Shown: in pieces, positions 1 through 64,000 of the stretch
How the letters are laid out: each line of letters starts with the position of its first letter
Numbering within the stretch: position 1 is the first letter of the stretch
Assembly (NCBI RefSeq): GCF_000003815.2
Contig: NC_049981.1
Coordinates: 27,303,785 to 27,367,784, forward strand
From: Branchiostoma floridae
Taxonomy: Eukaryota > Chordata > Leptocardii > Amphioxiformes > Branchiostomatidae
Length of the DNA stretch: 64,000 bases
Direction of reading: 5' to 3'
Program-made: the position numbers and the translations under genes
Notes under the pieces: model-generated
Told to the model about the DNA's origin: nothing
Seen by the model: only the letters and a program-made list of their open reading frames with translations
The model's database searches: none

Positions 1-540
1 CATGTATATTTCTCACTAGTGTAAATTTTACAAATAACAATCAAGACTACCACACAACATATTGGTAACGCTTGTTCACCTTTATCCGTATGGTAGCCTA
101 AATTCGTTGTTTAAAAAAAAAAATGTGTATCTAGGGATTTCAGGTGAACTGACATGGGTTTCAAATGAAATATTTTAAAGATATTACAGTGTGAAACTAC
201 CGTCTTTCAACTTAACGATTCCAAAATACCCACTTTTTTTAATACAACTGATATAGGTTACCCCACAGATGAAGGTGACCTAACGTTACTTTCTTATCAC
301 GTTCATCATCTCTGGAAGGGAAATTATTTTCAAATTAGGGAATGCGTATGCTGATGTTATCCATAAAATTTACTTCCTGTGTCCTTATTAAATGTCAACT
401 AACATGGCAATCCACATATATCTGCTGTTTGTTTCTGGTAATTTCAAATCTTTTGTCAACATCACATCACAGTACATTACATCGCAGTACATTGTGATCT
501 ATGATAAAGAAATGATAATAAATGAAAATATTTCTATTGC
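1..540. other. Unassigned 5' edge, probably intron of the BCAP-like gene
   Basis: No exon could be supported here. The first recognisable exon of the BCAP-like gene begins at 541 after a TTGCAG acceptor, so this stretch is probably intron. The N-terminal exons, expected to encode a TIR-like domain, should lie further upstream. The open frame running through 392-540 has no protein-like features before the acceptor. Confidence 0.5.
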
Positions 541-3500
541 AGATGCAGAAGAACATTTATACCTAAGCGTTGCAGAGTCAGAAGATGCAAATGGTAGTCC
601 AGAATACTATTATAATACAATAATCAGTTACTAACGTTGTCTATTATAAAGAATCATATTTCAGCACCTTTCTTTCAGAAAATCAACACCTCCAGTTAAC
701 ACTACTAATGAATATCACATTCCATGCAGTTGGGAAAATATATTTCATAAGAGCATGCCAGTTACAGTTTTATTTGAGGAGCTGCTTACAGAAATTATAA
801 CTTCAGTAACTCAGTATGCTGCTTTTCTTACCCTCCTGCACTTACATGTACACTAAAGATGGAACTACACAAGTCAGGCCATTGTACAATTGATCAGACT
901 AGCCTCGCTCCCTGTAGGGTGAATATTTGCCAGGAGGAGTTTGGCCTTCATGGGTTTTCATTGGTGATTGGTATGTGCAGTTAGGAAGAATATGACTTTC
1001 TGCAGGCTGACTTTCCTGGCTAGTCGTTTACTTGGTTTTGGGCAAATACTAATCTCCCTACCCTCATGGAAAAGCCTAGCAGAAGCTACTTGAAACAATG
1101 ATAAAAGGAGTTGGCAGATGGTCCTTAAATCATTAAATGCATTATCCTTTAAACTGTTATTTCAATCCCTGTTTTCAGTGTACCTCTAGGTCTTCAACTA
1201 TTATATACAGTAATGATATAACGTAACTCAACAAGTAATAATAGTTTGTATCATATGACCATATAGGACAAGATGTCTATGAAGACATGGAGAGAAAGCC
1301 TCAGGGAGGTGGGGGATTTGGTATGTGTTTGATTCAATAAAGTTAACTGGTATTAAAGATAGATAGAATGAATTGTAAGAATTAGTTTGTCGTGTTTTTA
1401 CTAATGTTATACTTATAATCTCATCATAGTCTAAGGCCCCGTTCATGATGCAAAAATCCATGCAAATGCATCTGCATGTGCTTACATCCGACCACAATCC
1501 GAATGCAAACGTTTTACATTTTGCATTCACGATGGCCACGAGCAAACCGTTTCAGATCCAGATGATTTTGCATTTCTCATTTAAAGGTCAGAGGTTGGGG
1601 TCAGGGAACAGTGCTCAAGATGGCTGGAATTTCCCTTCCCAGCTCTTCTGGGTGTTGTTTTTCTAGAAAATAGTGTGTAACCGCGAAAGGAAACGCAATC
1701 GGCCATAAAAAGACTTCACGATGACAATAACGACTAAAACATTCCAATTCCCCGCGCTATGACCCCGCGGTACCCGGATGTAATGCGGATTCACGCCGCA
1801 TTTGCGTTCATGATGACAATTCGCAAATGCGGATAAAAGGAATCCGTTTCAAGTCCACCTCGCGAGGTGGTCCCAAAAAATCCGCATCAAATCCGTTTCG
1901 GAGCATTCATGATGACAAATTTATCCGTATCAGCAAACAATGCGGATGCATCCGCATGAATTTTTGCATCATGAACGGGGCCTAAATGTACTATTATATG
2001 ATCTTGTGAATAGAAACTGATGGAATTTACCAAAAATAGGCCTGACAACTATTGAACAAGCCCAAAGATAAATACAGTACATTATAGAGAATTTGAAAAG
2101 AATGTTATGATGTATACATTGATATATGAATTTATGATGCATAAAATCTGCAACAGTTTGGCACCTAATAGTATACATTGGAAGCCTAATGAAATGCATG
2201 TATTGCCAAAAATTTGATCCAATCAACTCTGACACCAAAGCCTTAATTGTGTCAATAAGATTGGCCTGGGACACTTAGAATGTTACTTTTTAGGGAATCA
2301 TACAGTGACATGTGAAAGCTGACACTGCACTTTTGTCTGGCAGATACCTACATGATAAGATCTACATCAGACTCTGGTACTGATGACGGCCCTCCGCAGC
2401 GACCACCCAAACCTGTTCAACAAAAATCCGGACTGGAAGGGCCAATCATGAGCAAAGAACTTCAGCTTGTACAGCCATCCACTATTATGTCTGGGGTAGA
2501 TATGACATTTTAATATCTATGGGTATCTAATAAGTCTAACAGACCTGTCTGTGATTATGTACATTTAAAAGAAAGACCTTATTGAGGTCATCCATGTTTG
2601 TTGCATAACATTCCTTAGAAGTAGAACTGAAATAAGATGTTTACTTTGAGTTATTTTCTGTTCTAAAGCAAAAAAAGTCCTGAATCATGATTCATATAAA
2701 TCCTAAGTTCTAAAATATCTTAGAACTGCATGTTGGTGTTTTCCTCACCCCAGCTATGGCAGATAGTACTGGGGTCTGAGTCCCAGAAACAGTGATTCAT
2801 GTCCAAGAGTTAAATGTTTCTTGTTTGTTGCTGTTTTCATTTGTGTCTCTGTCCTCTGCAGTCGGGTGAGAGAGTGGTGCTGATCTTTAAAAACCCACTT
2901 CCTGAAGGTGGCAGCTTCACAGTGGAATTTCAAGGCAATAAACAGACATCTGTTGTCACAGCTTCCAAGGAAAACCCATACACCCTGATCCTCAATACCC
3001 CAGGTATACAGTCTGCCTATCAGTAAATAGTTTTGTACTCTTCTGTATTTTTGTTACTATTAGATAAAATAATTTGTAACAAGACTTTTTATTTCACCCA
3101 TCATAGTTTTCCTCCCGGAGTCTAATGCTTGGTCAGTTGGTTGGTTGGGATTTATTAAGCAAAAATACAATATCATTTTTGTGATCCCTAGCCAGAAGAA
3201 TGGCATGGTAATTAGATTTTATAGATTCTTCATCTTAAGAATATAAGGCCCTAATCCTATCGTCCAGCTGCAGATGAAAATACATGCCTTGTCTTACATG
3301 TTTCATCTTGGTTCCCTCCTCAAAGTGCTCTCTATGTTATTTTGATGCCTCTACTATTACGAGAAGTCCTAAAACACTCATGTTTTGCCTGTCCTCTCAG
3401 ATCACCCTCCTGAGACAACACAAGCAGTTGTGAAGTGTGACAGTAAGTTACTTGGGAATGCCACCATGGTATTTGTTAGCAAAATGCGCCGGTTGGAAGA

Positions 3501-6500
3501 GTTGCTCACAGATGTCTCCAAGCCAGTTGAGTTCATGTGTCAGTCCCTGGGTGCTGAGCCTTTGAACCTGAAGATCCTGGACAAGATACTGAGGGACACC
3601 TTCAAGAAACACATGCCACCCAAGGGTCTTGGGGTATTTGGCATCGATCAAGAGAGTGAGGACGAATATGGTAAGAAGCAACAAAAGACAGTAAAAAAAG
3701 AGAGACAAAGATAAAGGTACTAAATTTTATTTTGTTGGTTACTGGTTGCAGCTCTGGCCTATGCTGAAGAACCAAACATTGTTAAACTCTTTTACGCATG
3801 TTTGACTAAATTCTTTACCCAAATCATAGCATTTTATAATTATCACAGTATTCTGCCAAATTTGTTCTTTTTATGAGCTTAAAATGCACAATCTGACATG
3901 AAGGCTCATTGCATTTGTGTTTAAATATGCAACAGGTGTATAGCTGTAAGGAATGCTGTCTACAGTGTTCTTTCCATCCTCTTTCCACCAGACAGCAATC
4001 AGTGAGCAACGTTTGAATGATGAAAATTAGACATTAGTGATCCATGATTTCATAATTGAATCATGATGTAGGATACAAAAGTGACTCAGATTTGATAAAC
4101 AACAAAACATATAATTATGAAATGTTATAAAGATTTGTTCTTTGTGAATGAATTTTTTGACTGATCTTTAAAATACTTCCTCACTTACCAGTCACTCATT
4201 GGTTGCAGCCTGAGGTTTCAAACTACTATTATTATTATTTGATATAATGTGAATATTGTCACTTTTTTTGGCTTGCAACCTATACTGATTGCCATCCAGG
4301 ACAGCAAGATTAGACAAGAATATGAACTTCACTATCCACATATCATAAACCTTAACTCGTTTTCCATATCTTACAGCATACCACCCAGAGGAGTTACCCA
4401 CCCTCATGCACTTTGTTGCCAAGTATGGCCTGAAGGACATGTGTGCGTCCCTGCTCCACTGCCCTGGGGCACTCAACGCCTGCAGCATTGCTAACTGCAA
4501 CAACGACTTTCCACACAACCTCGCTGAGAAATATGGGCACATGGATCTTAAGAAATACATCGAGGACAGGATTGTGAGAAACTGTTATCATCATATCTTA
4601 GATACTGAATACAGTTTTCTTGTCAGATTGTAAATTCTGGAATTTTTGCAGTGTTTTTCGTGGTAACCTCTCACTAGTCAGTACTTAACAAACTGCACTT
4701 ATTTCAACTGCAAACTCAGTCAATTACAAAGATACAGAAAGCTCTTTGTTTTCTCCTTGCCACAAAATTGTTGTGTTTTAGACGAATTTCCATTAACTTT
4801 TAGCACACTATCCCTCCGGCATAATTTGGTGCTCTCTGCACACAATTTGAAGATCACATGTGATCTGTCTTTCATTGTGTAATACTCAATTTATTTCAAC
4901 TTCCAACTCTGCCAAAAGATAAGGATAACTCCTATGTTTTCTCCTTGTCACAGAATTGTAGTGTTTAATATAAATGTCTATTAACTTTTAGCACACTATC
5001 TCCCTGGCATTATGAGTAAAGATTTTGTGTTATTTGGAACCAATTTCATAGCCATCACAGTTTTCTATGAGTCAGATGTTTTTGGACCCCCAAAATTATT
5101 ATGACAGTTTTCTATGAATCTAGATATGATTTAGACCAACAACCTACCTCATGCTGTCCACTTTTCAACTGATAGTTGCTCCCAAAAGCTTTCAGTGTAG
5201 TCAACCTATGATGTAGTTGTTTAAAAACTTGTTCTTCCTTTAAAAATATAGTAAAGCCTCTTTGTTAGATTCTTTTAGACAGCATGATGGGGAGGTGGTC
5301 AAAGACATGTTCTATTTTTTTGTGCTGCATAGGAATACAGCCCATTTATCAACAATGTTTTCTGTATGCTTCTCTCCCCACAGGAATTGGGAGCAATTCT
5401 GGAGGAGGAAATGGGCTCTGGGTACGGATATGTGGATATGGACAAGGACTTATACATGAAGATGACAAGGGTAGACCCTGCATATGGCTACATGGCTATG
5501 GGGATGGGGAAGTACTACAACACACACTCCTATCCCCGAGAAGGGGGATACTGTAAGTTCTACACCATCTGTCTGATCTAAAGCAGTTATGTTGGGAAAT
5601 TGTTATCACTTTATCAATACTAGAATTCAAGGTATGCTGTAGTATTCCATAGGTAATTCCATATTTTTGTACAATTTGAAAAAAGATAAATCTATTCCAT
5701 TCTTTGCCTTGATATGATGCTTTCTGATGGAATATGCATGTTTTCTTGGAGTGACCTAAGGAACTTGAAAATTTTCCATTGTAACATACATGCATATATC
5801 TCTTGTACAGTAGAATTTTTACACAATCATGCATATATCTGTTGCACTGTACAATCATGTAACTGTAATATACATGGATTGCATATTTTGTTGCACTATA
5901 CAATCCAGAAACCATACAAACTTGGTCAAACACCTAACTATTGGAACAAGATAGTCATATTGCAAAAGCTATTTATTACTGCAACTATAAAGTGTTATTA
6001 GATGATGGTCAAACACCTAATTTTACATATAACTCCAAAAAGATATTAAAGGGACATAATGTAGAAATATGGCGCCAAAATTTCAAATGTTCTGAACTTG
6101 AAAATCTCCATTCAGATTGACATTTGCAACTTATTTGTAACTTATCTGCGTCATTTTATCACATTTCTAGTGCTAATTAACAACGTCAAAGTAAGCCGCG
6201 ACCAAATTCACTTACTTCCGGGTAGCCTACCGGAAGTAAGCCGACCGTAGATTTCCGAATCGACCGTTGCGGTCGCAGATCTTCGGAGCGTAGCGGGACT
6301 TTCAACAAACTTCAGTAATGATTCGAGCAAACCACCGAAGGCATTCTAAAGCGCACTTTGGCTCGCCGGCGAGTTGAATAAAATGGCGGACAACTCAAGC
6401 GGCGGAGGGAAGTGCACATATTTCAAGACATCCTCACGGATCAACAAAGTCGTATCCATACGTTGTAAATATTGCTGTGCAGTGTAATGAGGTAGACTCA

Positions 6501-9500
6501 ACTCATTATGTAGAGAAATGGCCGAAAACAGTGACTTTAATTTTACATTATGTCCCTTTAATGTTGCCAAAGCTAATCATTACTACAACTACAAAGTGGT
6601 ATAAAACATAGCAGTCCCTGTTCACTAATGTCAGCTCTAATGGACCTCATCATCTTAAATCATGTCTTTCTCTCCAAAGACAACATTTTCGGGGGTGCAG
6701 GTTCTGTGGAGGAACAACCTGACTATGATCGACCCTTTCCTGTTGCCATACCTGACCTTGATGTTTATGGAGAGACCTTGATGTTTTCAAGTACTGGCTT
6801 CATCAAGGAAGTCCTTCAGGGTCATGAACAAGGTATGATGTAACACTACTCTTTATTGATCCCTGGTCAGCACAAGCACAAGCCACTACCTCAAGATTGT
6901 GTTAACAACATAGGGATCTAAAACTTAAAAAAGTCAAAAACTACAGTTTGAAACATAGCTCTAAGTACAGTGACAGTATAGTGACATCAATAATCTTTGA
7001 GGTAAATTACAAGTGCACGGTATTTTAATCTTGGGAAACACTTCTTGTAATCAGTTTTGTGTAGGTTTTGAAAATCTAGATACCATTTTGAGTACCATTT
7101 TGTCCATTTTTTGATGTGCAATGCAGTACTCTGAGTCATTGCAGTGTAGTATGGTGACTTTAAAATAATTATGACTTCTAACCAATTCCACAGATACACA
7201 CAATGATGTAATTGCAGATATACTTAAAGTAATATACATCTTAAATACAGGCTAAACCAAACCAAGGATGAATGCAGTGTTTTGACTCATCATGTAGGCA
7301 AATTTGAAATCTGATGTAAGCATCACGGACAGGTGTGTGTACAAATTATGTTGTGCACCAGTGTCCTGCATCTTTGTGTGAAAGGTGAGATCAGCACCAA
7401 GAACAAGCATTTGTATAGATTGTGTAGTGCATCAGCATCCTGTTTGTGTAAATGGTGAGTTCAGCACCAAGGACAGGCATGTGTATAGATTGTGTTGTGC
7501 ATAAGTGCCCTGCATCTTTGTGTGCAAGGTGAGATCAGCACCAAGGACAGGCATGTGTAGAGATTGTGTTGTGCATCAGTGTCCTGTAAGGTTGTGTAAA
7601 TGGTGAGATCAGCACCAAGGACAGACATGTGTATAGATTATGTTGTGCATAAGTGTCCTGTAAGGTTGTGTAAATGGTGAGTTCAGCACCAAGGACAGGC
7701 ATGTGTATAGATTATGTTGTGCATAAGTGTCCTGTAAGGTTGTGTAAATGGTTAGTTCAGCACCAAGGACATGCATGTGTATAGATTATGTTGTGCATAA
7801 GTGTCCTGTAAGGTTGTGTAAATGGTGAGTTCAGCACCAAGGACAGACATGTGTATAGATTATGTTGTGCATAAGTGTCCTGTAAGGTTGTGTAAATGGT
7901 GAGTTCAGCACCAAGGACAGACATGTGTATAGATTGTGTTGTGCACCAGTGTCCTGGAGGGTTATGTAAATGGTGAGTTCAGCACCAAGGACAGGCATGT
8001 GTAAAGATTGTGTTGTGCATAAGTGTCCTGGAGGGTTGTGTAAATGGTGAGTTCAGCACCAAGGACAGGCATGTGTATAGATTATGTTGTGCATAAGTGT
8101 CCTGTAAGGTTGTGTAAATGGTGAGTTCAGCACCAAGGACATGCATGTATACAGACTGGGCTTTGCACCAGTGTCCTGTATGTTTGTGTAAATGGTGAGT
8201 TCAGCACCAAGGACAGGCATTTGTAAAGATTGTGTTGTGCGGTAGTGTCCTGTAGGGTTGCATGGAAGGTTGAGTTCAGCACCATGGACAGGCATGTGTA
8301 TAGATTATGTTGTGCGTAAGTGTCCTGTAAGGTTGTGTAAATGGTGAGTTCAGCACCAAAGACAGGCATTTGTAAAGATTGTGTTGTGCGGTAGTGTCCT
8401 GTACGGTTGCATGGAAGGTTGAGTTCAGCACCATGGACAGGCATGTGTATAGATTATGTTGTGCATAAGTGTCCTGTAAGGTTGTGTAAATGGTGAGTTC
8501 AGCACCAAGGACAGGCATGTGTATAGATTATGTTGTGCGTAAGTGTCCTGTAAGTTTGTGTAAATGGTGAGTTCAGCACCATGGACAGGCATGTGTATAG
8601 ATTATGTTGTGCGTAAGTGTCCTGTAAGGTTGTGTAAATGGTGAGTTCAGTACCAAGGACATCCATGTGTATAGATTATGTTGTGCATAAGTGTCCTGTA
8701 AGGTTGTGTAAATGGTGAGTTCAGCACCAAGGACAGACATGTGTATAGATTGTGTTGTGCATAAGTGTCCTGTAAGGTTGTGTAAACGGTGAGTTCAGCA
8801 CCAAGGACAGGCATGTGTATAGATTATGTTGTGCATAAGTGTCCTGTAAGGTTGTGTAAACGGTGAGTTCAGCACCAAGGACAGGCATGTGTATAGATTA
8901 TGTTGTGCATAAGTGTCCTGTATGTTTGTGTAAATGGTGAGTTCAGCACCAAGGACAGGCATGTATAGCGGTTGTGTTGTGCACCAGTGTCCTGCATGAT
9001 TGTGTAGATGATATGTTCAGTACCATGGACAGGCATGTATGCAGATTGTGTTATGCACAAGTAAGCTGTAAGGTTGTATGAATTGTGAGTTCAGCACTAT
9101 GCATAGGCATTTATACAGGTTGTGTTGTGCACCAATGTCCTGTAGGATTGTATGTTTGTTGAGTTCAGCACCAAGGACAGGTTTGTGTTTAGATTGCATT
9201 GTGCACCAGTGTCCTGCATGTTTGTGTAGATCATGTGTTTATCACTATGGGCAGGTGTGTGCACAGAATTTGCTATGCATCAGTGTCCAACAATGTTATT
9301 GTGGACAGCGAGTTCAGCATCATGGTCAGGTGTGTACAGAATGTTTTTGTTGATTGTCAGTAGCTGTGTGAACAAATTATGTTGTGCACCAGTGCCTTAT
9401 ATGTTTATGTGTGTGGTATGTTAAGGGGCATGTCACAACACACCTTTTTTATATGTATCATCAGCTACTGTGTCTATTTCAGCTTCATTGGCATACGTTT

Positions 9501-12500
9501 CTTAACAGCTGTCAATGTTAGAGTCTGTTCTCAGTCCATCACTTGTTTCTGGGGTGATGGCTGGCGCAGGTATATTAGGCAGGGGCCTTGTGGCAAGGCA
9601 GGCTTTTTATCCCTTCACTCTTTCTCTCAATAGCCTTATTGACATGAACCCTAGAAGTGCTCTCAACGTTAGAGTCTGTACTCAGCCTGTCTCTTGTATT
9701 CTCTGGGGTGATGGCTGACGCAGGTATATTAGGCAGGGGCCTTGTGGCAAGGCAGGCTTTTTTTATGCCTTCATTCTTTCTCTCAATAGCCTCATTGGCA
9801 TGAACCCCAGAAATGCTCTCAACATTAGAGTCTGTACTCAGCCTGTCTCTTGTATTCTCTGGGGTGATGGCTGTAGTAGGTATATTTGGCAGGGGCCTTG
9901 TGGCAAGGCAGGCTTTTTTAATACTTTCACTGTTTCTGTCAATAGCCTTATTGGCGTGAACCCCTGAAGTGCTCTCAACATTAGAGTCTGTACTCAGTCT
10001 GTCTCTTGTATTCTCTGGGGTGATGGCTGTAGTAGGTATGTTTGGCAGGGGCCTTGTGGCAAGGCAGGCTTTTTTAATCATGTCAGTCTCTGTTGCCGAT
10101 TTGAAATGTGCTGAGTTTTGGCCTTGTTGCATGGGCTGTGACTGCACCATACTAGCTATTGCTCCATCCTGTTGGGCTGCTTGGATTGTTTGGTGATTTC
10201 TGGCAGAAGGCAATTCATTGGCAGTACTGCTGCAGGTATAGCTATAAACAGGATTTTGAAATGGCACAGTGATGTGACCCATAGCTGTCCTGTTATTTAG
10301 ATTGAGAACATCATTGTTTTGCACCCGATGGTCTTTGATGAACTTTACGATCAGACAGGTGATGAAGGCAAGGCCAAAAAGACTGGCTAATGCAATAATG
10401 AGGATATGGGTAGTTGTGATCATTGGTTCCTTCCTCTTTCCTGTCACATCACTATTTAATAAGCCCCTTGTCACTATCGTGTTATCAGCGTGATAGAAGA
10501 TGGTTTTTATACCAATATGTTCAGAATCTCTTTTGTCACTTTCAAATACAGTCTTGTATTCCAGCTGTTTGATTGTAGCTGCATTAAACATGCTGTGCTG
10601 GATGGTATCATACACTTTTGTAGTTTTGTCCTCAGACCCACTTTTTGCTATGTGTTTGGAAGTCTTCAATGTTGTTGAAGGAAGTATTGGTGAAGCACAG
10701 GGTAATTCAGAAATATTAACTTGTGAGAGTTGCTGTCTCTGTAGCTGATCAGGAGAAGCACAGTAGAAGTGAATGAAATTGTAATTGCGGGTAAGGAAGG
10801 TGGCATCACACTGTTTGCGGCTCAGATATACATGGCTATGCAAGCATTTCATCTTATTGATCAGCCACTGCAATTTGCAGTCACAGTGGAAAGGGTTATG
10901 CTCGATACAAATTTTTACCGTCAGGTGTGGAAGGCCCAGATTACTTTCGGCAATGGATGTAATCTTATTCCTGGACAGATCTATCATACTTAGTTTTGTT
11001 AGCTTTTTTGCACAGGTTTCAAGATTAATATTGGTTATCCTGTTCCGCTGTAAATGAATGAGCATCAAGCCTGGCAAATTACAGAGTGATGTCCACGGAA
11101 ATGTTTCAATAAGGTTCCTTCGAAGGTTCAGGGAGTACAGATTTCTTAGAAGGGGAAAGGGACTTACATTGCAGATTTTGTTGTTCCTTAGATCCAGGCG
11201 AGAAGTATTAGAAGGTATGTGGTCAGGAAATGTGGTCAGTCCACGAGATGGACAATTAATTTTCAAACCCCATCTATGTGAACTAATGCAATCTTTCAGC
11301 AAGACATCACCCCTGCTACTTGTAGCTCTACAAAAGATAAAGATAAAAACTGCAAATAGGCAGCTGACAACTCTCATCTCTCCTGGGATTCAGTCTTTTT
11401 TTGTGTAACCTTTGTCCATACAATGTCAATTCCAAAATATATCAGAGTTTCCGCTGGAAATCTACTATTCTAATCACATCATTTCATTTAAAAAACTATA
11501 CAATTTTCTGGTTTTAGCGCTACTGTTTTTCATGATCACTCATTTGCTTGCAATCCATCTTAACATCAGTTTTTCCCCATTGTGCAAGTTTTAAATGTGC
11601 CCAATTGTCAAGCTTCTATGATTTTTGATAAAGAATTCTCAAAGTGACCTACATGTAGCTTTGTGCTGGATGTGGCCTTCAGAGGTCAGTCGGACTCCTT
11701 CAGGATCTTTGAATCTCTTGTCCTTGAACGTGTTGAACGAGGAAGGCCTGTCTCTTGTGGCAAAACATATCCGCGCACATCTTGTGTATTTCACTGCACA
11801 CTGTATATTTATATGGTTGGGAGACAAATCATGTCTCCAAGAGTGCTGTGTCGTTTTTTTAGAACAATCTGGAACCACACAGAAGATACTTGCCCTGGTA
11901 TCAATCTGACTGACATTACAGCATCCTAATACATGTACATGGCATAGTGCCAGATTTCCCAGATATGTTTTCATAGGATAGATTTTAGAAAAAACAGACA
12001 AAAAAGAGATTGGCTTTGATTACACATGATTGTCACATTTAGATATTTTCTTCATTGAGACAGTACTTTGTACAAGTGCTAGCAGTTTGTATTTTAGAAC
12101 ACAAAGTCACTGCAATTGTTTGTTGAAATTAACCAATATCCAAATTTAATCAGCCCGTTACCAGAAGGCTAAAACTTGATCCTTCACATTCCATGAAATA
12201 TGCATTCTGTCTGTCTTACATGTTTTCAAAGTCAAGTCTCATACTCAAATTATCTTTAGTCTCATAACACAATGTCATAATTTGATTTATGTCATACCTG
12301 TGATGCGAAAACGTTCGATACGGGTGTACCGGACCGGGCCATAACTTCCGTATCAGACCGGTTCCAAAGGCGTATCACACGGGCTCCATTCGAATAAATC
12401 GAACTGTTTCGAGCGGGCCGAGTGTGGCGCCATCGAAAGTTCAAATACCTGATTCAGACGTTGGAACATTACTGTTGCAACACTTTTTGTTCGAGGGCAC

Positions 12501-15500
12501 CAAATTTGTTCAACTTCTGGTGCATTTCGCATCAAAACAGGCCCTAGGGGTTTTCTTATGTGGGTATTACATAATTGAAGTGGTTAAGTCACCAATGCTA
12601 CTGAAATACAACAATTTCTGTTTGGCCTTCGGGCGATCTGACCCGCGGTCGGGCTGATACCTCAGGTGATACGGAGTACACCGTGTTGTTTTCTATATAC
12701 ATGTACATGTACATTGATAACTTTTATTTATGTCATACCTGTGACGCGAAAACGTTCGATACGGGTGTTTCGGACCGGCTGATAACTTTCCGTACGGCCC
12801 GGGGTTATCACACGGGCTCCATTCGAATAAATCGAACTGTTTCGAGTGGGCCGAGTACGCCGCCATCGAAAGTTCGAATACCTGATTCGGACGTTGGAAC
12901 ATTACTGTTGCAACGCTGTTTTTTTCGAGGGCACAAAATTTGTTCAACTTCTGGCGCATTTCGCATCAAAACATGGGTTTTCTCAGGTGGGTATGACATA
13001 AATAAAATACAACACGGTGTATTCCGCATCACCCTCGGTCTCAGCCCTCCCGCGGGTCGGATCATCCGACCCGCGGTCGGGCTGATACCTTGGGCGATAC
13101 GGAATACACCGTGTTGTATTCTATATGTATGATTACTGTAGGATAGCATCTTTTGCTGTACATTTGTGTACATATAATTTGTTCACACAACAGGTTGTAA
13201 AGCATTCCTGCATTCTATGGGTTGCTCTGACATGGTGCAATTCTGTACTGAACAAAAATAATTCCTTTTCTGCATACCTGCTCTGTCCCATGCGTAAATG
13301 TTGCAGCCTGTAGAACTGCTACAAGACAAATGAGTGTTGTACATGCATATGTAGGAGCCCATTTTTTGAGAAAAAGGTGACTTACGGACAGCAGGCAGAC
13401 TTACTGTGCAATCTTTGTATCTTTGTGTCTTATGGGACATATTCATATACGTGGTCAACTGCTGCGTCCTTCTCAGCCTCATTGACATAAATCGGTGAAG
13501 TGCTCTCAACACTAGAGTCTGTATTTTCTGGCAGTTCTGGCAGGGTCCTTGTGGCAAGGTTCTGGCTTTCTTTCACATTTGTTTCACTCTTTGCAGATGG
13601 AGACTTCAAACATTTGTTAGTCACAGCTGAGTTGTGATTGTCTGAGTCTTGAGACAGCTGGTCATGATCAGTTGGTCCATTTTGAATAGTTTGATTGCAA
13701 AGATTTGGGGATGTTTGGATTGCCTGAGTGGGAACATCCCCTCGCATTGGGGGGTCTGACTCATTGGTGGTGCAGGTGGCGACATAAACAGGGTTTTGGA
13801 ACTGCACAGTGTTCTGAGATGGGATAGCAGCTGCTGCAGCTGGCAGCCTGTTATTGGGGTTGCAAGGGTCTTGAAGCTGTCGACATTTGATAAGCATTAG
13901 AATCAGGCAGGTGCCTATAAGGCAGCATAGCACAGTGATGATAATGTCAACAGTTCCAATCACCGGTCCATCACTAGTACCCTTCTCCATCACATCCGTA
14001 GTTCTATTCAGTTCCCCCTCCTTTTTCACCATCACATCAGCAACAGTTCCAGTCAGCACTCCGTCACTCTTATCTATCACAATGTTGACTGAATCACCTT
14101 TGGTCACGGTGATGGAGTTGTGGTCAGTGTCCGAGCTGATAGGAGGCTGAGATGTGCTTTTCTTGATTTCATTGTCACGGTGTAGTATGGCGCTCTTCCC
14201 ATCCGTAAGTTCAGTTGTGGTTGTGTTTTTGTGGTTGGTGATAGGAGGCTGAGATACAGGTATGCTCTTCTGGATGCCATAATGCAGTATGGTGCTCTTT
14301 CCACCCATAGGGTCAGTTGTTGGTTTATGTGCACAGCCTAGCCCAGGGACAGAAATGTTTGAGAATGACAGTGCTTGTAGCTGATTTGGTGAATTACAGT
14401 AGAATTTATTCAAGTCATCAGCACGATGGCATGTTAGAAAACGAGCAACGCATTGTGAAGGGGTGTTGCAAACCATATTCTTATGATGAAGGCCTTGTAA
14501 ACATTTCACCTTAGTGATCAACCAGAGCAATATGCAGTTACAGTGGAAAGGGTTAGAGTCAATGAAAGCTTTTGAGATGTAGGGAAGTCCCAGCTCACTT
14601 TCAGTGACAGATGTAATCATGTTGTGTGACAGATTGATATAATATAGATATTTGAGCTGATTGATGCAAACTCCAAAGTTGACATTTGCTATTTTGTTCC
14701 ACTGTAGATGGATGAACCACAAATGTGGCAAGTTACAAAAAGACCTCCATGGCAAGAGTTCAATAGCATTCTTGCTGAGGTCCAGTGTGTTTAACATTCT
14801 GAGATTTGGGAAATGATCAACAAAACGAATTTTGTTGTTGGACAGATTTAAGTGAACAGTATTCGGTGGTATATCATCAGGGAATGTTCCCAGGGCACGG
14901 CATGAACAGTCAACTTTTATGCTGTTGCGTAAATCAGCATGCTGTTTGATGCAAGATTTTGGCAAGGCTTTGGCCACGCTGCTTGCAGCCCAGCAGACAG
15001 TTGAGATGAAAAGAACAAGAGGGCTGCTGACAACTCTCATCTCTACCAAGAATCTGTTTTGTTATTGCAACGTCTCTCTGAAAGATTGATATTAATACCA
15101 AAGACTATTTCATCTAGAGTTTCTGCTGAAAACTTCAGATTGAGTTTCATGTACATGCATGACAAAAGCACCAAACTAGAAGCATTCTTTTTGCATTTTC
15201 TGGCTACTGTCCTTTAAAAAGAATTGTCAAAAGTGACCTAGCTTTGTATTCAAGGTGACCTCCTGAGTCCTGGTGCTTCAGAAGCTGCCAGTCTGTCCGT
15301 GTTTGTGGACGCCAATCTTGTTCGTGGTGTGTTGAACAATGATGAGGGAATGTCAGGTGCTGGTGCACGTGTCATTGCAAATTGTATGAAACTATTCAAA
15401 AGCACGAGAGACAAATCTCATCTTTTCTGAAGATTTAGACTGTTTCGTAACTTATTCTGAAACTTCTGAAGGTCTGCTCACAAGTTTCTCAACCTTTTTC

Positions 15501-18500
15501 AGTCCACGTGCGTGCATGGCCATTGCATTGCATGATTAACTTACATCAATTTAGATTTGGAATACTTCTACTCATAATCAGTCCATTGAAAGATATTTCA
15601 TCTTATAAAATCAACTGTGTTGGTTCAGAAATAGAAATAATCAAATGAACTTACTTACATGTATGGGGTTTTTCATAATTTGGTTTAATGGGAGATGGGA
15701 TAACATGGTGTACTTTTTCACTGCTAAAACTCACGGCGATCCATGGCTAGTTGTCAGAGAGTGGTCAAGTTTTGATGAATGATTTTCTTATAACTTCATT
15801 TTAATAACATACTTGGATAAGAATTACATTCATATGGTTTATAAACCCTTTATTTTCCGTGTTACAAGCGGCAAACTCTTTGAGACATTTTTGTGATTGT
15901 ACCTTCTGATTTTGTGCTACGCTTGACAGTGTGCCCTAGCTTGGAGTACTTTTTAAATTTTGCTCTGGCTCGTCAAAACTTAATAGGAATCGAATTCTGT
16001 GATATTTTTAGATTAGTTTTCTTTGATAGTAAAATTGTAATTGTATGTACTAGTACTTCTCATCTCGTGAGGAGGGCTGAATTGTTATTGACGGTACGAA
16101 TCATTTCTTATAGTGTAACAAATCTTTGCAGTGTTTGCTCGTCTGCCACCTTCAAGGCTACACTCCCTGGGGAAAACGGTGGTGATGCGTATGTTTTTTT
16201 CTATGATTGACATTTGAAGACCCACATTTGCAGTGTTCTGTGAAGTTTTGTTTCTTATGTGTATGACATTTGTGTGGCTGTTTTGTACAGGTTGTATATT
16301 TAGGGACACGAACCACCAATATCTAGTAACAGGTGACCACAAAATGATTTGGCCTGACCAACATTATTGTGAAAATTACATTTTTTTTAAAAACTGCATG
16401 CAGTGAATATGTGTAATATTTTAATGCCATCTTAGGCTGGGTACCATCTTAGGGCTCCTCCCGTTACATACATTTTGTTGTAGTACATGTATGGCCTTTG
16501 TTCACTCAAACAAAAAGCAAATCCCACCTATACCTGTTGCATGCTATGGGCATAAGCTATGGATGCAATTTAGTTTTTTTTTTGAGGTTTTAATGCTTTG
16601 ATTGAGAAAAAGTTTCCATGACTTTAGGAAAAAGCTGGAAAAGTCTATTTCATTGGGGATATACCACAAGATTTTTTGTTTTGTTTTGTTTTGCTGTTTA
16701 TCTTGTAATTTACTCTTTTGATTGTTCATTGACAGATGTCCATAATTCTCACCAGTTGTCAACACTGTGTCACTCTATTCCACTTTTGAGTTTTGAAATT
16801 TTCCGCTTACCTCTGTAAATAACTTCATCAGGTTGGCAATTTCTTCATATAGTAACTAAAGGTTCTTTAGGCACAACCCACTTATCTGCTTTATCATTCA
16901 ATAGATGTCGCCTTGAAATTTGCATGGATTCCTGTTACTAGTACAAGGAATCTGCATCAATTAGCCAAACAACTAGCTGATTGGCTTTTAAGCTTCAACA
17001 TGATATAATGAAAAGCATAACAGTTTACTGTGTTTAAAAGTCCTTGCCTCATTTAATATAAAGGTTGACAAATGAGCAGTTATCACTGTTCTTTTGTGTC
17101 TCCCTGTCTGCTTTCACCAGAGAATTTCATGTATTGCTTTGAAAAACATTCATTATCATGCAGCTTGTGTGTCTTTTTCTCTCATTAGCCAATCAGAGCT
17201 CTAAGGTTTGATATTTGATGTAAATACATGCGAATAAGCATTTTTTCTTGCACGCAATACCAAAGGGCAAGCCTAATGCTATAATAGTATAGTTATATTT
17301 CAGTGGCTTTGTCCAAAAAAACAATTTTTTTGTTGTTGTTTTTTTACTTCTGGGAAAACATTTTGCATTTTTGTGTTTTTCCAGAAATGATGCCTTTCTA
17401 CTTTCACACCGAATTTTTCTGTTCTTTAGAGGAATGTCAACAATCTTGTCCAATGGCATGCTCACTTTAAGTTATATTTTGGCAGAAATGAAGAAAAAGT
17501 AGAAAGGCAAAGAGAGACAGGCTGAGCTCACACATATGCCAATGTAATATTGTTCTCACAAAATGAAATAGAGACAGTGATTGCAAAAGACTGCAGTTGA
17601 ACATCAACATTCAAATGTAATCAAGTGTTAGAAAGAATATTCAGATGTAATCAAGTCTGTACCAGATTCACACACGCATCACATGCAACATGCATGGCGT
17701 CTTTCTTCATGCTTTCCATGATTACGTAGTGTTCATGAGTAAAACTTCTATACATTTGTGTTCCACACACAGTTACATAATATACATTGTACAGAGTCTT
17801 ATTTCACTGCTACAATAACTGTAACTGTAATAACAGAACAGTTGCACATCAAACAGTTTCTTTTGGTGACAATGATCACTCTTATAGTAGCTGTAGGGCT
17901 GACATTACAGTTGGACCACTCCATAGGATGGCATGTTAAAATACACTAAAACAAGGCTTCAGAAAAGTACTAACCCCAATTTCAATCTTAAAAAAATTTC
18001 TCCACCAGACAGCCACAAGGGTCATCTTAAGTTTGTAAAAACTGAAAGAAAACAGAGGGTTAACCACTTCAAACTCCGAGGAATCCCCGCTCTATGAAAG
18101 AAACCTCACCTTTGACCCCAGTTTTCTCCTGATACCACCAATATGACACAACAACTAAAATCCTTCCGCGCCCCACCAAAACTGCTAAACTGAGCAAATT
18201 TTGACCAAAATGGGAAAGATTAGACCTTGCCTGTTCCTTCTATCCCCAAAAGTCTCCAGGTTGGGCCAAAATTTTCAAGGAAAAAGAAGATTTTAAAGGA
18301 TTTTAAGTCACACCCAAATCGTCTTCCCATTTTGTGCCTTCTACCGCGCAACTCAACTGTGACGTCAGCCCTGTACAACATTAACTTTAAGATTTTGCAC
18401 ATGTCATGCTTAAGTCACTCAGAAACAATGCTTTAGATTTTGTTCTTACAATTCACTCATCTCAATATATCATTATACTTAAAGCTGATTTCTACATTGC

Positions 18501-21500
18501 AACATAAAACCCAGAAAAGTTGCTGTTGCTTTGGAATAAAGTAAGCTATCCCGTGTTGCTACAATATGTTACAATTTCTCAAGTTGTTTCAAGTTTTATT
18601 TATGTTCTTTGTAATGCTGATAATAGATATCATTTGTGTACTGGCCCCCCTTAAAATCAATCAAGTTGAAAAATTGAATGGGCCACCCAGTTTTCTGAAA
18701 TTTCAGTGTATAGATAAATAGAGATATAAAGGAATAAGTTTTAGTTTTTTTAAGATTCATATGTCATGGCATCCACATCTCCTATGAGACATATTGCACT
18801 ATAACAAAGCCTCAGAGGTACAAAAGTCATATATAACTTAGTTCATAGTCTGTTGTATTTGTGTTTTCAGTGATGGTTTTTGAAACAGGTGTTCTTGGCA
18901 GAAGCTTGACAAAAAACAGTTTCTGTTGCTTCACTGTCTGCTGTGAAAGCTTTGAAACATGTTTGTTTGTTGTTGGACTTGGTTGTTGGATAATGTTGTT
19001 GATCTACAGATGCCATCTGCTGCTTCTGACTGTTAAAACATTAAATAAACATCTGCCTTACAGCACTCGGCTACTACTGTAACAGTACTATTTGTGAACG
19101 CTTTTGGTGACCGTGTGATATGCTACATTTTGTATTGGTGGAGTAATCAGTTTGGTCAGTTTCACAGGAGCTGTTGGTCCAACCTGAATCTTCTGATTAC
19201 TTATTTGTTTGGGGACCACTTGAGAAGATTTGTGGGTTGGTCCTTCAGTGGTCAAGCCACCGCTGGCATAGACAGGGTTTGGGAACTGTGTGGTGTTCTG
19301 AGACAGAATATTCATTGCCGCCCTACTCTTAAGGTTACGAAGTTTCTTCAACTGTCTGTATTTGACGAGCTTCATAATCAGGCAGGTGGGGAAGGCCGAG
19401 CTTAGAAAGCTGACCACCACCATGATGATGATTTGGAGGGTTCCAAACATTGGGGAACCATCGGACTCACACTTCTTCATAAGGCATGTGGGAATCAGTA
19501 TGTAAAACTCGGTGTCGGTAACATTACTCATTGGCATTGCATTCCTGACTGCTGTAGTCAGATTTTCAATATCTGTGGTTTTGTCAGCTGGAAGGTGAAC
19601 AGTTTTGTTGACAACTCTGTCTGTGGTAGCCTCTTTGAGCTCAGTGTTATTTAGAGGAAGTACAATGAAATCTTGGTTTAGTTCACCTCTACCAGCTGTG
19701 ACATTCTCACTGTCCAGAAATAACAACAGGGAGGGATTCTTGTATGNNNNNNNNNNNNNNNNNNNNNNNNNNNNNNNNNNNNNNNNNNNNNNNNNNNNNN
19801 NNNNNNNNNNNNNNNNNNNNNNNNNNNNNNNNNNNNNNNNNNNNNNNNNNNNNNNNNNNNNNNNNNNNNNNNNNNNNNNNNNNNNNNNNNNNNNNNNNNN
19901 NNNNNNNNNNNNNNNNNNNNNNNNNNNNNNNNNNNNNNNNNNNNAGAAAGTAGGCATTACATCTATGGCTACATGTATACAAGTCTTGATCACAGGATTT
20001 CAAACATTTCAGCTTTGTAATGAGCCACAATAAGTCACAGTTACAGTGGAAAGGGTTAAAGTTGATGATAACTTTTAAAGTAAATACGTTGATGTAGGGA
20101 AGTCCGAGGTCACTTTCAGTGATGAATGCAATGTTGTTGTGTGACAGATCGATTTGTGTGAGTTTTGTTAAATGTTTGACACAGGTTCCCAGCTCAATGA
20201 TTGATATCCTGTTGTGCTGTAAGTGGATGATTTCCACATTTGGCAAATTGCAGAGGGACGGCCAGGACAAGGCTTCAATGCGATTCTTGCCAAGGTCTAG
20301 TGCATGCAGTTTCCTCAGAAGTGGGAAGTATGTAACATTGCGGATCTTGTTGTGGGACAGATCCAGACGTCCAACATCAGATGATATGTTATCAGGGAAG
20401 GTGGTCAACTCTTGGTATTTACAAACAACTCTTAGACCTTGTGCCAGACTGGATAGTGATTTTTGGTGAAAGACACAATTTTTTGGTAAGGGGTCACCCC
20501 TGTTTTTTGCAGCCCTACTGGCTATAATGGTAAGAACTGCAAGCAAGATATTGACCAGTCTCATATCTTCTGTAGGGATTTAGTATTTTGTGGTTACATC
20601 TTGGTCTTATACAGACTAGAGCTTTTTTTCCATGTACATTCCTGCATATCAAGAGAAGCAAGCCAGAAATGGCTCCTAGCCTCTGGTTTTCTTGCTGATG
20701 TTTTTGATTAATCTTTAGAACATTGAAGTTGCCATTTGGCACCCAGTACTATATTGGATATGAGGTTAGTCAGCAGGGAGAAACTTAAGAATCATTCAGG
20801 TCAAAAGTGACCTGCATGTTAACTCTTGGTCAGTCCTCTTGGTCCTTCCATCAGTTGGAAAGTCACGTGATATTGGCAGATTTCCTAACTTCTATATGAT
20901 CTGTGGAACAGAGTAGAAGAATGTCTTAATGTATTTTAGTAATAAACATTTTTAACTTCTCTCACCTTGTTTCTGCATCAAATATTGTAGGACAAATTAT
21001 CTAGAAAAAACAATCACAGTGAAATTATGTGTCTTTTCTTCAAAATGCTGAAGATATATATGTATAAGCATCAGAGAAAAGGTGGGATCCTTCATATTCC
21101 ACTGTCTCAGGAAAAGAAGTCAAGCCCAACAGGTTACATGTTTAGAGTTAGCTTTTAGACTGGAGAAGACACATTCTATAGTATTCTACATTACACTGTT
21201 TATTTGTTTGTTTGTCTCATTCTATGCTACATGCAATTAACCCTTGGCATGAATTTGCAATAAACTATCAATTACCATATGTTCATTTAATAATGCTACA
21301 TTATATGTGCCCTGGTAGTAGCCATTTTCTTGAGGGTGCTCACAAGTTCTCATTGGAGCAATTTTGCATCTGCTGTACAATTTACACAAAACTTGTACAC
21401 CATATGACGTGCCCTATTGCTATTGGGACACTAAAAGCATATGTCTTTTAGCATTCCAGAACCTTCAGTAAAAGTTGTGGTATTTAGGAACTTATGGTTC

Positions 21501-24500
21501 ACTTGGGAAAGTTCAGGACGACTTGTTGGTAATGGATGTAACTCTCTTTGTAATTAAAATTACAATGGGTGCTAAAATACTGTAAATGCATAAACTTTTG
21601 CGGTGGATTAATGTTTGCGGTTTTTGCGGCGGCCACTTCACTGCGAATTTAAAACCACCGCGATCATGATTAAATTTACATAGAAAACTGAAAGAAATGG
21701 TGTGCCTCTGAAGTGAACTGCAACATGATAGTATCATAAATATTGTCTTAAAGCAGAGCTGCAGATGCAGAAGTGAATTTCTGATCTTTTAACAGATGTC
21801 TGTGTGTTTTTTCAGAGGCAGAGCCTGAGCCTGAAATCTATGATGATCCAGATAAGCATGAGCCAGCCCCACCTTTCAGGGAAATACGCGGACCAAGTAA
21901 ACAGCATTTCATGTTATTCTTTATGTTTATTCAAAGTAGTCTGGCGGTCTGACAGCTTTTGTAGTATTGTATATCATGGAGCCTTGTGATTTAATTTAGT
22001 AATTTTTCTCTCAAAATTCTTGATTTATGCTGATAGCTTTGCAGATATTTGTACAGCCTTATTTTAAGGTATTACTATGTCCAGCGAACTATAAATGTAA
22101 AATGTCTGATTTGTTTTGAAAATCTTCTCGTAGACTTCAGAAAATAACATCCAAGCAGACAAATTTAGGCTTTTACTTATATCTTGTACGCCTGTATGTA
22201 ATTGTGAGTTGTTTTACACAAGTGCACTTTGGCTCTTAAAAGACACATTACAAAATGTCCAAACTGTCTCATGTTAGAAGAACAACTTACATTATGCTTA
22301 TAGAGATAAAGTAGTTCGGAATTGACATCCTAGAATCAATGCATGCACGCTCAGAATAGTATAAAAGTATGTTCATCCCAGCATACTTTACACTGCATGA
22401 TTTTTGCATAAACCTGCAGCTATACAATACAGATCTGAAGAAAATGACATGTCTAAATTGCTGACCGTACGTAAGAAGACCATTAAAACTCACCTTTCTG
22501 CGTAGTTTTTGGCTTTACTATATGGTAAAATTGCTCCTCTAGAAATGCCAGTCTGGTTGGGGGCAAAAGGCGCAGTTGTGATTAATGATGAAATGGAACT
22601 ATTTTTATTTATATAGCTGCCAGACTAATTTGAGATCACGTGTGGCCAAGCCCAAGGGGGACCTGAGGGGGAAAGTCTATACTTGGACTATACCACTAGC
22701 TGCAGCCATGCAAAAGACAAACTTCCAAATATAGACATTTACATGTCCCCTAGAAAAATTGTCTTTAAGTTAATATTTCTTTCACTACAAATTTAAGACG
22801 AATATGCTAGTAATCAGGATCCTGAGGAACAGAAAAAAAATCTTACATTGAATTGAATGTGATCCAGTCTTAAATTCAAAAGATCAGCACATGAATTTGC
22901 TACTATTTTTCCAGGTATCACAAGGCAGAGACATGCAAATTCCGTCAGACAGTCACGTATTGAAGAGCCTCCAAGTGCAACAGAAAAGCGCAGATCACAA
23001 ACACTGCCTATTGGATCGAGTCTCTCATCTGCTGCTTCAGCTGCACCACACTCCTGTATGTCATTGTTTCCCACTACCTACACATCCTCTATGAAACCTA
23101 CAAATAAAATGTGGTGGTGGCGGTGGGGGGAGGGAAGGGGGGGGGGGCGGTCGAGGGGCAAAACTAGCACATGACATTCTACATTCTTGGTGTTATATGT
23201 TTGCACCCTTTTAGACAGTTCTGCACTGCCGGTGTGAATGTCATTCAGCACCAGGAAAAGTGCTGTATGTGTGAATGTCATTGTATCTGTGCTGTCAGTG
23301 GAAATATTGTTCAGCACCAAGGCAGTGTAATTTTCCTTCAGAACCTAGGACAGCATCTGTGCTGTCAGTGTGAATGTCTTTTACCCCCGAGGACAGCATC
23401 TGTGTTGCCAATGTGAATGTCCCTCAGCACCAAGGATAGCGTCTGTGCCCTCATTGTGAATGTCCTTCAGCACCAAGGATAGCATCTGTGCTGTCAGTGT
23501 GAATGTCCTTCAGCACCAAGGATAGCATCTGTGCTGGCAGTGTGAATGTCCTTCAGCACCAAGGATAGCGTCTGTGCTGGCAGTGTGAATGTCCTTCAGC
23601 ACCAAGGATAGCATCTGTGCTGGCAGTGGAAATAACCTTCAGCACCAAGGACAGCATCTGTACTGTCAGTGTGAATGTCCTTCAGCACCAAGGATAGCGT
23701 CTGTGCTGGCAGTGTGAATGTCCTTCAGCACCAAGGATAGCATCTGTGCTGGCAGTGGAAATAACCTTCAGCACCAAGGACAGCATCTGTACTGTCAGTG
23801 TGAATGTCCTTCAGCACCAAGGATAGTGTCTGTGCTGTCCATGTGGATGTCCTTCAGCACCAAGGACAATATCTGTGCTGTCTGTGTGAATGTCCTTCAG
23901 CACCAAGAACAATATCTGTGCTGTCAGTGTGAATGTCCGTCAGCACCAAGGATAGCATCTGTTCTGTCAGTGTGGATGATCTTCAGCACTAGGAACATAG
24001 ATTGTACAGTTAGTGTCTTTCAACACTAGAAAAATGTACATATATATCTAGGGTTCTGCAACATCGTGATGTGAACACAAAAAAAACAAAGAGCAGCTAA
24101 TCCTTTTTGTTTGGCTTAAAAAAAATTAGTAGACAATAAGTCAATGTTGTATTGGTTCAAAGTATACCTAAGGGATATTAATTTTCATTTCGTTTTGTAA
24201 TGACCCTTTTGGTTTACTCATTCTCACAGCTGGACAGGATGACTTGGCTATGTACACTTCAGGACAGCAGGAACTCATCAAGCTACAGAAGGAGGTGAAG
24301 GCAGGCATATACACAGTGGATGAGGCAGCCATCATATTCAAAGAATGGCAGATGAAAGAGAGAGATCGAGCCATGTCATTTGCCCAGCAGCAAAAGGAAA
24401 TGGACAACTTGCGTGCAAGTGTTCAGCGCAGGGCAAAGAAAGGTCAGCCCGAGGTCGGCCCGCCCATCCCAAAGCATGGGAGAGATGACGGGATATATGG

Positions 24501-27500
24501 CAGGGTGCTACACAAGATCAGAAGAACCCCTAGCTATGAGGGAGGGCAGCAAGAAGCATTGAGCAAGCAGCAGAGAAAGGTATGGATCAAGTAACTGTAA
24601 CGGTCTGGATACAACTCATGTGCAGTACTGTACTAACTTTTACTTTGTGAATTGATACTCTAGAGTCTAGACTTTAATGCTCTAGACTTAATTTTTCCTG
24701 TTTTAAAAGTGTGCATACAAATATGAATTTTAATAGCCTTATCCCATGTATCCTTACCTGTGCTTTTCTGACCATAGTTAACATGCATTGGCATAATACC
24801 GGTCATAAGCCTTATACCGGTCGATTAAAAATAGTGGAACTTAAAGAGATCTACACATGCAACAATAGTTATTTCTGAGGTATGCACACTTCAGACATCT
24901 AGGTGTCCAATACATAATTTACAAAGCATCGATAACAATGCATTCGAAGATAACAAGGCCAAAAGTTTTCAGGTCATTTTCGGGGCAGGCGAGCTCGTCG
25001 TGGGACAAACACACGTCACGTTCATCGCCAGATTTGTAGATAATAATCACATGTGCTCACGGCACAAGACGAGCATGATTCAACAGCAATCTTGAATTTC
25101 TTTTGGTGACCTACAACTCGTGTAAAAGTGTGAGGAACCGTTGCACAATAGCCCGGATCTACGGCTGAATGGGTCAAATTGAACGTACGCCGCCATTTTC
25201 CCGCCATTTTTAATGCTACGGCCAGCAGTAAAGTTTTACGTCATAGCGGTTGTGACGGACCAAAATTAAATGAAAATTCTTGTCAGCATACGCCCATTTT
25301 TTCATGACTTTTTGTATGCTCATGCAGATTTTTGTTTTGTGCAACTACTAACAGGAAAGAAAGGAACAACAGAGGATGGATAAAGGTACATAGCGGCTGT
25401 TAATTGTGCCGTGTTTCGTTCGACCGGTATAGTACACCCCCTTCCAACCACGCGCCCGTTCTCCGTGCAATTCCGCGGTGTGTTCCAATTACGATATTAT
25501 GTTTTTAACAGGACCAGAGAGACAAAATAATTTACACAGAAGAAGTGGCAAAGGTAAGCTGTAACAGCAACATGTAACTGGAGAAAATGATGCTTTGATC
25601 ATTTGCCAAATTAGCATTGCTTGAGAAATTGCAGTAAACCGACCGGTATTATGCCAATGGATGTTACATACATTATTAAAAATATCAAAAATGATGTCTG
25701 ACAAAGACTACTATTGTTGCTTCATTTTTGCTAGCTTGTTTGCTTGTTTTGTCATCACATACAGTATTGTTTTGTGTTTTAATATTCATCCAGACTCCAG
25801 GTAGACCTCCTTCTTCTAAACGACCTGGTGAAGGGAACAGGGAGAGCACACTGAGTAACAGTAGTATGTAGCATTATTTAATCTTTTCATCATCATGTAC
25901 AGTGTAACATATAATGAAGTTCTCACTTTGCAAGGAAATGCACAAGTGGCAAATTGAAAGTAGATTTCCAATAGCAAGATTTTATTTGTTTTTTTTGTGC
26001 AAACATGTAACTTCTGTGGCAATAGGGTGTTCTAGGTGGCTGCAAAGAAAGATCTTGCTTTGTGCAGGTTGGCTTACCTTTGCCGTAGGTATTTGGTCAC
26101 AGTGCATTCTGGCACCTGGATACCAGGTGAGTAGGCCAGTCTTTCACACCGGTACAATCCCGAAGTGTTACACCAAAAGGTGCAACCCTGAATCACGATG
26201 ACAGACATCATTTAGGTGCGATAAAACTTGCATTGCTATTTCAGGCTCCTCCTCTGGTGGATCGAGGCACAGTGTGATGAGCACTGCTAGTTTGGACAGC
26301 GGCATGGATGTGCCGGTGAGTCCAGCACATTGATGACACAAATTGATAACTATAATGACTCAGCAAAAGGACAGAGACTTTTTATATGGTCATCTTCACA
26401 TTTACACATGAATAATAACAAGAAGTATCTAGATGTAACTGAGTGATGGGTCCTGGAGGCAGACTTCATATTAAGACATTTTAAAAGTTAGTTAATGTAG
26501 TAAGAAGGTCTCATTTCATTTCACTGATATTGAATGTCTTCATATCATTTTGCATCCAGTTTGCATAACATTGTTGTATTTTATATCTGCTGCTATGCAC
26601 ATACCAATTTCTTTTGATTTCTTGTTTGTCACAGCCAGCAGACATTCCTGAAGAGACCCCACCTCCAATTCCCCTGCACATTCCTGTGAGTACAATCATC
26701 AGTCCAAAACTATGAATGTGGAATGATTCTATAAACTTTAGGATTCAGTGTGTAGATATCTTAAAGGCAGATGTCTCCTACTATGTTATAACTGAACAAA
26801 GGAATACAATATTTACTACACATTATAATAATTACTTTTTGAAGTCTTAATCTCTCAATTGAGGGTGAAATACAGGAAATCTGTTTGGAATTTCATCACT
26901 TACATGCCAGATCAATGTTTTCCTTGCCAGTGGTTGACCCCTGAAAAAGGGCTATGGTTTGCAGGTTGATGCGACAGTCAGTTGAATAATTGGAAACATA
27001 ACATTTTTTCCTAGGAATAAAGACTGAAATAAAGATGGCTTAATATAGAAGTTGTTTACTCTAAGATGACATGACTAAGTCTTCTTTCATTCTCTTAGAG
27101 GAGACCCCGGCCCCTGTCTGTGAAGTTTGATGATGACTTCATAGCCAGGCCTGTTCCCCCTCCCCCGGTTAGTAAGCGTCCCCTGCCCAGGGAACCTCCT
27201 TCCCCATCTGTACCTGTAAAACCAGGCCGCCTCCAACCAAGACACACTGAACCAGATATGAGTCCAAGGTAATCATTGTTCAATCCCTGTTCTTGTAGCC
27301 TTACGAGTATTAACACAGTTCATTAACAACTTTGAATAGTTACTGTGACTCTGATAATACATTGTTGACAGAAGACTACTTTTTCCTGCATCCTTGTCCC
27401 ATTCATGTGAGCACTGACATAAATAAAGCAAAGTGACACTGTGTTGAACTGGATGCTCTGCATTTGATTTTGAAACGTATCAGAATATGAGAAAATGAGA

Positions 27501-27817
27501 CTCAGTGCTTTCAGATTGATTAGAATTGTGATGTTGGATATTTCTGTAATAAGTTGTTTTGGTTTTTGTGTAGGCTTCCGCCCTCGACTGCTCCCCGACC
27601 TTCATTACCAACATCAATGAGCGAAGTCAATGCCGAGTTGGCGAAGAAATTCGGAAAGCTTTCTTCATCTTCGGCTGACGATGAAATGGGCAGTGACAGG
27701 CGTGCCTCTCCCAGAGGTTCACCCCAACAACCGTCCTCCCCAAAGCCGCCGAGACCTCCACAGCGTGGATCCAACCCACAACCACCACCGAGGCCCCCGA
27801 GGAAGCCTATGAACTAA
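541..27817 (+). CDS. PIK3AP1: BCAP/PIK3AP1-like B-cell-adaptor family protein, 3' part (17 exons)
   Basis: This is a cytoplasmic scaffold of the Dof/BANK/BCAP family, which links receptors to PI3-kinase. Exons: 541-592, 2344-2495, 2862-3003, 3401-3670, 4377-4573, 5384-5552, 6680-6832, 21816-21896, 22915-23055, 24230-24579, 25355-25385, 25512-25553, 25801-25863, 26245-26315, 26635-26685, 27099-27268 and 27574-27817 (stop TAA). All junctions are GT-AG and phase-consistent, giving about 792 residues. In order the protein shows an acidic/proline linker (DTYM, PPQRPPKP), the DBB region (2440-3670), an ankyrin-like segment (HFVAKYGLKDMC, 4377-4573), four overlapping YxxM motifs (5429-5500), an RRSQTLP site (exon 22915), a charged coiled-coil segment (24230-24579) and a proline-rich SH3-ligand tail. 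YxxM motifs are p85 SH2 ligands in the family. The N-terminus is outside the window. The two small exons at 25355 and 25512 are uncertain. BANK1 is the alternative name, but the YxxM cluster favours BCAP or the pre-duplication ancestor. Confidence 0.85.
1435..1982. mobile_element. PIF/Harbinger-like MITE (548 bp) in a BCAP intron
   Basis: The left end GGCCCCGTTCATGATGCAAA is matched by an inverted right end finishing TTTGCATCATGAACGGGGCC. The similarity extends inward for about 45 bp through ATGCAnATGCATcTGCAT-type sequence. Both sides are flanked by TAA (1432-1434 and 1983-1985), a 3-bp target duplication typical of PIF/Harbinger elements. Nothing transposase-like is encoded. The interior repeats TTCATGATGACAA and AAATGCGGAT motifs. 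Confidence 0.85.
4690..5020. repeat. Degenerate tandem duplication, about 190-bp unit
   Basis: Two neighbouring blocks share TTATTTCAACT, TTTTCTCCTTG, CACA(A/G)AATTGT(T/A)GTGTTT and TTAACTTTTAGCACACTATC in the same order, about 190 bp apart. They lie in the intron between the ankyrin-like and YxxM exons. No coding content is seen. Confidence 0.6.
5429..5500 (+). other. Cluster of four YxxM PI3K-p85 docking motifs
   Basis: Within the exon 5384-5552 the codons read YVDM (5429-5440), YMKM (5453-5464), YGYM (5483-5494) and YMAM (5489-5500). YxxM phosphotyrosine motifs bind the SH2 domains of the PI3-kinase regulatory subunit, and BCAP is known for carrying several. Phosphorylation in this species is inferred. 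Confidence 0.8.
6046..6562. mobile_element. MITE with ATTAAAGGGACATAATGTA terminal inverted repeats
   Basis: The left end TTAAAGGGACATAATGTA is the inverse of the right end TACATTATGTCCCTTTAA. The element is about 516 bp, GC-richer inside than its flanks, and encodes nothing. The shared TTAA at the ends could be a TTAA target site (piggyBac style) or a TA site with longer inverted repeats. The superfamily is undecided. Confidence 0.8.
6211..6240. repeat. Perfect 11-bp-arm hairpin with two ETS-like cores
   Basis: CTTACTTCCGG and CCGGAAGTAAG face each other across an 8-base spacer inside the MITE at 6046-6562. Each arm carries the CCGGAAGT core recognised by ETS factors. Function is inferred only. 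Confidence 0.7.
7317..9420 (+). repeat. Minisatellite, 74-bp unit, about 28 copies
   Basis: A 74-bp unit containing GTGAGTTCAGCACCAAGGAC, GGCATGTGTATAGATT, TGTTGTGCATAAGTGTCCTG and TAAGGTTGTGTAAATG repeats head to tail. The middle copies are nearly identical, while both ends (before 7600 and after 8960) are diverged. The array lies in the large BCAP intron, just upstream of the first nested LRR gene. Open frames across it are artefacts of the periodicity. Confidence 0.95.
9433..9574 (-). pseudogene. Out-of-frame remnant of the first LRR receptor's C-terminal tail
   Basis: Directly after the stop of the 9575-11377 gene, another frame continues the tail repeat (ATRPLPNIP, AITPE, DSNID). It then hits an in-frame TAA and continues as TYANEAE-like sequence resembling the YVNEAE end of the second paralogue. 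The current stop follows an A-tract of five A's where other repeat copies have six or seven. The tail therefore seems to have been lost by slippage plus a nonsense change, unless the assembly is wrong here. Confidence 0.6.
9575..11377 (-). CDS. LRR single-pass receptor 1 with repeated cytoplasmic tail (600 aa, intronless)
   Basis: A predicted type I membrane protein. Residues 1-22 form a signal peptide (MRVVSC...). An N-terminal cysteine cap precedes about four LRRs (residues 45-160; LDLRNNKI, LHLQRNRI-like, IDLSRNKI), followed by an LRRCT cap (NPFHCDCKLQW). A serine/threonine-rich stalk leads to a transmembrane helix at about 325-347. The cytoplasmic part has FQNPVY (residues 373-378), an NPxY-type signal that PTB domains or the endocytic machinery can bind. 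A 52-residue module (ACLATRPLPNIP...STDSNVES) is then repeated about three times. The last copy is truncated by an apparent A-tract frameshift. The gene is nested antisense in a BCAP intron and is paralogous to 13430-15040 and 19088-20564. The ligand is unknown. Confidence 0.88.
   Translation of the reverse strand: MRVVSCLFAVFIFIFCRATSSRGDVLLKDCISSHRWGLKINCPSRGLTTFPDHIPSNTSRLDLRNNKICNVSPFPLLRNLYSLNLRRNLIETFPWTSLCNLPGLMLIHLQRNRITNINLETCAKKLTKLSMIDLSRNKITSIAESNLGLPHLTVKICIEHNPFHCDCKLQWLINKMKCLHSHVYLSRKQCDATFLTRNYNFIHFYCASPDQLQRQQLSQVNISELPCASPILPSTTLKTSKHIAKSGSEDKTTKVYDTIQHSMFNAATIKQLEYKTVFESDKRDSEHIGIKTIFYHADNTIVTRGLLNSDVTGKRKEPMITTTHILIIALASLFGLAFITCLIVKFIKDHRVQNNDVLNLNNRTAMGHITVPFQNPVYSYTCSSTANELPSARNHQTIQAAQQDGAIASMVQSQPMQQGQNSAHFKSATETDMIKKACLATRPLPNIPTTAITPENTRDRLSTDSNVESTSGVHANKAIDRNSESIKKACLATRPLPNIPTTAITPENTRDRLSTDSNVESISGVHANEAIERKNEGIKKACLATRPLPNIPASAITPENTRDRLSTDSNVESTSRVHVNKAIERKSEGIKSLPCHKAPA
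9594..10082 (-). repeat. 156-bp coding tandem repeat (52-aa module)
   Basis: The sequence GCAAGGCAGGCTTTTTT recurs every 156 bp near 9594, 9750, 9906 and 10062. On the minus strand each unit encodes CLATRPLPNIP, AITPENTRDRLSTDSNVES and a HANxA segment. The unit length is a multiple of three, so copy-number change keeps the frame, and the units are nearly identical. The paralogue at 13430-15040 has only one related unit. Confidence 0.9.
11638..11662 (-). promoter_or_regulatory. Conserved 5' flank block upstream of LRR receptor 1
   Basis: CAAAGTGACCTACATG, about 260 bp upstream of the start codon, recurs as CAAAAGTGACCTAGC at 15228 (about 190 bp upstream of receptor 2) and as CAAAAGTGACCTGCATG at 20802 (about 240 bp upstream of receptor 3). 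The shared AGGTCA half-site on the gene strand resembles nuclear-receptor half-sites. It may also simply be residual duplication similarity. Confidence 0.45.
11663..12284. other. Intronic spacer, no gene seen
   Basis: This is AT-rich sequence between the 5' flank of LRR receptor 1 and a composite foldback repeat. The open frames on both strands (around 11639-12001) overlap each other and show no domain or codon signature. Confidence 0.5.
12285..13125. mobile_element. Two tandem copies of a composite foldback element
   Basis: Copy 1 (about 12285-12705) and copy 2 (about 12726-13125) are offset by about 441 bp. Copy 2 shows a longer part bounded by ATTTATGTCATACC and its inverse GGTATGACATAAAT (12726-13003). 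A 115-bp foldback follows (13006-13120), starting AATACAACACGGTGTATTCC and ending with its near-exact inverse. The core of the foldback is the perfect palindrome CCGCGGGTCGGAT/C/ATCCGACCCGCGG. In copy 1 the same parts are degenerate. Confidence 0.8.
13430..15040 (-). CDS. LRR single-pass receptor 2 (536 aa, intronless)
   Basis: A paralogue of the 9575-11377 gene. The ATG at 15040 is chosen because its MRVVS start aligns with the other two genes and only a non-ATG codon lies upstream. Features are a signal peptide (1-20), about four LRRs (residues 45-165; LNLSNNKI, LDLSKNAI, IHLQWNKI, INLSHNMI) and an LRRCT cap (NPFHCNCILLW). A threonine-rich stalk contains two diverged copies of GKS(T/A)ILH. 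The transmembrane helix spans about 361-385. The cytoplasmic tail has FQNPVY (about residue 414), LATRTLPELPENT, YVNE (about 518) and the C-terminus YEYVP. NPxY fits PTB docking and YVN fits a GRB2-type SH2 site; both are inferred. The gene is nested antisense in the BCAP intron. Confidence 0.9.
   Translation of the reverse strand: MRVVSSPLVLFISTVCWAASSVAKALPKSCIKQHADLRNSIKVDCSCRALGTFPDDIPPNTVHLNLSNNKIRFVDHFPNLRMLNTLDLSKNAIELLPWRSFCNLPHLWFIHLQWNKIANVNFGVCINQLKYLYYINLSHNMITSVTESELGLPYISKAFIDSNPFHCNCILLWLITKVKCLQGLHHKNMVCNTPSQCVARFLTCHRADDLNKFYCNSPNQLQALSFSNISVPGLGCAHKPTTDPMGGKSTILHYGIQKSIPVSQPPITNHKNTTTTELTDGKSAILHRDNEIKKSTSQPPISSDTDHNSITVTKGDSVNIVIDKSDGVLTGTVADVMVKKEGELNRTTDVMEKGTSDGPVIGTVDIIITVLCCLIGTCLILMLIKCRQLQDPCNPNNRLPAAAAAIPSQNTVQFQNPVYVATCTTNESDPPMRGDVPTQAIQTSPNLCNQTIQNGPTDHDQLSQDSDNHNSAVTNKCLKSPSAKSETNVKESQNLATRTLPELPENTDSSVESTSPIYVNEAEKDAAVDHVYEYVP
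15228..15246 (-). promoter_or_regulatory. Conserved 5' flank block upstream of LRR receptor 2
   Basis: CAAAAGTGACCTAGCTTTG matches the blocks upstream of receptors 1 and 3. Nearby GTTTCTGCTG also resembles GTTTCCGCTG at the equivalent place of receptor 1, so the duplication covered the 5' flank. Confidence 0.45.
15247..17952. other. Intronic spacer without a supported gene
   Basis: AT-rich sequence inside the large BCAP intron. Several open frames of up to about 105 codons exist on both strands, but none has a recognisable domain, splice context or homology to the neighbouring paralogues. Confidence 0.5.
17953..18372 (+). mobile_element. Dispersed repeat, copy 1 (about 420 bp)
   Basis: This runs from AAGGCTTCAGAAAAGTACTA to GACGTCAGCCCT and matches, in opposite orientation, 46864-47280. 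Shared blocks include CTCCACCAGA, AAAGAAAACAGAGGGTT, CTATGAAAGAAACCTCACCT, CACACCCAAATCGTCTTCCC and GACGTCAGCCCT. No terminal inverted repeat or coding capacity was seen, so the class is unknown. Confidence 0.8.
19088..20564 (-). CDS. LRR single-pass receptor 3, interrupted by an assembly gap
   Basis: The N-terminal part (20564 down to 19945, 206 codons) has a signal peptide (MRLVN...), LRRs (LDLSHNKI, LDLGKNRI, IHLQHNRI, IDLSHNNI) and the start of an LRRCT cap (NPFHCNCDLLW). After the 198-N gap, another frame gives the stalk, a transmembrane helix (IIIMVVVSFLSSAFPTCLIM) and a tail with FPNPVY, ending at the stop at 19088. The two halves differ by one frame, so the true gap length is not a multiple of three. 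Beyond the stop, a second frame near 18840-18900 reads LPRTPVSKT and TTDYELSY, resembling the paralogues' PLP/YEY tail; the tail may be truncated or spliced. It is paralogous to the two genes to its left. Confidence 0.8.
19747..19944. other. Assembly gap, 198 N
   Basis: This run of N falls inside LRR receptor 3, between the LRRCT cap and the stalk. The reading frames on its two sides do not agree across 198 bases, so the stated length is an estimate. Confidence 0.99.
20801..20818 (-). promoter_or_regulatory. Conserved 5' flank block upstream of LRR receptor 3
   Basis: TCAAAAGTGACCTGCATG, about 240 bp upstream of the start, matches the blocks at 11638 and 15228. Confidence 0.4.
21579..21668. 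repeat. Fragment of a GC-motif dispersed repeat
   Basis: The block ACTGTAAATGCATAAACTTT followed by repeated TTTGCGG, GCGGCGG and CCACCGCG motifs stands out in AT-rich surroundings. It resembles short interspersed fragments common in marine invertebrate genomes; the family is not identified. Confidence 0.4.
23215..24030 (+). repeat. Minisatellite, 43-bp unit, about 19 copies
   Basis: The unit reads GTGAATGTCCTTCAGCACCA then AGGATAGCATCTGTGCTGGCAGT. Central copies are nearly identical and the ends are diverged. It lies in the BCAP intron 23056-24229. The core TTCAGCACCAAGGA is shared with the 74-bp array at 7317 and the array at 28636. Confidence 0.95.
24786..25659. mobile_element. Inverted-repeat-bounded element enclosing two small BCAP exons
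   Basis: CATTGGCATAATACCGGTC at 24786 has its exact inverse GACCGGTATTATGCCAATG at 25641-25659, giving an 874-bp unit. Further CCGGT-containing repeats (TTATACCGGTCG, CGACCGGTATAG) occur inside. A clear target duplication was not found. The candidate exons 25355-25385 and 25512-25553 lie wholly inside it. Confidence 0.65.
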
Positions 27818-30355
27818 GCATCTATCCAGGTTAGGTCATGGACTGGAGGTGGCACTATGTGTCTTCTACAGCTTTGTCAGATTAAGTGCTCAATGGTAGC
27901 AAGATGCGCTCTACAATTGTTGTTCAGTTGTAGATTAATATTGTCCTTGGCCAAACAGGTATGCTGACAACAGAAAAACCTTGGAAGTAGATTTGATGTG
28001 GATTTCTTCATTTGAGACCAGATGCAAGTTATCAAGAGTTTACTCTACTTAAATATATATACTAGTACCCATTTAGCAGAGTGATATTATAATCATAGCT
28101 TTTTGAATTGCTTTAGGTATGAAAGTTAGGTATATAACGTTAGAATCATTGACAAAGCTTGTACCGAAAGTCATTAACTTTTTCATCAATGTGTTATTGT
28201 AGTGCTAGTTTCTTTTGCATTTGCTTGTACTTCAGGCAACTCGAGTACGTTTTTATATTCTTAATGCAAGGTTGGTACGAGATAAGTGTGTGGGGCAAAT
28301 TACCATGGCTGATCTAATCAACCTGATAATTCTAATGTTAACAAAAATTTCCATCAGTTTTGAAAGTATACATTCAAGATATTAATGTTTTTAAGAGTTT
28401 TAAAAGAGATAGAATAAGGAACCATTATTAGTATAGTATAGTAAGACTAAATTACTATAAGACTATAGCCTTTATTTTTAAATCAATAGGATTTTAATGT
28501 CTTGAAAACATTGGACAGGAGAATGTAACCCTCTATAATATTTGTTGATCTTTCTAATGTTATTTGACAATCCATTAGATACAGATAAGTATCAAACTGA
28601 TGTTTAAGAAAAGAACAGAGACTCTACTGCCATTTTGATTGTCATTCAGCACCACAGACAGAGATAGTGCTGTCAGTGCAAATGTCATTGGGCAGCCAGG
28701 ACAGAGTTTGTGCTGTCAGTATGAATTGCATTCAGCCCCCCAAAATTGAAACTGTGCTTTCAGTGTGAATAGTATTTAGCACCAGGGATAGAATCTGGGT
28801 TTCTAGTGTGAATAGCATTCAGCCCCCCATGACTGAGACGGTGCTGTCAGTGTGAATAGCACTCAGCACCAAGGACAGAGATTGTGCTGTCAGTGTTAAT
28901 AGCATTCAGCACCAAGGACCAAGGACAAAGACTGTGCTGTCAGTGTGAATAGCATTCAGCACCAGGGACAGATACTGTGTTGTCAGTTTAAATGTCATTA
29001 AAATGATTAAATGGCAAATAGACTGAAAAATAGGAATCACATGTAAAAAATACATACCGTTGCCTTTCCTGTGCCTTTTCATAAGATCATTTGTATATGA
29101 CTTTTTTGTATCACAGGTGGGCCATTACAAAAACTATAGGAACTGCTATAAGGGTGATAAATGTGACAATTTGATGCTTCCTAACCCATCTAAGAAATAA
29201 AGATGAACTTTCAGCATTACATGAAAAAGTAGACACTAACCTGAAGTTACTACAATGTGTAACATAATGTCATAAAAGATTAGTAATGAAAACGTAGGTT
29301 TAGACTTCTCTTTTTGTTAGTTAACTATTCCAGAGGTCTCTAAGCTGACTATTTTTATATAATGGCCCATGTTCTGATTTACAAACTAGATGTAAGCTGC
29401 AAAGATCCATTTTGTTGGTCAATACATAAAAAAAAGTTTTGTGTGTAAGTTTCATGTATGGCACACAGTAATGCTGTACATGTGATCTAATGTTTTAGAT
29501 ATTAGCACTAGGTATAGTAATTTATCCCTAGTCTTGTACATTTTGATAACATTATTGGTGATGGTGTTTTGTAGTTTTTGGTATAGACATACATTACTAC
29601 TGATGACATACCAAATGTTGAAATATTCCAATGTGCTGTAGTCTGTAACAGTTCTCAGCCTTTATCTAACTACATAGTTAATATAGGTTAAGAAGCATCA
29701 ATAATCATGTATTTTGAATTAATCTTGTTTTGTCTAGCTAGAAATTAGTTAATAAATTGAACATATTCTAATGAGCCTGTAGCTAACTATATACGAGACA
29801 AAGCCGTACTCTTATGGTCAGTATGCTGAGACAATTGTGCAGGAGCAAAACTATTGTTGAAAAGTTGACATTGTACAACTGTACTGCTTTTCTGGAGGTT
29901 GCCATTGGTAATGTTTTGATACAAATGGGCAACAAAATTTTAAGTGTATTAGGAAAATGCTATTCCACCTTGAGATCAGTAGGAGAAGCAATCTTCAGAT
30001 ATGATTTATTTTCATTTAACATTGTTTTTTCTTCGAAAAAGGTTAAATGTCATTTTGTTTTTGGCAAACGAAATATTTACACAAGGCTATGTTTAATTCA
30101 AACGATAGCTCGCTGATACATTTTCTCATCTATGCCTTTATTTTGAATTATATCCATCACGCTTTACAGGAATTGGATTGTAATGATGGTAATGATCATA
30201 ATATTATATGTGTATTGATTATGACTTTCAGATCCTATATGCTTGTACTTAGCCTCAAATTAGGTGTGGTGACGCGCTATGGGTTAGATAACATTTTGGT
30301 TCAATTTACAGACAAGAATGTCTTGCTGCTATGTCTGACATACATTTGTTTTGGT
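27818..30355 (+). other. Probable BCAP 3' UTR and downstream sequence
   Basis: No further coding exon is seen after the stop at 27815-27817. AT-rich sequence continues with candidate AATAAA signals near 29187 and 30356, and contains a 43-bp-unit repeat at 28636-28995. Which signal is used cannot be told from sequence. Confidence 0.5.
28636..28995 (+). repeat. Minisatellite, 43-bp unit, about 8 diverged copies
   Basis: Units read GTGAATAGCATTCAGCACCA then AGGACAGAGACTGTGCTGTCAGT. This is the same unit length and core as the intronic array at 23215-24030, but the copies are more diverged and it lies after the BCAP stop codon. Confidence 0.9.
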
Positions 30356-30361
30356 AATAAA
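30356..30361 (+). terminator. Candidate polyadenylation signal of the BCAP-like gene
   Basis: AATAAATAAA lies about 2.5 kb after the BCAP stop and faces the minus-strand signal of the convergent LDLa-CUB gene. Earlier AATAAA copies are alternatives. Confidence 0.4.
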
Positions 30362-30733
30362 TAAATTCTTTGACGAGTTATGTAATGGTGTCTTATTTGA
30401 TGACTCTCGCATGTTTCGTCACCATGGTGTGTTGAGAACAGTAACATCTGTGCCATCAGGAGCAGGAAATGTTTATTTATTGTGTGACAACAAGATAACC
30501 AATGTTTCTACCGGTTAAATTGTAACATTGTCTCGAAAATAGCTAATGTAGGTCAGAACTAGAAGGTAGGTAAATTTATAGAACCGTTTCCAGCTTTTCT
30601 CTCCATGTCCGTCTACTTTATGATCTTGACGTTTGGTAATTTGGTAATGTCTACGTGTCACTCTGTTACCAAAGAACACGCTTCTAATTTAAAGATAAGT
30701 GTAGCAAAATGACGAGTTGAAATGATATTTGCC

Positions 30734-30739
30734 TTTATT
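30734..30739 (-). terminator. Polyadenylation signal of LDLa-CUB protein A
   Basis: AATAAA on the minus strand lies 57 bases beyond the stop codon at 30796. Confidence 0.6.
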
Positions 30740-30795
30740 TCACAATCTCAAGTTGTTTCCCTAGCTGATGAGAAAGACAAAACCCTTGTAAATGC

Positions 30796-33700
30796 TTAGA
30801 AGATGAAGGCATCCTGGTCGCGTGCGTCCACTACATTGGAGCCGCTGCCCTCCCCAGAGCCGTCATCGATAGCAACAGCATAGTACCTCATCTCAAAACC
30901 GTCCTTAGTGATGCTAACGTCACTCTTAAACTGGACGGACACGCGGTTCCCCGTGCTTTGGACTGGCTTGGGCAGCTCATCTCCACACAGTTTGGCCAGA
31001 AGAGGGGCGTCATTGGAAAGGCCATCATAGATTTCCACGTGGTCATAACTAGACAGACAAAAAGAGAAGAAAAACTCGTCATTCCCAAAGTTCGAAAAGT
31101 CAGGAATCATGTGTACACAGAACTGTACTTCGTTTTTAAAAACGCTCCTTTAAACAGAACCTACTTGCAGGTACCGCTGCTAGAGCTGGCGGACTCCAGC
31201 TCAAAGGAAGTGAACTCCATGTACACGTAGTTGCCATCGGACACGGAGATCTCCCATTCGCAGTCCATGCCGTTGTCATAGTTCAGATGGGTGATGACTC
31301 CAGCATCTTCCTTCAGCTGCCCGCCACAGGGTGTCTCGGGGTTCACAACTGGGTTGATAACTGTGGAGAAATAATGTTACGGTTACATTTAGATTTCTAA
31401 ACGTCTGTTTTTAAAAGCTTTTACTTCTGTTGTGCAATCTCCTACCTTATGGATGAATAATTACGGATCCCAAACAGTCAATGCACTCCCCCCATCCTGA
31501 TCTATATGTACACGTTCAGATGTCATAGTTGTGTAGTGCAGGTTCAGGCAAGTGTCCGCTGGCAAAATCATATCCATTCTGAACTTTACATGGGCAAGGG
31601 CTAGCAATGCTACCTCACAAATTTTGCTTAAGAAAAAGGATGTGCCATTGAGTCACAACAGAAATGAAAACAACACTGACCGCCGCCGCCAGGGCAGTGG
31701 TCTTCGTCACTGTTGTCGCTGCAGTCGTCATAGCCGTCACACTCCCAATGGGCCAGGATACAGCGGCCATTGTCGCACTCGAACCGATCACTGGGGCATC
31801 CGGGATCGGGATCTGGATCTGCGGGGGCACAATTTAGAACAAATCAGACAGTCTGTTCCGTTTTAAAGTATTAGGTAATTGTTAGCCCTTGAAAATTTAG
31901 GATATACGTAATCTGAATATATCGTGTGAAATTATTTCAAGGTCTGGAGAGATACTATACCTGCGCAGTGTTCCGATAGGAGGGATTTGGACTAGGAAGG
32001 AAAGCTAATCCTTCTGTAACTACACACTTGTGGCATTAGAGTCAAACTCCTCAATGGCTGTCTAATTATTCTAATTACTCGCACTCGTATTTTCCATGGA
32101 CAGTCTTGGACTAGAACTTGTTACCGCACGACATAAGACAAAGTACACATCCAACAAACTTCAAAGATCCGGCCATCTACCACCAGAATCGAAATCGCAG
32201 CAATAAGAGCGGAGCGCACCTCCCAAACTGCTTGACCCCTAGTGTGGGCCGCAGCGTTGCCTAATATTTGAACAAGACGAAACAAAACCCACTTCCACCA
32301 GAACAGCTCTGCTCGTCACTCCAATCACCACAGTCGTTGTCTCCATCACAAACCCAAGAGGCGTAGGTGCAGTGGCCGTTCGCACACTCGAACTGGGTGC
32401 TAGAGCATTGAGTTGGGGTCAGTGGACCTGAAATAATCAGAAAATCACTTAAGACAGCAAAGTTGCAGTCACAGTTCAGGAAAATGTCATGTTAAGGTTG
32501 TCAAAGATCAACATTTTGACAGAATAATGACTATCAACATTTTAACAGAATAAAGACAATTACGAATACAGAGAGAATACGAATACATGGTTTATTGCCA
32601 TTGACATTAAAAACTTTTGCAGCACATTTACAAAAGGCTGAATTGTCGTTTTTTCGTTTAATACGTTTATACGTTTATACATTAATACGTTCCCTTTCAG
32701 ATACTAGTATGCAACGCAACACGTTTTCCAAGGTAAGATATTCATGGAGATGCTTCAGATTCGATCTTCTCATATCTCTATCTATTATCTTCCTGGGGTA
32801 ACAAAGCGTTCATTTGGCTGTGAAAAGAAACGTATTTGTCACCTGGGTCGACGCCTGGGCAGTTCTCCTCGTCGCTGTTGTCACCACAGTCGTCCATGCC
32901 GTCACATACCCAGTTCAGAGGCACACAGCCGCCATTATCACATGGGCGTTGGTGGGCCAAGACGCAGTCAGGTTCCTGGGGACCGGTACCTCCGCCTGTG
33001 GTAGAGTTTTGTCCTGTTACATCTTTTTACAGGACTCTATCATGACAGTTTGATAGATATAGTCTGCACTCAGCACTGTGACAAGATCCGCATTGAACTC
33101 CCTAAAACTCAAGAGTGAACGAGTTACTCGAAGGTTTCGAACTATCTGTAGCTAGTGCGCAATGGTACTGTAAAAGTATTGGAGTACGAACGTTTGAAAC
33201 GCCAAGGAGAAGAGAATGGACAACGGCAGCCCCCCCCCCCCCTCCATATACATTTGTACTAGTATGCCCCACCCCAGCTCCAAGGACTAAGTTCATGACC
33301 TTGCATGGCACATTTACAATACGTCTATATTTAGATACATAGCCATTTTCCAATGTCCAAAATGTGAGAAGTAGTGAGAAAACTTCTGTTACAGTTAGAC
33401 TCATCGACGCCGTCTGAGCAGTCGTCCCAGCCGTCGCACTCCCAGTTGTCGGGGATACAGTAGCCGTTCCCGGCACCACAGTCGTACTCGTCGCTGTCAC
33501 ACGCTACAAAATGCAAAATGTTTTTAAAACGTGCTTTAAACATGAAATCTGAAGCAACATGTTGTTGGAAAATAGTTGGTGTTGTGAACAGCCATACCGA
33601 TTCCTTGACAATCCCATGACTGGGATTTTCATTGATCATTGGATTATTGAATTGCACGTTCTGCTTGAGAATCACTCTGTTGCTCTCTACGAATATTCAT

Positions 33701-33887
33701 CGTTGTCTGAAGCATGGCTGCATGAACAAAAAGCTTGCGCAACATTATAAAAACATAAGATCTCATTCGAAGGAAAACGTTGCGTTCCTAAAGTCAATCA
33801 CATTCAGAATACGTAAAGATGACTATTACGTATGTACGTACCAAGTGCGACTCCGAGAAATAGCAAAAATGTTGCGAAGACCTTCAT
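30796..33887 (-). CDS. Secreted LDLa(4)-CUB protein A (341 aa, 7 exons)
   Basis: Exons in transcription order: 33842-33887, 33393-33503, 32843-32995, 32299-32427, 31681-31818, 31165-31360 and 30796-31048. All introns are GT-AG with matching phases. Exon 1 encodes the signal peptide ([15 protein letters not shown]). Exons 2-5 each encode one LDL-receptor class A domain with six cysteines and the calcium-binding acidic end (for example [16 protein letters not shown]). Exons 6-7 encode a CUB domain ([10 protein letters not shown]... YDHVEIYDG... VSVQFKSD) and an acidic C-terminus. Such proteins are usually extracellular ligand-binding or adhesion factors; the partner is unknown. No transmembrane helix is seen. 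It is a tandem paralogue of 36679-38992. Confidence 0.88.
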
Positions 33888-33947
33888 GGCTGTGAGCTCG
33901 AGCTATGGCTAAAACAGGTGAAGAGAACGACCTCCTCTATTTGTGCT

Positions 33948-33954
33948 TTTTATA
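33948..33954 (-). promoter_or_regulatory. TATA box of LDLa-CUB protein A
   Basis: TATAAAA on the minus strand lies 61-67 bases upstream of the ATG, a workable distance for a short 5' UTR. Confidence 0.55.
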
Positions 33955-36651
33955 GCGATGGGAGCAAAGTGTGCATACATGTACTTTACCTATCTTATGT
34001 TAGTATTTAACACCTATCCGAACGGATGTTTCTTCTCCAGTGTTGGGATTTGAACACCTGCTCGTGCCCATAATGTCCCACACTAAACAAATAAAGAAAT
34101 GCTGAGGGAATCTCTAAATGATTGAGCCAACTTTTCTTGATGACTTCTCAACGCCCACGCCCATGATACACCTGTCCGTTTTACTTAAGATATTTAAGAA
34201 ACTATGCTCACTATCTAAATGACAAGGCATAATCTATTGCAAGTTTCCTTGGACCGAGGGGCTATGTTTTCTTACGTTTTGCTCCGTTATAAGAAATATA
34301 ACCCGAGGTGGACATTACATTGTACCATCAATAAAGTGTTTATAAAATATCTTATCAATGGTTTAAGTTTACGGATTTCATAACACAAGATAAAATTGAG
34401 GCATCCTTTCACACGCATTACTTAGGTGATTTCTTCATAATGATGTCACCAGGTATATTTACCCAAGTCCTGATGTCGTCAGTGTCCTAGAAGAGACACT
34501 GTTGTTTCCGATAAGGTGTGTATTTTCCCATCAAGTTTTAGTAGGTCAGCCGTAAGAGATGGTCGTCTCCCAGACGACCCGATGGTACAATTGCCATTAT
34601 ATCTGCGTGTGGGAGATGCCATTATTGTCTAAACGTCCCTCAGTGTTTCACCCCGCTAAATGTAGTTTGACGTATTTACATCACCAATATGCGACCGAGG
34701 TTTACCGACGTCATGATTGGACACGAATCTAATTTCGTTCTACAGGACAATATTGAGCCGTGTTATATGTCACACTTGTTGACCTATGTTGTCTTTATCA
34801 GCTAAGTCCTGGCTAAAATTTGACCATAACCGCTTACATCATTTGTTATATTTCATTCTTTAGATGCTTTAAAAGACAACTATTTTTGTAATCTCATGAA
34901 AACTACAACAAATCATAATTGTTTTGTGTACTATCATGCATTCAATATATTCGCTGTACAACGTTATGTGAATGTTGATAAAGGTTTTAAAAGATTTTAA
35001 AATCAGCTGTATTCTATTTTGACCTTATATAAACTTTTTTTTGTAAAATAAGTAAAGTGACAAATGTATAAATGACCGAAGAGATGCCACAAAGCCCTAT
35101 CTTGTTTCTCAATTTTACTCCAGCTTAGCTTATACCCATCTAAATTGCATTTCTTATCTTGTAAAAGGTGCAAGGGATAGATTATTACCTCCATGAAATG
35201 TCATGGAGGTTATATTTTACCCTGTGTTTGTCTGTCTGTCTGTCTGTCTGTGTGTGTGTGTGTGTTTAAACAAGATAACTCAAGAACGGCTTGGTGGATT
35301 GGTTTCATACTTGGTGTGTTGGTAGGGTGTGATGAAAGCTGGAAATGATTAGATTTTGGGCCCCCTAGCGGCTTCCCTTGGTACTGCAGCGCATTTCCGG
35401 GTTTGCTATCTCGTGTTCTGAGCAAGCTATGGGCACGATTTTGAAGTATTAGATAGCTCTTGTGCTCGGAAATAAGTGACATAAGTTTTGGCCCCCTAGC
35501 GTCTAGTTTTGGGAAAGCAGGGGCATTTTTGTCAAAAACTTCTGAAGACGATAACTCAAGAAGGGAACAACGGATTTTCATCATTTTTGGTATGTAGGTA
35601 CCTTAGACAATGTTTTACAAGATATAATACTAATTATGCAAACAGGAGTACATTTGCATAATTAATGAGAATATTCTATCATAGCAGTTTTTTTCAATGT
35701 ATCTCTTGTTCCAGACATGCTATGGTCTTGACGTTTTGGTGATAGATAGCTTTTGGTGTCATGACAAAGTGGGGCAAGTTTCAGCCCCCTAACATTTAAT
35801 TGTGGAACTGCATGGGTGTTTTTGTCAAGACACTCCAAAGAGGATAACTGCAGAAAGGAACGACGGATTGCCTGCATTTTAGGCATGCGGGTAGCTTGAG
35901 CAAAGATGTTCATAATGATATACATGTTATGCAAATGAGGACTTAATTTGCATACTTAATGAGGAAAGTGTATAGTTCCATTGTTTTCAATAGCTGGACC
36001 TCAATACATGTAACACATGTTAATTATGATAGGTGGAATATAAGCAGATACCAAATATGGTAATGAGGACCTTTTTTGCACAATTTATGTAAAAATTGCA
36101 AAACCGCTTTATGATTAATAATGGGAATTTTATAACTGTGACATGTGTACGTTAGTCAATGATGAACAACACCATGCATTAATTATGTTAATGTGTTAGT
36201 CAATTGCATGAAATTTACGAAAGCTTTAAATTTTCATGGAGGTATGAGGTCGCCGAACTCTAGTCTATTATTTATTTATTCATTGGATGGTGATGTTGTT
36301 TAGCTTTTACGTGTCTCTAATCCCTGGGCCGGGAGGTACAGGAGACGGCAAAACATTGCTTCTGATCAGTAGATATCATGCATGGTAGTTGCTTTATAAA
36401 AACACCTTTACAATTATGATGCTTGAACATATTTCCCCTGCAGCTATCTGTGTGAAATCGTGACATCCAGGCAGATGTAAATATGCGTTTAAGGCATATT
36501 TGCAACATCTATTACTTCTTTCTAGTGGTACACATTTTCAACTCTAAGACTTCACCGACTCCTAAACGGGACGATATGCCCAAGAAAGCGCACACCGCTA
36601 GAGAGAGACAACGAAAAGGTTGCGGAAGACCACCAGAATAACTCCGATCAG
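33955..36651. other. Intergenic region between the two LDLa-CUB genes
   Basis: No gene is supported. It contains a perfect hairpin GGTCGTCT/AGACGACC near 34561-34579 and a transposon-like element at 35187-36243. The rest is AT-rich. Confidence 0.5.
35187..36243. mobile_element. Dispersed element with ACCTCCATGA ends (about 1.06 kb)
   Basis: The left end ACCTCCATGAAATGTCATGG is itself a hairpin, and the right end TTTTCATGGAGGT is its inverse. The interior contains blocks such as AACTCAAGAACGGC and GGCCCCCTAGCG that recur in diverged form (35458-35500 and 35850), and a short GTCT/GT microsatellite near 35229. Open frames in it have no transposase features, so it is probably a non-autonomous element. 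Confidence 0.6.
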
Positions 36652-36657
36652 TTTATT
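36652..36657 (-). terminator. Polyadenylation signal of LDLa-CUB protein B
   Basis: AATAAA on the minus strand lies 21 bases past the stop codon at 36679. Confidence 0.6.
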
Positions 36658-36678
36658 TGCTGTAAAGATTAAGAGATT

Positions 36679-38290
36679 TTAAGCACTAGGTGGCACAGCG
36701 GTGTACGTGGCTTCAAAACCGTCGTACTCTCCGCTGTAGTCCGAGTAGAACCGGACGACGATCTGGTTGCCGCTAGACTGGACAGGACCGGGCGGGGTGG
36801 AGCCGCAGAACTTGCCCAGCAGCGGGGAAGAGACGGTCGGTCCGTCATAGACAGCTACGTAGTCGTACCTGTAAGAAGGTCAAAACAAGGTTAAAAAATT
36901 AGCAAGTAAGGTTCGGCAGGATCTTTATTGTTTGTTGTAATAACTGTGTCGGAAATTTTTACAACGTTGCATGCAGAGGAAGTGCTTTTGTTATTGCTTC
37001 TTTTTCTTTCTTCTTTGCAGTTATCATAATCAGGCTTCGAAATTCCTACAAGAGACAGAAAATGTCTCTCTTTATCACTGTTGATCAACAGTGCCGTCAT
37101 AAAATTAGACATTATATAAATTCAACCTCTACTACTGTCATTGATATGTGTTGTTTGTGTTTCACCTCATCTATTTTTGACATCAGTTCTTATTTCTTTG
37201 AAAGAAAACCAAATTCTCCGATCCGTTCTTTATCATTTCGTATGTACGTGGAGACATTGGCGTTGTTTACGTACTCGCACAGAGAGTCCTCTTCTAGCGA
37301 GAAGCTGGTGAACTGCAGCATAATGGCGTTGCCAGCACTGACGGATATTGTCCACAGACAGTCCATGTTGTTCTAGTAGAAAAATTGCGACACGGTATCA
37401 TTTTTACGTAATATCAGGTAATGAAAAATGTGAAAAAAAAAGCAATATATTTTTTCTGTATGCACATACATCAACTTCCGCAGACAGGTTTAATGTGAGA
37501 TTTATCATATCATTTACACAAACAACATCGTCAAAATTGTGCACAAGCAACCGTAAGCAAAGGTATCATTGTGTCAAAGAACGAGCTGTATCACCTGGTA
37601 GTTAGTGAGGGAGATGGTTCCCGAGTCAGACCCCTCCTGCACGTGGTTGCAGTTGCTTCCTGTTCCGCCAGGGACTGCATGAGAAAAGTCGAACACTTGC
37701 TAGTAGTGCGACTCTTTACGTTTGTAGCATTAAAATAAATAGTGAAGAAATCTACTGTAAGAACATAGTTACAAATACTTTGACATCCAACTAAGAGCGT
37801 TTTATTTTGATAACCTTTCTGTGTTATTTAAATCATCTTCTGTTCAGAAGCAGATACCTTTATTGATGATAGAAATCTACTTACCTTTCTCAGTGTACAG
37901 ATTGCACAAATATGTATTTGTACGTGTCACTATCAGAAGATTTGCTCATGATATGATAAAATCAAGATGGTTTGAAAACGGTACAGTGGGAAGGTTTGCG
38001 CGCGTACCTACAGTACCAGAACAGTCCTGTTCGTCGCTGTTGTCCGAACAGTCATCATCACCGTCGCATCTCCACACATCCGGGATACAGCGACCACTGT
38101 TGGGGCACTCAAACTGGTTGGCGTCACAGTTGTAGGGATGAGCTGCAGAGTAAGCCACGCACACAAGTTTGAATGGGTTCTCAGCAAAGATCTTATCAAT
38201 GCACTATTCAGAAGTGACAACAGTCACGATAATTGATCACCCGGCCTATCCTCACTCTGGACATCTCCTTCCCCTAGAGCTCTCTCTATG

Positions 38291-38340
<50 letters not shown>

Positions 38341-38992
38341 CTTTCACTCGAGCTCTGTATGTGTCTCTCCTTCACACAAGCACTGCGGCACACACACACG
38401 CGCACACATACGTACACACACTCACTCTCTCTCTCTCTCTCTCTTAATCTTACCGTCGCAGTTTGCCTGCACTTCGTCCGAGCTATCGTCACAGTCTTGC
38501 CAGCCGTCACACAGCCAGCTGGTCGTCACACAGTCTGACCCGTCCGTACAGGAGAACTCGCCTGGATTACAGGCTTCACACGAAAAAAACAACAACAAAC
38601 AAACAAACAAACAAATAAATAAATAACAACAGGGACATGAAGCAACATCTTTGATCTCTGTATGTTCTGTTATCCATGGGAACCGATACAACAGAGGACG
38701 GTTGGGATACTTTACAAGGCAGTTTATTAGTACTTCATACTGTTAAAATTCCAGATAGCCTGGTGTGGGCCGGAGAACATGTACTATAATGTTTTTTTCT
38801 GGTGTAGAGGCCCCCAACCTTGCAGACATTAGTTACCATATGCTCAACAAGTGAGAGATGTAACAACTAGCTATTCAAAGTAATCTAAATTAGAATAAAC
38901 AATTGTCTCGTCTCTGATGAAATAAATTAACTCTATTCATATTTACCCACTGCGGCCCTGAAAAGGAGGAGGAACACGACAGCAAACTCCAT
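36679..38992 (-). CDS. Secreted LDLa(2)-CUB protein B (222 aa, 6 exons)
   Basis: Exons in transcription order: 38947-38992, 38454-38573, 38008-38142, 37595-37674, 37275-37372 and 36679-36868, with consistent GT-AG phases. Exon 1 is 46 nt, as in paralogue A, and encodes a signal peptide ([15 protein letters not shown]). Two LDLa domains follow ([13 protein letters not shown] and [16 protein letters not shown]). The CUB domain is split over three exons ([36 protein letters not shown]). It is shorter than paralogue A by two LDLa exons and has one more intron in the CUB. It is secreted; its function is unknown. Confidence 0.87.
38292..38444. repeat. (CT)n and (CA)n microsatellites in an intron
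   Basis: A (CT)n run of about 40 bases at 38292-38330, a CACACA/CGCACA stretch around 38390-38420 and a second (CT)n run ending at 38444 lie just downstream of the first LDLa exon of protein B. Open frames here are repeat artefacts. Confidence 0.9.
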
Positions 38993-39987
38993 ACCGACTT
39001 CTGCAAACGAACGCCTGGACCGGTATGCTAGGTGCAGGAAGGGTTCACCCTGGTTTGAACTTACAGTAAATGTCAACTTTTATCTCTCGGCAAACATATC
39101 ACATCCTGCTTAGCACGAAATATTTGAAGGACAGAAGAATTCAGGGCTAATCATTAAATGGCTGTGCGTGGGGCATATTGCACTAAGTGGAGGCGTCAGA
39201 ACGTAATTAAAAGCGTAAACCAGACATTTTGCCGTTTTAGAAGTGTCATAATGTCTTGATCTGGACGAGTAATCATATACTCTTAACATGATATATGCAT
39301 TTAATGCATATATCATGTTAAGTGTATTTTGCACTCAACTTGCCTCATTGATAAAGTGATGACACTAACTTTAATATTTGAAACACAACACTGTATAAGT
39401 AACGTTAACTACTGCCTTCAGACAAATACATTGGTAGTCCTTAATAGCAAACCCCACTTTTCCCATGTGTTTGCGAACAAAAGTCTTATTATGAAATTTT
39501 TACAGGTTCAAGCCCATTTTAACTGACAATGCGCTGAAGGAAACATAAGAATAAGAGGGGCCTAAATATTCCAACCACCTTATATTATTAGTAAAAGCTA
39601 TGAACAAGCGGTAGTACTACACGTTTCTGCATGTGACATGACACTAAGCCGACAAAGTTGCTTTAAATTTTCGACTCTCATGACCGAATCAAATATACAG
39701 GTGGTTTTGACCCAGGTTGACCTGGGCCGCATCTGTTTGACCCTATTTGACCCTAGGTAACTTTCATTAACTAACCGCAGCAAATCGTACAAAGCTGCAC
39801 AAGGTGGCCTAGGAACATAATTTGTCTCAATCTCCCCACAATGAATTAACAAAATTTAACGAAATTTACATTTAATTTTAGAATGTGAAAACATTAGCGT
39901 GTTTTGCACGAAAAGTGTTCATTACCTTCCACGGGACTATGGTTTTACGTTTTGATGCCATCTAACTAGCCAGGAACGGTAGACAAA
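38993..39987. other. Shared upstream region of LDLa-CUB B (-) and WDR12 (+)
   Basis: About 1 kb separates the two divergent start codons. It contains a 41-bp palindrome at 39282-39322 and a GATAAAAG TATA-like block on the minus strand near 39078. No gene was found. Confidence 0.5.
39282..39322. repeat. 41-bp perfect palindrome
   Basis: The 20-base arm CTTAACATGATATATGCATT, a central T, and the exact inverse arm. It lies in the intergenic interval between divergent genes and contains ATGCAT octamer-like sequence in each arm. Confidence 0.9.
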
Positions 39988-41907
39988 ATGGCGTCGTCCG
40001 GGCCGCACGTGCAGGCAAAGTTCTTCACAAAACAACCCCAGTTTACCGTTAGCGAGGACGTCTTCTCCGTCCCTGCGACCGTCACCACTCTAGAGCTGAA
40101 CGATCTCATCAACGGGCTCCTGAGTTCTGCCGATGGCGACGGGGAAAGCTTGCGGAGGGAGTTCGACTTTTTGGTCGAGGGCGAGTTCCTGCGCTTACCT
40201 CTCAACACGCACATGCAGAACAAGGGGTTGACTGCAGAACGAGTCGTGTCTATAGAGTTCTTGTTACGGCAGCCAGCACCAGAACCAAGCACAGCTATCC
40301 AACAGGAAGACTGGATAAGCAGCGTTCAAGGTTAGAACAAGTTAGGGATGCATGTCCCGACTTGTGCAGCGCGGCGCACATTGTAGTGGGGAGGGGGGCG
40401 GTTACTAGTATGTCAGGGAAGCGAAAATACGAAAATTATTATGATGATTCCCCCTCTTGTTCCCTTGCATTGCCCTTCCCACCACGAAAGAGCTATGTGT
40501 GTCCATGAAAAGTTAAACAATCCATCATTCAGGTATATTCAACCTGGCCTTACCCCTTTTATTTTATTTTTATTTCAAAGTGTGGTTTCACAAACTTGAA
40601 ATATGGTTTTATACCTGCATACCATCAATTGAATGTCAACAAAAAGTTTAGCTTCTATGTATTGGTCTTAATCAAGTCAATGATATATGTATTTGATTTG
40701 ATCATGAATTACAAAATTTTGCTAGAGTCCATTCCATCACACCACGCATTTTTTTTATTGATTCAGATCACTATCTGGTTGTTGTAAACTATAACTATAA
40801 AATTGTAATTTTTTAGATCATATTGATAATAAGAACTACTGGCTGTCATGGCACCATTTTATTGTAATAGAATCTGCAATGCAGCCCACGGGCTGCGAGA
40901 GATTCTTTGTTGGAAAATAAATCATTCATTGTCATCATTTCTGAATTGCAGGTAACAGAGACAGTATCCTGTCTGGTTCCTATGATTCCACCGTCCAAGT
41001 ATGGACCAGAACAGGTCAGAGACTGGTCTCGGGAACTGGACATACAGAGCCGGTCAAGGCGGTGGCATGGGTCAAACAGGAAGCAACTGGTGGGCAGTTC
41101 CTCAGTGCCTCACAGGACCAGCTCATAGTCCTGTGGGACTGGAATAGGGAGGGTGGAACTGCAGTACCAAGCCTGTGCTGTAGGGGGCATGCTCGCAGTG
41201 TGGACTGCTTGGCCACCCACCCGACTGCAGACAAGTTTGCAAGTGGCTCCTGGGACAAGATGATAAAACTCTGGTCCCTGGGTGATGCAGAGGAGGAGGA
41301 GGAGGAAGAGCGTGCACGAGGCAAGAAGAAAGCAAAGCAGGAGCAGCTTGGACCGACAAGAACGCCACTGATGACTCTACAGGGGCACAGTGAAGCTGTC
41401 ACTTCAGTCACCTGGGTCGATGACATCACCTTGTGCAGTGCATCATGGGACCACACCATCCGGACGTGGGATGCAGAGGCTGGCATTCCAAAAGAGACAT
41501 TAACAGGGTCCAAGGCCTTTCACTCCATTGCGTACTCCAGTCTCAGCCACCTGCTTGCTTCTGGTAGCTCGGACAGACACGTTCGCCTCTGGGACCTGAG
41601 AAGTCAGAAGGGCGTGTTGGTGGAGTCCACACTCACAGCACACCAAGGATGGGTTTCTGCTGTAGCCTGGTCCCCGACGAACCAGTACCACCTCACCTCG
41701 GCCTCGTACGACAAAACGCTGAAGCTTTGGGACACGCGCAGTCCACGAGCACCACTGTACAACATGTCAGGGCACAGGGAGAAACTACTGTGCGCAGACT
41801 GGTCCATTCCAGATCTGTTGATTTGTGGGGGGGCAGAAAAGCAACTGTGCACATTCTCTTACTCTGACCAGCTGAGCAGTATGCCTGACAGGCAACAGGG
41901 AAACTAG
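39988..41907 (+). CDS. WDR12: Ribosome biogenesis protein WDR12 (432 aa, 2 exons)
   Basis: WDR12 (yeast Ytm1) joins PES1 and BOP1 in the nucleolar PeBoW complex needed for 27S/32S pre-rRNA processing and 60S assembly. Exons are 39988-40330 and 40952-41907 (phase 1 junction, CAAG/GTTAGA and TTGCAG). The first exon encodes the N-terminal NLE domain (QAKFFTKQPQFTVSEDVFSV, LPLNTHM). The second encodes the WD40 propeller, with GSYDSTVQVW, SGSWDKMIKLW, SASWDHTIRTWD, SGSSDRHVRLWDLR and SASYDKTLKLWDTRS blade ends. An acidic/basic loop (EEEEEERARGKKKAKQE, about residues 225-246) interrupts two blades, as in family members. The length is close to the usual 420 residues. The start context ACAAAATGG is good. 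Confidence 0.95.
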
Positions 41908-43155
41908 AGAGATACTAATACAATAGTAAAGAAAGCAAAAAGAACAGTCCAGAGGCACTCGTGGAAGGAGAAAAACCTTTAACTTTCCATCTCTAATGTT
42001 GTCTGACGTATCTATATTGTCTACCCAGAAAAAATTAGCCAAATTTTATGTTAAACTGTTCCAGTCATGTACCAGCTATACATGCTGTCATTCATGCCCT
42101 TAAAATCCTTTTTTAGTATACATGTATATTTTTTTTAGAACTATCACTTCTAATTGCTTTAATTAAAGCTAGTATAGATATCAAATACAGAGACCACAAA
42201 CATGAGCTGAAGTCAGCAGTTTAATCAAATTCATTTCAGCATGCCAAGTGTATCCTAAGTTTAAGTCTGTGAAAACTGATTGGAATGATAATTGTTGTCT
42301 GTTTCCTTAGGATTGTGGTACCGCATACATAGCATACGTAGGTTAATATAACTTTCAAGAAAAAGTTATTTAGGAAGTTGATAATATTAGTGGGATTTCA
42401 TTTTTACCAGAGGTTTTAAGTTTGAAAAAAACTCATCTACATAGAGGCTGTGTGGCTAGCCAAAGCCTCTTGTAGCAAAACTCTTCTGGTAAATTATTCT
42501 GCCTATGATGGCCAGTTGTCACAGACAATAAGCTCCAGGTACCTGTACCTGAATTTCCTGTACCGGTACCCACCCCTACTCAACATTACAACCTGCACAG
42601 ATGAGCTTTAATTGGCCCTTAACTATATAGAAATGTTCATACTGAATCATAGTAAATCATAGACAAAAAACTGTGTATTGCTATCTTACTAGTAATAATC
42701 TTAATAGGGTCTAGAGTTCTGTAGACATACTAAATGGTTTTCCATTTCCATCCAAAATGTTTTTCTTTGGGATATGATTTATTCTATGATGGTTATATGT
42801 TGTTTCCCTTACATTTATTTCTTTGGCTGAATAAGTTTTCATGTAATCAGTTAAAACTCCATGTAGGCCATACATGTACATACATGTAGCTGTCTATCAA
42901 TGTATGAACGCTAAATATCTGTATTTTATCTGTATCTTAATAGCTACAAAAGCATGATGCTACTTCAGTTCAGTTCATACTAGTACTGGTTTCTTACAGT
43001 GCATGTTTGTCTTTCTTTTTCCGATAAAGACCATGCTTATTCTCAATATTTCAATTAATCAGTACATTTTATCATTATAAAGAATAAAATTTATAGGGAC
43101 ATGTACATTTCAAGGGCTAAGGTTTCATTCCCCTGTCAAGCTTGTGAGGAGTCAG
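41908..43155. other. Convergent 3' intergenic region, no gene seen
   Basis: AT-rich sequence between the stop of WDR12 and the stop of the minus-strand phosphatase. It presumably contains both 3' UTRs. No coding exon is recognised. Confidence 0.5.
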
Positions 43156-44582
43156 TCATCCCTGCATGTTTCCCCTCATCTCTTCCAAATCCTCCATGGA
43201 GAAACCAATGGACAGCAAGTAGGCTTCCACAGAGCCATACCTGTTGAGGCAAATACTATAGTGAGGAAATCAGTCAGCTAGATTTTCATGATGGGTTTTG
43301 CATGGATGTTGTTATAGCCTAGTATCCAAACCTTTTATTGCTACCCTTTTGTCCTCTCTGCTAAGGCTACAGATCTTACTGTTTCATCCAACAATTGAAA
43401 AGACGAATGACAAAAATGCGACTTGCATTGCAAAACAGTACATGTACTTTCAGGTTTGAAAATAAGCCTGTGGATGACGTACTTCTCATCAATATACTCC
43501 AAGAATTGCTGCATTGTTTCCTTTCGGGCCCAAAGGTAGGATTCTTGTGCACCAAACCTCACACAAACATCATTGTACATCATCTGGTACATCGATTTGG
43601 TCCCTTCCTGAAAAAAAACAACAACATTGAACAAACATTTTAACTATCTACCAGACTATCACTATTTGCTTTTACCTTTTAAGTGATTTTCACACCGTTA
43701 CATGTAATTTCAAGTCATATGCCAATTATATATACATAGTCCCTATTAGATTAAAAAAAAACACTCACTGACCTCAGACTTGTGGTAGTCTTCAATGACG
43801 TCCTGCTTCTTCCTTCCCAGGATTCCCAGTACCAACGCGGCAACGATTGCTGTCCTGTCTTTCCCATGTTTACAACAGAGTAAGGCAGGTTGGTTTTGTG
43901 GGTCTGATAGAATACTCAGAGCTGAAAAGAAGAATATAAAAACCAATGTTTTCAATCAGCTTTACAAGCTGGTTATTCTTTAATCAAAATAATACCAGAA
44001 ACCACAAAATTTTTTACCTAGAAATAAAAATCATTAAAATGTACTACATGTTACTGTACCTGCAAACATGCTTCCAGTCGAATAGTCTACCATATCCTTG
44101 TACCATTGAAGTATCCCTTTGTCGGTGAGTATGATGGCGACCGTGGCTTTTTTCAAATATTTCCTATTTGTACGGAGAATTGTATCTAGCAAAAATGCCA
44201 GAATCATGGTGAGAATGGCGAATACTCGTTGGTACCAAGGCCTTCGTTGTAAAGTCCCTGTTAAGAACTGCCTGTTGTAGAAGGCCACAAAGAAGTGCCT
44301 CTTGTCTTGGCGCGACGCTGCATCTTTGACTGTAAAGTGGAGCTCTGGTGCCAGGGGTTTGCGGTCTTTTACCTCCACTCCCACAATTTGAAATGTGTTA
44401 TCCAATAGCCTTGGAGCGCTGGACTCGTTGAGTTCTTCCATTGATCGTAAATCAACGATGGTTTTGATGCCCAGACTTGACAGTTTTTCGACATCGTTTG
44501 GCGTGACGTTGTCAACAGTTGAGCTGCGGTACAGCTTGCCGGGTACCACGGTGCGAAAGTTGGGGAGAGATTCAAAGTCCAT
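43156..44582 (-). CDS. IphP/Y_phosphatase3-type tyrosine phosphatase D (293 aa, 4 coding exons)
   Basis: Coding exons: 44060-44582, 43773-43921, 43483-43607 and 43156-43240, all phase-consistent. An acceptor just before the ATG (TTTTTTCAG/TTAGAAGTGTCGAC) implies a 5' UTR exon upstream. The N-terminus carries the family signature NFRTVVPGKLYRSS and IKTIVDLRS. The P-loop is C-K-H-G-K-D-R-T with Cys191 and Arg197 (CX5R). A hydrophobic insert (VFAILTMILAFLLDTIL) between them may touch membrane. The bacterial and fungal relatives dephosphorylate phosphotyrosine, serine or phosphoinositides; the substrate here is unknown. It is the head-to-head paralogue of 45617-48868. Confidence 0.85.
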
Positions 44583-45616
44583 GTCGACACTTCTAACTGA
44601 AAAAAGAGAGGGGGTGTGTGAGAACACAGACACGCGCGCACACACGCGCGCACACACACGCGCACACAATAAATAATGAATGAACTTTATTCCACGACAT
44701 GTGTACATGGTACAATGTAAGGCCACGGTTGATCAATTTACACATGGGTTTTCCAGCAAAATTCCCGGCGCTATGATTAACGTCACAGATTATACGTCCA
44801 AAAGTTTGTAAATCGAACGTAAGCTGTGTCTATAACTTTGGATAAAATTCAAGGTGATTGGCGTTAAAGATACTGTAAATTGGAATTGTAAATGTTAGAC
44901 TGAATTCATGCGGCCTACACAATGATAGTTGATACACAACGTTACCGCAAATCTGATTCCACATCAGGAAGTAAAACTGTGGGCCTTTCTTCAACCGGAG
45001 TCTCACAACTGGTGCGTTACAAAAACTGTTACGTTACAGCAAGGACAGTCTTAGATCTTAGATAAGTTAACGTCAAGTTGGTTCAGGTGGTCCTGACATA
45101 TAATATCTATGTCTCAAAGACGGACCTTTGGACATCGGCCCCGGATTAAACCAGCTCCTTCTCCGCTCATGCATGCGACAAGTTCTAGTCGATCGGAAGC
45201 GCCTTCTGTTCTTAAAGAAATAGCTAACGTTAATCATTTAAACACACATAATAGCTACCAGGTAGCATTGCTCACCTCACTTTGAAAGTTTCTTGGAGAG
45301 CTCTTGTTTCATATGTACCTGAGAATAAGCAAACAAAATCAACCCTCTGGTGAAAAGTGGATTCGACTATGATCACAGGTCGTTGGATCGTCGCACAATA
45401 TTCGGTGTAAAGGGGTACCAAGAAGAAGTATAATTAATATATTATAAGTTTTTCTTCTCTGTTTCGTTCATATTATTCAATAACCATTTATCATTATAGA
45501 ATTTTACGATATGAATATTTTATATTGTAGAGGGGTCCTATGCGACTGCATCTAACTATTTAGTCTAGTCTATTCTATCCCTCAATCTTTTTGGAACAAC
45601 CTCATAAGTGACCAAA
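44583..45616. promoter_or_regulatory. Head-to-head promoter interval of the phosphatase pair
   Basis: About 1 kb separates the divergent start codons. It holds a (CA/CG)n stretch near 44630-44668, the inferred 5' UTR exon of the minus-strand gene, and no other coding sequence. A shared regulatory role is inferred from the layout only. Confidence 0.4.
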
Positions 45617-48600
45617 ATGGCGACCACCATCAGTGAAAATCCGCCGGTACAGCTAAAATCCCTCCCAAACTTCCGTCCCGTCGTGTCAGGTCGGCTGTAT
45701 CGTTCCTCCCGCCCAGATTTAATCACAGAGCAGGATTACGAGACAGTCCAGAGGCTGGGGTTACGCTGCATCGTCGATTTTCGCTCGGTAGGAGAGTACC
45801 GATCCTTCAAAGGGAAGACAAAGTTCGTGGACGAAGACTTCCGGGTTGTGAAAGTCAAGCCGCCCACGCGGTGGGGCAGCTCGAACGGTTTACGGTACCG
45901 GTACTACAGCGACGGGAGTCAGGAGAAACCGAAGACCAACGGAGATGTCAAGTCAAGGGGCTTTCATTACTTTATCAACTTCTTCACCATGCAGTACGTC
46001 TGGAACGTCTTTACACGGGTCCCATGGTAACTACTATTAAAATACACCTCAGTCATAAATTGATATTATAATTGTTCAGGCTAAAGCAGCAGTTTCTACT
46101 ATCAAGATCAAGGAACCAATAAATTAGAAACACGTGGGTAAATTTGCCATGTATCAGTTTACTTTAGATTTTCCATGTATCAAAATCCAACAAAACTTAA
46201 ACGTGGTCATGATGGTGTTGTTTTAGAATATAGGAATTAGATAATAACATATTCCTCTCAATTATATCTATGTTGAACGTACTTGCATTTAGCCCTCGGG
46301 CATTAAACTCGAGCTGTATTTGCAATAGACTCATTGTTTTTGAGATGTTGCTAAAGCACCTTTTGCCTTGCAGGTATATGCAGCTGTATTCTCTGATGTA
46401 CCTTGTGTACGATCTCATCTTCTGGACCAACTACATTCACTTTGTAAGGTTCTTTGCCCGAAACTCGCTGAACAAAGCAGGCCTGACTCGCCAGTATATA
46501 GATATTGTGGAACTCAGCCAAGGAGCAATATACTCTGGTAAGTGTCAATTTTTAATAAGTTTGATCTACATCAATCCACTTCTAGGCACTGAACTACATA
46601 ACTTACTAAGCTTACTGAGTTACTCAATAGTCTCCATGTAACAAGACCCTAAAGCCACTTCAAGGGTATGGGTTATAGGACTTCATCTCTTCTCCCTTGA
46701 TCAAAAACGTCACGAGTGACTAATCTACACAATAGAAGAAGCAGGGGTTTCAAAGGCTCTCACTCACTCACTCACTCACTCACTCACTCACTCACTCACT
46801 CACTCACTCACTCACTCACTCACTCTGCCCCATTCAAAATGTGCTTAAGGTGTGGTCCTCTTTAGGGCTGACGTCAGAGTTGCGTTGCGCGGTAGAGGGC
46901 AAAAAATGGGAAGACGATTTGGGTGTGACTTAAAATCCTTGAAAATCCTTCTTTTCCTTGAAAATTTTTGCCCAATCTGGAGACTTTTTGAGTTAGAAGA
47001 GACATGTAGGGTCTAAGCTTTCCTGTTTGGGTCAAAATTTGTTCAGTTCAGCAGTTCAGCTGGTGTAAGGACAGGTTTTAGTTATAGGGTGCTACTGGTT
47101 GTATCAGGAGGGAAAAGGGGTCAGAGGTGAGGTTTCTTTCATAGAGCGAGCTTTTCTCGGAGAATGAGCAGAACAACCCTCTGTTTTCTTTGAATGGTTA
47201 TAAACTAGACCCAAGTGACTTTCTGGTGGAGAAGAATTTTTAAGATTGAAGTATGGGTTAGTACTTTTTTGAAGCCTTCATTCAGTGTATTTCAACATGC
47301 TTGTCAATGGGCAGCCCTAACTTCGATGTCTGACCTTTAGACACCGGACCTCAGCAAGGGTAGGGTTACACTAGATACTGCAGATGGGTAGCAATGCTAT
47401 AGAGCATGAAAGCATTTACATTACATTACAAGCTGCTGGCTTTTTGCATTTCCAGCTCTTACACTCCTGAGTGACCCCAAGAACTTGCCTGCAAATCTCT
47501 GCTGTGCCCACGGGAAGGACCGGACAGGCATTGTGGTTACCATGGTAATGGCATGTCTGGGCATGTCTAGGGAAGAAATCATCAAAGAGTATGCAAGAAG
47601 TGAGGTAGGTATTCCTGTCAAGGTATTTCACTAAATGATCTGTAAATTTTTGGACATCTGGCAGATCTCGAATTTTTTGTTTGTAATTCCTGTGCCTAGC
47701 CTTGTTACCAGCATGTTTATACTCTCCATGTGTGATGTAAGTATGACTATAAGAGCAACCATAAATAAAACTAAAAACAGACAGTACATTAACTTGTTTT
47801 GGTTGAGGTAGCCACCTGTAACATGATGAAGAGTATGCTACCTATACTGGGATGTCTACAGCAGGATAAGTATGAACGGAACTAAAATGTTGTGTCGAGG
47901 GGGGAGGTCATGTGGGTACCTGATACTGATAGGCTGTAGGGGGTGTGTCCGTCGGGTGCTTCAGGATGCTTCACTGGGGGTGGACTCCGTGTTGATGATA
48001 AGTATTGTGGTACTTATAGAATGTGATGAGCCACAGCGCTCTCCTATGTCTCTCGTTGGTCATGCTCAAGGTTTGTCTGTACCAGTGCAGCCACTCGTCA
48101 GTCCAGCAGGCTGCCCTGCTCTGCACTGCTTCAATCATATCAACCTCTTTAGTCAGTTAACAATTTGTCTTTGTTGCTGCCCTCTAGTCTGGTTTGTCTC
48201 CAATCATTGGCCGTGTGCAGAAAGAGGTGTGTGATCGTTTTCACATGGACATCAGCTTCATCACTGCCAAGAAGGACACCATGAGGGGCCTTCTGGACTA
48301 CATAGACCAACAGTAATTGTCCTCCTGTCTAAAATACTTTATTTCTTTCACTGTAAAGTAAAAGTTTTTGCCACATTTGCTGTTTATTAAGTACTTGAAA
48401 AAAACTGTATCAGATTACTGTGCAACTCAAAGCCAGTCAAAGCTCTAGCATATGTTAGCGCAAATATTCAAATGTCACATGATTATCTATCAAGCAATGC
48501 CAGACTTTAATCCTTTAATGAAGCAATCAAAGGACCAGACTGGAGATAGAACAGGATGAATTTCAGGCTACAGTAATTACAAATCTTGGTATCAGACATC

Positions 48601-48868
48601 TTAGATTTTCAGTCTAATGGCCTTCATAACTCCGTCTCAATAGTCTAATGCAATATATCTTTTTGAATTTTAATATATCTAGATTTTCGTCCAAACCTCC
48701 CGTGTCAACATAAGTGACAAATATCCTTGTTATATCAGCTTTCAGTGCGTCGTGACATTAATTCCCAGCTTTTGTTGTTTCAGGTATGGGTCCATTCCTG
48801 ATTACCTGGAGTATATTGGCTTTAGCAGGGCCAATCAGGAGCAACTCAAGAGGAACCTGTTAGGCTAA
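45617..48868 (+). CDS. IphP/Y_phosphatase3-type tyrosine phosphatase E (310 aa, 5 exons)
   Basis: Exons: 45617-46026, 46374-46537, 47456-47604, 48188-48312 and 48784-48868 (TAA). The ATG at 45617 has a good context (AAAATGG); an in-frame upstream GTG is not needed. Signatures are NFRPVVSGRLYRSS, CIVDFRSVGEY and the P-loop C-A-H-G-K-D-R-T (Cys208, Arg214). The last three exons have the same lengths as in paralogue D (149, 125 and 85 nt). The first two exons of E correspond to one exon of D. A hydrophobic/aromatic insert (YSLMYLVYDLIFWTNYIHF) precedes the P-loop. The substrate is unknown. A 100-N gap begins four bases after the stop. Confidence 0.87.
46761..46824. repeat. (CACT)n microsatellite, about 16 units
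   Basis: An uninterrupted CACT tetranucleotide run in the second intron of phosphatase E. Confidence 0.95.
46864..47280 (-). mobile_element. Dispersed repeat, copy 2 (about 417 bp)
   Basis: This is the inverted counterpart of 17953-18372, running from AGGGCTGACGTC to GAAGCCTT in the intron between exons 2 and 3 of phosphatase E. Both copies have the same ends, so they probably mark the element's borders. Confidence 0.8.
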
Positions 48869-48872
48869 AGTT

Positions 48873-48972
48873 NNNNNNNNNNNNNNNNNNNNNNNNNNNN
48901 NNNNNNNNNNNNNNNNNNNNNNNNNNNNNNNNNNNNNNNNNNNNNNNNNNNNNNNNNNNNNNNNNNNNNNNN
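48873..48972. other. Assembly gap, 100 N
   Basis: A 100-base N run, the usual placeholder for a gap of unknown size, directly after the stop codon of phosphatase E. Confidence 0.99.
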
Positions 48973-49327
48973 AATTCAGTTGCTAGGAAAGCCATGACCT
49001 TCTTCAGACCTCACAAAATCAGTACCATAGTTAGAATTACTAGTCATGGGGTATGTCTGTTTTTTTAACAGGTACAGAACAACTTATTGTTCGGTGCTAG
49101 ATGTTGAAGCAGTTTACTTTACTTTCAATGAACATTGATTTAGATTTGCCAACAAAATTACTATTTACATTACAGTGGATATGATAAAATTGTAAAAGAT
49201 GCTGGCACAGTATGGATATTCCTATAACTCAATGTCAAGTGAGGGTCCCGTGTTCCAGGAGGGCCTTATTTTATAAGCATGTTAAAGGGGAGGGGCTAGC
49301 AACTCCTTGCTGTAAAGATATACCTTC

Positions 49328-49675
49328 AGGGCTCGAAATACCACCTGCATATGCACCTTAGTGCAGGTAAAATTGGAGCTGTGCAGGTATTTCTGGTGTC
49401 TACCTGCACCTAACCTGCACTGGTCCATGTACTGGGTTTTATACATAAATGTCCTATGAATAGTATGATGTAGGTGTATCTGGATTGTTATTAGCTGCAT
49501 TGACTGTTACCACTTATAAAGTATAACAGAAAAAATAGCTATAGTTCCTGAACAATTTTAGTATGATCCATACTTCCTAAATTCATAGTGTTGCAGGTAA
49601 AATTTGTCTGGTGCAGGTAATTTTCAATGTTACCTGCACCCGTGCAGGTATGCAGAAAAAAGTATTTCGGGCCCT
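49328..49675. mobile_element. MITE rich in CCTGCAC motifs (348 bp)
   Basis: The left end AGGGCTCGAAATACCACCTG and the right end GTATTTCGGGCCCT are inverse with one mismatch. Inside, CCTGCAC or GTGCAGG occurs about eight times in both orientations. No coding capacity. Confidence 0.75.
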
Positions 49676-52600
49676 GACCTTCCTGCTGAAACAGCAAGGA
49701 AACCTGCTGCCCTCTGTGCCACTAGGCACACAGGTCTGAATTAACAAACTGTTGAAACAGTATGTAACTTGTATAAGTGACTAATTTTATGTGTAAAACT
49801 AAAGTGCAATGGAAATAAGATAGCTAATCTAAAAGTAAGCTTAAAATCTTATGAAGTGACAGTATGTTGAGATTAAGGTTGATCACTGATTTCTGCATAA
49901 TTCTTAACATTATCCACTAATTAGCCTTTAAAGCATATTATGAGAAAAACAATGGAACAAAAATTCTCAAAACAATGTGCTTTCAGAGTGATAGAATATA
50001 TCTGAAGACTCAAAACTGACAAGTAGTATAAACTACAGCAATAAAATATCAGTAGTGATTTTGTACCTCTGAAAAAAATACAATAGACATCATAATGGTA
50101 GTGTCATTTAACCATCAAGCCATTAGTAACCCATTAGTAATTTCCAAGAGAAATTTGGTACAATATGATACACCTTCCGATGCATTATTCTATGACTATA
50201 GGAATAGATGGAATAAAGGGAAACAGCAGCTTTCTTTAGAATATTTGATTTATAATTCGTTTTTTTGTGTGATTGAAACAGAATACTAAAGTTCCATATC
50301 AATGTAAGAGTGAATTTAATCATGTATATTTATCTCTACATATTACATTTCATGGAAGCAATTCAAAGTTGTGCCTGACATTAACCTAAATTTTACCACA
50401 AGGATGCACAACAAATCAAGTGAAAGGCAAGCCTGTTTTGTTTGTTTGCATCCAAATTACAGTTGAAGCAGGCTTGTAGTACTTGTGCATGGAAAACCTC
50501 TCAACATTTGCCCCCTCACCCATTATGAGTGGATAAATATTTGCTGAATCAAAATTTATATGCATGCAATAGAGTATCTTATTCTCATGTAAAGAATGAC
50601 TAAATGCCTTGACTGTGAGACAGAATCTTTTGTATGTATTCAAGATTATGTGGAGGATAAATTCTTCTGGGGATATACTCCAATGTGTTATGTCTTTTCC
50701 TACCATTTCCATCTATGCACATAGATTTTGGAGATGACAAAATTTAAGGTACTTTTTGAGGCTTAGAAATAGATTGTTATAAATGACATGTCAATACATT
50801 GTGCTTTGGCCGTAGATGAGTAGCTAAGCTAGTTGTATGGTACTCAATAAAATGTTTAAATATATATACTTTGCAATGTAAACTAATGAAAGAAGGATGT
50901 AGCTATATAAATCTAGATAAACAAAAAGCCAATTTAAAAATACATTTGTATTGAAAAAAGTACAACTTCCATATGCAAGATTTTCATGACAATACTACAT
51001 GTATATCTTAGATACAGAAAAGCATACTGGTAGATGTGATGATTTCTTACCTATATATGTATGCTTAGAAACTGCTATCATCCTAGATGTCAAATTACCA
51101 ATCCACCATATCCACAACTAGGAACAGTGCTCATTTTCAGGGATAATTTACAACTATATGAAAGTCTTGCTGATTTGTATATATTTGTCAAATGATAAAT
51201 TTTCCTGTTTAAGAGTACATGTGATGTAATCTTGTTTTGTTTTGTTGGAAATTATAGTTATTATCACCAATCACAATTGGTGATTATATATTATGATAAT
51301 ATGATGTTATTTGTACATCTTCATGTGTATAATAACTATTATAGTTGACTAAAAAGGTGAAGCATTTCTTTACTGTTCCTGAATTGTTATAGAGTAAATT
51401 ATTGAAATATTTGAGAACCTTACGTCACACTAATGGATGAGCTTGAATGGTTTTATTCAGACATTGATGACACGTCATGCCTTGTACAATGGGTAGAATA
51501 AACCTACCATTAATAATACAAACAGCTTTTGCCCAACATGTAGCTCTTACTTTCAATCCCTTGGGGGATTACTTGACTGTCACATAACTGCCATGATCAA
51601 ATAGAGATTTGTGTTGCACGTACTGTCTCAAAGAAGTTGTCTCAAACCACTATAGATAGTAGACATAATTAGTATTCAAGCAGATGTTGGGGGGGGGGGC
51701 GCATCTTCTGACCGCTGTCCTCCCTGACAGCTGCACACTCTGCTTCCATCCCAACATCTGCTTGAAACAGAGCGTCGCTTTGCTTTGCTTTGCTTTGCTT
51801 TGCGAGCAGAAGGTCCAGGGTCAAAATTCCGGCCGCGTCATTAAAATCAGCGTCCATACGTCCAATAACTAATTAGTGTTGACCCCTCAAGAATATGCCA
51901 AGATTTCTTATCTTTGCACCATTTTATAGGAGTCAGGGTTGAGATTATAGTAAGGAACATCTTGTCAATAGCACATAAATTCATATTGACAAGGATATCC
52001 TATCACTGACCTCCTATTGGTAAAAAAAAACTGCAGCTCCCATGCTATGCTTTAGTTACACGTTAATGATTAACGATGTCGGTTTATGACCAATCATTGC
52101 ACTCGACGAGCCTTTTGTGTCGTATCGTTAGGATAGGTCACCAAAGAGTTCACAGAAGCCTGCTGAGAAGGCCAGTTTACTTTAACAGTTGGTTGTTGAC
52201 GTTGCTGAATCCCGGAGATTAGATAGATACCGAACAATCACTGACATGATTGATGCGGGACACAGACCTCGAGATCCATTCTCCGACAGGTACGTGCATG
52301 AGTACGTTAGCCAAATCTACTTCCTCGATGTCATTTAGATTTACCGTACAGATGCAGGATTTGGGATTAGTCACTCGATTTGACTGGTCGGCCCTTTTAA
52401 TCAACAGCGCCAACGAGTAGACGAGACGAGAAGTAATACGTAGTATAAGGCTCGTAAGACTTCTGTTAACCTGAATGGGATCATTGCAGGATTGACTTTT
52501 CTGTTTCTGTCGGTTTTTCATATGTAGTCACCACAGGGCACACAACGTATATCTTGCCTGTGTTTGATTTTGACTTGGCTACGGATCAACTCCTGTGCAT

Positions 52601-54060
52601 GCCTACATTTACACGTCCATATGCGCGATTCGGTTCGGTAGGTGACAGTCGGGGCAGGTGGAAAAACAGGTTTGTGTACACAACAAAGAAAGTAACTCGT
52701 GATCACAGAACAGACAACTCGCGCGACTTGTAAACGGAATTTCAAGGAGCTTACATTCCACAGTCTGCAGCTGTGTCTGTTCTTCCTAACACAGTGATCC
52801 ATACTATTTCATCTTTCTAGCACGTCGACAGGAACTGTGACCGACACTTTCTTTTTGGTGGCTCGGAAGACAAAGGTATGGGCATGCTGAAAGTTTCATG
52901 AGTCACGTTTCAGGTTAGCAATGTATTTTCTACTTTCCGGACCCTATATATAACCTCTATGCTACTGTATACAAAATGCACAGTCATTTAATGTTGTTGA
53001 CCCTCTCTGTCCACAGTTATCTGTATTTTTGGCTTGTTATGGCAAGCGTGCAAAACGACAGCTGTTCACAGTCCTTAAAAATGGAACTTAGTGTCACATT
53101 TTCTCCTCCCGTCTCACGTATACAGCTTTATGATTTTAGGGACTACCTCTGACGAAGTCTAAAGGGGTTCCACCGTCCACACCCTTTTGAAGTGCCTTAT
53201 CTACTAGCGTACAGAGTCCTGGGGGTATGATATACTCTTTCGCAGCTTTCTATAAAGGACTGATACCGTTATTTCTGTAAATGCACATGTGGCCACACAT
53301 GCACGTCATGTATGATATGTGTAAACCAGAGGCCCCTCCCACACTGTGCATCACGCTGAACCTTAACCCCTAGCTGACGTAGACCAACATAACGGGCATG
53401 CTAGTGCATGAGATCATTAACAGAAGTGCGTGAAGCTTAGCACTCGACTCTAAACAAGAAGCCAAATAAATAAAGGAACACTTTGGATTCATTTCTCTCA
53501 CAAAAGTTTGAGATCTAACGCGCAATGGCTGGCGGGAACCGACAAATACTCCTGGCAGCGTGACACATCTTCAAAATGTCCCCTGTCACCCAGCTTTGTG
53601 TCGTTAAGAATACTTTCTTCCTTAATGCACTTGTTTCTTTGTTGACCCGTGATTGATTATGAAATAATTAACAGTTTTAGAATTTCTTGCGAGTATATTA
53701 CTGTACATTCCATTTGATCTCAATGTCTTCCAATGACCGTTGACGCTTCTACGAGGAATTTTTATCAATGTACTAAAATGAGGTTGAATATATACTGCCT
53801 CTTTCCTTCAACAGGCCTGGAACTCTTGGTACCATTGGGAGCCCTCATCTCACCAGAAAATGCGGAAAGATACACCGTGGAATATGAACGTTACCAAAGA
53901 ACATCAGCACGGTTGAAAGTCGTGTGAACTCTACAGGCAAACAATGCAGCAATTGACAACCTTGCTGCCATCATATTTGATGAAAAGGACATAAATAACA
54001 TCACGGCTATTTTGTGGCAATACCGTTTTTGTATAAAAACGTCTAAACTATCTAGCAGAT
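49676..54060. other. Intergenic region upstream of PGAP4
   Basis: No protein-coding gene is supported. The region has AT-rich sequence, a hairpin ATCACCAAT/ATTGGTGAT near 51265 and a (CTTTG)n run near 51778-51803. Possible 5' UTR exons of PGAP4 are suggested by the donor GACAAAG/GTATGG at 52875 and the acceptor TCAACAG at 53815. These UTR exons are inferred. Confidence 0.45.
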
Positions 54061-55296
54061 ATGTGGCGCCTTGTTTACAAGTGGTCGATCGTAAAATTTT
54101 ACATATTAGTGTTTTGCGTGATTTTACCCACCTTTTGCCACAGAATGTACTTCTCCATTTATTACAATCAGTACCTACATATGAAAGGGTCGGATCCGAA
54201 CACTTATTCCAGGAGAGTCAACGATGAGCGAAGGAGACAGGCCGAAACGTTTCTCACCTCAAATGTTGTATCTTCCTACCCCACCCTTGAAACGCAGCCC
54301 AGTGTGAGATTAGCAGTTGGGTTTGTCACTGTGAACAGGCAGCCGAAGATGCAGGACGGCAGCGTGTACAACCCGGGCTACCTCCTCCAAACAGTAGCAG
54401 CGATTCTTCGGGAAAAGCCACCTTTTCCGACTCGTCTTCTCGTTTGTAACGTGGATTCCGACCCCCTCTCCAACTCTGATGCGGTCTTCTTGTCATCCAT
54501 TGTGCCTGTTCTCTCAAGATACCAACACGCAGATGAACCGATTAGAGGAAAGACTTTGTCAAGCAGACTTCAGAAAGAGAAAGATGACTACGTTTACTGT
54601 TTGAACCAAACGCTCGCTCTCAATGCAGAGTATATCCTTATCATCGAAGACGATGCTTTAGCAACACAGGGAACGTTAGATATCATTGAGCACATCATAA
54701 TCACCAAGCTCGAAAAGAAATACCACGGTTTCGATCTGGAGGACAATAATTCCACAAAATCCATCATCAAGCTGTTTTCTCCACAGTATATTCAGCGTGA
54801 TTTCTTCACAACAAAACCAAAACGAATCATCATCAATATACTTGAACTCGCGGGCATCGGTATAGTAGGTGCAACAACGATTAGTTTGGTACATTTCATA
54901 CTTGTCAAAAAATGCAGAAATCCCTACGTATTCCATAATATGTTCTTTGTTGCGAATGTTATATGTTGTATTCTGGCAGCTCTTGCTATCTCCAGACCAC
55001 ATCGCCTGGAGCTTCGAAGGATATCAAAACATTTGTATGTCATGATTGATGCCAACGACTGTTGCACGCCAGCAGTTTTGTACCCCAAGAGCGCTGCTAT
55101 GGAGTTAATGTCTTACATGCAGACCGACGTCGACATGAAACATGGCAGGATGCCATTGGACGGTGTTATGGACGAGTTCGTGAGAGAACGCGGGTACAGA
55201 CAGTTTGCGGTGGAGCCTAATCTGTTTTCTCACATAGGACAGCATTCCACCCTTCACTCAGATTCAAAACTTAAGTTTCTTCAAAACTTTATATAG
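54061..55296 (+). CDS. PGAP4: Post-GPI attachment to proteins factor 4 (PGAP4/TMEM246) homologue, 411 aa, intronless
   Basis: PGAP4 is a Golgi GalNAc transferase that adds the side-chain GalNAc to the first mannose of GPI anchors. This protein has the family layout: an N-terminal membrane anchor (about residues 9-27), a split GT-A-like domain with LLVCNVDSDP and KEKDDYVYCL, and a DXD-like metal site in IIEDDAL (residues 194-200). A tandem transmembrane hairpin (about 255-282 and 293-311) is inserted in the catalytic domain. The conserved C-terminal half has LELRRISKHLY, CCTPAVLYP and VEPNLFSHIG. The length is close to the roughly 400-residue vertebrate protein. An in-frame stop lies shortly upstream of the ATG, which fixes the start. 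Confidence 0.92.
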   Translation: MWRLVYKWSIVKFYILVFCVILPTFCHRMYFSIYYNQYLHMKGSDPNTYSRRVNDERRRQAETFLTSNVVSSYPTLETQPSVRLAVGFVTVNRQPKMQDGSVYNPGYLLQTVAAILREKPPFPTRLLVCNVDSDPLSNSDAVFLSSIVPVLSRYQHADEPIRGKTLSSRLQKEKDDYVYCLNQTLALNAEYILIIEDDALATQGTLDIIEHIIITKLEKKYHGFDLEDNNSTKSIIKLFSPQYIQRDFFTTKPKRIIINILELAGIGIVGATTISLVHFILVKKCRNPYVFHNMFFVANVICCILAALAISRPHRLELRRISKHLYVMIDANDCCTPAVLYPKSAAMELMSYMQTDVDMKHGRMPLDGVMDEFVRERGYRQFAVEPNLFSHIGQHSTLHSDSKLKFLQNFI

Positions 55297-57035
55297 GGCT
55301 TAGAAAATGATGTTCTTTCTTATATTCTACCCGTATTCCTGAGCTGACTGCAAACGTCATTGGTCGGTGATAAATAATCATCTGTCATCACTTAAAGACG
55401 TGAGCTTTAAAAGGGCACATGATTCTTTAATTGCTGACCTTTGTTGCGTGGCAAGGAATCCGCCAAACATCAAAGATTCATAATATTTATACACTCATGT
55501 GACGCAAGCCTGGACGTTAGTGCGTCGTGGGTAACGTTCGACGATGTAAGATGGCAGACACGAACGTCAGGGCATTTCAAACATGACAATAGGAGGGTGT
55601 GTTGTATCAGTGTCTGTAGCGAGGTACCCTTGGTCGCCTGTGGGGAGGTTTGACTTCATACGCCTGGAATCATGACGTGTCGGTCCCCTGATAGATTTAT
55701 TACCGGACGATGGCAGGGTAGAATTACACAGCAGCGTCAACCACTACCAAGACTATTGATTACACGGCGAATGGCGTCTAGTTATCGATCATCTGGATTA
55801 TTCTCATAGTCAGACCCACCCAAATGACGTGGGAGAACTTTTGAAAAAAATTAAAGGTTGTTAAAAATCCCATTCACGCCCAAGTGCAGCCTTGTTAACG
55901 ATAGTATGCATAGATAATGTTAAGTCGTTATTTATTTGTCATTCGATTGCCATTGAACATATACATTGTTTGGATCTGATATTAGGTTTTAGCTCGTCAA
56001 AAGTACGCATTGCTAATCTAAAACATATAATGACTCTTGTGCCCAATCATCACATCATTTCTGGTGAAGTCCTATTGTTATATGTAAACCACAATAATGA
56101 AATCAAGAAGGTTGTTGTTGTTGTTGTTGTTGATTTGTACATGCTCCGCCACTCGTAGTTAATGATGTTTCAATACAACAACACTGAAGATATACATTAA
56201 GACGTGACGGACAAACCACAAAATGCAAATGCTGATCATTACATTGCTTTTATTACATGAGCTATATTCATGTTGAAGCAAGAATGTAAGAAATGAACGG
56301 TACTGTAACTAGTGCGAATGGAACAGCGGGTCGCCGATGATTGGATGATAGATTTAAGGCAACATCAAAGTGCTTATATAACGTTATCGATATTCTAATG
56401 CATCACTTATGAAATATGGGAATGTATTTATAGTATGGTATAGATCCGATGAATTGACCATGTATTGCTGACATCATAATGAAATTGTATTATCTGTTAA
56501 ACTTATTCTCTTGCTAAACTGTCTATAGTCTAAGCGCATATACAAATATGTGAGCTTTTTATACTTCTGAAAATGTATCCACCCATTACATGCACATACA
56601 AATCCGTTAGGTTCAGCTAACTTCGTCTCTGTTTACATGCAGCTACAAAATATTATTCTTCATTACGACGCACGTATACTTCGTATGAATATTACCTGGA
56701 CATTAACTGGCTTTCAATAATCAATAGCAAGCTTGCTTACTTTGAGCAACGGTTTATCAAAGAAGTCAAACATACTTCATCATAGATTAAGAGACATACA
56801 TTTATTAAGATTATGATATAGAATACATTTATTTTGCAGCGATGCTCCTGCTCATAGGCAAATGAATTGCAATTTCCTAATGATGTTTTATAAAAGAATT
56901 GTTCTTAATTGTATCACAGTATTCTCCTTGTACAATATTGCCATTTTGTAACATCTATTGTTTGTTTGCCATACAGCAGATGAAAATTCTGAAGACTAGT
57001 GCTTACTGTGATCAAGCTGGTGTGGCTAACATCGA
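55297..57035. other. Convergent intergenic region
   Basis: This AT-rich spacer between PGAP4 and the minus-strand metallopeptidase-like gene has a short (GTT)n run near 56110. A minus-strand AATAAA at 56828-56833 could end the latter's transcript. No gene was recognised. Confidence 0.5.
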
Positions 57036-57419
57036 TCACCCAAAAATGGTACTTCCGTCAATCGTGGTTCGAACGAGCCCGTTCTTGCAATCCACCTTTA
57101 TCTCTGACGCATCATAGTCTGAAAAGGAATAAAGCGCCAACTTCAGTGTAATGTTATCAAGTCTGATGAAGGAAACATCTAGTAGCACTATCTCATTGAA
57201 ACATTAAGTTTCTCTATCTTAACCAAAAGATCTTAACCTCCAAATGATGTGTGTATGTATGTGTGTTTGTGTGTGTGTATGTGTGCGTGTGTGTGCGCAT
57301 GCGTGTGTTTGTGTGTGTGTATGTGTTTGTGTGTGTGTGCGCGTGCGTGTGTTTGTGTGTGTGTATGTGTTTGTGTGCGTGTATGTATGTATGTATGTGT
57401 GGGAGTTTTTGTTTGTGTT

Positions 57420-57460
<41 letters not shown>

Positions 57461-60400
57461 AACACACCTTTCACACAGCGATCGACAACATGATTCCCGC
57501 ATGGGAAGATTTCCTGTACGAGGTTGTACAAGGCAGGGTCATAGTCCCGGAGCTCCTCGCGGGTGTTGACATAGTTGTGGATGCCGTCAGGTGGGTCGCT
57601 TTCGTGGTTTACGTTGAAGTAGCTCTGTACTCCTTTACAAGGCATAGAAAAGCATGCTTTAGAAACAGGTTGTGTAAAATATATAGATGAACAATTGAAA
57701 TACCCAAATATAAGCCATTCAACTTACACTAAATCAACACCCGATTGTCATCGCTATGTATACCATGTATTCAAAATCTGATTTATAAGGCACTAGAAGG
57801 AATATTTCCTAAACTTGACCTCGATAGGATTCCCTGAGGAGGACATGCTAGAAACGTGTTTTTCGGTCCATTTTATCACATGTTGATCCTTTTTCAGTCT
57901 TGTCTTCTGTATTATTGTTAAGTTTTCTTTAACTTTTTATTGTTAAGTTTCCCATATCACTGCAAGTGCTGCTGTTTTTGTTTTAACCCGTGGGTTGAAT
58001 AGTTTTACACACCTTCTGCCCAATACTCAAACACGGTGTCGTCTGCATATGTGTTGGCGAATCTGCCGTTTGCCAAGGCGTCTTGGTACGCCGCCCCCAG
58101 ACGATCATCGAAGTCTGGTATCACAATTTTGGCCGCCATATTGTGTACACCGTGGGCAAACTCATGCATGAAGATGTCTTCCACTCGAAGTCTAATTTAC
58201 AGGGCAACAAAAGTTAAACTCAATAAATAATGTAGATATTTGGTTTTAAACACATTTCTAAAGAGGTGAGTTATGCATATAAACCAATGCTTTGTACGGG
58301 ATGAGGAATCATGTAATCAAACGTTGTTGGCTACATCGTGTTGTACTACAAGAAGAAGAATTTAAGAATCACGTTACAGAAAGTGTCTGAAACATAAATA
58401 TTAGCGTCTTCCTCTACAGCACGATGTATGCTTCACATAGATGAAGGCAACACACCTGTCACTTTGGTAACACAGAACATTCTCCTCAGCTCCTGTTGAC
58501 ACCGGATAGCTCACCGTGCCCCCCAGTCCTCGGGCCCGGGTGTTAAAACTCTCGTCCATGTTTGAATGTTCGGGGATATCCAGGGTAACCTGATAACAAT
58601 AAACACCGCTATACCAATAGTACATTATGGTTATATGCTAAACTAGGGCTCTTGTACACTTTCAATTATCCAACAGTTAGTTGTTTGTGTTCTTTTGTGT
58701 TGCCAATACTTATCAGTAATTTGGCTATCAAGAATATTGAAAGAAAACGAAATGTATGAGGCTACTTTTGTCTCCACGTATACGTCACATTACCTCAGAT
58801 TCCGCCATGATGGCTGCTCTTCCATAGACGTTAAAGTACGAGTCGCGCAGGTCCCTCCTGTCCGCTAACATGAACAGCACGTCGTAGCAACATCTTCGGA
58901 GGGCGTCGTCAGGCAGAATGGAAGATCCCAGGATGGGGATACCGTATGCGTGCAAGTATTTCTAATGGTTGAAAAATCACAACGTTTTGTTTCTATTCAT
59001 ATCGAATAGATTAGAAGCTCTAGTGATAAAAGATAAAAGTTTTCCACCGTTAGTAAGTATCAAGGAGGCTGAAAAAATCACACAGAGAGTAGAAAGAATT
59101 CATGAGACTTTTTAGAACATCAATAGTATTTCTAGTTATGTATGTCTCAGATATACATCATGGCATTGCTCTGCTACACTTCTCCTTATGCAGAAATAAA
59201 GCTAGACAACTGAAGCCAGTGAAAAAAGCAGAAATTCAGAGCTGACCTGATAGAAAGTGTCCAACTTGAGTTTTGTCCGAACTTCCTCAGGGACAGATAC
59301 GACGTTAGTACACTCCCAGGTATCCCATGCACGACCCCGCTTGGTTGTTAGACAGTCAGCAGGCAAATCTGAGGACAACCAATCATCTAGCATGCACATT
59401 TGGAATAACGCGTTGTCCTACAAGTCTAAAATAGCTGTGGTCACATAGATTTTCTATCAGGTTTCGTAGTCTCACCACAATACAAACTTCCTTATGGTCA
59501 TAGAAGACGGAATAATAAGTAACAGTTATTCATTAAACATTCTCTTGCAGTCTCACTACGCCGTTCTCTCCTTTGCAAATCTTATTCTACTCGTAAAGTT
59601 TGAGACAGTTTATTTACCTGGATGACACACGCCACAACTCAGAGGACAGTTGGGAAGCATCCACCCAGGATTGTTCTCACATTCCTTATTACGTGCCCAC
59701 GTCGGACAGCTACCACTCGTGTCGCTGCAGTCTGTTACCTGCAACAGAACAATCGATTTCCGATTTCCATGTTTTAGACATCGTACGCTTGACAGACCGT
59801 CTTAAATGTGTGGCTGTCAACACAAGAAACAACACGAGTCTGTATTTTTTTGCTTTAAACACCAAATGGTAGACTGTATAGTATCATATAAGCTTTTTAT
59901 AGATTCTTATACAAGCAAATATTGAGTTTTCCAAAATCATGCTGATCAATATGCACCAGTGTGAAGTTGTGGATCATATCGAAATAAACATTTCATTCAC
60001 TTGGATTACTTCAAGTACCATCCTTAGCCCTATCAAAGTAGTGAGAAAGGGATCATGGATCAAGTCTACAGTAAATAACAATACATGATATGGGCATATC
60101 ATTTGATCATGAAAAGCGTTATGCTTTAATGCCTTACATCAGGGCAGACATCAAAGCTGACGCTACTAGACACCACGTCCACGCCATCTTCAGCGGTACA
60201 GGTGTACTCTCCGTCATCTTCGGGACGAACACGTCCAATCACCAGCGTCCCTGTGGCGGGGTCGACGACTGCCGCGGGCGGAAGCGCAGCTCCATTTCCT
60301 CGGGTCCAGGTAAATCTTGGAGAGGGACTTCCGTCCGACAAGCAGAGGAGAGTGACCTGCTCCCCTTCATCCACAAGTCTTGTTGGCCGTAACATGGCGG

Positions 60401-62371
60401 CAATTCTTAAGCCGGCTAGACCAAATATACGACAAACAATGAAATAGAATTGGTCGATGGCTGATTACACAGACGAAATATCCCCTCCCCCCAAATGATT
60501 ATGAGCCACAATCATGATCGAAAAATTATCCTTCTCTGTTAGAACGGCATTGTTCTTCGCTGCTACGATATACTTTTGGTCAAGGCTGATACAAGAAACC
60601 CGTGTTTTCCTATAGAAAAGGCCATGATGACGAATCTTTTGTACAAGATCATCCAATTATAACAGTAATTAATTATGAATTCAAATTGGGCCAATCGTTC
60701 AGTCATAATATTCTTATTTTATTTTATATTTTTTTATTAACATATATTTTGAGAGTATGCATATGAGGCAAAAAGCACAAATTATTATATATTAAGCCTT
60801 CTACTCAAGAAACATACGCATAAAACAAGAATAGTAAACCACATTGCTTACATAAGTAACAAAATGGATAACAGAAAAGTAAATTTAAACGAGACAAGTT
60901 GGTGCTGAATCAATTAGGAGAACCTGCCTGTACAATGAATATAGGTAATGACAAGATCAAAAATGTTACAGTTCTGTTGATGTGAGAGAGATGTTGATCC
61001 ATAATATTTATACTAACTTGGTCCGGCTGGCGTCGACGCTTGCGTTGGGCTTGGGCCTGAAATAGCAAAAAGTCATATAAATATTACTGTCAATCGACGC
61101 CTCTTCTGTAGCATAGTAGTGCCCAAACTAGAAATGGTTTCTAAAAAATGTTGCTACATGTATTATGATAACTTTCATACATATTTCTGTCACTCTATCA
61201 CATTTGAAGTGTTTAATTACGGCTAAAAGACAAGCATTATGTGTTTTCTTTGTTGTTGCATATGTACATATATGGCACGGAATTTATAGTTGGCGTCAAG
61301 TGTTGATAAATAACAAAAGAAGCAAAAGGCATTGAAAGAAAAATACACACATTTGCACTTTAATCCTTTTCCTCCAGTCCATCGAGCTGGCCTGACCTTG
61401 CACTTCCTTTTAGTGGCCCCCTTACCCGTCCTGCATCCGGGCTTACAACTAAAATAACAGATCTCTCCCATAACATAGGGCGGTGCACAGCCAGTCCGTA
61501 TTGTGTTTGGGATGTTCAGTTCGAAGCACTTTGCTACAAATACAATCATAGATCAAATTATTGGGCAATACAAGTCTAATTCTAAAAATGAAATAACTTC
61601 GCACGACGACATGCCTTTCTTTGCTCTAATTTCATTGCAGAATAAAAGGAAACGGGAAATCCGTTGACCAAGAACTTACGATCCTTTTTCCTCTTCCTGG
61701 CATCGACCAGAGGAAAGATGAGTGAAATACCGCAGAGGAGGAGGAGCAGGGTGGATAACCTGATGATCAACCTGAAAATAAATAAATAACAATGAGTTCC
61801 ATTGAGGTATGGGGCATTTGATAATGATATAAACATCGCTATTCCCTTCTTCTCTTTTCTTTTTTTTTCGTAATAGACGAAAAAAACATACAAGTCATAC
61901 ATAGAAACAAGACAGTATATGCGCATGACCTAAAACGAACTGTCAGTGTGTCCCGACAGCGTATGTCAAGGGGGCGTGACGTCGTCCCAATCAAATTTGT
62001 TTATCACTATTTTAGAATCAAGATGCAACTGATACATATCTGCCGAGACTGCCCTTGACATCTGGCCTCACAAGCAATTCTAACAACGTCTTTGTAATGT
62101 GTATTCAATGAGAAGTGTAAATGTATGCAGGTGTTGGCAACCAATATCAGCAAAGCTGCCGGGGTGCACCACGTACTAGTATTACATTGTCTGCAATTTC
62201 AATAAATCTAATTAAATCAAATCTTATAATACAATTTCAAACTTTATAACTGTACACAAAAATATAATAATTCGCTTACCTAAATCGTTTTGATCAGTCC
62301 TCTGATCTTTTTTCAAGTTGTAATGGCCCAATGTCTATGTCACAAATAAAATCTGTTTGTACTCACCCCAT
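57036..62371 (-). CDS. Secreted sushi-Ig-ShKT-HExxH metallopeptidase-like protein (522 aa, 12 coding exons)
   Basis: Coding exons: 62367-62371, 61680-61771, 61351-61533, 61018-61056, 60138-60415, 59618-59738, 59247-59368, 58794-58961, 58456-58589, 58013-58191, 57468-57632 and 57036-57118. All phases agree. In order the protein has a signal peptide (MGLIIRLSTLLLLLCGISL), a sushi/CCP domain (about 33-93, with the usual cysteines and W), a short Pro/Thr linker, an Ig-like domain (about 107-198; VTLLCLSDG, DDGEYTCTAEDG) and a ShKT six-cysteine domain (about 200-240; WARNKECENNPGWM). A roughly 280-residue domain follows with HEFAH (390-394) and EYWAEG (436-441). HExxH plus a downstream glutamate suggests a gluzincin-type zinc peptidase; it lacks the astacin HExxHxxGxxH. 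The substrate and true activity are unknown. Confidence 0.82.
57249..57459. repeat. (GT)n-rich microsatellite about 9 bases from a splice donor
   Basis: GTGTGT with GTAT, GTTT and GCGT interruptions, about 210 bp, in the last intron of the metallopeptidase-like gene. On the gene strand it is CA-rich and begins almost immediately after the donor AAAG/GTGTGTTGC. Several long open frames across it are pure repeat artefacts. Confidence 0.95.
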
Positions 62372-64000
62372 GGTGGTGATACTTTCAGAACAGGTTGAAC
62401 GTTCGTCCTGTCTCAGATGTTGTCAAGTGAAGATTGTTGAACAATGAAGTGCAAGTGATGGAAGAGCATTAGACGTGTACCTATACCAAAGACGTCGGAA
62501 GAAGTAAAATTGAAGCCTCTGAAATTAGATATGTTACTATTCTGCATACTGTTAGATCGTTATAGTGTCTAAAATGATGAACTTCGTTGGTACGTTGTGT
62601 TTGGATCTAGCCTCTATGAAAGCGGTAGAAATTTTTAGCACATTTCCAAACAGTCGCAGCGCTTGCCAAAGTAAAGCAAGTCTAAATATGTTGATGGCGA
62701 CGCTTAATCATCCATTCATGTATTTCTTATCTGGACAACATCACAGAATGGACAACCTCAATCTGCAGGAAAGGCTGAATGTAGCAAGAGGCAGACGGGC
62801 CTGGAGACAACTCTCAATCTTCATGTCTACCTTGTCCCCCAAGGTAGGTCACATTCCTCCAGATAAAACGATCTAGGAAATGTTGCAATTACCATATTGT
62901 GCTTAACAACGTGTTTACTTCGTTAGGCTGCGGTATTAAACGACGTAAAAATGTGTATACAATTTAGAATCCCAAACAATATCGCATTAGCTATTAGAGG
63001 CATTCTACAAAAAAAGATTTTTTTTTAATCCCATTTTTGTGCTCTGAAAATCGTTGTTTTGGCACAATTCTGCGACGGGATGACCTATGAGGAGAACAAA
63101 ACTTTGACCATTTTTTTTTACTAAGAAAGTAATTCATTAGTTGTTACAATTGTAAAAAAAATGGGATGACGCCTTTGCTAGCCCATCTTTTTTTTTACCA
63201 AAAGGTAATTTGTGAATCTCCTACTGGTAAAAAAAATCAGCTAACACCCCGCCAGCCCATTTTTCACAAGAAGGAGATTGTAGCAAAAAGAAAAGAAACT
63301 TACTAGTTTCGCCTTGTGTGTGGCTTTGAAGTGCTCAAAGCTCGAATGAGCACAGATATAAAGCTTTTACAGGTCAGGTGCAAACCGCCTTAAGTTTGGT
63401 TTAACCAATCACAATTCAGCAAATATAGATAGTGCACTCTGCTGAGTTCTAAGTAACGTTACACAAGACTACATGACCTCACTACATGACATCCCTGACA
63501 TAAGTTAAGCCAGCATGTCACACACGGTTTTCCAACAGAGACAGCTTTGAAACGGTCGAGCGAACGGTCAAATCTGAGTAAATTTCACAGGAATTTAATT
63601 ACATAATGTCATTATATGGACCAGATTGGCTTTTGTTTTTCAGAAAACCATGAGTCTGAAAATTACTCTTTCATGCATTGAAATGTATGATTGAACCGTA
63701 AAACTGTATAATAATGAATTCAGTTAATTTGCTTCGCTAGTATGAATACCTGTACAACAGTGCAATCGACGCTCTCCTCCCTCCCCTTAAGTGCAACAAT
63801 GTATTTTACTCTTTCATATGTTAGACTTGATAAAGTGTAATTTTGTTTTGTTTTGCTGCTTTAGATAACTTCAGATTAGTGCCAAAGGCTCTCAAACCGT
63901 AACCACCCCCCCACCCCATAAAAAGGGCTATTGCCAATAGACACATGACGGGAGGTGAACCTAGGTCAGCACTGTCACTTTTTTCACCAGAGTAGAGTGC
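62372..64000. other. Right edge, mostly unassigned
   Basis: Upstream flank of the metallopeptidase-like gene. Repeated short blocks of the type TTTTTTTTACnAAnAnGTAATT occur near 63110-63210. No complete gene is supported. Confidence 0.45.
62571..62876 (+). pseudogene. Possible retroelement reverse-transcriptase tail remnant
   Basis: The open frame contains ERLNVARGRRAWRQL, which resembles the ARxRxxWR segment near the C-terminus of some non-LTR reverse transcriptases. No RT core, endonuclease or poly-A tail is seen nearby, so this is weak. It could also be a chance open frame. Confidence 0.2.

Follow-up and report, generated by a model that had tools for sequence, protein, structure and literature searches.

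We analyzed a 64,000-nt window of the Branchiostoma floridae genome (GCF_000003815.2, contig NC_049981.1, forward strand, 27,303,785-27,367,784; positions below are numbered within this stretch). A plus-strand host gene has here a 14,983-bp intron (6833..21815) that contains three minus-strand, single-exon LRR-transmembrane genes, designated LRR-A, LRR-B, and LRR-C. The complete coding sequence of each lies within this single host intron and on the opposite strand, i.e., they are nested genes, with the host junction known from sequence. At that level, the nesting looks real and was confirmed: the initial annotation had placed three receptor genes antisense in one intron of a plus-strand adaptor gene, and our open reading frames and 16-exon host model reproduced this arrangement, including a single intron with the same limits, bounded by AG/GT exon sites within one open frame.

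A BCAP-like host gene

Exons picked at AG/GT sites give the host 16 coding exons within 543-27817 of the window (plus strand), which form a single open frame of 780 codons with a stop at 27817. The 5' coding exons (543-593, 1267-1320, 2344-2495, 2862-3003, 3401-3670, 4377-4573, 5384-5552, and 6701-6832) and the 3' coding exons (21816-21896, 22915-23055, 24230-24579, 25794-25863, 26245-26315, 26635-26685, 27099-27268, and 27574-27817) are separated by the gene-bearing intron, which is ~12 times longer than the next longest, the remaining 14 introns in the window measuring 305-1,214 bp.

The 5' block (543..6832) encodes a DBB domain (Pfam PF14545, E 2.4e-29), an ankyrin-like stretch, and YEDM, YVDM, YMKM, and YMAM motifs. 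The host product also matched a PIK3AP1 structure (PDB 6sws, E 3.4e-5), which, together with the DBB domain, upholds the earlier assignment to the BCAP adaptor family. On the same strand, 1.5-2 kb upstream of the window, lies a TIR_3 frame (PF18567, E 3.6e-14; PIK3AP1 structure PDB 5for, E 2.6e-6) that is a candidate host exon. The host shares with vertebrate PIK3AP1/BCAP the DBB domain and the candidate TIR_3 domain, both matching PIK3AP1 structures, as well as YxxM motifs; its ankyrin-like stretch gave a weak match, below the cut-off (Ank_3, E 0.082). More specifically, six YxxM motifs occur in the 780 codons compared with a shuffle mean of 0.91; among them, YGHM falls in the ankyrin-like stretch, and YGYM and YMAM overlap. 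SH3-type motifs were likewise in excess (5 versus 1.42 and 8 versus 1.36 in shuffles). The 3' block (21816..27817) comprises a helical-looking stretch, a proline-rich tail, and the stop codon; a Pfam search of this block matched no family. The TIR domain of PIK3AP1 is of the TIR_3 type (PMC9440496).

The nested receptor genes and their relatives

LRR-A (9575..11389, minus strand; Met at 11377) is a 604-aa single-exon frame with a transmembrane (TM) segment and a tail of 52-aa repeats holding RPLPNIP. The repeats correspond to a 156-bp (52-codon) minisatellite (9518..10078, minus strand) that lies mostly within the tail coding frame. Near 9608, in the fourth tail repeat, the frame changes and the open frame stops soon after, and the frame continuing the repeat has its own stop further on; consequently, LRR-A lacks the YVNE...VYEYVP end of LRR-B. 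The latter (13430..15061, minus strand; Met at 15040) is an intact single-exon gene with a 543-aa frame, 536 aa from the Met, a TM segment, and a tail carrying NPVY, RTLPELP, YVNE, and VYEYVP. By comparison with the LRR-A and LRR-B frames, the longest open reading frame across 100 base shuffles of the intron was 206 aa. LRR-C (19088..20579, minus strand), also single-exon, is present as two pieces flanking a 198-N assembly gap (19747-19944), and the gap and an adjoining frame difference keep it from forming one frame in the window. The initial description of intronless LRR-TM genes stands, with the qualifications that the tail of LRR-A is altered and that LRR-C is broken in this copy, though it forms one frame in a second copy.

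That second copy lies at the end of the same contig (C3:34220001-34247348), is probably the other haplotype, and holds host exons 9-16, LRR-C, and LRR-B in the same order. It does not reach the upstream host half, and host exons 1-8 and LRR-A are absent from it. Its host 3' exons were recovered as 7/8 by tblastn (96-100%) and 8/8 by blastn (94-99.6%). In this copy, LRR-C is a single 496-aa frame, and LRR-B is open, with an ectodomain 97% identical to that in the window.

The LRR, signal-peptide-like, and TM segments lie within single frames in LRR-A and LRR-B of the window and in LRR-C of the second copy (signal peptide and TM by hydropathy). Among the three, only LRR-A matched the LRRNT/LRRCT cap models, with LRRNT below the cut-off, and searches of LRR-A and LRR-B against PDB and NCBIfam returned general LRR matches only. 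All three tails carry NPVY, LRR-A (RPLPNIP) and LRR-B (RTLPELP) carry a +xxPxxP SH3-type motif, and LRR-B and LRR-C carry tyrosine motifs. No YxxM occurs in the three tails, an absence that says little because just 0.03 is expected by chance, and Pfam detected no TIR domain in the three proteins.

LRR-A, LRR-B, and LRR-C belong to one large, dispersed family, in keeping with the earlier view that they are paralogous. Of 1,863 candidates at first look, 150 genomic matches were scored (largest E 8.1e-12); five of these are the LRR-A, LRR-B, and LRR-C of the window and the LRR-C and LRR-B of the second copy, and 145 are listed free of internal stops. Members are located on many contigs away from BCAP, and a TM segment is present in 32 of 38 members examined, our three included. 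Their tails vary: one (L032) carries YEDM, another (L043) HDYETV, and others end in EYxxI/VP-type motifs. Comparison of the flanks of the three nested genes revealed no clear similarity, and a tree test of LRR-A, LRR-B, and LRR-C as one clade gave a p-AU of 0.557, i.e., the clade is neither supported nor rejected. The intron may thus have been populated by one arrival followed by copying in place or by several arrivals.

Repeat arrays at LRR-A

Downstream of LRR-A lies a plus-strand minisatellite of ~26 copies of a 74-bp unit (7319..9228) with a miR-2060/RE1-like core; its position beside LRR-A is probably incidental. On the host strand, bbe-miR-2060c-3p recurs in the array 9 times exactly and 11 times with one mismatch, and Rfam mir-2060 (RF03662) gave ten matches (best E 1.2e-5), all below the gathering score (36 versus 54.5 bits). 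The first AATAAA/ATTAAA signals of LRR-A lie beyond the array (7029 and 6857), with weaker TATAAA at 9453 and 9115. One 74-bp unit folds scarcely better than shuffles (z -1.26; best-phase consensus unit -2.33 versus simple shuffles), the 20-mer core occurs as 338 exact copies genome-wide, and the Rfam consensus itself consists of two copies of one unit, 40/41 identical over the part compared. The 17-bp core, TTCAGCACCNNGGACAG, resembles the REST/RE1 element consensus; with up to 3 mismatches, this core has 52 matches in the window versus 1.45 expected, almost all of them inside or bordering three minisatellite arrays. We do not claim a locus-specific REST silencer, as the matches cluster in this way and the 20-mer containing the core is dispersed genome-wide.

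Interpretation of the nested arrangement

We consider an ordinary host/nested arrangement the most probable reading (roughly 0.8), in which an enlarged BCAP intron houses independent antisense members of a large LRR receptor family. Genes nested in introns are a familiar and mostly neutral feature of genomes. Since the receptors belong to a large dispersed family, their intronic address needs no special cause. According to this reading, one intron of a lancelet gene for a TIR_3-DBB PI3K adaptor would have become greatly enlarged, with LRR receptors on the opposite strand, each expected to act as a separate gene under its own promoter. The receptors would have a signal peptide, a short capped LRR ectodomain, a variable stalk, a TM segment, and an adaptor-binding tail, and the host adaptor would supply PI3K-docking YxxM motifs to signaling generally, not to the nested receptors specifically. 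Expression of the LRR genes from their own promoters, their receptor function, and host splicing across the intron are what we infer from these features.

Intronic antisense LRR genes have precedents: the LRRTMs of alpha-catenin genes, 2mit within tim2, and the CENPP cluster. The members of the last, ECM2, ASPN, OMD, and OGN, are all LRR proteins, differing from ours in being secreted matrix proteins, and CENPP is an unrelated host. Like our locus, CENPP holds several different-strand nested genes, four in one host (PMC3933685). LRRTM1/2/3 are likewise LRR-transmembrane genes, placed antisense in large introns of genes unrelated to them (CTNNA), but with one LRR gene per host and synaptic products, whereas here three genes of a different, lancelet family share an intron; the same paper reports that lancelets yielded no lrrtm genes (PMC3933685). 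Similarly, 2mit, which occupies intron 11 of Drosophila tim2, is LRR-transmembrane, opposite-strand, and equipped with cytosolic interaction motifs, but is one gene, of the nervous system; its nesting occurs in honeybee and Drosophilidae but was absent from the moths and butterflies surveyed, and it showed no evident functional link to its host (PMC3786989). The amphioxus receptor BbLcLRR (Lck-phosphorylated, inhibitory) is likewise a lancelet LRR-TM protein with tail tyrosine motifs (DDYATV, HDYSEV, and HDYDDP); the word "intron" is absent from the text of the paper describing it (PMC8211107). By analogy, Src-family kinases may phosphorylate the tails of our receptors. The BbLcLRR motif type recurs in the HDYETV of the family member noted above, but BbLcLRR differs in its 699-aa length and WSC domain, and LRR-A, LRR-B, and LRR-C lack its motifs.

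The initial annotation also raised the idea of coupled regulation, by transcriptional interference or co-inheritance of receptor and adaptor. On such a view, nesting would tie an LRR set to its PI3K adaptor through co-inheritance or cross-regulation (shared chromatin or antisense interference). Both products do carry a tyrosine-kinase/SH3 vocabulary (YxxM and SH3-type excess in the host; NPVY and RPLPNIP/RTLPELP in the tails), echoed by the YEDM and EYxxI/VP-type endings elsewhere in the family, and LRR-C, LRR-B, and the downstream host exons retain their order in the second copy. However, that copy, being probably the other haplotype, is uninformative on long-term retention, family members reside on many contigs apart from BCAP, and the three receptors have no Pfam TIR domain to pair with that of the host. 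Surveys covering 109 human and 752 fly host-nested pairs saw no significant correlation in expression (as quoted in PMC3786989), and with the large dispersed family and the 2mit precedent this leads us to regard the proposal as unsupported and unlikely. Its stronger form appears more doubtful still, namely a receptor-adaptor module in which the adaptor would provide the PI3K motif that the LRR receptors lack, the receptors being retained within it and co-expressed with it in the same immune cells, and the two would be joined by SH3/SH2 proteins binding RPLPxxP in the receptor tails and the proline-rich BCAP tail.

We regard it as very unlikely that these LRR frames represent genes in decay rather than working ones. 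The tail of LRR-A is shifted and shortened, LRR-C is broken in this assembly, and stalk and tail appear unconstrained between the two copies (pN/pS 1.11, p 1.0), but LRR-B is open in both copies and LRR-C in the second, and the LRR ectodomains are conserved. Between copies, ectodomain pN/pS was 0.36 (p 0.015, LRR-B and LRR-C pooled; singly, p 0.091 and 0.11), and cap cysteines and LRR residues are invariant across 11 aligned family members. Between paralogues, ectodomain dN/dS, near saturation, was 0.26 (A-B), 0.25 (A-C), and 0.37 (B-C), and stalk and tail were constrained (pN/pS 0.58-0.67, intervals <1).

It is highly improbable that the two exon blocks are separate genes with the LRR genes lying between them, a possibility raised by the length of the intron, the 3' block without a Pfam match, and a join read from sequence rather than from cDNA. 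A single open frame links the blocks and the phases agree across the junction (1/1), a match that alone is weak because most introns here are phase 1. Moreover, following the frame of exon 9 upstream as far as the first stop reveals no ATG, and a separate 3' gene would therefore require another 5' exon. The 3' block also presumably resembles the vertebrate BCAP C-terminal region.

Finally, a microRNA cluster transcribed with the host and silencing LRR-A via complementary 3' UTR sites is rejected, despite the mature-sequence and Rfam matches, the distal polyadenylation signals, and a miR-2060 small RNA reported as less abundant in B. belcheri following poly(I:C) (PMC5650284), in view of the 338 exact genomic copies, the poor folding, the subthreshold scores, and the duplicated-unit consensus described above. 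"miR-2060" at this array is a dispersed minisatellite and not a locus-specific microRNA, and the mir-2060 family of Rfam itself resembles a dispersed minisatellite of lancelets, a result that would bear on published catalogues of immune-responsive amphioxus microRNAs. LRR genes are known to tend toward antisense positions within the introns of host genes, and the locus itself contributes a lancelet example with three genes. It also points to a large family of single-exon LRR receptors, some with kinase-pathway motifs in their tails.

Host adaptor gene and its long intron

On the plus strand of the window, 16 stretches, delimited at AG acceptor and GT donor sites, form a single frame of 780 codons that ends at a stop at 27817. 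Pfam searches identified a DBB domain (E 2.4e-29) in the part preceding the long intron, and the same part matched the PIK3AP1 structure 6sws (E 3.4e-5). In addition, a frame lying 1.5-2 kb before the start of the window (L012:7978-8529) carries a TIR_3 domain (E 3.6e-14), its nearest structure being the PIK3AP1 TIR 5for (E 2.6e-6), and the 780 host codons contain six YxxM motifs (two of which overlap) versus a shuffle mean of 0.91. Together, the DBB domain, the PIK3AP1 structure matches, TIR_3 and the YxxM motifs identify the host, by sequence likeness, as a BCAP-family adaptor, in agreement with the initial annotation of a plus-strand PI3K-adaptor gene. Its ankyrin part matched weakly (E 0.082), and a Pfam search of the exon block after the long intron gave no match. 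The proposal of a single ~15-kb host intron around the receptors also stands at the sequence level, as the 780-codon frame joins across 6833-21815; this intron measures 14,983 bp, and the 14 other introns in the window measure 305-1,214 bp.

Elsewhere in the window lie a WD40 protein (40945-41907; best profile THOC3, scoring below its cut-off), a minus-strand Y_phosphatase3-type frame found by profile match (44034-44732), and a single-frame protein of 419 aa (54037-55296) with a weak MGAT4 match.

Antisense LRR receptor genes and their family

Six-frame reading revealed three groups of long minus-strand frames at 9.5-20.6 kb, and the longest frame in the intron reached 604 aa, versus a maximum of 206 aa in 100 base shuffles. 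LRR_8 matches to LRR-A (E 2e-11), LRR-B (E 1.4e-12) and the N-terminal piece of LRR-C (E 7.8e-12) confirm that three antisense LRR genes lie within the intron. LRR-B (13430-15061, minus strand) is complete: its single exon encodes 536 aa, comprising a signal-peptide-like start, LRRs, a transmembrane (TM) segment and a 152-aa tail. LRR-A (9575-11389, minus strand) follows the same design, its tail being a 52-aa repeat, and LRR-C (19088-20579, minus strand) is broken by 198 N, its two halves lying in differing frames. At an A run within its fourth tail repeat, LRR-A changes frame, and its open frame then ends; the frame that carries the repeat onward has its own stop further along; LRR-A therefore lacks the YVNE...VYEYVP end of LRR-B. 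Thus, the earlier description of intronless LRR-TM genes holds for LRR-B and for LRR-C as it appears in a second copy of the locus (a single 496-aa frame), but only in part for LRR-A, given its missing end, and for the interrupted LRR-C of the window.

Positions 9518-10078 form a coding minisatellite in LRR-A, in which the 52-codon tail repeat multiplies an SH3-type motif, RPLPNIP, present in each copy. Among the three full copies, nonsynonymous differences per site were fewer than synonymous ones, on small counts. Separately, a ~430-bp tandem duplication (79% identity) occupies 12277-13126, between LRR-B and LRR-A.

Searching the 513-Mb assembly containing the window (C3:27303785-27367784) with the LRR-B ectodomain yielded 150 scored matches among 1,863 first-look candidates; five of the 150 were the window's genes and LRR-C and LRR-B of the second copy, and the others were located on many contigs, often in clusters. 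In a family set of 38 (35 retrieved matches, LRR-A, LRR-B and second-copy LRR-C), hydropathy placed a TM segment in 32. Tail motifs in this set include RPLPDLP and EYAEIHDYETVP in family member L043, YEDM and YEEI in L032, EYEEIP in L041, NPVY in LRR-A, LRR-B, LRR-C, L024 and L049, and NPIY in L042 and L049. The three window genes are paralogous, as had been claimed, falling within one ten-row tree group (support 94/84) that includes genes of contigs C9, C18 and C19 and is unresolved inside. Constraining the three together gave a log-likelihood 0.61 above the best of the free search (p-AU 0.557), and a single in-place radiation is possible on this tree; the sole matches common to their flanks are 13-26 bases long. 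Paralogue ectodomains showed dN/dS of 0.25-0.37, their synonymous sites being almost saturated. In stalk and TM-tail regions, pN/pS was 0.58-0.67, and its intervals lay below 1.

Second copy of the locus and repeat arrays

The last 35 kb of the window's contig (C3:34212535-34247348) repeat window positions 13214-46356 in inverted orientation. Gaps and differences in length occur, and identity across the main blocks is 88-99.8%, mostly near 96%. LRR-B, also open there, adjoins the contig end, and host exons 1-8 and LRR-A are absent from the copy, which therefore cannot alone show the nesting from both sides. The 3' host exons were recovered as 7 of 8 by tblastn (96-100%) and 8 of 8 by blastn (94-99.6%), although splice sites of exons 9 and 14 were not placed by the script, owing to indels. 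The copy is probably a second haplotype left unmerged and positioned in inverted orientation at the contig end, which is the simplest reading, but it may instead be a duplication. Between window and copy, LRR-B and LRR-C ectodomains gave pN/pS of 0.36 (p 0.015 for the two pooled, 0.091 and 0.11 for each alone), and stalks plus tails gave 1.11 (p 1.0), with few changes. The second copy is useful as an allele, but is a source of error for gene counts.

A 440-bp repeat occurs at 17896-18370 and 46864-47300 (81% identity, 17931-18372 versus 46864-47300); the former is missing from the second copy between flanking matches and is therefore probably a mobile element. The 43-bp array near 23.3 kb also differs in length between the window and the second copy.

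Three arrays lie on the host strand in or directly after the BCAP gene (7319-9228, 23323-23989 and 28615-28987; periods of 74, 43 and 43/87 bp). They share a 17-bp core that is almost identical to the REST/RE1 element and that, in the first two arrays, varies less than the remainder of the unit. The 74-bp array (7319-9228, plus strand) carries the 20-mer bbe-miR-2060c-3p in nine exact and eleven one-mismatch copies. Rfam mir-2060 matched it ten times (best E 1.2e-5), at 36 bits, below the gathering score of 54.5, and did not match the other two arrays at E up to 1. Genome-wide, the 20-mer occurs 338 times (164 and 174 by strand; reversed control, 0), with copies often 43 bp or multiples thereof apart among the first hundred or so matches listed. 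One unit folded only slightly better than shuffles (z -1.26), and z was -2.33 for a consensus unit in its best phase, with simple shuffles as the reference. Given the genome copies, the sub-gathering score and the weak folding, we dropped this array as a regulator of the locus and read it as a dispersed minisatellite giving small-RNA reads. The printed Rfam consensus is one unit twice (40/41 identical over the compared part), and so looks like a two-unit slice of that minisatellite; mir-2060 may not be a true microRNA family. PMC5650284 lists bbe-miR-2060c-3p as lower after poly(I:C), and no other paper in the library searched came up for the name miR-2060.

Nesting of receptor genes in the adaptor intron

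Because a tyrosine-kinase/SH3 vocabulary occurs both in the LRR tails and in the host, a functional receptor-adaptor link is possible, though such vocabulary is generic. The LRR tails lack YxxM, an absence that equals chance expectation. According to PMC3786989, nested genes account for ~6% of fly genes and are frequently antisense, and no significant expression correlation is reported for 109 human and 752 fly nested pairs. Among 19 vertebrate nested structures that frog or chicken has lost, 12 have an LRR protein as the product of the nested gene (PMC3933685). The best-supported reading is that the receptor genes are independent and neutrally nested, in a host intron that would have enlarged around them.
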